Assembly: GCF_004027225.2 (NCBI RefSeq)
Contig: NC_044279.2
Coordinates: forward strand, 47,764,744-47,828,743
Source of the DNA: Strigops habroptila
Taxonomy: Eukaryota > Chordata > Aves > Psittaciformes > Psittacidae
Length of the DNA stretch: 64,000 nucleotides
Reading direction: 5' to 3'
Shown here: positions 1-64,000 of the stretch, in pieces
How positions within the stretch are numbered: the stretch's first letter is position 1
Layout of the letters: every line of letters begins with the position of its first letter
Notes under the pieces: model-generated
What the model was told of the DNA's origin: nothing
The model's input: the letters and a program-made list of their open reading frames with translations, nothing else
Database searches by the model: none
Made by a program: the position numbers and the translations under genes

Positions 1-308
1 ATACCAAAGAATTTCTGCACTCTTATCACAGCCTCTCCTTTTTTTTTTTTCCCAGTTCTTTTCTTTTCTTCTCTAAGGAGAAGAGGTGATTGCATTTCAT
101 TCTCTGTAGTGTTAGGAAGAATGCTTTATTCAAATACCAGCTAGCTCTACATTTATTCAAATACAAGTACTGGTTAGTTACTCCCCTTCAATAAGGAAAT
201 GCAAATGCATGAGCACGAAAAATATGCTTGCATGGTTTAAAAACCGCTAATGGGATGGTTTAAGGCACCATCCCAATGGGACAGTCTAGGAGGCTTAAGG
301 AACCTTAC
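1..308 (-). other. EEA1 intron 11 (5' part)
   Basis: Intronic sequence following the donor at 308-307; it continues beyond the window. It holds a T tract at about 39-51 and no other recognisable feature. Confidence 0.85.
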
Positions 309-647
309 CTGACTGAGCTCACTTTGAAGTTGCAGGCCATGCTGCTCTTTTTCTTCCCTCTGCTGCTGGAGCTGTTTACATTCTGCCTTAAGATGCTGGT
401 ACTTTGTCTCTACTTCAGACAACTCTTCTTTAAGTTTCTGGCTTGCTTCCCCCTTCTCACCTAGCTCTGTCTGTAATCTCTGTATCGAAGCTTCAGCTGC
501 AGACAGCTTTGCCTGAAGCTGTTGGCAGTCCAGATCTTTCTGGTGAAAGCTTGCCTGCACTTTCTTCTTACTCACAGATACTTCATTGTGTTTTTCTTCT
601 AGCTGGGTGTAGTCCTGTTCTTTCTTCAGCAGTTTCTCAGTCAGACT
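309..647 (-). CDS. EEA1: EEA1 exon 11 (residues 304-416), last exon in the window
   Basis: The 339-nt exon, phase 0/0, has acceptor CTTCATAG|AGT and donor CAG|GTAAGG. It begins [20 protein letters not shown], contains [20 protein letters not shown] and [20 protein letters not shown], and ends LQLQSELSQ. Human EEA1 is nearly identical over most of this. It is pure heptad coiled coil rich in Gln, Lys and Glu. The internal methionine-free run shows it is not an independent gene. Confidence 0.97.
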
Positions 648-3600
648 CTATGAAGAGAGTTACACAGCAATTCAAATGCAATTCTGCTTACAGCTGTTCA
701 ATGCATTATTCAAATTTCTTCTCAAGTGTTGATGCTGAACAGCAAAGAACTTGCTTACAAACATTATTAAAGGAAATATTGACCTCTACTTTGTATTACA
801 CAAGTTAATTCTGGAGCCCATACACACACAGTTTCAACCGGAAATACTGTTCTTCATATTCCCACCTAAATCCACTTTTTCTTACTGAGCACACCAAACT
901 CTATTTCTGTATTCTGAAGATCAGTTTGCTCTCCCTGAACATTTAAATTCAAGGGTATTACAACTGCACGTGTTTGGACAGAAGTCAAAATAGTAATTTG
1001 AGTTATTAGTATACAAAAAAAAAAAAAATTCAAGTATCACTGTCCTTCACACAATTCCCTAAGCAACAACATTTGTAGTTTAATTCTTGTCTAATCCTGT
1101 GCAGTCATCACGCTGACCATTTCTAGAAGTATCCTAATTTTGCCCTGTCACTATACTTAACAGCATGATCTGCTATCCAAATTATGGAAGAGAACCTGTG
1201 AAAACTAATGAAATCTATGATGTTGATAAATGACTGAATGAAACACTCATGATTTAACATTCATTTCAGAAGATGATGTTTTTACATTTTAATTCATACC
1301 ATCTAATTTCCTTGCATACAAACCAGCTCAAAGAGGATGGCTGCTTTGAGTTTGAAAACACTAAAAATTGGGATTCCCTAAAGGAAAGACACGAACATTG
1401 GTGAGTGTCAGATTTTAATTACCACATTAACAACAGTAAATATTGCAGGATCTAAGCTCATACTATCAAATTTACATGCTGAGACAAATACTAGGAACAA
1501 AATATTAACAGATCACTTTCAGCTATTATGCAATTATTTTTATCAAATTTCATGAACTAACCAAAACTATATTCAGATCGAAATTAAATATCTTAATGGA
1601 CAAGATATAATTTCAGAAAGTCTGGGGTTTTCCCCCAAGCTTAGCTGAGGCACTAACTAGAATTTCAGAGATGTCAAGCAGGACAAAGAGCCATGAGAAC
1701 CATTTTCATTTTCCAGTGGCACTTTTTGAAGCACAGAAATACAACTGAAGGGAGGCCCTGGTCATCATCCAACCACTAGCAATTCATTCCATCTTCTTGA
1801 AATGTACCAGCAGGTTCCATTTATTGCAGCATCTTACTGATATCTACCTCAGTCAAGCATTACTATGCAGACCATTTAAATCCTTGTGTTCTTCTAGCAG
1901 TTGCAGTGAGTACTATATTCTCTGTTCTTTTTCAATTAAAATACACAAAAATAAAGAACACTTAAAGCACATCAGCCTGAAAAAATGCCAACACTGAAGT
2001 CAGTCTTACGTGTCAAAACTTCAGACAGTTCTGCAACTTTGGAATAACACTGTTACAAAGATAAGATAGTGCTGCAATTCTAGCTATGCTGGCCATCTTA
2101 CAAGTGCACTGCTGTGCAGTATCCAGGGATGAAACCTGTTTTGCCAGAAGAAAAAAGCTGTAAAATCATTCAAATAAGTTGAACAGTTTTGTTCTATGGA
2201 TTTTAGCAAATGATGACTATATTGATTGTTATAAACCATATACAGACACTTCTATTTTACAATCATGATAAAATAAACAAAAGAATCTATAAAGAAAAGA
2301 GAGGTCAGAAAACAAGCAATCTTGCAAATAACTCTAAGCAGTCCAGCAACCCATGTGAGAACAAATATAATTATATAATTAATGCCTATGTGTCCTTTTA
2401 CAAAGATGTGTATTTTCTGAAGTATGCACCTTAGCCAAAAATTCTGGCTTGACACTAAACTTTGCCTATTGAATTCTAGCCCTGAAGTAGTATATTTTGA
2501 AATGTTTCTTGAAAAATAAAACAACTTGGTGCTGCTAAAGTTATGCTAAAGGTATGCACAGATTTTTATTTTTGCACATATGAAATGCAGGAATGGAGCA
2601 CATAAAGAACATACTGAGGCCAGGTGCCATGTTTACCCTCCTGAGGTTAGTGACAAGGCTCCCACTGCTTTTAGAATATATTTTACCTTCAGAATAGAAA
2701 ACAAAGTTGCAATTTCCTTTCCATTAAAGAGAAATGACCAGGCAGGATCATTAACATTTGCACTGAATACTGTTCCTGAAATACCAACACTCCACAGACT
2801 CCTTTTCATCGTTTGGGCAAATTAGAGCTAAAGTATTAATCTCACTATAACTTCACAACTAGATCCACACGTCACACATAGAACTTCCATGAACTACTTT
2901 ATGAAGAGTCAGTGCAGAGCACTAACTTAATTTGGAGGCGGGGAGGAGGTAAAGAAATAGAAACAGTTACTGTTGTCTTGCAGCAGACTGAGACTTGAGG
3001 CCACAGAGCTGCCAAGCTATGGTCATTCAGGTTACCTCAGTGGACGCAGCAGTGTTTCCTACCTGGATGCATGTCCCAGCTGCAACCCAGCTATATAAAG
3101 AGATAAGTGGGCACACACAAGCCACCTCTCTTCCCCAAGCCTTGATTTCCACATAAAAGAAAGAGGAAATGACAGTACATTACAGCACTCAACAAAAAGC
3201 CCTGAGCCTTCACAGCTCACAAAATGCAATGGGGAACACCACATCAATCTCCTCTTCTAAAACTGCTCCTTGGAAAAATAAATATAATACATGTTAGTCG
3301 TGACAGTGGCCAGGCATTAAATAACAAACTCTGTGGGCACTGGTTGAATTTCAGAATAGTTACATCAGTAGAGGGTTAGAAACTAAGCATTTTTCCCTGT
3401 AGATATTGCATTGACATTTTCTTAAAGAAAACAAAAAACCACAAATGCAATGGGTTTAGAAGTCCTATACTTCAGGGAATACGCTGGTTTTACACACTAG
3501 GTCTCTTCTGGGCTACAGGCCATTACTGGCCTCTGCAAGGCAAGCCAAGCCCCATAATTACAGTGCTTTATAAATGAAGGAAAGTTCCACAGGTCTCTGA

Positions 3601-6600
3601 GAACTGATCTTATCTGCTTGTCATTCACTCTTCTTGGTATAGCTTGCTTGCTTGAGGTTGTACGTGAGCTTGAAAAATTCTGCAACAATGCACAGAAATA
3701 CCTTCCTGCATTGCAATGGAAATATAAATGGATGTACATAACAAAATGCAACACATTCTATCCTGCATTAATGGCTCCTCCCTCCTCCCTGACAGCTTCT
3801 TCAAGAACGGCAAACTGTTTGAAATGTGAGCAATTTCTGCTATTTGGGAAGCTAGTGTTACCTTTTCCAATTCTAGGTCCAATTCCTCCAGGGCCAAGAT
3901 TGCTTGGCTAGCATACCACTTTTATGGATATCACCTTTCAAAAAGCTGCATAAAGAGATGGCTGTAAACTGCTTTAAGTCATTGAAACCGAAAGGGGAAA
4001 TGTAGCTTGGTGCCACTTCTTCTTATTCCTGTCACTTCTCTTCTTCCTATTCCTCAAGAGGTGTTTGGCATTACCCTGACGTAGCAGAGGACTGTTGAAT
4101 TATGGTTATCTTATGCATCAATCTGTTTCACTTCACATTGCTAATGGAATAGCAATATATTCAGGCAATGCCTCTATACTGTATAGCAATACTTCTGTCA
4201 AAAGTTTGATTCAGTGTTGTTGGTCTGTGGAAAAGTACAGCATAACAATTCTCACCATTTCAGTTCTGCACCTGATTTAATGAGCCAAACCAAGAGTCAC
4301 CCTAATTCACCAAATTTTAATTGCACCTTATTATCTTCTTTGCAAAGGCTGCTTTAATATTAATTACATTAAATACACACTGTTTAATCTCTGTCTTTTC
4401 CTATCTTCCAAGATTGACAAGGTTGCTGGCAAATACACATACATAAAGTGTATAGTTCACATACAGTGTTAGATAAACATAAAGCAAACAGCAGCATGCA
4501 TAGAATCATAGAATCAACTAGAGGTTGGAAAAGACCTCCTAGATCATCAAGTCCAACCGTTACCCCAGGACTGCCAAAGCCACCACTAAACCATGTCACT
4601 GAGGGCCTCATCTACACATTTTTTGAACACTTCCAGGGACAGTGATTCCACCACTGCCCTGGGCAGCCTGTTCCAACACCTGATCACCCTCCTGGTGAAG
4701 AAATGTTTCCTAACATCCAGTCTAAACCTCTCCTGGCACAGCTTGAGGCATTTTCTTCTTGACCTACCACTTGTTATTTGGGAGAAGAGACCAGCTACCT
4801 CCTCTTTCCATCCTCCTTTCAGGTTGTTGTAGAGAGCGTCTTTGTCCCTGTCTCCTTTCCTCCCTTACCTACATTTATTTCACCACAACACATGCTTTCT
4901 TAATGCAAATACAAAAAATGCAGCAAGCTCAAAGGGCTTTGATAAAAGCTCTCAAGGAATACTTACAAGCTGAGAAGCTTCTGGAGTTTATTTCCATTTT
5001 CTACTTTTCATGACTTCAATAAATGGCCAGAAAATATGACAGGACTACAATCTAAAAGCTATGAAACTGCAAAACCAATGAAGAGAGCTCAAAATGCTTT
5101 CTGAATTATGATTCAGAACACTGTAACATTTCAAAGGGTACTGATTTTTCTTTTTATGTGTGAGATGGCAATACTGCTTAATGATAGGTAAGCGTAAACT
5201 ACAGCAATTACAATTCTGTAATCATAACAACGCTGAGGATTTTAGCTGTAACATACTGATGATGGTTAAAATATAGTGTTTGCTTGTACATTACAATATC
5301 CTTCATATTAAGCAAAATGGCAAAGGAATTTTCAACTTCTGCAACCCCAAGAAGTGTTTTGTTACAGTCTCCAATGCTTCCCAAGGCAGAATATGATGTG
5401 TTTCCATTTTAATGTGAGCTGACAAGCATAGGAAATAACAGCATTCTCACCTGGTTTTTCTGCTCTAGCTCTTTGACTGAACTTTGAAGTTTTTGCAGCT
5501 CCTGAACATACACAGCTACCTCCTGAGGTCCTTTGGCAAGTTCAGCTCTCAATTGGTTAATGGTAGCCTGCTCAGACAAACAGAAAAATCCACATTTAAA
5601 ACAAAGCTCCGCATGTGTATCCCAACAAAAGCAAGATGTCTGGTAGCAAAATAAAAAGCATCTTGTATACAAATAAACAGTTTAAGAATAAAATCACCTG
5701 CAAATTAGTCTCAGAGCACCATTAGCTACAGAAGTACTACTTGAGCGTAATTTCCCAGCTGAGATTCATTCATGTCCTACTTCTGAAGACAAAAATTGGT
5801 CTCAGTCCAATAGGAAATGCCAGGTTGAGCCCACAACCGATGAAAAGCACAACAGATTATCTATTAATCATTATCACAGTTCTAGCTCAAGGTGAAATCC
5901 TCTCAAGTCATTGCAGTTTCATGGCCAAAAGCTTTGACTCCCTCGTAAGGAAGATGTACTGGAAAAGGCACTAGAAGCGAGTCTGGCATCTGATGGAAAC
6001 TCAGTGTGTGACTTTTGGACTTATCAACCCTGCAGGTCAGCATAATTGAGGAACAATACTACTCCATTAAAAGGATTGGTACAAAACAGAATATATCAAT
6101 GACTGCAAAGTATTTGAATACAGTAATGGAAGCAAAAAAGAAAAGCACTTTAGATGGATAACAATGGCTGCCCTAAAAGCATGCTGTGTATGAATGCACT
6201 CACTATGAATACACTATATAATAATGACTTTTTAAAGGAAATTTTCCTCTTATTGTTGTCTTAACTACAGATTTCAGCACAAATGTATAAATACTGAATT
6301 CAAGGATGAACAGAAGTAGTAGATAAACATACTAATTACAACCTTCCTACAGAAAAAGGAAGATCAAAGAGAACATATGAACACATTATATGACTACATA
6401 TAGTTATTAACTTTCTGTAATGCTGTGCTTTACAAGGCTGTTTCATTACAGAGCTGTTAGGTAACACACATCCTGGGATCTGTCTTTGGCAGACAAACAT
6501 TCCAAGATGTTCTCAGCAAAAAAAGTATGGATTTTTCACTACTGAGAGAATATAATGCAGAAAACGTGCAGAAGATTGCTAAAGACACATTTCTGTCATT

Positions 6601-9600
6601 CACAATTCAACAAGCTCATCCTACATTTCATTCTTAATATGAAAATACATCATGAATGAATATTTATTCATTATATTGTCTGGCTGATGTGTCTGTATGA
6701 TTAATGAACCAACAGGCAAACAGGAATGTATCTGTTTAACAACCTCTTGAAATTATCTTGATACAACAAAAATCTATTATAAGCATAAAAAGGTTTCAAA
6801 GATATTTACCTCAAATTTAAGGGTCTCCGTTAGAAAGCAGAACAAATAAAATGGGTGGATGAAAGATGGAAATAAGCAGTCACAAAAGCTGTTAGTAGAC
6901 ACACTTCCTCAAATTTGTTTTCAAATATTCTGGTGTTTTTAATGCCTTTGCTTAGTGGGAAAAAAAAAAAGTCTTGGCTTTATTAAATTTACCCATAATT
7001 TCATCCACTAATCTTGTTTAATTCTGTGAACACTCAAGTTAACAATCCCAATCTGCAGAGATTCATAGAAATGCTTAGCTCCACAGCAGTGCAGATGTTT
7101 TTATCCTATGTTTACTATGCAGGAGTCAATAGAGTAAAAAACTAAACATGGAAAGAATAGCTCAGAATGAACATTCATCTGAGAGATACACACACCAGAG
7201 TTTTAGGTTCAACCCTGAAATAAGGCACAAACACCCAACCATAATGAATACATTTAGGCGACAATTGTAGAGCTATACAATTCTTCACGTTCCCCTCCTG
7301 CAGCATGTGAAGATACTCACATAGGATAAAGATTATCTTTGTTATTGTCTTCACCCATGCCATAAATTTGACTTATTTTAAAAACATCTCACTTTGGAAA
7401 CCAGAATTAATATATGTATCCTCAGCCATCTTGGCAAAATAGCCAAGGATGGAGTAAGAATCACTTTATACTTTCAGCCCTTGAGGAGCTCTTAAAGCGC
7501 AAAGCTGACATAAAACATGGCCAAACTTTTATGACCAGAACTGTACCCATTCTGCCAATGAAGGACTTCCATTTCTTGTTTTCTTATGGCTAACATTTTT
7601 CATAAATGTGGTTTTTTAAGAAAAGTAGAACAGTTTTCACCACTATGACTTCGAGTAATTTTAATTTTTTCGGAAAATCTAATCAGTCCCTTTACACCAA
7701 CAGAAAAGCTTTTACTTTGAATATATTTTGGGCTACTGTTGCCACATGTTGCAATTAGGCAGACAGTAACACTTCTGAGAAGAATCAGACTACCACTGCT
7801 TACCAGGTTCTGCCACACAGCAATTTCGTCTTCTCTCGTGCAGCCTACATACTGATGATACTACACAGACATCTGATATTATTATAATTGTTGTAATGTA
7901 GTTTATAATCCTTTCTTACATGTAAGAATTGTTATGTGAACACATCATAACAGCTAGGGGCATCATGCAGCCTTCTCCCTGATCTGCTCTTACTTCCAAA
8001 AGTACTGAAAAAACCTTCTTCACTAGTCTTTTTTCCTGTTAAAGGCTGTACTTTGAAGCTACATTTTAAAATGGCTAGTTATATCAAAACTTAAACATAA
8101 TTTGGGGGAACACAAACAATTCACACTTCTGTGAGGATGTTTTAAGATGAAAGATTTTTGTTACACCCCTGTCTCTATGTCATTTTATCTTTACATGAAA
8201 ACTAAATACCCAAAACCACAAGACTAGAGGGACAGGATTTTGAAATGAAATTTAAATTCCGCAGCATAGTTGTGGGATCTCACAGTTAAAACCAAATTGT
8301 AATTATGCAGCAACTTACATGGCCACATAACCACATTATATTCATAATTCCAACTGTGATATTCCTTTTTTCACATCTGATGAAGCTCTCGGCACACATA
8401 ATTGTAACTTGAAAACAATGGTAGATTCATGTTTAGTACAATACTGTGCCCTTGAACAATTCCTGGAGGTCAACATATCTGCTGGGAGGGGAGGCAGAAG
8501 GGAAAGCCTTAAGGAGTTCATAATAATGCCAGGCAGGCAGCGCTTCTCTAAAGCTCTGCAGTGCAAATGAACAAAGTCAAAACGAAATCTAGGGCACATG
8601 AAAGCCCGGAATAAAAATATACAAGAAATCCTTCACACCTGCAAATCTTAACAGGACAGAGGATACTAGGAGCCCTACAGAAATCTTAGGCATTCCTTCA
8701 TGTAAACCGGGGAATGCTGCAAGGCCTCCACTTCACTACGGACCACAGCCCTGTGCTGACGAGTTTTGCTGGTACTGCTGTATTGGTGTGGGACGATAGA
8801 AAAGGTCTAAACTAAAGGTCTTAAAAACTAAAAGGTCTTAAACACAGCTGACAGTCTTCAGTGCAGACTGTTACACTGTCAAGTCATCCATGCATGAAAC
8901 TGCACCAATCAATCTGCCAGTGAAGTGCAACAGCACCCAGCAAGAGAATTCTTCAGAAGGTATGGATTTACCAACTCCTCGGTAAAATAAATCATATGTC
9001 AGACAAAAGCCTTTTTAGTGATACTGTATTTTTACCAGGATTTCTTGCTATTATCTCTGTCAGCAATTTCCCTCACTGTCATGGTAAACAACATGAAACA
9101 GGCCAGGAGTGATTTGGAATCACAGAATCATAGAATGCTTAAGGTTGGAAAGGACTTTAAAGATCATATAGTTCCAACTCTTCTGTCATGGACAGGACAC
9201 CTTCCACTAGACCAGGTTGCTCAAAGCTCTATCCAACCTGGCCTTGAACACTGCCAGAGATGGAGCATTCACAACTTCCTCAGGCAACCTGTTCCAGTGC
9301 CTCACCACTCTCACAGCAAAGAATTTCTTTCTTAAATCTAACCTAAATCTCCCGTTTGAGACAGTTTGAGGAGTAAGGTTCACTCTTAAAGATCGAAGTC
9401 AGAGATGTTGCATTTTATGGAAGCAGAAGTGTTCACTGGTGGAAAAGCAGAGGAACCAAACCCAAGAAAACTGAATATTTGCTATGGGAGAGGCAGTTAG
9501 CTTTGCCTCCTTAAACACTGAGTTATCATAATTCTGTATGCAAGAACAATGAACATGGACAAGTGCTTTCAAATCGCCCATAAGCAATTTAAACCTTCTT

Positions 9601-12600
9601 CCACTGACTCAGCCAAAGCAGGACAAGCTTTCACAAAGTACTTCTGAAGAAATCAGCATATTCTGCAACTCAAGTAGACAGTTAAGATCCTTTTCAAAGG
9701 TAATGAATGTTAAAGTTCAAAACCAGCATAATATGGAGAAAACAAAAATATTAAAAAAATAAATCTAACATGAGAACAATAGATTTTATTTTACACTTTA
9801 AACCTTTAGACTGCAGCAACAAAGAGAGGAAAGGTGGTATCACCTGGGAACAGATTACAGGTGACATCCTGACATCGTGACCTTGAGACATGGTGAGGCC
9901 TGTCAGTCACTCACTTCCTGCTCTACTTGACAACAGGCAACACTTGGAGCCCATTATGGAGTGGACTGAGGTGGGGGGCAACTGTGCAGAACAGATTTGT
10001 ACCTTACACACAAAATATTCCTACAGTAAATAATAGGTATAAAACAGTCTCCCATTTGACAACAAAAACTAGGAAAAAAAAAAAAAAAAGAAAACCAGTT
10101 TACAATATCCACTGAGACTTTTAAATCTTGTGGAAACTCAAGAATTATGTATGTCCTATAAGAATACTGAAATTATTTTCTGCCTTGTCTTAATAATTTC
10201 TCTTTGATGTATTTTAACACTAGCATCCATTTTCAGGCACATCAACTCAAACGCTAACCAAACCCATCATTTTCGGTAACAACTGGTTTTGGCTGGATGT
10301 AGGTCAGTAAGAGAAACAAGTCTTCAAATCACACAGGTATTGCTTTACTTCTCCTTCCCAGTAGAAAGACCACAGCTCCACTAGAAGGCTTCTTCCTCTG
10401 CTACTGGGTTCTTGAAATAACTTTTTATGCCAAGAAAAGGTTTTGCAAGGAAAAGCATGGAGGCTTTTGTAGAAAAGACACATTTTTGACAGAATTATGG
10501 AATTTACTGTAATGAAGAAACATCTCTATTAGATAAGTTAGAAGATTTGGTTAAGAGGCCTTTTTATTATGATGAATTAATATTTTCCATTTTTTATGAA
10601 AATCATGGTAAAGCTGGCACACACCTAAGGTATGATTATTACCTCTGAGTTAGCCTGCTCTGCCTGCAAGTGCTTGCACTCGTCTTTCAGCTTTTCAGAT
10701 TCTCTCTCACGTTCCAGTGTCATTTTGTCCATCAACGTCTGAACTTGGACCAGCTCCTTTTTCAGGACGGCTACATCTTCCACACCAGGCCTTTGTAGCT
10801 GAAAAGTTGCAGAGCAGCAGTGAGCAACATGCTGTTGGCAGACATGCTTACAGTGTCAATGTCATCTCTAAAAATCTTTTAAATCATCAATTTATACACA
10901 AGGTGACATATACAGTATTACAGCTGAGAAAAAAGAACAAACACCACACAAAAACAGAACCACAGAAAAAGTACTTAGCACTCCCAAAGGTTGTCAGTTC
11001 TCACCTGCTGAACTTAGAACTTGTTGATTGATTTCAATGAAATCTGACAAATGAGAAAAGGTCTCAAACATTATATTTCAGTAATTTTTATGTAGGTAGA
11101 TGACTAGGTACAGGAGGAAGACTTTCCCTGGAAAAAACACTAAAATGACAGGGAATCCATGCAAGAAATTTATCTGAAGTCGCAATTCACTGAGAAGTAG
11201 GCTGTACTGACTCCACCAATCTACAGAATGGATTACTGTATATACTTTGCTGCTGTAATACTCACAAGCCCATCTCAGGACTGAGACACAACACAATCCA
11301 GTGCTACACAGACTTTTATAATGATCCTGCCTCTGTCTCCAAGAACTATTTAAAAAAACCACAAGAACAGACAAAAAAAATGGAAATGTCTTTAAAGTAC
11401 TGTCAGACATGCCTTATACCAGACCCATAGGTAAAATCTGTTGGCAATTACATTTAAAACACCATAATGACTCTCAAAATGAAGCTATGGAGGGAAAGGA
11501 GAGGGAAGGCAATATTGGTACCAAAGAAAGCAGAGAAGAGGAGTGTTGGCATCTAGAACAGCAAACGTACAGGAAAAGGGTAAGAATGCAGGAGAAAGAA
11601 AGGAAAATGAGAAACAACTAAACAGAGAGGAATGGATAGGTCCAGTGGCTGGGCAGGGTCAAGAGGAACTCATGAGCCCTTCAGGGCAGCTAACTACAGG
11701 GAAAAAGGGGGATAAATGAGCCCTACTTTCCTCCAGAGTCTAAGCAGGGGATGAGTGGAAGAAACCAGGAAGTCCCCTTCACACCTGCTTCAGAAGTGGT
11801 GCAACTGCTGTGTCACTGGCTCCCTGGAGCCACGGCTGTATATAAAAGTCACCAGGAGACAAAATCCTGGAATACACCCACATTGGTATTATCAGCCAAG
11901 TGCAAGGGGGACAATATTAACATAGGCATGGTGATGACAGCTGCCAGCCTTTCAGCCACCATGTCACAAAACACCTCACTTCTTACGCATGCAGCTGTCC
12001 AGGGACAGCCAGAGCGTAACACCTCATGGAAAAAGGGTGATCTAAAGACAGCTGCGGAAGTCATCCATGGCATGATCCAAATACAGGCCTGCAGAGCACA
12101 TCTATGTGTGTAATACCCTGCAAAACTGCTGAAGGGTATAGCATCAAACAAGCAGACTATAATATAAAGTAGGGTAAATTTTAATACATGAGTCAGAAAC
12201 AACATGTATTTCCTTACTGGAAAAACACTGAAAATGTAGGTCAGTGAAACAGATGAGAAACAATGGTGAACTATTTGAGCCCACAAGCAGACATGTCCAA
12301 GTTCAACAGAGTTCAACTGCTTTAAAACTGCATTTGCAAGCATTTTAAGTATACCCCTCCCTGGACTGGGAAATAACAAAAACATTAGTGTGATGCAAAT
12401 ACCAGCTCTGTCTTTAAATCTTCCACTGTACTTCTCTCCTTCTGCAGTTCTTGTGTCAGGTTTGTCACTTTTTGTTCTGCACCTTCCCGAAGGCTGATTT
12501 CTTCATCATACTTTGATTTAAGTTCTAATAAGAAGGAAGTTGAATAAGTGATCACTTGCCCAAGTTGCACAAGTAGAAAACAGAATCAGACCTCACGTTA

Positions 12601-15600
12601 ATATACTTACCCACAATTTCAGTGGCCAGTTGTGCCGCTTTTTGCTCAAATAAGTCTTTCATTTGCTTAATGTTAAAATTTTCTACTTGGATCTCTTCTA
12701 GTTGCCGTTCTAACGATTCTATTTCCACAAAAAGAACAGTATTATTTTCAGAAGAGCTAGGACAATACAATTATGCCCATAACGAACCACAGCATGTAAA
12801 TAAGTAATCCAAATCCACTTAACATCCAACTAACTTAGCAAAGTGAACAACTTTACTGAAGTTAAATATCTAAAAAGCATGATGCTGGAACCTGTCACTA
12901 GTCGAGTACTCTGCAGGATTAAGTATGTATTGGTTTTCACCGGTCACAAATAGCAACATGCTGCTAAATTGTGAGCCCCAAACTGTGATTAAAAGCTTTA
13001 ATCATGATCAGTCAGATGCTTTATGCACACATAAGGAAAATTCTATTCCATGAGTGACTCATGGAGAAGAATACAGAGCAAAAAGTATTGGTCTGCAAAA
13101 CAAAAAATAAACAGAAAGATCCATTGTTTACTTTGCTAGCAATGAGTACAGAAAAACACTAAATAAAACCAGCCCTCACAAGTGCTATAGTTTAAATATA
13201 AACAATCATAGTCTTTCTCAGCAAGAGACTTGTACTGAATGCTTGAATATATGAAATGATGAAAAACATGCCCAAAACTATTTGTGAGCACTGCTTTCAG
13301 AGTCAGGAGAACTTCTGTCTCATTTCTAGAAATTACAAACCCCAAGCCTCTAGAACTATTTCCTCAGACTATGCCTATCAAGAGCTACCTATCTCAAGCA
13401 CTTACAATGAACTTGTTTTCCAGTAATTGTACCATTCCAGCTTTCTAGCTCTTCAATTTACCAAAAATGCTTTTTCATAAACCTAAAAGCTACACTGAAA
13501 AAAAATCAGGAATCCCAGACAGTGCAGAAATTAATATAATAAAATGGTAGCCACCTGTAGATGTAGCCGTTGTCAATCCATCAGACTTAGAATCCTTAAG
13601 AAAACAGAATAAATGCATCATTAGACAGAAGGAATAAAAACTACTACTACCAAAGTTCACCCCATTTTTGGAAGACAGGGAAATAAAAACTTCCATGCCC
13701 AAATACTGCAAAGCAGATTAAAATACCCAATTTCAAACAGTTATATCTCAAAGACTGAAAAAGGCCAAGATAATTTTCCATTTCATATATCACTACACTA
13801 TCAGGGTTACAGACTTGCAAGACACCAGGAACAGTCCCCTCCCCCTCTCTTTCCTCAATATTGAAATCTGCCCTAAAAACAGAGGTTACAGATATCACTA
13901 AATACATTCTGAGAAGGCATTCTGTCAGAAAGCAATTTCTGAGGTTTGTAACAATCCAGTACGTAATTAGCTCACAGTAATGAAAGAAGCAAGAGCTTCC
14001 TTAAGGCACAACACACCAGCATTTGCCTTGTATTGTTTGTTCAGTTCATTTGGATATCAGTGACATCAAACTACTGTTCTCCAAAAGTTCTTACAAGAAA
14101 GACCTCATCACCCTTCTCATAATAGAGAAATGGCACATTTGGTTTATTTGCTTTAATAAACTGAGCTCTGAATAAGCCCAACAGAAGGAAAAGTCTGAAC
14201 CGGACTTGCAGTGAGTAGTATGGAAGAATCATTATCTATTCTGACTTTGTTCTTCATATTTCTAAATACCTCTCCACAATGCAACTGTATAACTAGCTTT
14301 GTTTTCAAGAACATGTCAATATTCAAATTACAGAACTAACTAAATCAGGCCACGTGCCTTACAAATAAGGTATTAATCTTCAATGTCAATGCTGATGATA
14401 AACCTGCTTCAAGTATTTTAAAGCAATTACTTGCTGCCGCTGCCCCTGCAATTTCTCTAGTTCTTTCTTCAGCTCTTCTGAATACCACCTCTCCTCCTGG
14501 AGGAAAGACATACAAACAAAAAAAAAAGGGAGATGGGGAGAGAGAACTGTAAATTTCGTTGCTTAAGACAGTGGAACATTTTGCAATTTGAAACAAAGAA
14601 CCAAGTGCAATTAAAATACATTTCCAACCTTCAGTGAAGCTTGCAAGTCTTGGACTTCTTGTCGGAGCAGTGATACTTCATCTCTGAATAAATACATCCA
14701 CAGAGTGGAGAAAATGAATATGCAGTGGTTATATGTTGTCAATTACATACAGGTTATAATGTATATTAAATAACTGGAGCAATAGCCATGTACTACATAA
14801 ACATAATAATAAAAATAATAAACATAAATAGTTACTTTTTTGATTTTTTGAAACTTGGAATAAACCAGATTAATAGATACTTATTCGTTCACTTTGCACA
14901 TCACTTGAAAAATGCTAAACATATTAATTGGAAAAGTAAAGAAATAGATATGCAAAAAGTCTCATTAAAACACAGTGTAAATCTAAATGAGTGCATCAGC
15001 TTAATCATGAGTTCAGAATGGCAAAGCTATACAGTGGGACATTTAACTGTTTTGCATGCTTCTTTATGAAAAGAACAGGTTTATTCCCCTTCACTTCCTG
15101 TATCACGTAAAGGAACACTGCTAAAAGACAGCGTGCTATCTCACTCCTTTTGAAATATGCAGTTACATAATTTTTCATGCACACAGCAACTCTGTATGCC
15201 CCAAAGACACATTCACTTAATGGTCTGAATTTTTAAAGCCTTGGGATTTTAAATTCCCAAATTTCGTGCTCAAGCCTCCAACCACGCAAGAACACAAGAT
15301 CCAAGGCTACAACTGTTAACTAATTGATTTAGTCTCCTTACAGAATTGCACAACTATACATGCAAGGATGATGTTGCATTACTGAGATACAGCCACTCCA
15401 AACCTAGAATGCACAGGTCATTAAAATAACGCAAACATATCCTTTCTTATTGTTTGTACAGTGGCAAGACTGAGGAGTACACAGAACTCCTCAGAGTATA
15501 TGTATGTGGGTGCCAATGCCAACAAACTCTCTCAGTTTTATACCATGCAATTTTATTGCTGCTGCACTGCATTATCTCCTCCTTCACAGTTGTCATTTTA

Positions 15601-18600
15601 AATTATTTCATACTTAGGAGGAAAAAAAAAAAAAAAGGCAAAAAACAAAACAACAAAGCAAGCTATTCCTTAGCTGAACTGGGAAGGTATAGATTCAATC
15701 TACATTAGCGTGTTAACATCAGGTCAGGGTCATCAAGAAGCAAGTGAAACACACGCACTTGAACCAGTGAAACAAGAATTCAAAGATGGAACAATTTTAA
15801 TGGCAAAACAAACATAAGATATTGGGAGGCTAATTTTTTTCAGAGGAAGATTTTCTGCTATTTACACATTATTCCGCCTGAGACACTCACTGGAGGTTTG
15901 CAAACACAACTTTACTGAGGCAGGTGTAGCTGTAATCCAAAACCCATACATGGTTGTGGGTGGCAAAGATGGAGCAGCTTTCTCATCAGTATGAGTAAGT
16001 AAACTGGATAATATTCACACCTAAGATTATAAACGAAACCTCAGGCAGGTGAAACAGTTAACTGTATTGAAGCTGGGCTGAACATGTACCAGATCTGCAA
16101 TACTAAAGCATTTAAGATGCTCTGGTCTTTGCAGCAGATAAAAGGTTTTGAGCTGTATAAAACAGTTTGTAGTAGGTGGGAAGGAGGAGGAGAGGAAAAA
16201 GGGAAAAGAGCAGTTCGCTTCGTATTCCCAACACAGTTTTGCTTCACAGTTTTAAGATGAAACCCAAATTCATTTTAACTGACCAGTGGAAAATGGGTGA
16301 AAAAAGTGAAAGGGATCACTGTAGACACAGTAGAAAAAACTGTATTTGTTTTTCTTACTGTCACACAAACCCTCACCAAATCTCTCTTTCTGCTAGGCTT
16401 GCTACAATCCCTTCCTCCTCAGCACATCTGACCCTCACCATCTGGCAAAACCTTACTACTTTTCCTTATGCTCCACTCCATTCTCCATTTGTAGTGCCAG
16501 TGCCTCCATCCTAGCATGGAGTACCAATGGCCTTGTTGAACCGCTTGGGGCAGATTTCCATGATTTACCCTTGGCACATAATCGTGGCAGTTTACTGGAG
16601 GAAGAGGACACAAGGTAATTCACAGTGCCTAGCTTTCTCTATTTACTAAAAAAGGAATTTCAGCTCCCAGTCTTGGTACTATGAATTACATGTAAGCTTC
16701 ACTCCTAGGTGGCTGACAGAGTGGCTCCCTGATGCAGGCTGCAATATTTCTTTAACACAGTATTCCAAGTCTTGGAAAAACATGTTTATGTTGAATGAGA
16801 TTTTCTCAAGCAAGCATGAAACAGAGAAACATTAAAGAATACCACACTAATAGGAAGAAATAGTCATGTGTTACACAACAGCTCTCACCAGACTCCCTTC
16901 ACTCCATCCAAACTCCCTGACCTTGTCCAGTTTTTCAATTACATTAGAGAAAACAAAATCACTTGTCCTTAAACTGCCAAGAGCCAGGAAAAATATAAAT
17001 AAATTTCACGAGCCAACATCTGGTTGACATTGGAAACTTGCAGGCATAAAAATAAATATTTCATAAACTATATAAACAGTATAGTTATTACCAATAATTC
17101 CCTCATGTGAAAGCTATTATTCTACTAAGAGAATCATTTCAGGTCTAAGTTATATCACTCCAAAAAGCCTTAAGTTAGACAGAGAAGAAACACTCATTCT
17201 TGAATAAATGTGCATATAGGAAACCCAATACAACCCCATTAGTACCCTACCACTTTCTCCTGTACTAATGTGAATTTTTAGGACTAATTTTGATTTCTTT
17301 TGTTGCAGCAGCTGGGAGAGAAGGCAGCTATCCACAGGGAAGGGCCCATCCATGCATGAAGACCAGATCTCTACTAATGCTGGCTCTTACTGGCTTGACA
17401 GCTTTGCACAATACTGGGAAGATATGGATCTTCACTGGAATAACAACTGAAACAGGTTACCCTCCACACTCCTTTCTCACCAAAGAACCACCCTCTCTTG
17501 AGTTAGTTACATAAATATCTGTATTTCTTTCAATGTAATTATCATTTTGGGTCACATTTCTACTAGTGACAACACATTTGAACCATTTACTTCCCAGCGT
17601 TGGCAGAAGCCTGCTCTGTTTAACAGATGATCACCTGTGGGGTCGTGCAGTGTGTATGTCTGCTGCTGAACGATGCCACAGGTAGCTGCTCACTCTGACA
17701 CTGCTGCGTACAAGCCAAGGGAGTTTGGGAGGCAGTAACAATACAGCAGCATGGACAGTCACTTACAGCAGTCCAAAATAAACACTGAACAGAGAAAGAA
17801 CTAGAAAGAAGCAAAAGGAAACCTACGTAAATTTTACCCCTAAGAAAAAGCTTCCCAAACCAACACAGGCCAACTACTTGGTTAAACTTTTCTGGAGAAT
17901 GTTTGACATTATCTGTTCCTGCTACCTGATATGTTTCCTAGGAATATATTTAACAATACAGTTTTGATCAAACAGCCAAATAAAATAAATTAGAGAAGAT
18001 TTCTGAAGACCAGCATGGAGTTTCTGGAAGACAGAAGGAGAATTAGTGACAGAGACAAAAAATTCTCAGATTGGCAAATAACTAGGTAATACATAAAACT
18101 ATTTAGGCAAATACTGATGTTGTAATTACCCAGTAGGTAAACTAAATACCCAGGGACAAAATCATGTTTCTTCTCTGTTCAGGGTTGTCCTCCCCACCCT
18201 CAAAAGATGAAATTTCAGCTCTATGCCAGAAATTAGGAGGAACCTGTATTTTTTCTGCCACATTCCTAAAAATCACTCCAGTCTGTAATATTGCATTGCC
18301 ACCTGCATGAGAAACAGGTGACTTAATTAACAATATAAACATGTGTATCTGGTTTCCATAGAATCATAGAACGGTTTGGGCTGGAAAGGACCTTAAGATC
18401 ACCTAGTTCCAACCCACCTGCCAAGGGCAGGGATGACTCACACTAGACCATGTGGCCCAAGGCTCTGTCCAACCTGGCCTTGAACATTGCCAGGGATGGA
18501 GCATTTACCGCTTCTTTGGGAAACCTGTTCCAGTGCCTCACCACCCTCACTGTAAAGAACTTCTTCCTTATATCTAACCTGAACTTTCCCTGCTTAAGTT

Positions 18601-21600
18601 TGAACCCATCACCCCTTGTACTATCAATACAGTCCCTAATGACGAGTTGCTCGCCCGCATCCCTGTAGGCCCCCTTCTGATACTGGAGGGCTGCTAGGAG
18701 GTCTCCACGCAGCCTTCTTTTCTCCAGGGTGAACAGCCGCAACTCTCTCAGCCTGTCTTAATACAGGAGGTGCTCCAGCACTCTTATCATCCTTGTGGCC
18801 CTTCTCTGGACTTGCTCCAACAGCTCCATGTCCTTTATGTTGAGGACACCAGAACTCCACACAGTACCCAAAGTGGAGTCTCATGAGGGCAGAGTAGAGG
18901 GGCAGGATCACCTCCTTTGACCTGCTGGTCACGCTCCTTTTGATGCGGCCCAGGATACGGTTGGCTTTCTTGGCTGCGAGTGCACACTGAAGCCGGCTCA
19001 TGTTCAGTTTCTCATCAATCAACACCCCCAAGTCCTTCTCTACTGGGCTGCTCTGAATCACTTCTCCGCAGCTGTGCCTGGGATTGCCCTGAGCCAGGTG
19101 TAGGACCTTGCACTTGGCTTGGTTGAACTTCATTTATTTTCATTTATTGTCAGATCAGTATCAGCCAATGTAATTTCAAGCAGCTTTTTAACTGCAGTTG
19201 GAAACGGGGCATGAACATTTAAATACTTGGGTACATAACTAAGTGTTCAAATTAATACAGCATTCAGTATAATTAGAAGCAGCTCAACACTGACATGAAA
19301 GCACATGCACAAATGAGTACTGTTTCACCTTTCCGGTGATAGATGACCTTCCCCTCCATGAGTTGAATCAATGCCAGAATTATGAACTGCTTCATAGTGC
19401 TTGAACAGCTCCTCAGCTGATCCATGAGACTTCATACAGAGAGGACAAATAAAGCCCTATTATAAAAAGGAAAACAAAAACAAACAGGTGAGAAGTAAAC
19501 TTTTATTTTTTCCATCTTATTTTTACACGGAATTGTAAATTTTGTTTGTGTATCTAAAACATACCAAATACAATCATTCAATTCATCCTAATTATTTCAT
19601 GCTCCGATAACAGTTTTGGCAATTAAAATATTAGAAAATGCCTACTAAAGACATATTCCATTATTCAGTGGGTTTTTCCCCAACAATATTACATACTAGC
19701 AACAAAACTTTTATTTAGAAAAATTAAAAGTGATTTCATAAAGACTGCTCTACAATTTCTTCCCCCCCCAAGAAAAGAATTTTCCATACAATCTGATTCT
19801 TCTTTCAAAGAGAAGGTAGGGTGTGGAGATTGGTCTTAAAAAACGAGATACAAAAGTCCACTCTAAGAATTCAACAACCAAACATTTAACTCACATACAT
19901 GTGCGCATTCCAAAACGGCTACAGAAAATGTGTTAAACTACTAGGTTTCCAGTAATGTTTATCTGATACCATTATCATATGATGGCAGTGACAGTCATTC
20001 TGAGCACAAGAACCAGAGCGAGATCCCTGGCAAACAGCAACAGCAATGAAGCATAGGAGGGGTCAAAAAGCAAGTGACTTAGTTTTCCTAGTAGATGAAA
20101 GCAGTCAATCACATACAATGACAGTACAACAGCATCCTTTTAGGATGAACTGCTACCAAGCAGTTCTCAGTGATATATTTAGTTTCCCAGTCATGGGAAG
20201 GTCTGCTGTTGACAGAGAAAAGCAAGTGTTCCTCATAGCACGAGTAAGTGCATCTAGAAAGAACAAGTGTAGAAAATTGCACCGGCCTCTCCTTCCTTTT
20301 GTCCTTTATTTCTTCCCATTTAAAGGGCAAAATCTGTTTCTCTGCTTGGGTTTTTGTTTGGGGTTTGTTGTGGTTTTTTGGGGTTGGTTTTTTTTTCTTT
20401 TTTTTTTTTTTTTTTTTGTGGCTGGGTTTTATTCTGCGGAAAGAGGAGCCCCGGAGAAGAGGAAAGAATAGATTCCTTGTGCAATTAGCCCAAAGTGACA
20501 GCAATCATTCATCTCAACTATTAGGCAAAGCCAGCCCAAGATTTCCCAGGCAGGCAGATCTGAACACAGTTGCTGCAAGGATGAGAGGCCAGAGGCAGAG
20601 CGGAACTGCCGAGCCAAGGGAACATGCTGCAGCTGAGAGGCCACAGGGTGGACTGGAGCTCTGGGGGGGGCAGACCTGCTGTCAGCAGCAGAGGGGGGAA
20701 GCATGGACAAAACCTTCTCTTTATGGTAGAAACCCCCCTCCTCTCACTCAGGTGGGGATAAAAAGTGCATCATCCACCAACCCAAGCTGCTCCACTGGCA
20801 TTGTCATGACCATGGCTGGCCTCACTTTTTGAGGACCTGGTACTGTTGAAGTCAGCACTGGGTTACACCTCTCATAGACACCATTACTCCAGCTGAGCAT
20901 TTCCTAGAGGTCTGATGCACAAGCTCTAACAGAATAAGATGTCATCCTGCTGTAACGGGGCATCATCACCATAGAAAATGTCACCCTTCCTGTGCAGAGC
21001 CAGGGTGGACGGGAACACTGGGTCCTACAGCTGCAGGCACTGCTGTTAGCACATCAGAGCCTTAGACTGCATGAATGCAGGACCCAGCTGCATCTCACGG
21101 GCTGGTAGTATTCAGATGTCAACTCTGATGTCAGCAGCATTAGTTCAGTTCTCTTCAGAGTAAAAAAAAATCAGAATCATCAGGATCTTCCTGGGCACCA
21201 GACAGTTACAGACACAAGTGTAAAGGTTTCCTGGGCCTGCAATTATTAGCCCCAAGCGCCAATTTTATTCAGGAACATGGGCTGATGCGTCTCTTGTTTT
21301 CTCTCTTAAAAAAAAAAAAAAAAGAAAAAAGAACAAAAAAATTGAATACAGCCATAAAATTACCTCTCTCAGCATCATCTTGAGATGAATTTTGAAAATA
21401 TATGCAAGAAGTGTATTTTACTACTCTAAAGACAAATGTGTGAGAAGGGAGAGGGGAAGAAATGTGATAGTCCAAGATGCTTAAATCTTGTAAGCATTTC
21501 TGTTGGTTTGCAGGGATTTATATCAAGTGCAAGCTACTCCTATGTGGGGACCATGCCTGCCCTGGGTAAAGAGGAGATTGCACAGTTACATCCATGAATG

Positions 21601-24600
21601 TAACACCGGTCACCACAGCTTGAGAGAGCTGAGGTGTCCTTTCCAGTAAGCCTATACTTGGCTCCCTTAACTAACAGACTCCTTTACAGAAGAAGCAATG
21701 ACAGCAGTGTTCTCGTATTTGAAGGAAGTTACCACATAAAACATGCACAGTTATACTTTTCAAAAGGCTGTATTTGCCAAGAGACACTCAGTATGTTCCT
21801 TTTAGAATGCATTTAGGAATTACTTTGCATAAAGCACAGCCACAGAGAAGTGAAAGACATTTCATATTCTTCATTTAATAAAAGCAAAGACATCACTTAT
21901 AGCCCCTGCAGTGCTGCACTGTAAGCCACAGCTTCCTAACTGATGTTTCTAGTTGAGCTTTATCTTTTTGTTTACACAGGGAGAAAAGAGCCTAAAAAGA
22001 GAGAGGTGATGATTAGTTGGGTTTTGTTTATACAAATAGGAATCTTTTCACCAGGAAATTACAATCTATCAAATTCAAAGCTTTTTGCAGATGCCTGTCA
22101 GTTAATGGAAAACAAAAATAAAACCACAACCACCACATGCACAAGTTTTTATCAGGAAAGAGTTCTTAAGATCACCACAGAATTTCTGAAACAAGACAGA
22201 GCAAGAACAGTAAAAGAGACGACGAGTCCAAACCAAAACCCCATACGCATGCACAGACAAGCCACTAGGAGTCAGCACACAATTTACAGCTCAAAATAGC
22301 CCCTGGCCCAGTGGTCAAGGCATGCCAATGAGAACGAGAGGCATGCTCAACTTCACATTTTCTGACCCCGGAGGAAATGGTTCTCTTTCAGATGGACGCC
22401 TGTGATGCATGCCTAGTACCAAGCACCTAGTACCAACAGCACCATGTTGTCCATCGTGGGACAGGGCTTCCTCAGTGCAAAGACTCCAAAACACACCCGT
22501 TTCACTCAGAGCAGAACAGAAATTGCTACACAGAATTCTGTAGGAAAGTGTCTTGCCTCAGCTTGGAGTTATAATGACAAATCTCACCAAAGATCTTGGA
22601 CTCTGTGGAAGCACTTGCCTTTCTCAAGACAGACTTATGAATAAGCCTCTAGAAGAACATTTGTAGCTATTTTTTGTCTAATAGTTAAGATTTACTTTCA
22701 GGCCTGATAAAGTTAAGCTTCTCAGTGCTCTCTCTCTTAAAAGGCATAAAAGGTAAATTATTCCTTTCAGGTAACATTAATATTTGTACAAATCATTAAT
22801 ACAGCATTCTTCGGGAAGTACGCCAGGATGCTAAAAGCAACGCTGTAAGGGAAGTCTTGCCACAAGAACTACCATATTTATTTTTATTGTACCAATATAA
22901 TTTACAGGGCTATTAACTGCTGGAAGAACTTTGGCCTCCCACATCAAAAAACTGCCCAGGGAGAGCAGGGGCACAGACTCACAGGCACATAGTATACAAC
23001 CAGCCCAAATGCAGGCTACCAGAGCCGTTCTAATCCTCAGACTATAACTGATTCAGAAATAGTTTACGTAACAGAAAAATTAATGTATAGAACTGAATGG
23101 ATTCTGTTTCTCTTGCTTCTTCTTGTATTACTCTATAGGACTGCGGGGGACATCTGGGGCAGGGTGCAAAAATGTATTTCCAAAAATTTCAGCCTTCTCA
23201 GAATATTGTCTTCTTTGCAATGTTTTTTTCCTCCCTGTTCTGGTCTAATAGAGTTGTGTAGTGTGACAACACTTTGAAATGCAGCATTTTCCTTACTCAC
23301 TAGCAGAGACTGAAGATTTTCAAAGATACTCCCTCAACAGGCTGAGGGCTCCCGCCTGAGGTTTAAAAAAATAACGAAATATTTACACATAGGTCTCCAC
23401 TCCACAATCACTACCAATGCAGAGCTACTTAACACAGTTAACAGAGCAAGACACTAGTCAGCTGACCTAACAAATGTGTATAATATATACACATATGTCA
23501 GCATAACAGGTCCCTGGGCTCCATCATGAATAACTGGAGCTTGAGATGCCTACAAATATATGCATTAAATTTGTCTTCATCTGCCAACTGCTCTTTTTTC
23601 CCCGAGCTTTAATGAAATGGTCTTTGTAAAGCTAATAGGAAATCTAAGTAATTCATGACTGAAAGCATAGCTTACTTTACTTTACTTGAAGCTCCCTTTT
23701 CACAAATTAAAACTTGAGTTATCTGGCAGAAAGATGACAACACTTCTTGTAGGGCAGTCCCATGGGCAAAACAGTTCTTACAGGATGGAATTCAGATTTG
23801 CTCATGTAGTTGGAGTCCAAGAAAATAGGTATGCTATTTAAGTTTGAAAGTCACAGCCATAGCTACCCAGCTTCCTTAGTGTTTTCTTGAACTATCTGAT
23901 GACTATGTAGTCTATTCTCCAATCCCATTTTCATACTGCATAGAACTGAACAAGTGGTCCCATTTAGGCTGCTATGATTGCTGCTGATCTACAGCTGTAT
24001 GTGGTAGAAAGACATATAGCACAGATAGCACACACAGAGCTCCACTTGCTAATGCAAAAAGAGCTTCTGCAACATCTTGAATTTTTATTCCAGCAATTAT
24101 GTCATGAGTCAAGCTTAAGGAACCAAGGAACTTTACTGTTTTCCACTGAGAAGTCAATTTTATTCCACAAACTCTTCTTGGAAAAAATTTTAAGTAAAGC
24201 ACTGTGGTGAACAAAAAAAATTGAAAAGAAAAAAAAAAAAAGCCCACAAAAAAAACAACCAAACCCCACAGAATTTCAGTATAACCGATACTTCTACCAT
24301 ACGGAAAAAATTACTGACTATTCTACCATATACATGCCATAGAACAGCTTAGCCCAATCCAGTATGCACCTTAATGTGCCTGACATTCACATGACCACGC
24401 TTTAAGTTTAAATAAATTTGAGCTTCTGGGCTTCATCTTTGACCTTCCAGAAATCCTGGACCAGCACTCAAGCCTACAGCCTGCTTCCAGTGAGCCGCAT
24501 GAACAAAAAGCAAGCCCAGATTCAAGCCCAGAGCTGTAACACCTTCCAGCCATGATCTATGCTTGTCTCTGTCTCAGAATCCACACTTGCAGTAACAACT

Positions 24601-27600
24601 CTTTCACAACTGTCTTGGTACAATAAGCTATATGCTGCGAATAAAGTCCAGTGTGCTTAAAAACTGAAAGTAAGTTCAAGAGCTGTATGGTATGTTCACA
24701 TGCTCAGAGGCACAAAAACACTTTTCTGGAGTTAATTTCAGGGTTTGTGTGTCATGAATATTTGGAAAACTTCTAAATTTACCATTCGTGCTTTTTCCAC
24801 CGCAGGTGAACCTCCACAACCTCCCCTGACACAAGATAGAATCATAGAATGGTTTGGGTTGGAAGGGACCTTAAAGATCATCTTTAAACATCAAGTCTAA
24901 ACTAAAACTCAGATACTCTCCAGTTACACAGTGATTTAAAGCTGAAACATTTTACACAACAGAAGATTAGGAACTATATATACTTAGGGTCAGAGGACAG
25001 AAACATAGTGATGTTTCAGAGCCAAAAGATGTATCAAGTAGTTTCCAAGTTTTCTTTCTCAAATATATACCAAACCAACTAACTGAATCCTCATGAAGTC
25101 CTTAGAGGCAGATTAAACTGCCTAGAGAGCAATGGCAAGACCACATTTCATCATTTATTTCAGAAGTCTTACATACCAATAAAAAAAAAATAAATAAAAA
25201 AATTGCAATGTATTTTAAGTTAAAGAATAAATAAATTAGGTCAGTCCCTTTATATATTGTTAAAAGGAAAATGCAGTTGACATTTTTTCCATGCCTTCCA
25301 CCAGAAAAAGCCCTTTCCTCTGTGTTTACATTAATAGTAAGATGACAGTAGCTTCCTCAGATATCACCTCTATTTAATCATTAGAAAAGTAGGTAAAAAG
25401 GTCATGTTTTATATAATTAAGACCTGCAGTCCATTTCAATTTTACAAGTATTTAACTTTCCAGACAAAAAGATAAAAAAGGTGTTTTGCTACAGTTTATT
25501 TTACACCAGACTGCAGACTCAATGTCTTCCCAGAAAAAAAGCTGGATTCTTCCTGAGAAGAATAGAACCAACATAATTTCTAGTTCAGTTTTCTTCTGGT
25601 TTTATTACTACTGATGAGTAAGACTGTAATTCTGACACAACCTACATGACTACAATTTTGTCACGAATTAGGAATTCTAATCCAGTGGACTCTCTACTCC
25701 TTAAAGTCACAACACATGACCAAGTCAAACCAAACCAGTATCTCTAATTCTTCATTCTCTTAGTATCATTCAGATGTTGCAGCAAATTAAGGTACTAATG
25801 TAGCTCAACCAGTGATTTTTGCTCCTGTGCAAAGCAGGAAAGTACCACTGAGGTGAAAACAGAGACTATGGTCTAATTTGAGAAGCAATTGAAAAAGAAT
25901 AAAATATCAGCATTAAAGCACTGACATGATGTTCTGTGCAAAACCAGTCTGCAACATTCCAAGGGCATCCATAAAAACAGAAGGTGCAATATGCCAATTT
26001 ACACTCTAGGCAACCTAGCTACAAAAAGCCTATTCAGAAAACATCAGGGTCTTATCTTGCTTATATTAGCTAAGAAATACATATTTACTAAACATCTGGA
26101 AAAATATGAAGACTACCCAAAAGAACTGTGCAAAAATTGCCTTACATTTAACCTTGCTGTAGATAAGACAATAGATATTAACAGCTACTATATTCTAAAC
26201 ATTGCGGGAGTACCATACAGTGGGGTTTTTTTGATGCCTCAGGAGAAATCAGAAAGGGAAATCTGAAACTAAGCCTCTCTAACTGACTCACTGTTTAGAT
26301 GTCCTGAAAGTCCAGAGACAGTCAGGAAATGCTGGACACAGTTTAGAAATGTGCAATTCCTTTAGGAAATTAAAACAAAACAGAAGAAGCCACACAACTT
26401 ATGTTAGTCACGCCACTGTACACATGAAAGCTGGGGAACAATGTCCCTGTTTGGGAATGCAGTGATGTGTGTGACTTCCATACAGCATTTGTTTGACCAA
26501 GTTGGCTATATATGGACAGACACACTTGCCAACATTTTGGTGGTTGTTCCTGCAGCTGAATAAGCCTTTGTCTAAGGCTTCATCAGTGCTAGGTGTAAAC
26601 CCTAGTTTGAAAAATGAGGGCTGCACAGAGAGCTGTTTAAGAGGAAGCCCATAAATAAGGCTGTGTACAAGTGGCGAGGATCCTTTCCCACAATACGACA
26701 TCAGACACCTTCAGAAACTGCAGGCAGATGCCCATGACTGAAGAACAAGACCAACTCTCACTGCATGGAGGACGGAGAGGAGGGAAGAGCAAGGAGAACA
26801 GAGGGGCGAAGACCTGACTTACTAAAATTTTCATCAGCAGGGAGGAGATATCAGTGGAAGACAGGTTAGTGAAGAAAACTACTATCAAAATTAACAGCAA
26901 GGTACTAATGCTTTGTCAACAAAGTGACAAAATTTTTCAGGTCTCACAAAGTGTGACCAAACACTGGCCTTGCAACATATCCTATCTCCATGTTTGAGGA
27001 GAATGCACTGACAAAAAAAAACCCTGAATTCAGGAGCTTCTTGAGCATTGTTTCCAAGAAAATGTATTTGAACTTTCCACAGTAGTATCCACAAGCAACA
27101 GAAAACCAAACACCAGTTTAATCGAGCCAAAGTCAGCAATGTTTCATATGTTTGCTAAATAAGATGACATTAATAACATTATATTATTGTTGTAATGCTG
27201 TCCCAGAAATGCCAAAGATGGAATGAAGGGTGATGACCTGTCTGTGTTGCTGCTTCAGAATCACAATGGGATCTTGTTGCAAATGCAAACTATCCTTCTC
27301 TATTAACAAATACAAACCATCAGCTTCTCAGTAGTGAAGTATTTTAAACTTTACATACTAGCATTGATGATAGAGATTAACAGATTTCCCCACTTTGTCA
27401 ATGTTTCTATGGATGCTGATACATTAAAAGATCAAAATCTGTTTCTCATCTCTTCCAGATACTTACTGAATCACTGTACCAAGAAACACAACTTTAGCAA
27501 CAGGAACTAGCAGCAGCTAGTAACAACTGAATTTGCATTTCATGTGCTATACTAAATCCACAAGTTTTATCAAGTTCAAAAGCTGTAATCAGCTATTTAC

Positions 27601-30600
27601 AAGTAAAAAGTACTGACAAGTAACTGATTATGGAAAAACAAACTGGGCAAGAACCCACAGACAACTTAATGAAACTATGTTAAACACAACCCAGCTTAAA
27701 TAAGAGAGTACCTTCTTCAGGTAACCAAATCGTCTCTGATGGCTCACATCCCACAATCTACCCTTACCATCTCATCAGGAATGCCACAGTATGTCACTGG
27801 TAAGTCACAGCTTATTCAAGTAAGGTGCTTGCATTGTGACCAGATAATAAGGAATATATGTTCAAAAAGAATACACTGGTGACTGCAAGCATCCCAATTA
27901 CCACAAATGTTTCACGTGAGAGACAACTGCAAATCAGAAAACTAGATATAGATTAATTCTTCTGCTGAATGTATACTTTGCAATCATGCATAAGAGGTCA
28001 AATTATGTTTCAGCAAGGAATCAAAAGAAACAATTTAAAAAGCTGACACCCAAACAAGAAGAAAAGATGTAGGTTCATTTAAAGCAGCCCATTACCAAAG
28101 CTATTGAAACAAAATAAACAAGACCCACAGTAACAGCTGGGAGGTCACGAGGCTCCTGTCTTCCTTCTGTCTCAGTGTGCTCATTCTGGTAATGTTCAGA
28201 CATATCAGTGGGAGTAACACACACTTTCATACACAGTGGACAGATGAAGCCCTGTGAAATGTATATTTGTTTTTAAGAAACTAATAATGACAAAAAAGCA
28301 GATTTGGAATCAAACGCTGTTCAAATTCTTATGCTGAAAGTTCTCTACAATCACCAAAGTAAGGTCTGTTTCCCTTTTGGAAAGATAGTTTTTTCAAAAC
28401 ACATCTGAATATCATGGAGAAGGCAAGAAGGAACAGTTATTAAGAACATGAAAATAAACAAATCGAAATCACACTTTAAAAGCTGGCACCATGCTGCACA
28501 CTGTGTGTTCCAGGCACTCTTGGTATCCCTTTCATGCGACAGAGGAATAAGCTGCATAACGACATGTGAATGGACTGTTACAAGGCATCAGGTCAGATCC
28601 CTCACACAGTTTTCCATAAGGGTGTTCAGATGCTTCACAGGGAGAGGCAAGGGTGGTGTGGTGAGATTGCAGAAATACCCTTGTAAATTAACAAGCAAGG
28701 TTGCAGCAGCAGGATAGGCCCAAGTGCCAGCATGCCTGCCTGGCTGCCATGCTCACATAGGGAAAATTATGCACCTTCCTTGGTAGGATTTAAAAAAAAC
28801 CAACTCAGCATACTCACCAGAGATTTACCAAAGCCACAAGTTAAATTGGTTTCTACAGAACAACAGCTTTACATCTTCAAGACACATGCTACATGCTTAA
28901 ACACCTACAGAAAGTAGGCTAGAGAGTAAAGTGCTCTGATGCTTCCACCTCCATGGCAGAGCACTACAGACGAAGGTAGAACAGACTGAACACAACTCTC
29001 CATGGATGCACGGTAAAGCTAAGACCCCTTACAAAAAGGACGTCTGTGGCAAACCTGTCCAGCTCATGCAGCCACGTTACACTTGTGAAAGTGTAAGCAT
29101 GTTGGCGGACTCACTGCAAGCATGGAATATTTAGCAACTGCAGACAGTGTTGCACTGGGACCTAAGCTACAAAGGTAGGATAGATGCAAACGTTTCCTCC
29201 TTGGACAGACTGCAGTGAATAAATGATGTCTCTAGACCTGATTACAGGTCTATGTGTGATCTGAAATGCTGACATGGCCACAGACCAGACTAAAACAGAT
29301 TTTTACCTCTCCTTGAGCCAGGAACAGTTTGAATTCAGAATTCCCCACTCATACTATAATTCTCAAAAATCAGGATTGGTTTCAACCAGGCTTGAGGAAG
29401 TAGGAAACATGAGAATCTGTGCAGATTTAATAATTATTCTCCATTTGAATCTTGCAGCAATACAAATTACAAAATCTAGCCAAAAATATTGGAGCGCAAA
29501 CAAGTTAACTGGATTTCTGTCTACATAATACTGAAGAACCAGGTGGCAATATAACAGTAAAACAGAGAACAAACACTCTGCAGAGTCCCACCTATGGTGC
29601 TCCTGGAGAGAAGCTCTCACAGAGGCAACATCTCAGGCCAGCTGTGCAGGAAAAGGAAGACCAACAGAAAGGCTCGAGTTGCATGCTGCAACCCATGAAT
29701 CTCAGGAGAGTAAAAACCCATCACCAGCTTCAGAGCTCAGCTTGAAACAGATTTTGAATATGCTAAGCAGAACACCCCACTTGTAACTAATGCAACAAAT
29801 GGCACAATTATTGACAACTAACAGACAGTTTTTCACGTTATACAGTATCAACCAAAAGTGCTATGGCAGCCTTTGGTCTCACCCAGTTTTGACTCGGTAG
29901 CAAGAAAAACCAATGGTGCAACAGTGCAGGCACACCACCGCTTTGAAAGCTCACCCTACATTAAGAAAATACTACTATATTAGTGTTGAGGTACCTTGTG
30001 ACACCCACAAGCTGCACAGTCAGTGATACTGCACTCATGCTAACAGAATTGTGCAATTTTAGCCAAACTTTGGAAAGAAGCAATTACCTCACTGCACATT
30101 TTTATGCCTTAATTAACTACAGAAGTAATGAAATTTTAGTCTGGAATTCAAGAATATTTATTTGCTTCAGGGACAGCGTAAATATGCATGTAAGGCAGAT
30201 TTGAATTCACAAATGCATGACTTGTGTAACATGCAACAAAATATTAAGGAATGTCTGATTATACTGACTGCAATAAGGCTTCAAAAATAAGAAATAAGCA
30301 GATACGCAGATGCAAGGCAATCAGGATTTTAAACAGCACAGTGAAAGTTTCTCCTCTTATCACAGAAGACATTGGAGTATTTATATCATCATACACTTTA
30401 TTCAGTGTAAGAAAAGGCACTTTGCTCCCTTTAATGCTGTAATAGGAGTAATGAACCTTGCACTGCATTTGTATGCTAAGCTTGAAACAGGTAATCAGGC
30501 TACATTAGCACAAACTAGCTTCAACAGCCAGTGAAATCAGTTGGATTTTTCAGAGTTAATATTTGACAACACCGTAAATCCAAAGACATTGTACTATGGG

Positions 30601-33600
30601 ATTGAAGAAAGGACGACAACTTATTCTGCTGGTTAAGTATGGCAAACAGCACATAAAAATGAATAGGATTTACAAGGGGTAGATTTATACACCAACACCA
30701 AACAAAACCCAACACATTTGATATTTCGCAACGAGGAGGAGGATTCCCCGTATAGTTATAGTTTAGCAGAAGCAAGGTGAAAAGGGAGTACAAGTGTGAT
30801 AAAATGTTAAGCTCTGGGTTTTTTTGGAACTCTTATAAAATATTTACTAATATTTACTTAAGCTTATGTCTCATTGCTTTGAATTTTAATAATTCATCTC
30901 TAGGATTACAGAAGTATTGCTTGTGAACATTTAGATAGATAAGCCTAATTAACATTTACATATAAATATGGCCTAGCCTTCCTTTTTTTTTTACTTAAAA
31001 AACAACCAATTCTTATAAAGTGACACTTCTGAGTATTTATGTAGTACAGCTGTTAATTAGGTAGGGCATCAAAAGTTACTCTCAACAGCTTCATGGACCA
31101 GAGAAACAGCACCCAAGGTTTAAGACTTCAGTCCCATGTATGGTGCACAGTACCTCGGAGGAGCCTTCATTGTTCACGTCCACGGCATTTCCTGGTGTGG
31201 CAGATGAATCTGAATCTGAGCTCTGAGATCCACCCCTACCTGGAGTCTGAAATAGAGGGAGAAGAAAAAAAAAATGAGAGTCAACAGACTGTACTTAATA
31301 AAGCATGGTGCGCATGCAAAGGTCTCTCTTCTACTTGCTGGAATACAGAAGTATTTTCCCTCCACGAGAGTAACGAAGTGAACAAGCTGACACTCAATTA
31401 TATAATTTTCAGTGCAACACTTCAACAAAAGCTTTTATCCAAGACTCTCCATGCATCAAAGAACAAGCAGATACCAGAAGCAAAGGCCAGGATTTTAAAC
31501 CACTTCCTCTCATGAACACTCAATAAAAAACAAAGAAGTAGGCTAAATTCTGTCCTTATATTATTGACTCTGATGTTAAATTAGGTCTCTATATCTAATA
31601 GAGAAACACTAGAAATTACAATCTAAACAGCTTCAGAAGTAGTAAACTAGTATCATACTACTTGCTTGACAACTTGTTTACAATCTGAACAAACTTTTAA
31701 ATATTTGAAAGAAAACTGAAGAGTGAGGGCCATGCTGATGTAATACACATGCAAGAAGGTACACTGCCTTGATTTGGAAAAAATACAAATGAAGCCTGTT
31801 AATAAGAAAGACAACCTATAAAAAGACCTCCTATGAATATGCTGAAAATGAAAACAACAGTTTTTGAAACTACAGATTTAGACAAAATAAGCAAATCAAT
31901 TTGAAATACTACACGATTCAAAATCCGGATAGATGGATCGCAGCTTATAATGCTTACTTAACTATAGCTTTGATTTAAATTTAACTTCTCTTACTCATCT
32001 CCAGAACTGCTTGACCGATGGCAGAAAACCTAGTCGCCTCAAAGGAAACACAAGTAAAGAAATTATTTTGATATTGATATGCAACCCTAGTTTCAACAAA
32101 AGTTTATTATCCAATTCCATTATGACAATTGCAAATGGGATGAAGTAATGCTATTGCTGTAGCTTAGCCCATCTGCAAATACTTGTAATGTTATAAAGGA
32201 TTTTCTAATTTAATATAGGGGTATTAAAGATACAGAATTTTAACTACACAGATTGAAATCTACAGAGAAGGAGAGAAGTAGATAGTTTTCATTTCTAGAT
32301 CCTGGTGTCTCCAAAATAGCATTTGTTTTTGAGTTTTCATGCTCAAATATATCCTTTTTTTCCCCTACACAAATCAACTATATAACCTTTTATAAGATAT
32401 CTGGAGCATGCATGCTTTTCCATTCTTTGAAGATAAAGTACATTTTCCTGCTTTGTTTTGTAAAGAATGTTCTATTTCCAACTTTCATAAAGATAAATTC
32501 TTATTACTAATTAAATAAAAATATGTAATAAAAAGGCCAAGTTTACTGATTAAGGACTTAATTCCCAGAGAGATACAGTTTAATTTCAGAAACGCTCCAA
32601 AGACTGGCCAAAGGGAAGTGAGGAGGAGTGAAGCAGCAAGCTATTGGAGCTGATAACAGTGAGAGGACTATCTCTCCTCATTCCAGCCTTCTCTGGGGTT
32701 ATCAGTTAAGGGATGAACACACGCTAGTTCTCCTACTCCCATGACTTTTTTTATTGTAGCTGGTTTATGTTTCTAAAGAAAGAAAGAACACCATAGTTTC
32801 TAGTACAGCATACCAAAGCAACAGGCAAGGTGATGCAAGGTCACCAAGTTAATAATAGGAGAGGCAGAAAAAAGTATAAGCAAAGAATACGATGCACGTG
32901 CAAACCACATCAAAATGAAGGGATCAATCAGTACTTCTCCTCCAGGTTACTGATACAGACAGTAAACAAGGCACATCACAGCATGGACCATGGGTGCATG
33001 CTCATCAAGTTTTCATATGACATCAAACTGAGAGAACCAGTTGATACCTTCAGGGACAGGGTCACTCAGGGGATATAGATAGGCTGAAGGAATGGGCCAA
33101 CAGGAACCTCATGCAATTCAACAGGGACAAACAACGAGTCCTGTGCCTGGGAAGGAAAACCCCTGGCAGAAACACAGGCCTCTGCGGAAAAACACCTGGG
33201 GCTCGTGTCAGACAGCAAGCAGAACAAGAGCTAGCAGAGTTCCGTGGCAGCAGAGAGGGCCACCAGCACCCTGGGTTGCAGCAACAGGAGCCCAGCCAAC
33301 CAAGGGAAGTGATGACCCCACCAATGGCCAACACCGTGGGACCACATCAAGATATCGCACCCAGTCTTGGCTCTCCCAATCCAGGGAGGACATTGACAAA
33401 ACAGAGTAAGTTCAGCAGAAGGCCACAAAGGGAGCTGGAGCACTTGACCTGTGGGAGAGGCTGAGGGAACAGGGCTGGCTCAGCTTGGAGTTCTGGAAGG
33501 GCCTAACAGCAGCCCCACCACCATCTATGAGGAGGTCATCAAAGAGAGAAAGCCAGGCTGCTCCCAGCAGCGCATAGTGGGAGGAAAATACACAAAAACT

Positions 33601-36600
33601 GAAACAAGACTGGCTCCCACTGGACATAAGAAAAAGCTATCCCAGGATGAAGCAAGGCCTGAACAGCCTGCTGCTGACCTCTGAGCTGGTCCTGCTCACA
33701 GCAGGAGCTCAAGCTAGGGAGTTCCCGAGTTCCCTTTCTGCCCAGATTGTTCTGCAACCTCTGAAGTGCTGCCCTGCGGAAACAAACATCCCGCAGGAGA
33801 GCTCTGAAACACAATTTTAATAACACGGATTGTGTGCATTGACAGTCAGAAGAATAATACCTAAAGCAATTGGTAAGGTATAGCCGAGTTTCTCAGTAAG
33901 ACAGGGAAATTGAATTATTGCATCTAATGTTATAAACAGTTCTCGGTTTATATAGTTCAGAGGTTCCTTTCCACACAACCCATAAACCACAATCATGCAA
34001 CCCACATGTAAGTCTCGCTTGTGAATCCATTTTGTGCAAAAATAAAGAATCCATAGAAGATGTATATACACATATGTCTACATAAGGGAAGATGGTCAGG
34101 TGTCAAAGCTTTCTTCCATAAAGGAGCTGAACTTGCACGACATAAGAATCAATTTCTTATTGACATGAATTTTTAAAAAGGCTTTAGAAATCTGAACATG
34201 GTAAAAAGGCTTTTGTATGGAAGTTAGCTATAGTGGCTGTTTATTCTAGAAAGCCCAAGAACTTGGACCCCTATCTGTCTCAGCATCTACTTCCACAAGT
34301 AGAAATGGCGTAGTTTAAAACAGACGAAGTGTCGGCATTAATGGATATGCACTTCTTCACCAATGCTTTACAAGAAATGAAAGCTTTTTGTTCCACTCTT
34401 CAGCTCCAAAAACTAAAGAATGTGCCTTTACGTAGCCTTGGACAGACAGGCACAAGAGCAGAGGGAGAACCTGAACAAAACTCGATAGCCTGGACAATGG
34501 CAATAAGAGATGGTCCAACCATCTCTTTAGACACGCAGCACATACCTCTACTTTTGCAATACCTGAGCGTATGCATACCTAATTAATAATTTCAACCCAA
34601 ACCTAAAAATCTTCTGCGACAATTAACACAATATTTTCTTCACCTTACATCATAACTTCTTATACTCTACCGTGCATTGTTAATCGCCCATCACATTTCA
34701 CCCCAGAGTTGACTGCATTTCGCAATGCGATTTGCATATTAAGTTCTGCTAGTTCCAGCACTACAAATTGGAGATTATTACAACCTCCAGGATGAAAGCT
34801 CTTATATTAGAAGTACAGTATTATTACTATGTAGTTGATTAAAGTATTCACATTATGAAACACTTCAGACATGCTATAATCACACTAAAAGGCACCGCAT
34901 GGCATATCCTACTACACACAAGATATAAAACAGAAATTATTACATAGTACCTGGTAAAACCCTTTTAACTTTTAAAAAAACAATGCACTCTCTTTAAAAG
35001 AAAAATCATAGTTCCAGTGCTGGTGGCATTTCCTGGTGAGTGGCATGCACAGGGAAGAAGGGTGGGAAGGAAAGGGGTCATTAAGTAACTTTCAAGATCA
35101 GGAGAATCACCCCATAGCATCCATTTGCAAAGTAATACAGACTAGCAAGAAAAATCTATTACAAATTTGAAAGAATATTATAGAAACCGAGACCACAAAT
35201 GCAATTAACTTATCTTTCAGGGCTGTAATATAATTTAAACATACTCCACAAGTCAAATGAATGGGGGATTGGGAATATTCTTAATTGATCATGCAAATAG
35301 GTTCACAAACATGTTGAAGATTGCCTCCCAGACCACTGTTATACCATGTTCCGTTTAAAAAGAAAATAATTTTCAAGATCACACCACATTGAACAACTCA
35401 GACTTTGTGAACTAAGGAAAGGCTCAGATTGATGCTCTTTGTCTTCAGTTGGACTATACGGGGGAGCAAAAGAATGAGTTATGAATCCCACAGGAAAAGT
35501 AAATCTTCATACAGGTTTCTGTCTTTCTACAAAAGGAACATTTAACCCTTAAAGGCATAGCTGGAGTTGAAAGACTGATGCAAAATCAGTCTCTCACTCA
35601 GTGTATTTCTCTTCTAGCTGTCAGTTCTATTTGCTTACTCTGCAGAGAGGCATATGTTTCTGCTACTAGCACTACAGTTGTAGAAATAATATCCTAAACT
35701 TCATAACGCTCTGTGTTTTCTCAAAGCTGCAAGCTAATATAAAGAAACATCATTAATGACTAAAAGGATGACAATGATTGCAGCTTATTTTCTGAAAATT
35801 ATATAATGAATGAGTTGAGCTAATGTATTAAAATGACAGGGTATAAATATGGATCGCTACCGTGTCATTTTGCATCGTCATTTATCTGTCTATTGCTACG
35901 CTCCATTCAGTTATGATACTCTATTCAGCAGTTTTAAATTCAGAATAAATTAAACCTTTGAAAGTATGTTAAGCCTTGAGAAAGTCTAAATAAATATGGA
36001 TTTATACAGTTTTCCCAACACAGATTTAAATACTACAGAAGGGGACTATTGTCCAAACATATTAAGGTGTTGAAGCAATGGACAAGATGCAAGAATGAGA
36101 AGATAAGAAGGCCAAAGCCCTTGTTATCAAACAACTCTCAGTGCCAGAGCACAGTGCAACAGAGAACAGTATTATTATTTAATTCTAAAAAAGTGCAACA
36201 CTATTTTATGACTCCGTAAAATGAAATGACTCCTGACTTCATAAGGCATAAAACCTTTCTTTCCCATCGCACCATCAGTTGCAGGCAAGCAGGCCTTGTG
36301 CCCAGGAAGAGGTACATATGCCCCCCTCAACCCCACAGGGTGGCCATGAGCACAGACAGCTGCAGTTCAGCATCCATCCAAGCAAATTAGCTATCTAGCA
36401 AGTCCTGCAATTATAAACATAAAATTACAGGTAAGGCATGAGATGCAATGCATCCTAGGCAAGTAAATATCTCTGCTTTTGAGCTTAGAGCAAGAGAAAA
36501 GGTGACTGTGCTACCCAAGCTACAGAGATGCCTGCAAAGCCCTGTTCTCCACCTAGACCCCAAGATCTCATGACCAAGCACTCAAGCATTTTTAGAAACA

Positions 36601-39600
36601 GAGCAACAGGACCTTACCACCCAAACACAGCAGTCACTAACAGTTGCAGACAGCCAGTTTAACACAAAGACTGAAGACAAAAACTACTGTAAACAGTAGT
36701 CAAACTGGCCCAACAGATGAGTCCTTCACTACAAAACACCAGCGATGAGAAGAACGCTCAGGAGAAGGTCAAAGTAATTCTTCTTTCACCAGCTGAAAAT
36801 AAATGCCTCCTTATTACAAAAAGTGGGGACTTTTTAATTTTGGGGGATTTGGTTGGTGGGTTTTGGGGGTTTTTTTAAGTTTTGGTATCTTGCAAATATA
36901 AGAAGTGAGCTCTCCTTTAACAGATCAGAGGCAACAGCCACTGCCCTGCTAGTAGATGAGCAAAGGAGAGGGGAGACAATGGCCACAAAGGGCCTTCAGA
37001 GTTGAACACAATAAAGAATAGGCAGCTCTCTAAAGAATACGCTGACAAATATCAAAATATCTTGGCAGTAAAGATCGTGTCTCAGACATTCCACACAGGT
37101 GTCTTTTGGGAAAGACAGCCTTTTTCTAGATCAGCATGACGAACCATGCACAGAACTGAGAAGTGGCAAGAATGAATGAACGGGGGTTTTACAGTGCAAA
37201 TGTACAGAACAGATGGATCCCCGAGATGTCACATGGAAAACACACATAACATTTAGAAACAGCTTGCAGGGAAAGGACCTAAACTGAGGACCTAGCTGAA
37301 GACAGCATGGAAATACTAACTTCAAACACTAAATGAGCAATGTTCAGTAGTGACAAGTATGTAATTTCTATTTCGAAAATATGCCATTCAAAGTGACCAC
37401 GAAGATGCTTTTAAAAACACAAATTAACCCGTGGAAGAAATAAAAAGGTGATCAAGGCACAGAAGCAGTATAAAAAAGAAACATCTGATGTTTTAAAAAG
37501 TCAGGATTCAGACTTTCAAATAAGTGACTAAAACTATAAACAGTATCTTTGTAGCTTGATGGCCAGCTGAGTTACAAATAAAAAAGGAATGTAATAATTA
37601 GGGGTTTTTAAACATACTTCCATAACTCAAGTTATATCACCAGTAATGACTAGCCATCCACCTAGAAAGGATGGCACCACCTATAATCAAATAATAAACC
37701 CAATACGTATAAAAGAAACTACATTTCAGTGACTGGAAGGTGGATTTCTTTTCCCATTTACATTAATGATGCCCAAGAAAAGGGTCAAGAGGTGGTTCCT
37801 TGGCCTTCAAGCTATTGCCTCAGAGACATGAAAGATTTTAATACCTATGCTCTTTATAAACAGATTTGACAGCATGCTAAAGCTCACTGTTAACACCAAA
37901 GTACATCAGAAGTCTTTTTCATACTTTGCCAACCACAGACTGTAAGTCAGAAAGGTATGTATGAGGTTGTACATGCAATCACTATTTTTCTAAAAGCTCT
38001 CTCAGGAAGAGGTGTTTTTTTAAAAGCATAGTTATTTACACCAATTAAAATATTAACACCTTTGAAAATCTTGGCATTTCTCTATTTTGGGGCAGGAAGA
38101 AGTCTGTTTTGCCTTTCTTGTAATTAGCTTTGCTGTAATCCTGTAATTTTCGGGAGCCACTAGGGAAGTTATTTCTTTAAACTTTTCAGAGAAGATGACC
38201 ACTTCCAACACATGAAAACTTTCACACTGACTTTAGATTTTTGTAGGAAGTGTTTAGACAAACTTATATTTAGAGGCAAATTTCCTTTGGCACTGTATTG
38301 AGCTTCCTCCTCTATCAAAGAGGCTTTCTTTGCTGGCCTGTTATTTCTCAGAATCAATAAACACTCAGTTAAAAGCTGCCAATATTTAATTAGGTACACA
38401 CTAAGTTTCCCTGCTTGTTAGTAGGGCTTCCCATCAAACTTCAGGAAGGAAGTTCTTCCCTGTAAACACAAAGGTCCAATTAGACCAAGAGTGCTCCTCA
38501 CCTGCTTAGGGGTCTATGACCGAAAAACAACGTGAGGCACGCTTTACACTGAAAAACTTGGGGGCATGCATACTGATGTACTTTCTTCCCCTCTGTTAAT
38601 TCTCACTCCTGTAGCAACGCTTTCTTGCATGGCAGCTGAAGAAAGCATGCCAGCATTTCCAATAAAACATCCTTCCATAGACGTGTTATGCAGACAGCAT
38701 GCTTTGAAAGAAATACTTGAAAGACACCTCAGATAAAACACGCAGGGCAGCTGGTTTCTCCTCTACCCGTGAGCGCCTTTCACAAGGCACTGTGCGGGAT
38801 CTGGAGCGCTGCCTTCCCACCGCCGCCGTGACTCAACCCTTTTGGGTGCATCCTTCAGCCGAGCGCCAGAGACGGACTCCCCGAGCCCTGAGCCACGCTG
38901 ACTGACACCTGCCCTTCCCTTCACCAGCACCTCCCCGACGGCTTCCACCCGAGCCACCAGCGAACTTCAAGGTGGTTAGTACCGCCGCGGCGATACGCGA
39001 GCATTTTGGAAGGAGAAAAAGGTTTCATAAACGAGTGTCACAAGTTGGCTTCACAAAGCAGGCAGAGCTGCCGGAAAAGCCGGTTCCTAACATAAGGGAG
39101 ACCGCTGGCCGGTGGCTGCCGGGGTGGCTTTCGGCGTCGGGAGCCTGTTGCCTGCTGGTCCCCGGGGAAACCACCCCAGATCCCCGCGGTGGCTCTCCCC
39201 AGGCGGAATTTCCCTGAACCTGCCCAAAGCGCGGCCGGCTCGGAGCCCCCGCGACGACCGAAGGTGGCGGGCGGAGACGCCGCCGCCGCGCTACGAAAAA
39301 GAGCCACGCCGGGGCAGGGCCGCCCCTCGCGCCACCGGCAGGCCCCTCTCCCGGCCGCGGGGGCCCACCCGCTGCCGGCACCCCCGCCCAGCCCGAGGGA
39401 CGCGCATCGCGGGCCCGGCGCGGCCCGGCCCGCCCTGTCGGGGCTCGGGCCGTCCCCCACGGCAGGGCGAGGAGGCGGCGGCGGACAAGCCCACGGCCTC
39501 TGCAGCCACCACGGGCCTATCCCCTCTGCTGCGCCGCAGGACGGGCCGGGCCGGGCCGGGCCGAGCCGGGCCGGGCCGAGCCGGTGACTCCGGCCGCGCC

Positions 39601-39749
39601 GCGGGGAGCCCGGCCCCGAGCGCTGCCGGCACCAGGAAGCGGCACCTCCCCGCCACGCCACGGCACGGCACGGCAGGGCACGCCGCCCTCACCGCCGCCA
39701 ACCGGGGCGGGTCTCACTGCCTTACCCGCTGCAGAATTCGCCTGAACAT
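309..39749 (-). CDS. EEA1: EEA1, early endosome antigen 1 (5' part: 11 canonical exons, gene continues past left edge)
   Basis: EEA1 is a Rab5 effector. It is a long, parallel coiled-coil homodimer that tethers early endosomes before SNARE-mediated fusion. Its N-terminal C2H2 finger binds Rab5-GTP; its C-terminal FYVE domain binds PI3P and a second Rab5. Eleven minus-strand exons here join to 416 codons (join of 39749-39726, 31246-31154, 19456-19329, 14683-14629, 14496-14431, 13594-13555, 12718-12611, 12524-12403, 10798-10643, 5567-5451, 647-309). All junctions are GT-AG and phases agree across every intron. The product aligns with human EEA1 from MLRRILQR through the finger (residues 40-64) into the heptad-rich coil. 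The start is chosen by homology and a GCCACC-ATG context. About the last 1000 residues, including FYVE, lie outside the window. Human family length is about 1411 residues. A further candidate cassette exon sits in intron 2. Confidence 0.97.
648..5450 (-). other. EEA1 intron 10
   Basis: AT-rich intron of 4.8 kb. It contains an A14 tract at 1015-1028 and a CR1 fragment at 4499-4845. I see no further exon; short ORFs here have no recognisable similarity. Confidence 0.85.
4499..4845 (-). mobile_element. CR1 LINE 3' fragment
   Basis: Read on the plus strand it begins TAGAATCATAGAATCAACTA, the reverse complement of a CR1 3' end, then continues with diagnostic CR1 text (GTCCAACCGTTACCCCAGGA, CTGTTCCAACACCTGATCAC). 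It extends into the ORF2 C-terminal region near GTTGTAGAGAGCG. It is 5' truncated and same-sense as EEA1. It is closely related to the copy at 50306-50608. Confidence 0.93.
5451..5567 (-). CDS. EEA1: EEA1 exon 10 (residues 265-303)
   Basis: The 117-nt exon, phase 0/0, lies between GAGCAG|GCT and CAG|GTGAGA, both close to consensus. It starts [20 protein letters not shown] and ends [10 protein letters not shown], against human [20 protein letters not shown] and SVNELTQKNQ. The AKGPQEV segment carries a Gly-Pro likely to interrupt the coil, as in human. Confidence 0.97.
8801..8843. repeat. Short tandem repeat, unit about 15 nt
   Basis: Two to three imperfect copies of a unit resembling AACTAAAAGGTCTTA. 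Intronic and probably a local slippage product. Confidence 0.6.
9117..9370 (-). mobile_element. CR1 LINE 3' fragment
   Basis: Begins GAATCACAGAATCATAGAAT on the plus strand and contains TCCAACCTGGCCTTGAACAC and CTGTTCCAGTGCCTCACCAC, standard CR1 3' sequence in reverse complement. It covers the 3' UTR and the last part of ORF2, 5' truncated, same-sense as EEA1. Confidence 0.94.
10074..10089. repeat. A16 homopolymer tract
   Basis: Uninterrupted A run in intron 9, followed by further A-rich bases. No retroposed gene body is recognisable next to it. Confidence 0.85.
10643..10798 (-). CDS. EEA1: EEA1 exon 9 (residues 213-264)
   Basis: The 156-nt exon, phase 0/0, has a strong acceptor (AACTTTTCAG|CTA) and donor GAG|GTAATA. 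It reads [20 protein letters not shown], then [20 protein letters not shown]. Human EEA1 has [20 protein letters not shown] and nearly the same continuation. The end ([12 protein letters not shown]) is more diverged. Parallel coiled coil. Confidence 0.97.
10799..12402 (-). other. EEA1 intron 8
   Basis: A 1.6-kb intron. It includes a purine-rich stretch on the plus strand (about 11480-11640) and a 178-codon minus-strand ORF (12385-11849) that I do not recognise. No repeat is identifiable. Confidence 0.85.
12403..12524 (-). CDS. EEA1: EEA1 exon 8 (residues 172-212)
   Basis: The 122-nt exon has acceptor TTATTAG|AAC and donor CTG|GTATTT. It reads [17 protein letters not shown] followed by an Asn/Gln/Glu-rich coil ending VEDLKTEL. 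This matches human IKSKYDEERSLREAAEQ ... IQDLKTEL. The phase 1 start joins exon 7 to give Glu172; the end is phase 0. The intron to exon 7 is only 86 nt. Confidence 0.95.
12525..12610 (-). other. EEA1 intron 7 (86 nt)
   Basis: Short intron bounded by GTAAGT and TTATTAG on the minus strand. It is close to the minimum size seen for vertebrate introns. Confidence 0.92.
12611..12718 (-). CDS. EEA1: EEA1 exon 7 (residues 136-172)
   Basis: The 108-nt exon lies between GGAAATAG|AATCG and GTGG|GTAAGT. It reads [10 protein letters not shown] then [19 protein letters not shown] and LATEIV, near-identical to human EEA1 over the [21 protein letters not shown] core. It starts and ends in phase 1. It is amphipathic coiled coil. 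Confidence 0.96.
12719..13554 (-). other. EEA1 intron 6
   Basis: An 836-nt AT-rich intron with no recognisable repeat or exon. Confidence 0.88.
13555..13594 (-). CDS. EEA1: EEA1 exon 6 (40-nt microexon-like, residues 123-136)
   Basis: Acceptor is TTTTCTTAAG|GAT with a good pyrimidine tract; donor is ACAG|GTGGCT. It encodes [13 protein letters not shown] plus the first base of Glu136. This matches the position of human EAKPDGLVTDSSAE but is weakly conserved and, with the next junction, two residues shorter. It is a polar, helix-breaking linker in the coiled coil. The phase 1 end fits the AA that starts exon 7. Confidence 0.88.
13595..14430 (-). other. EEA1 intron 5
   Basis: An 836-nt intron with no recognisable repeat. 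It ends in a clear polypyrimidine tract before exon 6. Confidence 0.88.
14431..14496 (-). CDS. EEA1: EEA1 exon 5 (residues 101-122)
   Basis: The 66-nt exon, phase 0/0, lies between CCTCCAG|GAG and CAA|GTAATT. It starts [18 protein letters not shown], matching human [18 protein letters not shown], then a Gln/Arg run. It is coiled-coil sequence, separated from exon 4 by an intron of only 132 nt. Confidence 0.95.
14629..14683 (-). CDS. EEA1: EEA1 exon 4 (residues 82-100, start of coiled coil)
   Basis: The 55-nt exon has acceptor TATTCAG|A and donor AAG|GTTGGA. One base completes Arg82; then it reads [18 protein letters not shown], against human [18 protein letters not shown]. Leucine heptads begin the long coiled coil directly after the finger. 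Confidence 0.95.
14684..19328 (-). other. EEA1 intron 3
   Basis: A 4.6-kb intron. It contains an A15 tract (15622-15636) and a CR1 fragment retaining part of ORF2 (18358-19133). Otherwise AT-rich with nothing recognisable. Confidence 0.87.
18358..19133 (-). mobile_element. CR1 LINE fragment with degenerate ORF2 C-terminus
   Basis: The 3' end is at 18358 (ATAGAATCATAGAACGGTTT on the plus strand). Reading minus from 19133, the translation starts [20 protein letters not shown] and contains [14 protein letters not shown] and [12 protein letters not shown], typical of the CR1 reverse transcriptase C-terminal region. After about 165 codons the frame shifts; the continuation ([39 protein letters not shown]) is found at 18742-18443. 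It is therefore 5' truncated and inactive. Same-sense as EEA1. Confidence 0.96.
19329..19456 (-). CDS. EEA1: EEA1 exon 3, canonical Rab5-binding C2H2 zinc finger (residues 40-82)
   Basis: The 128-nt exon starts in phase 0 (ATAATAG|GGC) and ends in phase 2 (GGAAAG|GTGAAA). It begins [18 protein letters not shown] and reads on through KHYEAVH, matching human GFICPQCMKSLGSADELF. Zinc ligands are Cys43, Cys46, His59 and His64. Residues known from the human EEA1-Rab5 structure to contact Rab5 (Phe41, Ile42, Pro44, Met47, Tyr60) are all present. After the finger come a HGGEG motif and the start of the coiled coil. Confidence 0.97.
20350..20417. repeat. G/T-rich tract ending in long poly-T
   Basis: Alternating T runs and GGGG blocks followed by an almost pure T run (20388-20417, one C). 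Low-complexity sequence; it generates spurious Phe/Gly/Trp and Lys ORFs on the two strands. Confidence 0.85.
21308..21340. repeat. A-rich tract
   Basis: A16 run followed by interrupted A runs; simple repeat. Confidence 0.85.
24212..24270. repeat. A/C-rich low-complexity tract
   Basis: Runs of A broken by G and C, grading into AAACAACCAAACCCC; simple repeat with no adjacent retroposon body visible. Confidence 0.8.
24836..24884 (-). mobile_element. CR1 LINE 3' tail (about 49 nt)
   Basis: TAGAATCATAGAATGGTTTG then GGTTGGAAGGGACCTTAAAG on the plus strand matches the terminal CR1 3' sequence. Extremely 5' truncated, as is common for CR1. Same-sense as EEA1. Confidence 0.9.
28129..28251 (-). CDS. 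EEA1: Candidate cassette exon encoding a second EEA1-type C2H2 zinc finger
   Basis: In intron 2, between exons 2 and 3, there is a 41-codon open stretch with acceptor ATTTCACAG|GGC and donor ACT|GTGGGT. It starts GFICPLCMK, identical in protein to the start of the canonical finger exon. It then keeps Cys, Cys, His-Tyr and His at C-x2-C-x12-H-x4-H spacing (if spliced after exon 2: C43, C46, H59, Y60, H64). The rest differs ([10 protein letters not shown] before HYQNEH). A linker rich in Glu, Arg and Pro follows. The codons for the shared nine residues differ only at synonymous positions, which points to an old, selected duplication. Both ends are phase 0, so inclusion keeps the EEA1 frame and gives tandem fingers. 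Replacing exon 3 with it would break the frame at exon 4. The donor is only moderate, so usage is inferred. It could also be a decaying exon. Confidence 0.75.
31154..31246 (-). CDS. EEA1: EEA1 exon 2 (residues 9-39)
   Basis: The 93-nt exon is phase 0 at both ends (CTATTTCAG|ACT ... GAG|GTACTG). It begins TPGRGGSQ and ends [10 protein letters not shown], clearly homologous to human TPGRVGSQ ... VDVNNESSSE. It is a Ser/Asp/Thr-rich disordered linker in front of the zinc finger. Its last residue is Glu39, which in human EEA1 immediately precedes the Rab5-contacting finger start. Confidence 0.96.
32990..33765 (+). mobile_element. Degenerate CR1 LINE fragment (opposite strand to EEA1)
   Basis: Plus-strand reading shows decayed CR1 ORF2 traces: [17 protein letters not shown], then in another frame [16 protein letters not shown]. 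The 3' part resembles the CR1 terminus (GACCTCTGAGCTGGTCCTGC, then AGCAGGAGCTC). Many frameshifts and stops; older than the other copies. Boundaries are approximate. Confidence 0.8.
35830..35871. repeat. Short inverted repeat (14-nt arms, 14-nt loop)
   Basis: AAAATGACAGGGTA is followed 14 nt later by TACCGTGTCATTTT. The arms pair at 13 of 14 positions with one central G/G mismatch. It lies in intron 1 outside any recognised transposon. Function is unknown; it is too short for a miRNA precursor. Confidence 0.7.
39541..39583. repeat. GC pentamer repeat (CGGGC/CGAGC units)
   Basis: About eight tandem GGGCC/GAGCC-type units in intron 1, about 145 nt downstream of the exon 1 donor in the EEA1 direction. 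A related CGGCA repeat lies at about 39660-39680. Confidence 0.85.
39726..39749 (-). CDS. EEA1: EEA1 exon 1 (coding part, residues 1-8)
   Basis: This exon encodes MFRRILQR, matching human MLRRILQR, and ends at CGG|GTAAGG in phase 0. The ATG lies in GCCACCATGT on the minus strand, a near-ideal Kozak context (A at -3, though +4 is T). It sits within the CpG island. The frame stays open upstream to another ATG at 39962, but that stretch is Arg/Pro/Gly/Ala-rich CpG-island translation with no EEA1 resemblance, so I take 39749 as the start. Confidence 0.95.
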
Positions 39750-40696
39750 GGTGGCGGAGCCCGGATGCCGCCGGGCGGCCGCGGCCAGGCCGAGGAGAAA
39801 GCCGGGGGGCCCCGCACAGCACCGCCCCCGCCCCGCAGGAGCCCGGCGCGGCCCGCTCGCCCCGTGACAGCCGCCGCGGCCGCGGAGGCGGGGCAGCCGC
39901 CTCACCGCCCCGCCCCGGGGAGGGACGGGCCCGGGGGGACGGGGTTGCCACCGCCTGCCCACGGGGCGCGGAACGGGGGAAGGGAGATCGGGGGAAGAGG
40001 GGCCGGAGCGCCCGGGCGCAGGACGCCAGGCTGGCGGGGCTGCCCCTCGGGACGGGGTGGCTGTGGCGGCGCGGGGTCCGCGCCCCCATCTCCGCGGGGC
40101 CCGGGCCGGGCTCCTTCCCTGCGCGCCGGGCCCAGTACCGCGCCTCTGTCAGCACTGGAGAGCCCCCTGCTCGCCGCCAGTGTCTGTGCCGCCCGGGAGG
40201 CTGCGGAGGGAGAAGCGGGGACGGCGGTGCCTCCCCCGGCCCTCGCCCGCTGCCCGCTCGGCCTGCAGAGCCCGCGCAGGCCGCTGGTGGTGGGGCAGGA
40301 GCGTTGCGGGTCCCCGGCAGCTCGCCCTCAGGGGCTGCCGCGGCAGCTGCGGGGCTCCTCGCTGCTGTCACTGCTCCAGAATCGGGTCCTGGGCAGGGGA
40401 AGGAAACGAGCTGTAGTTTGAACTTGCAGGTGCCGGTCCCCAGCACGAGCCAGAGCGCCAGCGCAGCTCCGTGTTACTGTGCTAGTCGTGAGGTGTTGGA
40501 AGTGCTCAGGAATGCACGTTAGAGGAGTATGGCTGAAACGTACTCATTTGGACAATGAACTGAAAATTTAATTCTGGAGGAACAAGCTGCTTCCTTCAAG
40601 CCCTGAATTGAAAAGGCGACCTTGTGGCATGACCCATTAGATGTTCTTTAAATGTCAGAAAAGAACATTTTGCTGCACAAACGCACACCTACCTTC

Positions 40697-40714
40697 AAAA
40701 AAAAAAAAAAAAAA
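40697..40714. repeat. A18 homopolymer tract
   Basis: Uninterrupted A run upstream of the CpG island edge and about 50 nt before a CR1 element. CR1 does not use poly-A tails, so it is probably independent. Confidence 0.85.
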
Positions 40715-40759
40715 GTACAGCTCAAAAACGTAAGTTCATCCAAGAAAGCATCTCTATCT

Positions 40760-41283
40760 GGTGAGGCCCCACCAAGATGTACTGCATTCACCTCAGGGGC
40801 CCGCAACACAAGAAGCATGTGGACCTGTTGGAGCGAGTCCAGAGGAGGCCACAAAGATGATCCGAGGGCTGGAACACCTCTCCTACAAAACAGGCTCAGA
40901 GTTGGGCTTCTTCAGCCTGGAGAAGAGAAGGCGGAGGCCTTACAATAGTCTTCCAATACCTAAAGGGGGCCTACAAGAAATTTGGAGAGGGACTTTCTAC
41001 AAGGGCATGTAGTGACAGGACAAGGGGGAATGGCTTTAAACTGAAAGAGGGTAGATTCACATTAGACATTAGGAAGAAGTTCTTTACCGTGAGGGTGGTG
41101 AAGCACTGGCGTAGGTTGCCCAGAGAAGCTGTGGCTGCCCCATCCCCAGCAGTGTTCAAGGCCAGGTTGGACGGGGCTTGCAGCAACCTGGTCTAGTGGA
41201 AGGTGTCTGCCCACAGCAGGGGGGTTGGAACTATGTGATCTTTAAGGTCCCTACCAGCCCAAACTATTCTATGATTCTATGAT
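40760..41283 (+). mobile_element. CR1 LINE fragment with intact 3' end
   Basis: Starts within ORF2 (TGAGGCCCCACCAAGATGTA, translating into MIRGLEHLSYK and FSLEKRRRRPYN). It continues through [12 protein letters not shown] sequence and ends with TATTCTATGATTCTATGA, the CR1 terminal octamer repeat. It carries small frameshifts. It sits just upstream of the EEA1 promoter island, on the opposite strand to EEA1. Confidence 0.96.
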
Positions 41284-44200
41284 CTGTAGGTCCTGAGGCA
41301 GACCCACATGAGAGATGGCAGGAGAGTTGTTGGAATACCGGTAGCTTCTAGAATACGTAATTCAGCACACTACAGTTCCCTGTTCTGTTCTAAAGCTGTA
41401 ACTTTCACATATTGGATGCAAGACAAAGGATCATGAGTAAATAATAAACCTGTTCAATGACTAATTGTGCTGAGCAGAAAAAATATCATAGCAGAGCACC
41501 AGCTGCGCTGCAAAGATGGAAAACGTTTTTCCACTGAAAGGCTGACATTTCTAAGCACTCTGAAATCCTCAGACTCACCATGCGTTATGAGCACATGACC
41601 AGAAGGATTCGGCTGCGGCAGCTTAAGGCTTGAGGCACGGCAGCATTATGTGATTGAACTCGGTTTGCTCCAGCTGCAGGCTCCAGCGTGCTTCATGCTA
41701 ATGTCATTTAGTCCACAACTGGGGTGGGTCAGGAGTGCACACGCAGTTGATGATGGCTTCAGCTGATGAGAGCTGACGTCTTTGGCCACATCCATTAAAC
41801 CATTTTCATTTATGTGTCCAGAGTATGAAATGGCTTTGAAATCTGGCAGTTAGGTTTGTTTCAGAACTTTGTACATGTGATTAATAATGAGAATAGGATT
41901 GGGTTTGTATGGCTGTACAGTTAAATATCCAGGCAGGCTGTACATTTACTCTATAGACATTTACTCTAAATCTAATCAAACTGACCGCAGATTTTAATAT
42001 CTCACTCCCTTTACTAGATATTTCAAAAATAGCGAATGGCAGCCCAGATGATGAACTGCTGGAGTGCTCAATTTGCCATACCCATGTAACTTAAGCAGCC
42101 CATCCTTGCAACACATTTTTTACTCTCCTAGGTTAGCCATTCCCGAGTGCCCAGAGGAAGATGATAGACATTTGAGGATACTAGTTAAAAGTTTTACATC
42201 AGAGGAGGATTTTCTTAGGCAAGTCTTGCAAGGAAATGCATGATCCTTTGTTTGTGTGGATTTTTGTGTGAACATATGCATCTGTCTCCCTGTCCACCCA
42301 TCATTCCCTCAGTAACTTATGAATCCATCAGCCAGTTTCAATCAAGTACAACAGAGACAGATAAGGCTCAAAGATATCAAATTCCTACAAATTTAAATAG
42401 GCAGCCAGGGAGAGGAGAGAGACCCTATTGATTCCTGCCTGTAAAGGAAAGGCTAGAGTGTGTCTGCCTTTACTTAATACCAGAGAATGCGCATAAAAAT
42501 TCACCCTGGGGCAGAAATCTAGGGGTGAGGGGGGAAGTTTAAATCAGTCCCATTTGCAGTGGAAGTCCTTGGTTTTAATTACTGTGTGTATGGTAATGCC
42601 TATGAATTTGTAACATGTGCTACCCTAATATTGAAATCTCAGGCTGATAGAGTATTAGGTTATGTCCTCAGGCATGGAAGTTATAAATTTTCATTGCATC
42701 CAACTTTATAAACTCTGTGAGGGGTTTGGTGACAGGGAGATTAAAAGGTGCCTTTCTGTGGAGTCCACTGGTAGCCAGAAGTTTCAGACCACAATCACAG
42801 CAGAGACTTTCCCGAATCCAGCTGGAAGCGGATTCATCCTCTCAACGGAATCCAAAGGTTGAAAGTCTGAACTACATCAACCTCTTGCATACCTGCAGAA
42901 GCCAGCATGCCTTTATTTCAGTAGAGAACTGAAATCAGTCTTTTCACTGTACAAACAGTATTGAGGATGGCCCAACACCTCTCAGACCTTCCAACAGATA
43001 ACTGCTTTTCTTTTCTCTTTTTTTTTTTTTAATGGTTATGCATATAGCCAAATAAAAACCACGATTCCCAGACCATGGCTCACAGGATTCAGTGCCCATG
43101 CAATCTTATGCCATAACTGAGGGCCACAAGGAACCACTATCACTTGGTACAAAATGGCAGGGAAAATAACATGTGGTATGTCCACAGCACATATGCTCAC
43201 TTAGACTTGTGGCCTATACACTTGCAAAGATTCTTGGCTACATGGTCCTACATGTTTTCAGTGTTTATATGGATGGTTATTTTCAGTCATGTTAAGTTCC
43301 TGACCTCAAAATCTCTTGCTCACAAGCTCCTTGGGTTCATGATGTGCTGCACTGGAAAAGTATCCCATTTTTGCAAGATGTTGCTTTAAAGTATCCTATT
43401 TATAAAAGGCATCAGCCTCTTCTTGATTTTGGTTTTCGTTTGGTTTGGTTTTGGTTTTTTCCTAGCTCTTTAACTGTACATTTTTGACTCTCACTATATG
43501 CTGCTCATATACTTTCAGCAAGTAGCTTTCAAATTTACCCATATCTTTTTTGAGGCTCTCTCCTGTCAGGCTAAACTCTATGAAATGCAGTTGAACACAA
43601 TTTGTTTAAATAATTTGTATGTTAAAAACCATAATAACTAGCAGGTAAAAGTAATATCATGTTAAAAATCCACATCACAAACCATGGAACAGACAAAGAG
43701 AAATAATAATGTTAAAAAGCATTAACAAGTTGCCAACCATCTGTCTTCAAAGATTAAAATTTTCTATAAACTCCCCTTTATCTCCTCAGCCAAGCTCCTC
43801 CAATAAACCCGTATTCGAGGTGTTGGAGAAAACTGGCTTCTACACACAATTTAATTATGAACACACACAGCCCACCCCAAACCCCAAGAAATGATACATA
43901 TGGAAATAAATTACTGATCAAAAGAAGTATTTTATCTTAAAATACTTCATACAAGCACAGCAAATTTGCTAGCTCTTGGAAATAGTTTATAATATTTGCA
44001 CATCAACTACTGTGCATCTTTATGAAATGGAAGCCAAGGAGTCACTATAGAGATTAAAATTATGGCTATCATCTCCTGTTCAGTCCTCAATGATTTAGAA
44101 AACCTGCCTCCTGGAGCCTGAATTCTAAGATGATGGTAAAGTATATGACATTTCATAAACAGATTAAGTTAATAAATTTATGACTAGAAAAAAAGAACAA

Positions 44201-47200
44201 AGCTACTATAAGTGCAAATTCTTAAGTAGTACAGGCTAAGTTATAACATTGCTAAAAACATACATGTGGGATTTTTAAATTCCTCTAAGTGGCTTATTAG
44301 CATGTATTTCATGGAAAATTATGGATTTGGGTTCCTAAATCAAAGCAGCATTTCATCAAATGCCTACTCGGAATTGTCATTTAAGAACATGGCTGGACAA
44401 ATTAAAATTTGTGAAGGAAAAACCACCTCGAAGAAGAATGTTTCAGCTATTGATACTCCTGTCCCTCAAAAATGTTTCAAACAAAATATGCAAACTGCAG
44501 TCCAGATTCACGGAGGGTTTTTTTGATTTTGCTCAGAAACTACAACTGAAACTCATCATTCTTGCAGGCTGCACCAAAAAGCATGACGAGGCCAACGGCT
44601 GAAAACACTTAATAAAAGAGAAGTTCTTGGTGAAACTAGTGATACGGAGAAGTAAGTGTTAGATGGTTGGGATGAGACATCAGTGAGACTTACAGTACAT
44701 CAAGAAAAAGTAATTTAAAAAGTGACATATAAGTGTTAAAAGTCCAAAAGGTGAGAAAGATTGGAAACCACAGAAATTCCACATTTTGTTTCAGTCTGTA
44801 GACTTATGAAGACACAAGCTAACAGAAGCATATGACAAAATTTGGAAGCTTTATGAAGTGCAGATTTGGAAACAACTGCATTTTCAAATGTAGTGGGGGT
44901 ACATGAACCTTGCCAGACACTGCTAAAGGCAGGCAGCTGCCAGTCCCTCCCTGCCTGCTACCTCTCTATATATATAGAGCACATCTGCTCCACAATAGCC
45001 AAAGGAGAACTAAGGTAGCCAATTAATAACAGCTAAAAGGCTTTTCAGAGTTCTCAAAATATTAAAATCTGTATTTGTTACTGATTTTGCTATTTATGTA
45101 GGAATATATTTTAAAATTCATGATGACTAAGTATTAAAATGACAGCACCTATCTTGCTTTTAAAAGAGTTTGACAGTTCAGATTGAACTCTTGGTATTTA
45201 ATTATTTACAGTTTGGCTCCCCCTCAGCTTTATTAAGGGAAACAAATGTGGTTAGCCTGGAAAATATTTAGGGTGGTTTTAAACTGGTGTTAGCAAATCA
45301 AGATTATCTAGTAGCTTCAGCACTAGTCTGAGACTTGAGAGACTGCATATAATTTTGTACTCCACCCAAAGCATCCTCTGAGTAACATTCTCCACCTATA
45401 AAAAAAGGAAATACTGGTACCTCTCAATTGTAAAAAGAAATTGGAATCTTGTGACGAAAAGCATTAAAAAGAGTCAAATATTACTACTAATGTAAATTTA
45501 TTGGCAATCAATTAGGTTGTAATAACAACACGATTTATGAGCAGTGAAAGAAAAGAAGTGTAGTTAGTCTCCCATGAAGAATATATCCTACAGCTTCACC
45601 TTTACAGAAACTCCATCTTCTGTCTCTCTGAGGCCACTCAGGGCCCTGACCATGCAGGAAACAGGATGTGCTGTGGTCAGCCCAGAGCTGCACAGGAGCT
45701 CCTGTGCATCAGCTTGGTTCACAGATCTTTTCAGTACCATAAACATGGATCTTTTACCTCTACCCAGCCATCAGTTTTGTCAGAAACCCAAGAAATGTAA
45801 CTACCTTTAAGACATCTACGCCTCTTTCAGTTCAGACTTAAACTGCCTCATGGGTTCGCAAGACACAAGAGGTCACTTGCTTCCCTCAGAAGCTAGGCAA
45901 AACCCGTGGGTGGTTTTAGTCTATGTTTGAACTAGTTATTGATTGTTCCTGACCCATTCCCTTCTCACTACAGAGAGAAATAACAGCTTTTCAGTTCTTC
46001 ACTCAAGGCACTGAAGAGGTTGGCCAGAACATCAGTACTTCACCCTGCATGTGTTAGGGTGAGTGTGTTTGCTCAGCTACTTTAGAATCAGGCTGACCCT
46101 GTGATGACATCTGTAACAAAGAGCTAACAACAGGAGGCCAGCTCCTGTGCTACAGAAAGCCTCTTTCAAGTCAGTGCACTTACTTGCATGAGTAACGAGT
46201 GTGTGTACTAATAAGGGTTGCATGGCTAGCATTAATACCAAACACATAGCTCCAAGTCATGACTTCTATCTAGTGTTACAGAACTTGAAGGTTGGAAGAT
46301 TTGCACAGCTTCATCCAGATAACCCCAATTAAAGACAGAAATAATAGAATTATCTCTATTAACAACAAAGAATTGCTCCAGTGACTGAATCACTGTGCAG
46401 AGTACGCCGTGTAGCTTTGCTGGAGTAGCTGTAGAGACAGGCACTGGAACTAGAGAAAGCCGAGCAGCATGCAAGAGAATGTAAGTCATAAATATATATG
46501 AGTTTGTGTAAAAAATAAACCTGTATTAATATAGCCAAACTCTGAGATGGAGAAGATCTGCCACTGAGTCATGCAGAGTACTCTTTGCCAAATGCCTCAG
46601 CTAAGAAATTATTCTGCATAAAGTTGAAAGCCTGCCACAAAACAAACACTTTCAAATTTCACCCTAAAAAGCTGTGGTGATATCATGGTCATTCTGATCC
46701 CATTACTTCAGAAATGTTAGCTCTTGCTGGCAAGTTTTGTAGGCGCTTTCCAGTAAGTGGCACAGAAAATGGGTAAAAAGGAACAAGAAAAGGGATTGGT
46801 GGAATTCCACTGGGGGGTAAAATTCAAATACTTTCAAGAACACATTCTTTGAGGTTACTTATCTGCTCGCTTTGGTATGTGCTAATATACATATGTAGCT
46901 TCTCTTTCTCTGGATCTTAGGTGCAAGTTTTTTCATCTCCATCAGTCTAGGCACGTTTGAGACTATTTCAAAGGTTTTTCAGCAAAATACTGAAAATGCC
47001 AAAGTAAGCAGGGGAACTCTTAGTTATGCAGGTTGTAGTGGATGTCAGTAGTACTGATTATTTAAATTAATCTTATTAGGAATCTCTTAGTTGCAGCAGA
47101 AACATAAGATGTATTTTCCATGTCATATATGAAGATTTAGTGATAATAGAGTTATGGATGTTGTCTTAATCACCCTTCTGTATAATTAAAAAGAAAGCTG

Positions 47201-50200
47201 AAGGCCTGTAAGGTTTTTTCTCCAACACAGATCTAACCAAATGTAACGATAAGCTTTTTTTTGTCTTTTTTTTTAGCATATGAAGGTCCATACAGCACTG
47301 ATTCAAACACTGCCCTCTCTCTCTGAAAATTAATGTGCCATTTGCTCATGGCTTTGTATAAAAGCAGATGTAATAAATGTTGACTTTGTTGGGAGTCACT
47401 GTGCACAAGCTTTGCATCAGCAGTTCAGTTAAGTATTTTTAAATGGTCAGAATAGGAGCTGCTAAATAATGGCATCTGTTATTATAAACGTAACCTCTCA
47501 AAGTCTTCCAGATTTGTATTTTAATGTTAGAAGTTTCCTGAATTTAGGATCAAAAATGATATTTTTAAGACGTAGAGTGTTGCACTGCTAAATTCCCAGC
47601 TGGCCAGCCCTTGATTTTCTTGCAGTACTAGCCAAACCTGTCTATGTAGCAATTGTAGTAATGATTTAGACTTGAGGAAGAATCTTGGGTATAAGCAAAG
47701 GAGGATTAAAAATCTCTCTCAGTTAAGATTTTTTTTAAAGTTAAAATGTTCACACTAAAAGAATAATGAGTGGGATCTTTCATTCATCCTCTTCCTTTCC
47801 TGGTATAGAGCAGGTAAGATCTGTAATTTCATGAAATACTAGATAAAGTTTGCCAAAAAAAAAAGATGATATATAAATGGAAAATATGTATACAAAAGCG
47901 TAGGGCAAACAGTCACTCGGAATCAATGAAGGAAAAGTAACAAATGCGTTTCCTGTGGGATGACGAAATGCTGCCTGGTAACATGGTTCTCAAGAACCAA
48001 CCCTTCAGCAGCTGAGGCTTCCCTTTCATTAATGCCAGCTACAAGCATTACCGGGTCAACTAACAGTACGGTTTTGATCTGGATCAAATACACGTGCACT
48101 CTATTTCTGCATCTAACAAGTGCGTGGAATATAATGTTAAAGCAGTTTTATACTTTCTGCTGACTAGAAGTTGATTGCCAGCAAAAAAAAAACCCCAAAC
48201 CATCAAACTATAAAGCTGGCCAGAAGAAAGTTACTGTTCTGAAACAATGCTAACACATTTTGTTAGGTAGGATAACTTTGCATCAGAACTGCAATTTTAC
48301 TATTTTTGCTGGTAAATTTTCTGATCCACCATGAAATACTCAAAAGCCAGATTTACCAACCACAGCCTGGCCTCTATACATTTTTTCTTAGATGGTTGTT
48401 AGCTGTAATGGTAAGAGCAATGCCAGTGATGCACATACTCAGAAAAGAAGTGTTCACTCCTTATTTCCAGCTTGGCATTATAATAATAGTGAAATGGCTG
48501 CTCCAAAACTGGATATTATATATTGTAGAAGGCTATAGCACAGGCCATCTCTGCCTCAAAAAGTTTTTGAACCCAATAAGCAAGAAAAAGCATCTTCTAA
48601 AGAAAAGATCTTTTTAAGATTAATTACAAAAACTATTAAAAACATCCAACCTGCAAAATATCTCAGTGGTAATTTAACTATTTGGCTAGACTATGTGTTT
48701 AGTGCACCAGAATCTTTTGATGAGTTTGCCAGGTGATTTGTATAAGCAACAAATTGAAAATCAGGTGTACTCTTTGAAGTTGGTATATTTCATTTGTATT
48801 AGACATTTCTGATCAAACATAGAGATTTTCCACGGTGAAAAATAAAGCCTTTTTTTTTTTGGTAGGCAATTGGACAATTCTGATTTGTATAAAAATCCTT
48901 CCCTTTTAAGCCCGTGTAGTGTAATCACAGGCCCTGACAGCGTAATTGCAAAAAATATAAGGTAAAAAATGTCATTTGCCTTTAGGAAGGAACAAGGGTC
49001 ATCTACATGTACTGCTACATCATTTCTCAGCTGCCCAGCAACATGATGGCCACAGCCAATACCTACTGGACATTCATTTTATAGCCTGTCCCAAGGCAGA
49101 AAAACAAATGAGCAGGCATTCAGTGTTTCATTTTAAGGCATTCAAAAAACCTTCCAATCGGTGTCAGATACTGAAAGCTCAACTCTTGGATTCCTTGCAG
49201 ACAGTGGGAGTTTTACTGCTGACCTCAGTGAGGCATTGAAATCAATATTTCAGTCTACACTAAGGAAAGAGAAGAACCATTACAGATGGTTCATGACTGG
49301 GCAGGGCTTTTCTGGTTATCCTGACTTTTGATTCCCATTAAGGACTGGGGTCCACGTTATGTAGAAACACAGCTTGGGACTATTTTGACATGTAAAGGCA
49401 GGTAACGCAGATATGTACCTGTCAGAGTACACGTGTGTGAAGCCACAGCAGTAGACCTGGTTGAGTGTGGGAACCAGAGTGAACCCCCAGATGCACAATG
49501 CAAGGGTCCTGCTCTGAAGTCTCACAATATAGACATACATGGGACCTAAGAGTTAAAAAAAATGCACTGAGAGTTGCAATCTTACACTTTAGATACTGGG
49601 ATACTAGAACGGAGCTATCTCGGTCTCACTGGATGTTTACAAGGAAAGGCCCTGAAACAGAACAGGGTTTTGTGAAGCTGTAATAAGTAATTTACTGAAG
49701 TATCCAAGATTCTTGTGTTTATTAAGGGCCCACTGATGTTTGTGTACTATTTTTATGAATGTAACAAGAAGCAAATATTAAAAGGTGCTCTCAGATCTGA
49801 GCAGAAATTGATGCTGAATGAGGTTACTAGCTGAAATGTATTTTAAGAGTGTTAAAGGTATTTTAAACTAAAATCGCAGTCAGGAATTCAAATTGCAGCT
49901 TGCTGTAAAAGATGTTGGCTTCCTGATGACTGCTACCCTACTTACAAAGAACAAGTGCTGGCTCCTCTATCTCTGCATCATGAAAACATTGACAGATGAT
50001 TATAACAGGACTGTCCATTTTTAGTTGCCAAGGGCCAGGGTATTTCCTACCAAGACAAAACTATGTGAAGGCTAGAACTTTGTACAGTTATTATTTGGCG
50101 TTTCCCACTGACCCATTAATGCAGAGGATGGCTGGGATTTGTGGCTCTATGATTTACAATCCTCTGCATCTGTAGGGTTATCACACAAAACCTGAACCCC

Positions 50201-50305
50201 CCTGACAGCTTATTGTTGGTGGGGAGACTTCTGGGGTTTCTCTGCTTTGCTCCAGAGCTATCCCCTAGCAATGCTCTTCATCTGTCCTCTCACCAAATCC
50301 TCCCT
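41284..50305. other. Gene-poor upstream flank, first part
   Basis: About 9 kb without a recognisable coding exon, RNA gene or transposon. It holds a T13 tract (43018-43030), a GGTTT-rich patch (about 43430-43460) and A-runs near 47850 and 48182. Some AT-rich blocks (about 47040-47560) have the even, low-CpG texture of vertebrate conserved noncoding DNA, but this cannot be shown without alignment. Confidence 0.75.
43018..43030. repeat. T13 homopolymer tract
   Basis: Uninterrupted T run preceded by TTTTC repeats. Confidence 0.8.
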
Positions 50306-50608
50306 GGAATCATAGAATCAACTAGGTTGGAAAAGACCTTTAAGATCATCAAGTCCAACCGTTACCCCAGGACTGCCAAGGCCACCACTAAACCATGTCA
50401 CTGAGGGCCTCATCTACACATTTTTTGAACACTTCCAGGGACAGTGATTCCACCACTGCCCTGGGCACCCTGTTCCAGCACCTGATCACCCTTTCAGTGA
50501 AGAAATTTTTCCTAATATCCAATCTAAACCTCCCCTGGACTTCTTGTCTGATTGCTTGCTACTTGGGAGAGGAGACTGACCCCCACCTCACTACAACCTC
50601 CTGTCAGG
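50306..50608 (-). mobile_element. CR1 LINE 3' fragment
   Basis: Begins GAATCATAGAATCAACTAGG on the plus strand and shares long blocks with the 4499-4845 copy (GTCCAACCGTTACCCCAGGA, CACTGAGGGCCTCATCTACA). It ends near CTACAACCTCCTGTCAGG. Same CR1 subfamily as the intron 10 copy. Truncated at the 5' end. Confidence 0.94.
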
Positions 50609-53600
50609 AACCCATCCAATGCAGATTTGCTAGGATCTTTAGCATGCCCTTCCCAAATATGTTCCTGTATGTTCTTTCTTTATGATGCCACTGGGAACAC
50701 CGGCTTCCTCCACAGCAGTTTATGTCTTTCTCTGAGCTGACACAGGGGCAGATCTCAGGGGTTGTTGCCTCCATAGCAGCATGCCTCCACCAAGTGACCA
50801 CATCCATCAAGCAACCTGCCAGGAGAGGTTGTCACAGAATAAATCCCATTTACTTTCCATATACCAAAGGATATTTCTAAGACCTACAGCAGACGGCAAT
50901 ACTTTTTGCAGCAATTGCAGCCCAAGAAACAAAAAGCCAGTCATCCAACGCCAGGCAAAGATGCTGAAAGAAAACTGTTATTGTCTAACGGAGCAAATCT
51001 ATCTCAGCAGTCCCTGCTAAAGAAGAGGATCTCTGGACCATCCCACCCTTCTACCTTTACCAGCACAGCCCAAAGGGCAATCGCATGATGATTACTATTG
51101 CCTTTTTGAAGTGTGTTTGAGTATACCATTTCTCTGGAGATTATAATTTTCTTGTTTATCCTCACTGTCCTCAGCAATTTGCATTTAATGAGTAGACTAC
51201 ATGTAATTTTATGGCTGATATTTCACAGCAGCAAATAAAAAATACTTAACTGCATCTGGGCAGCATGTGAGTGGATCCTAATCCTATGTTGAACTACTCC
51301 TGAAAGGAGTGTTTTCTGTCCCCTCGCCCCAAGAATGAAGCTTGAGCTGTCAGAAAGGCCTGAATGAGGAAGAAAAGTGTGTATGAGCTCCATCTCTTTG
51401 AAGAGACCTGCTTGCTGCCGACTTCAGGAGACTGGGGATATTATAACTTCTGTTACAAAAAGCTGTGATGGTTGAACAGCACCAACTAATCACCAAGATG
51501 TCATGCCACCAACCTCAGCTTAGCAGACAGTGTAGGCGAGGACGCATCACATTCAGCATTCAGGCATCTCCTGGCAAAGAGTTTTCCTCTCTCCACCCTG
51601 ACCACTCAGCATGTCAGCATTGTTTTACACCACCTTTGCTCCCAGCTACATTCAAACATGATGAAGTCTTGTAATGTATGTGTTTTTAGCACCATTGCAT
51701 AATCAATACATAAGCAAAAGCTAGTTCATTGGGTGCCTTTTTTCCCCTCTGCCCGCTTCCTCCTAAGCATCTGCTCACAGGAGAAGCTAATTTAATTGTC
51801 CAGCAGCTAAGGAAGGTTGTGGTGGGACAGCAGAGGACCTGATGACCACCAACATGTCATGTAGTGTTAGAACTGGAGGAGCACTTGGGGAAGGTCTCCG
51901 CAGAGTGAATGAGAAGGGCTACTTTGGGGAAATAACAGAAAGTGTTGTACACAACAAACATGCTTCGGTCACTAACAGAACTGTCCTTACACAGCTCTCC
52001 ATGCAGGCCCTGTAGCTTCTTTTGCATTTGTGGACAAGCTAAGAAGTTGGGAGCCTGAGCTGATTAAGTAAGTTGGATGTAATAACAAAATGTAGCCATA
52101 TTATACTTGCATAATATACATATATACACAGAAGGACTGATTTAAGGGGCCGTAGGCTGTCTTAACTTTGGCATTGTCCATCACTCAAAAACTTGACTAT
52201 GTGGCATTGGTATCAATCTTTCAGTGTAGTATTTTTTATGCAGTTAATACACAAGTAAGTCTATCAGTACAACTGTCTACATATGAAACAATTACAGATA
52301 CATTTTTTTCCTATGTCACATTGAAAACTTTTTATCTATTAATTTTGCTCTGCCTTTAGCAATTCCTAGTCAACAACGTAATTTATTTCTCACCTCAGAC
52401 CCACCCACCCTCTTTCCAGGAAGCTGTCAAAACCATTCAGATTTACTCTTATTACTTCTTTTTCCTTATGCTACTGTCCTGTTGACACACAGTACTATAC
52501 TCGTAAACCAGAGTGAACTGCTGTATGTGTGGCTTGTCCAACACTGCTACAGAGCTAAAGGCAAAATGGAGGGTGGGTTTCCTCCAGCCCAGGAGTTGTT
52601 TTGCTCTATCCCCTGCTAGAAGTCAGTCATCTTCCAAAAATGCTTCTCTTTTTTGAACTTTGGTGTAAAGTTCAAGCCAAATCCATCTGCAGAACAGTGA
52701 CTCCTAGAAAGGTACGAAATGAAGAAATCTATCCTTTTCCTAAATCATATCCATACTAGGAAGATGCAAGGAATAAGATGCAGAGGGCTCCCATAAACAG
52801 CTAAAAATCTACTTTCCGAGTAGTCTTTCTGAGCAGCACGTAGGCTGTGAGTCACAACTCCCAAGGCTTCCAGTTAACAACTAAAAAGGAGAAATGATCG
52901 ATACGATTTTTCTCAGTGAGTGATTAAGACTGCTTTTTAACAATGCATTCATGCATGCTATGTGCTAAAAGGGGTGATTCATTGGTTATTTGGAAGATGA
53001 GCATCTTCTTTTCTCAGTTCAGAAGCCAGAGGGATTAGCCAGTGCCCTATGAGCACAGCTGATTAGCATGTAGAAAGAGAGGAGAGGAAATACTGGCTAC
53101 TTTTGTCACTGTCCCCACATCTGCAGTGCTCTTCTCATCAAAACAAGAAAGAAATGGAGGAATTTTGTATTCAGCAGTGACATTGTTTTAGTCATACTTT
53201 GCAGAAGTCTGACACCAGAGCTGGCTGCTGGCGGCTGCTGGCAGCTACTGGCAGCTCCCTCCTCTGCCCTGCACTTAGATGTACCTGCATCCGGCCCGGA
53301 GCATGGCTTTCATGGCCCTGCAGAGCAGCCCGAATAGCAATACCAGGTGCACTGCACACCACTTTCTGATGTTGCCCTGGTGCACAGGTGGGAAATTTGT
53401 TCATCCTAATGTTTGTGGTGCTTGCCTCTTCTGAAATAGAAAAGAACAGTTACAGGTAGAACTGGCAAAGAGGATGATGCTAATAATGTATTTTTTCTTA
53501 TTTGAACCATATTGCTGTTGAAATTACATTTAGAACAACTCCTCTCAACTTTCCATCATCTTAAGTTTGCTAACGATAATCTTCCTTTTAAGATGAGGTC

Positions 53601-56430
53601 ATGCATACAGTAAAGAATATGCCGCTCCCAAGCCTTTTTAAGTTTGGGTAGTTCCGCATTTTAAAGCATTCTTTGCAACGCCCTGGTGGTGCAATACAGT
53701 AGCATGATAGCATAGCAATATGAAATGTAATGCTGGGATTCCTTACAGTCTTCTTCCTGTGAGGAGGGACGATGTGGCTAAAGCCTGCATGCAAAACATT
53801 TCCAACAAGTGGAAATCAATGTTTCTGTCATCATGACACAAGATTAATTTATGGACAAGTACAAAGCAGGTTTTTTTTCTTCTGAAGAGACTGACCAAAA
53901 TTGTCGCATGCAAGATCTACATCTCTTTTTCCTTTTCTTAGAGCCTAAAAAATAGATATAACTCATGTGCAACTCATTTGGCATGCTTCTAACTGCAGTC
54001 TCATGTAATAATCATTTGGACACACTGTACTCAGAAAACTGGCAGCAATTCCAAGATTGACGTATGTGACAGACCTCTGGCACCAGCTTAAAGATGTTCA
54101 GTATCTGCAATGCTGGTGTATGTCCAATGCCCTTGCATCCAAACATAACCACCACACTATCCCTAAGCACAGTTATATCCTGGATTCCACCAATTTCTTA
54201 GAAACTCTACATCACTCATCCCTGGGCTAGGCCTTTGTCTCAGTGTTTCTCTCTCTGCTTTTGCTTATTCTGTCTTTTGGCCTAATCCTGGCTAGCCCTT
54301 TTTGCCTTTCACCTCTCTTCTTCTCTGTCATAGATTGCCTCCTTGGCTGCCACAGCACCAGCTATTTAAACAAAATGATTCATCCTCTCCTCCCTTACTC
54401 ATATCTCTCTTCTCTTGAAGAGGTCTGGGTGGGATGAAAGGAGATGCAGCCTCCACATCCCAGGACATCCCTGACCCATGTGAAGCAGTAGCAGCTCTAA
54501 GGGGTGGATAAGCAGCCCCTGTCAGTCCTTCCCTCCCCAAACATATTTGAGCAATATCCTGCCCTGAACATGGCCTACCCTCAACTCTCCTGTGCTGGCT
54601 GGTATTTATTACCAGCCTTTCATTACCTGAATCCCTTCTTATTTCACCTTATTGAGTGTAGAGTATGCTTCCCATAATGATGGAGTAGAAAAAAGTCTCT
54701 GTAGGTGTCTATGTAGTTGAGTTCCTGATAGAAAGGCCACAGGGATTTTGATTTATATTATTAATTATGTAAGGATGCTTAAAGTATTTGCTACATAAAT
54801 TCCATGCAATAAAATTCCAGTAAGAAGTGCTTGGGGAGGGGGAGAATAAAAAAAACAGAAATACGATATTTAGGTCTAAAACAAGGATATTTTTGTGGTT
54901 TTGAAGGTCGAAAAAATGTCTCTTAAAAACCAATTGAATTGAAACATGGCCAGGGTTTCTTTTCATTAAATAGAGGAATATATTGACCAAAAGAAGGATT
55001 CTTCTGTGAAATTCTCACTTTCGGTCAAAAAGTTCAAATCTTCTGAATCTCCTGAATATATGCACAGCACACACTGGACACCAAATGAGATCATCCTCAT
55101 TATATCTCTGTATATAACCACGGAAGAGCAATTTGTTCCATATAAAACCAGAGCATTATCAATTCCATATGTGTGGTGTTATGTAACTTACATTATTTTT
55201 TCTTTTACCAGCTTTCACCAGAAGCATCAAAGACAACTAAAACATTAGTCATTTAACTGGTGAAATACAGTACTCATATTTGTCATCTCTGGCAGGGTTT
55301 TGCTTTTAAGCATAAGTTAAAGCAATTCATTTATGTCCTAAGTGACATAAGTATATAAACTTCATTGCAGCAGATCTCTGGTAATGCTGAACACAGAGCA
55401 AGGTCAGGCCTTGGGAAGGAAAAGTGAGCACAGTGCTGAATGGCTGCTAAGATTATTTCTGTAACTCAAGCAAACTTGTATGTTGCTCTTCTGACACTTC
55501 CTTGGAAATGGTTGCCCCATTTTAGCTAAAACATTTCCTGCCTTCTCCCCTCAGTTCCCCACAAGAAACAGCAAGAGGCGTTTATTTAGCATTGAAATCA
55601 TCTGAACTATTTATTCACATTTAAGAAAGTATGGAAGAACTGAAAATGGTATCATTTAGTGGGAAGAGCTGGGCAGTCTTTTCCTAGGAGTTAATACCCG
55701 TGCTCTGCATAATGGAAAAATTGCCATTTTTCTTTATCAGTAATTCAGTGAGATTGTTACTCTGCCACTCTCTGAAAGGTCATCTATAGTGGTTAATATA
55801 TAACTCACCCATGTGACAGTTCTTCCCTAAAGTGTTACTTCAGGCACTGCAGGAGAATTCCCTCTGATCTATGCCAGAGCAAGGGTATGCTGGCAGCTGC
55901 ACTTTCAAAAGGGGGACTTCAGCTGCAAGGCCAGCTTGGGAACATCTGTCTCCCATCCCTGCCTTGCCTCCGGCTGCTTCTTCACACTCCTGCTGCTCTG
56001 CAGCTGTTGTTGGTGCTGTGCTGTAAACCAGGTCACTGAGCTGTTATAAACAATCTTTTTTATTTACAGGGTTGTTCTTAATACAGGTTGTTTTTCTTAC
56101 CAGAATGATGCCATAAACTGCAGTGTTGGTGCAATTGTGGAGGCAGGGCCCTGGAACGGAGAGGAGAGAAAAGCAGTTGGGATAGCAGGCACTGGGGGGG
56201 AAGCCTGCCTAGGTTCATGGAACTGCTGGCTCAGATGGTGTCTCTTCCACTGATAAGGGCAGAATGCAGTCAAGAGGGTGTCGTAATAAACCATTAACAA
56301 ACAGGAAGTTCATAAACAAAAGGATCATGCATTGGTTTAAAAAATTTCTCCATATACTGAGCTGCATCAGAAGAAGTGTGATTCTATATCTGCAGAAAAA
56401 GTAACTATACACATAGGTGTTAGAGAATGT
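50609..56430. other. Gene-poor upstream flank, middle part
   Basis: No gene or transposon recognised. It includes a small GCTGCTGGC-type minisatellite (53224-53253). The block at about 51110-51245 is AT-rich and repeat-free. Confidence 0.75.
53224..53253. repeat. Minisatellite, three copies of a 10-mer
   Basis: Three tandem variants of GCTGCTGGCR / GCTACTGGCA. Short and intergenic. Confidence 0.75.
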
Positions 56431-56502
56431 GTGCGTATATATGTATATACACACACACGCACATGCATGCACACACATATACATATTCTCACACACATAA
56501 AC
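56431..56502. repeat. CA/TA-rich microsatellite
   Basis: Interrupted TATATGTATATACACACACA-type dinucleotide repeat, then further CACACA blocks. Potential polymorphic marker. Confidence 0.88.
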
Positions 56503-59500
56503 ATTCAAAAATCATCTCTAAATTTTAAAGAAATGCAAAATATGCCTTACTTCAGAGTTCTTGCCAGCCTTCAAAGCTTGCATGCAATGGCCAGTTCAGG
56601 AAAGCAACAACCGGGAAAGCCTATAGAGGGAGCAGTTCGCCTTCTTTTCCTGAGTGACGGGAAGTTTCCACCTTAAGTGACGACCCTGAGAGAGAGACAA
56701 AGGTAGAGGATGAAAATGTCTTACGGAGCAGTCCTAAGGGCCAGAGCAGTTACCCTGCAAACAGGGGGAACAGCAGCAGCACCCGCCTCGCAGGGCATGG
56801 CAAGAGGGTTGCAGATCCACATCTATTGTCTTTTCCTCCTTCCCTCTTCTTCATGTTCTCACTTTGAGCTCTACAAGGAATCAAGAATTTCCCAGCGTTC
56901 TCCCCCTTCTGCAGTCACTGGGGTGTCCCAGTACTTTGGCTTCTTCTCTGCACATTGTGGGATGAAGATTTGGTTGATTGGAAATTGAGCAGAACTTTTA
57001 GTTCCAACACCTGCAGCCAATTTAATAGAGCACTGCCTAGAAGTAAGGGCAGAATGCAGTAAGAAAAGCCTGGCATTTCCTGTTGAACAAAAAGAGCAAC
57101 TAGAAAATGAATAACCATACATCACAGACATTATAAGAGAAGGAGCATTAAGCAGAATCAGTACTAAAACTGTATTCAGAAGACAGAATATGCAGAAATA
57201 TCAAGGAGTTATTGTCAGTAGAGGCTTTGTGCTGAATTGAACATTATGGTTATGTGCATACACAAAGATTTCTAAAAATCTTTAACCCATGCATACCTGT
57301 ACCGTAGGTCCAGAAAGCTGGTAGTTATTTGCATGACTGTAAAGCCCAGAAGGCCTGGCCTAGTCAGAACTGCATTTGCTGAGCATGACACAAATCTGTA
57401 CCAAGAGCCTTTGCTTTACCATGTTTATTATAGTCCAACAAAAGAGATTTTCTTTTCCTTTTCTTTCCCTTTTTTCTTTTCCTTTTCCTTTTTCAAACAC
57501 ATAGGAAAAGTTTAACAGAAACTGGATCTTATCAAGCAAACCCAGATTCAGCCTTTGAGATCAGAAGACTAGCAACTGAAAAATACCTGTTTGGGAGCAA
57601 TTACTCTTGTAAGATGCTTGACTGGGTAGAATATGTGTTCTTAACTTAAAAATAGCAATCAAAAATTAAAAAATGGTGTGCAATACATGGCAAACACATT
57701 TGGTATTTACCATGGTGTACCCGTGAGTTCTCTTTGTAGGAAGACTGGCCACCAGAGCGTGTACCAGCCAACTTACATTTCTGTAAAAACCTAAGAACTG
57801 GCATAAAGCATACAATATTTATACATTAAAATTATACTAAGAACTCTTCCCCCCACGCACTAAGGTCTAATAATACTTCAGCGTTTGTCTCCTGGGGAGC
57901 GAGAACAGGTCTTAGAATTGCAACATAAATAGTTAAGCACAAGTCATGCAGCAGTAAAAGAGAAAAGGAACACTCTATGCCCTTCAATTCCCAGACACTG
58001 CAGTGTGAGGCATTAAAAAAAGATAATATTACTTTTCCTCAGCTAACCCATACAACACATTTCATCTTTTCATACAGGTGTTTTGTTTTTCCTTGCATCA
58101 TTATAAACAGGCCATTTGAGGAGTATATTCTGCAGTGATGTGATTCAGCAACTTTCTGGAAAACAAAAATGCAGCCCTTTTTTTGGTGCACTAATGAAAC
58201 ACAACTGGCAATAATTTTCTTCAAATTGAGCCTAACTGAAAGCAGGCAATGTACCATGTAAGCTGAAGCTGAGTGGTCTTGGATCACAATGTCATTTCTC
58301 ATGGGTTTTTAAGTGATTGAATATGAGCTGAACATCTCCTCCTGCTGAAACCAGGCCAGTGACAACAAATACATTGTTATATTAGCTGTTGCATTACCAA
58401 GAATGGCTCAGCAAATACATTTTCCTTTTTATCCAAATTCTAGGTAGCTTTTGTACATATCAACATGTGAGACCATCATTTCTGAGTATCTCCCAAGGAC
58501 ATATCCAAAGAAAGTTTATCCTGCAGTTCTATGAGGGCAAAGCCCTGTCATGAGCTTGCCATGTCATGACTTTTTTGCATAAGGGCATTGGATGGTATTT
58601 AGTAACACCACTATATAATTTTGCACATTTGGTATTCTTTTCCCATGTCTGGGAAATGAGATCAGGATCAAAAAGCATTTGCCTCAAGAGGAACAAAATC
58701 CCCCACAGCGACACATAGGGTAGTCAAGAGTTTAGGAAGCCATAGTGCCCTGGTGCTTCATGGGCCTGTTTCCCATCAAGAATACCCTAATAAAGAGATC
58801 CTTGCCTATTTAGCCTGATAGAGGAGTCCTATCTGCAGGCAGGCAGGCAGGATGTGGTAGCCCTGGCAAGTGATGAGCGCCCAAGCTGGGATGCGATGCG
58901 TGTCCTGGCTTAGGGCATGTACTGCTTTTTCTCCAAGCAACATGTGGCAGCGGCAGGCATCATGTGTCCCACGTACCACCGCGACCCTTCCTGCCCCAAG
59001 CCACAGGAGAGCTGCCATCACAGCTCTGCAGCCAGCAGCAACCGCAGCTTGTGAGGAGCGGGTCCCACCGCTCTGGGAACCAGCTCAAAGATGAAAAGTG
59101 CTGCGTAAGCACCAGCCATTATTGTTACTGGCAGAGCCGTTTGCTCCCAGCGCCTGTGGGCTTGGCTAACCACTAACCAGTGCGGAGTCTTTGCTCGTAG
59201 AAACACCAAGCAATATTCCCCAAACATACTGCCATTTGCAAAAGAAAGAGTCATTGTGACAACAAAGTCTTCCAGTGACTAAGTGGCCAGTGTGTTGCTG
59301 GCATTAAACAGCCAGCAGAATTTCTATCATAAACATTGCTATCAGGCCATTTTATCTCAGCTGTAAAAACTTGTTCCAGGCTGATATTTGGCAAACAAGA
59401 CCCAGCAAGATAATCCTTTTTAAAACACATTATTCTATGTGAGTAATCTGCAGACATGTAAATCAAGAAGTCTGCAAGTGTGTGCCCCACTGACACCTTT

Positions 59501-61780
59501 GCTTATTCTTCTCTGCTGATGCTACGGCCATTGTGGGCAGTGAGCACCCAGCCACCCCAAAACCCTTCCTCCAGGGCTTTCCTTTTTCATTCAGATGACC
59601 TGAATGGTTCTGATGAAAATTCTGGGGAGGCACAGGGCAGAGCAGACAAGCTGCAGCCAGTGAGGAAACCCAGGGAAGTTTTCCCAGGAGAAAAGCCCAC
59701 CTTCTGAGAATGCACACATAGCAAATACTGATCACCTATGTACCCCAGCTGACAAGCAGCTGTTCAGAGTCCTGCCTAGCCATATACATACCTCCTTCCA
59801 GATCTGGAGAAGCTAACTTTTCCATGTAACTGAAAGAAAAATTGTGCTTATTTCTATCTCAGAGGAATGTCTGCTGTTGCTTCAAAATTAAAACAGCTTC
59901 TTTGCCATAATGCCATAACACTACACTGCCTACACAGTCCTCTTGTGTTTCAAAAGGTTTCCTGTGGACTCTACCACATCTGAGAAATGCTATGGTGGAA
60001 AACATGTCAACCACCAGCCCTTCTGAATGGAGATTTCCAGATTGGTGCAGAATATCCCCAGGACGAATAAGTGGTAAAATGCAACAGGGCTGGAAAACTC
60101 AGCACTCAACAAACAGTAGCAACTCTTCATGTATCCACATCAAAGTATTCAGGATTCATAGTCAGAAATACTCTTTTCATTGATTTCATTCTTAAAAGTC
60201 TGTTACATCCAAGGGGTTTTTTAAATGCTGAATCTCATTTCCAAATGCCCTGAGGGAACAACAGCCACAACAATAAAATTAGGAACCCATTACTGAAGAT
60301 AAAATTACAATAACTAAGCTCGACACTATACAGGGAAAATGCGGTGTTAAAATGTATGAGGTAAAATGTTTTCTAACTATTCCAATGTTAAGCCTCATTT
60401 TGTCCTTGGAATGAGCAGGGCAGAAATTAGTGGGAAGCTACCACATTATTAAACACAACTGTGTTTTGTGCAAATTACATGCTAAATCAGTTTACTTTCT
60501 CAGTATAGTTAAGGCCAAAGAGGCTTAATAAGATATTTTAAATTAATTTTTAATTAACAAGTCTTTCTTTAAAAATTGCTTTTAACCCTCCCTTCCTTCA
60601 GGATTCTGATTCAGGGAAGTACTGAGGAAATAGATGGCTTACTTTTCGGTTGTGCTCACATAGGAAACCTGGAGGGATACCTCAAGTGAAAGAAATTCTT
60701 CAGCAAGCGTGGAGAAGCCACTGCTGTCGCACCTACTACCTCCGTGACAAAAGCAGCAGCAGGTGACAGGTATCCACCTTTCTGCACTAGAGCAACCACT
60801 CGGATACTTGGTAGTGATATTTCCTAAGGAAGTTAGGACTGTTGTTTCAGAGCATACAAACTACCATGCCCTGGATTAGAGGTAGGCTTCCCTTATCACT
60901 CCTGAACACATATTTTCTTGAGACAGACATTCACACGCTGCGTGTGCACAGCACATGCACAAGGTTGTGCAGGCTGGATAATGGCAGTTCCTTCTCACAA
61001 TCATGTTGAAAAAATCATTCCTGATTTTTTCTTCGTTCAGGAGAAAACCCAGAAATTGTGTATTTCCAAACCCAAAACTGTGCCATAATATCCAAAATGA
61101 GACAAAAGGGGCAGGGAGTTGTTGTAGTCTGCTCTTTCTTCTTACATTAGGTAACTCCCTCCTTCCTCCTTGTCCTCTTCCAGCCTCAAACATGTGGCTG
61201 TCATAAATTCTTTAAGGGGATATTGTCAAATACATTCACCAAACATTCTGACACTGATGAAAAAGAATCATTCAAATGAAAAAAACACGGTAATGAAAAT
61301 ACTCTGTTTAGAGCACTGCTTCACATTAGTGAACAGCTCACTTGCTGTTCCTGGGTATTAGCGTCGAGCTCAGTGCTTTTGCAATAGATATTTTTAAATA
61401 AAGGTTAAAGAACATGTTTGTCTTATGTTACGTACTCGAAATGTCTATGGAAACAAACAAGCACCTTCTTCTTACAGTAGCGTCACTAGATCTTGAAACC
61501 AGTAGACACACCAAATACATATGGGTTTCACAAACTGTTCTCCAGTAGAAATCTGCACACATGAGCTGACTCCTTATCTCTACTTCAATCAAATGAGTTT
61601 ATTGTTAAAGTTTTACAAAGCAACCCAGCAGCAAGGTGAAAGATGAAGAGATTATTGAATAATAGATAAGAATATTTTTAGTCAGCCTAGATGTATTCAT
61701 GTATCTGTGAAAGCACTGGGAACAAGCCCTCAGAAAGGCGCTGGCTGAATTCCAGCAAAAGCAACCCAACCATCAGCACC
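56503..61780. other. Gene-poor upstream flank, third part
   Basis: No gene or transposon recognised. It includes a TTTTCC-rich pyrimidine tract (57446-57496) and a GGCA repeat (58836-58853). Confidence 0.75.
57446..57496. repeat. TTTTC/TTTTCC pyrimidine tract
   Basis: About 50 nt of almost pure T/C built from TTTTCC and TTTCTTTTCC units; simple repeat. Confidence 0.85.
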
Positions 61781-62135
61781 CCATGAGGGCCAGAGGCTCT
61801 CTGCAGCCAGGCTTCCCATGGGAGGTGGCTGGACAGAGCCCAGAACAGGGCTACCGGGGCATCAGGGCAACCCAGCCCCAGGCATTGGGCATCTCCCTGG
61901 GGATGGGGACATGCACCCAGGAGGGGGCCCAGCTTGGAGGGCCCATGGCCAGGCAGGGCTGTGGAGAGCTGGAGAGCGGCACTGCTGCAGCATCACTGGG
62001 GCAGGGATCAACAGCCCAAGGGGGCTGAAATGGGGTCCTGGGCTGTAGGCAGGGTGGGGGAAGCACCAGGGGGCCAGGTAGGAGCAGTCAGGGCTGGAGC
62101 AGGCTGGAGCAGGGGTCTGACACTGTCATGCAGAG
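61780..62135. other. G-rich, CpG-poor block
   Basis: About 350 nt markedly richer in G than the flanks, with many GGGG runs on the plus strand but few CpG. Three plus frames and one minus frame stay open for about 70-80 codons, as composition alone would allow. It ends with GGCTGGAGCA direct repeats (about 62091-62111). Not recognised as a known repeat or gene. Confidence 0.6.
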
Positions 62136-64000
62136 GTGCAAGATTACTAAGAAAAAAATTCCAGTCTTTCTGCTCCTGGAATTGATGAAGATAGATAGTA
62201 CTTTTGCTTCCTTTTCACTCATAGCTTTATCAGCCTGGCAAGCCTGTACTTAAATTTGCAGCAGCTGGAACTGTAAACCCATTCCCAAGGTCATTCCTTC
62301 CCATCAGTGTCCTACAATGTTGTTAAATGCAGAGGCAACAAAGAATTTGTAATGCTCTGGCACAGCCTTCCCCATGCACAGAAGAAGGAAACTACCAAAT
62401 TGTCTGATTCCAGAGCTGTTCTGCTTCTTATCCTGCATCCTTTAACCAAGCAAGAATCACTGCTACATTATTATGGTCTGAAGAGACAAAGATTTTTAAA
62501 AGCCAACCCTTTCCCTGTGTCTTCCCCTTTTAATGAAGATCACAGAGTAGTTGACCTCTCTGATCTGACTACAGATCCTGATTGCCTCTGAAGAAGTGGA
62601 GGTGTAATAACATCATTCACTTAAAAGCTGGTTTCACTGACTGAAACTGCATCTACTGAAATAAAGTACCAGTGAGTAAAGTACCTGGATATTCAGAACT
62701 TCATTCATTAAAAAACATTTGTGAAAGGAACTGGTTCATGTGTCCCTGGGAATGCTAATACAAGAAGTGCGATGCTAACTTGGCATTTAGTCTAGAATCA
62801 AAGTACTTGCACGTAGTCCATCCTCCTACAACACTGACTACAGAGCAGAAAAGCCCTTGCCTTAGCATGTACATCTATGAGAATATATGCAATATATTCT
62901 TTTAAAAGGCAGGTGCAAACAGGGGATGCTTATCTCAGTAGGGCACGATCACAGTCCAACAACATTTATTCAGTTTCTCTCCTCTCCACTTGGAGGTATT
63001 GTAACTAGGATGTTTTGGCATAAACCCCAGACATACAGAAGCAAATGCAAGGGCCATCAAAAGCCCAGCAGTCCATTTTGGGGGGTATGGGCAGTTACAG
63101 ACAGGGACCTTGTCCCAGGGCCAGGAAAGCCCAAGTAACAAGTGACGTAAGTCAGAGTGAACACTGGCAGCATGGACAGGGAGTCCCACATCATCTTTCT
63201 GTGAGAACTTGGCCAGGCTATTGTGCCATTGCCATGCTCATTGCATTGCCAGGGCCCAGAAGGCTGCTGCACAACTTAGTAAGAAAATAGTGGTAAATAA
63301 ATCTATGCATTATATTCCCCTTCTGGCAACAATCCTTTTCAAAAGAAACCCACAACAAGCACTTTCAAGAGAAGAAACCCATGTAAGAACCCCTCATAGA
63401 ATCCCAGCCTGACACACACACATACACAAAGGGACCAGTGTATTTATCCTAAACCATCTCACATAGGATCTCTCTTCAGATCTTGCAGATCACACGGAGG
63501 TGGAGGGTCATCCGCATGCAGATCCACTGCTTTCGCAGCTGTTTGGATCCACCATCTGCATCTTCCACTTCCCAGCTCTCTCAAAGTGAAGTTTCAGAGT
63601 GACTGCAATACTGAAAATTTCCCTGCCTGCAAATTGCATCATTTGGAAATGCTGTGTTAGCCGATCTTCACTCCCTGTAATTGCACCGTTTGACATTTGA
63701 AGCTGTGTTTTCATTTCTGGGGAATAATGCACATACCTCAACTCCCTTCTTAGATGTGTCTTCCCACTGCTATTCCTTGCTACAGTTTGGTATTCTTTTA
63801 AGTGAACACAATTGCCAGTAAAGCAGTCCTCACTTTGTCCCACTCCCACATCTTCTCCTAGATCATCTGTTGTACTGTGCCATCATAAATATTTGTGTGG
63901 CTACATAGTGAACCAGACCAGAGAACTGATCCAGCTTAAAAACAGCCCCTGGGGGAAAAAATCTGCAGTTTTTCCAATATAGTTCCCTACAAGGTCATAC
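62136..64000. other. Gene-poor upstream flank, right end
   Basis: No recognisable gene. It contains a short CA repeat (63411-63428) and a 113-codon minus-strand ORF (63849-63508) that I do not recognise and consider probably chance. Confidence 0.7.

Follow-up and report, generated by a model that had tools for sequence, protein, structure and literature searches.

The window analysed here (the whole stretch of 64,000 nucleotides from Strigops habroptila) carries the 5′ part of EEA1 on its minus strand, comprising exons 1 to 4 and later exons of the coil. EEA1 serves as the standard marker of early endosomes and as their tether. The coding part of exon 1 gives the same start (MFRRILQR) as the EEA1 models P0007 and P0012, exon 3 matches the PDB entry 3mjh by sequence (E 4.4e-12), and one of the coil exons encodes 49 residues that are identical in the Merops nubicus model P0001. 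Entry 3mjh, named Early endosome antigen 1, is presumably the EEA1 finger in complex with Rab5. Between exons 2 and 3 lies a further candidate exon, called the cassette below. The features, in the order in which the gene reads them, are:

39726..39749, minus strand: EEA1 exon 1, coding part (MFRRILQR), read directly; phase 0 at its end
31154..31246, minus strand: EEA1 exon 2 (TPGR...GSSE), 93 nt, phase 0/0; the cassette would be spliced to its donor
28252..28260, minus strand: cassette 3′ splice site ATTTCACAG, score 7.46
28129..28251, minus strand: candidate second-finger cassette exon, 123 nt, 41 codons, phase 0/0, in intron 2 (between exons 2 and 3)
28123..28128, minus strand: cassette 5′ splice site GTGGGT, score 3.59, weak; the last exon base is T
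19329..19456, minus strand: EEA1 exon 3, canonical C2H2 finger, 128 nt, phase 0 at its start and phase 2 at its end
14629..14683, minus strand: EEA1 exon 4, completing an Arg codon followed by 18 more residues, read directly

A first-pass annotation of this sequence had described the cassette as a 41-codon open segment with a zinc-finger spacing and splice dinucleotides at both ends, and that description was confirmed letter for letter (28251-28129, minus strand). On the minus strand the segment is flanked by AG at 28253-28252 and by GT at 28128-28127 (donor GTGGGT), and it encodes a C-x2-C-x12-H-x4-H finger whose ligands are Cys4, Cys7, His20 and His25, including the His-Tyr pair. Its first nine residues (GFICPLCMK) are identical to those of the canonical finger. 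As had also been claimed, the nine shared codons differ at synonymous sites only: 5 of 27 bases, all of them third positions. The features kept from the canonical finger are the Phe-Ile before the first Cys, the Pro, the Met-Lys and the His-Tyr.

The cassette and exon 3 (from 19456) are entered in the same phase. Inclusion of the cassette between exons 2 and 3 adds 41 residues and keeps the frame, as expected of a symmetric 0/0 exon. A direct join to exon 4 would read Thr-Arg-stop, so the cassette can act as an add-on only; mutually exclusive use with exon 3 is ruled out by the frame (123 nt with phases 0,0 against 128 nt with phases 0,2). When splice sites are scored with an approximate matrix, the cassette acceptor reaches 7.46, against 7.45 for exon 3 and 10.08 for exon 2, and the cassette donor 3.59, against 3.42 for exon 2 and 6.79 for exon 3; 12.6% of GTs on the window's minus strand score as high as the cassette donor. 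The cassette splice sites are of the order of EEA1's own, with a weak donor. Weak sites fit an optional exon, and fall short of proof of one.

Other features were seen in the window around these exons. Reading-frame remnants in EEA1 introns and upstream of EEA1 (18443-19133 and 4586-4864, minus strand; 40861-41196, plus strand) are, by the look of their translations, presumably CR1-like LINEs. Around exon 1, at 39000-40500, long open frames run on both strands with GC-rich-looking translations, a pattern as expected of a CpG-island promoter.

Two-finger EEA1 models in skate and bichir

With a conserved coil exon as query, 85 EEA1-like proteins were fetched of 89 candidates, spanning mammals, reptiles, amphibians, bony and cartilaginous fishes and one bird. 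Two tandem fingers occur in 3 of these 85 models:

P0039: Rhinoraja longicauda, isoform X6
P0041: Rhinoraja longicauda, isoform X3
P0045: Polypterus senegalus, isoform X2

In all three, a 43-residue extra finger stands between ..SE and the canonical GFICP, which is the junction at which the cassette would be inserted. These are gene models, known here from protein alone; the two-finger arrangement is already present in public protein models, and the first-pass suggestion that a second finger might extend beyond birds was borne out by them. A simple text rule finds exon 2 running straight into exon 3 in 55 of the 85. The remaining 27 are truncated, start elsewhere or have different residues at the junction (one of them, P0050, also joins exon 2 to exon 3 and is too short for the text rule). 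In Merops P0001, the single bird model found, exon 2 is followed immediately by exon 3 and the cassette is left out. These counts describe models: an exon missing from a protein model is not the same as an exon missing from the genome, and the protein database was clustered at 90% identity, where one- and two-finger isoforms may share one representative. A protein search with the cassette alone returned no match and also missed models that carry GFICPLCMK, such as P0007, and is hence insensitive. Sensitivity was likewise limited in a search with the skate N-terminus: of 14 candidates scored, 6 were returned, and the bichir was not among them.

Some models in the set have unusual structures of other kinds. 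The Bombina bombina model P0016 (2012 aa) contains a reverse-transcriptase domain (PF00078), probably from a mis-joined LINE. Several teleost models (P0040, P0043, P0058, P0060, P0065, P0069, P0074 and P0076, among others) have short non-finger stretches between exons 2 and 3, which resemble a retained intron or moved acceptors.

The fish models also bear on where the cassette ends. Transcripts could read through the donor to a TGA beyond it, or splice from the cassette to exon 4, giving a short EEA1 piece that competes for Rab. The Thr-Arg-stop at the exon 4 join would allow this, the frame stays open for 17 codons past the donor, and polyA-like hexamers lie downstream, the first at 27122. 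Yet the cassette ends where the skate and bichir inserts end, those models run on into the canonical finger and a full protein, and 41 codons keep the frame exactly, all of which makes a truncating end quite improbable.

Which finger the cassette encodes

The window is rich in open frames (198 stop-to-stop frames reach at least 70 aa), and one could ask whether the cassette is simply a chance reading frame in an intron. This was rejected by translating the window in all six frames and scanning the 2175 open segments of at least 20 aa with a profile made from the skate and bichir first fingers only, the bird sequence being excluded. The cassette scored 47.3 bits (E 1.7e-13) and the canonical exon 36.4, while the next segment reached 8.9 (E 0.18). 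A plain tblastn with the Merops protein also reaches the cassette (E 0.001). The segment is almost certainly not a chance frame.

Searches of the bird's own genome (1.149 Gb in 89 contigs) returned, for the cassette DNA with short flanks, one listed match, which is the cassette itself. The cassette protein gave five other matches among those listed, with E from 0.05 to 7: two KCMF1-like fingers on contigs C25 (E 0.05) and C26 (E 0.41), a rabenosyn-5-like finger on C11 (E 0.32), the canonical EEA1 finger (E 1.5) and a stretch on C1 that contains a stop (E 7). The C26 stretch equals the KCMF1 finger (9qws) at 28 of 28 residues. With two KCMF1-like loci, on C25 and C26, a KCMF1 paralogue may exist in this genome. 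The own-genome fingers nearest the cassette are:

L003:1501-1587, KCMF1-like
L004:1501-1587, rabenosyn-5-like, which we take to be rabenosyn-5
L005:1501-1584, KCMF1-like

The body of the finger was compared over positions 10-26 with the two ligand His removed, leaving 15 residues, against 100,000 shuffles. Identity is highest with skate finger 1 (8/15, p 1e-5, the shuffle floor), lower with bichir finger 1 (4/15; BLOSUM p ~1e-4, identity p 0.015) and lowest with the bird's own canonical finger (1/15, identity p 0.58). As controls, the own-genome KCMF1-like finger shares 5/15 (BLOSUM p 0.001, identity p 0.009) and the rabenosyn-5-like finger 2/15 (p 0.03 by BLOSUM, 0.26 by identity). C2H2 fingers share some general likeness here; against it the skate finger stands out, and the bichir finger does not by identity. 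Identity counts over residues 1-26 read similarly, with 17 for skate finger 1 and 12 each for bichir finger 1 and the own canonical finger; bichir finger 1 has 14 identities with canonical fingers. The KCMF1 control and these counts therefore weaken the bichir comparison.

Comparisons over longer stretches and by profile place the cassette with the first fingers. Aligned over its whole length, it has 19 of 43 identical columns with skate and 16 of 43 with bichir. The skate and bichir profile gives it 50.4 bits, against at most 41.7 for 20 distinct canonical fingers, and a canonical profile gives it 32.0 bits, the same as skate finger 1, against 72.8 or more for canonical fingers. In a tree built on 28 columns, the cassette and the two fish first fingers part from 17 canonical fingers (92/92), with long branches meeting and an unsettled bootstrap. 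The tails that follow the finger are weakly alike (shuffle p 0.07 against skate, 0.006 against bichir). We conclude from these comparisons that the cassette is a likely orthologue of the skate first-finger exon. The relation of the bichir first-finger exon to it is supported by position and by the joint skate and bichir profile. The case for sequence orthology of the cassette is carried mainly by skate and by position; taken alone, neither the tree nor the structure model (below) adds much.

The first-pass reading of the cassette as a copy of the canonical finger stood in part. The first nine residues and the ligands are shared, and the rest of the finger hardly at all. The cassette holds up as a homologue of EEA1 finger exons. 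Its nearest group is the first fingers of skate and bichir, the latter ambiguous by plain identity, and it is not a near copy of the canonical exon. Recent duplication of that exon, or recent conversion by it, was rejected: 5 of the 9 leading codons have a different third base, and what follows them is unlike. A processed copy is not supported: the similarity begins at the exon boundary and exon 2 is not included. An origin from KCMF1 or rabenosyn-5 was also set aside, since both are less like the cassette than skate finger 1 is and lie on other contigs.

The sharp limit of the likeness to the canonical finger could also mean that only the first 27 nt (GFICPLCMK) are used. An internal GT after 28225 on the minus strand (AAA|GTGTGT) scores 5.87, higher than the 3.59 of the cassette donor, and its use would leave a 27-nt microexon in frame and in phase 0, ending exactly where the unbroken match to the canonical finger stops. 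Such a product would, however, have neither of the His ligands, and it would leave out residues 10-26, where 8 of the 15 non-ligand residues agree with skate finger 1. A microexon of this kind is very improbable.

Probable age, constraint and use

If the cassette is orthologous to the skate exon, its origin goes back at least to the split between cartilaginous and bony vertebrates, an age taken from the species. Whether its marks could have outlasted a period without function was simulated under neutrality (4000 runs per distance), with survival defined as intact splice dinucleotides, an open frame and all four ligands. At 0.1 substitutions per site, 21% of copies survived without indels and 6% with them (assumed rate 0.1 per substitution); the corresponding figures were 5% and 0.4% at 0.2, and 1.25% and 0.03% at 0.3. 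Long neutral drift of the cassette is thus unlikely. A recent loss of its use is possible on the same simulation.

The main rival reading builds on that last point: the cassette was functional in early vertebrates and survives in the skate and bichir annotation, but is unspliced in this bird lineage and has not yet decayed. It would account for the weak donor and for the absence of the cassette from the bird model P0001, and at 0.1 substitutions per site about a fifth of simulated copies (far fewer with indels) stay intact. Set against it are the frame, the four ligands, both splice dinucleotides and the nine residues shared with the canonical finger, all intact here, and the steep fall of simulated survival at 0.2 and 0.3. 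We regard such a relic as unlikely.

The third-position-only changes in the nine shared codons agree with constraint on the protein, and speak against recent conversion. Taken with the skate and bichir counterparts and the simulated losses, they support the earlier proposal that the cassette is old and protein-constrained. Most likely it descends from the jawed-vertebrate ancestor and has been kept under protein-level constraint. As far as sequence can indicate, it looks like an old optional part of an endosome-tethering protein, not a chance frame. The cassette is probably an ancient, intact, optional coding exon of EEA1 whose inclusion between exons 2 and 3 would give two tandem N-terminal C2H2 fingers. 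On this explanation selection would have maintained it ever since jawed vertebrates last shared an ancestor, and birds would splice it in at certain stages or in certain cell types.

Among the literature matches listed (titles and the starts of abstracts), no paper concerns a second EEA1 finger, and EEA1 is not mentioned in the excerpted main text of a survey of human tandem exons (PMC9741552). Cattle EEA1 is named in an excerpt of PMC8948961 among genes with differential alternative splicing in paratuberculosis. A second finger could have escaped notice if human and rodent cells are without it.

Possible Rab binding and comparison with known fingers

An AlphaFold2 model of the cassette, made from two sequences, has a strand-strand-helix fold with a mean pLDDT of 76.6 (88 for residues 1-10, 91 for 11-20). 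Foldseek against the PDB gave no match for this model at E <= 0.001; there were 117 at E <= 10 (best 0.97), and the best 50 of the 117 are mostly C2H2 fingers, none significant and 3mjh not among them. By sequence, the cassette matches KCMF1 chains in the PDB at E 0.0049 and 3mjh at E 0.0086. Pfam C2H2 models match the cassette below their cut-offs, and the canonical finger likewise.

The Pro, Met and Tyr of the canonical EEA1 finger are, we assume, Rab5 contacts. In skate finger 1 the canonical Tyr is replaced by Asp, and in bichir finger 1 the Met is replaced by Ile, which means that Rab5 binding may not be the conserved function and that another partner is possible there. Excerpts of PMC4102244 and PMC5624781 give no Rab contact residues for the EEA1 finger. 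As described in an excerpt of PMC7036122, EEA1 is a parallel coiled-coil homodimer with an N-terminal C2H2 finger and a C-terminal Rab5 site. Excerpts of PMC10397212 report that the N-terminal affinity of EEA1 for Rab5 is weak and that the finger contact triggers endosome conversion in human cells. They also report that the double mutation F41A and I42A at the C2H2 site of human EEA1 impairs Rab5 binding; in EEA1-knockout HeLa cells the mutant protein failed to restore maturation events, and it left conversions unimpaired in RPE1 cells with wild-type EEA1. An interaction of EEA1 with Rab21 is reported in an excerpt of PMC12162657.

The Phe-Ile pair altered in the human F41A and I42A mutant is retained in the cassette, so a second Rab-binding finger is the likely effect of including it. 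The added finger would bind a GTP-loaded Rab of the Rab5 group, like the canonical finger, and in a parallel dimer two weak N-terminal Rab contacts would become four. Capture and tethering at the N-terminus would be raised, and the FYVE end would be unchanged. Alternatively, the extra contact could be for a different Rab, for example Rab22 or Rab21. Extra Rab capture at the N-terminus is offered as the best reading, and a change of Rab preference as a bolder one. Either way, the number, strength or kind of Rab contacts would be altered by a second finger that is optional and conserved. If real, such a two-finger EEA1 would be a naturally occurring protein for asking whether tethering and maturation are governed by avidity at the N-terminus.

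A broader proposal, which we hold tentatively and would lean against, is that the ancestral EEA1 of jawed vertebrates was a Rab effector with two fingers, that the first finger has since drifted towards its own Rab preference (Rab21, Rab22 or Rab31 over Rab5), and that its inclusion is regulated in birds, skates and bichirs and has been lost or silenced in mammals and many teleosts. Were this true, the single-finger EEA1 studied by the tethering field would be a reduced form.

Among known systems, the skate and bichir two-finger EEA1 models are alike in having an extra C2H2 finger, in frame, at the exon 2/3 junction, with the same ligand spacing and a similar length (43 residues against the 41 of the bird cassette). 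They differ in sequence (19 and 16 of 43 aligned columns identical) and in being named protein models, whereas the sole bird model found omits the exon. The canonical EEA1 finger (3mjh) shares the GFICP-x-C-M-K start, the C-x2-C-x12-H-x4-H spacing, the His-Tyr and the entry phase; it differs at positions 10-26 (1/15), and the cassette ends in phase 0, not 2, so that the two are not interchangeable. The rabenosyn-5 N-terminal finger (L004, GFLCPLCLKDLQSFYQLQSHYEEEHS) has the ligand spacing, a GF-x-CPLC-x-K start and the His-Tyr, but lies on another contig and is more distant (E 0.32, 2/15 at positions 10-26). The KCMF1 finger (9qws, L003, L005) shares the ligand spacing and, in L003, an EH-x3-EHTET at the end of the helix; it belongs to a ubiquitin ligase gene elsewhere, is without GFIC, CMK and His-Tyr, and agrees with the cassette at 5 of the 15 compared places in positions 10-26.
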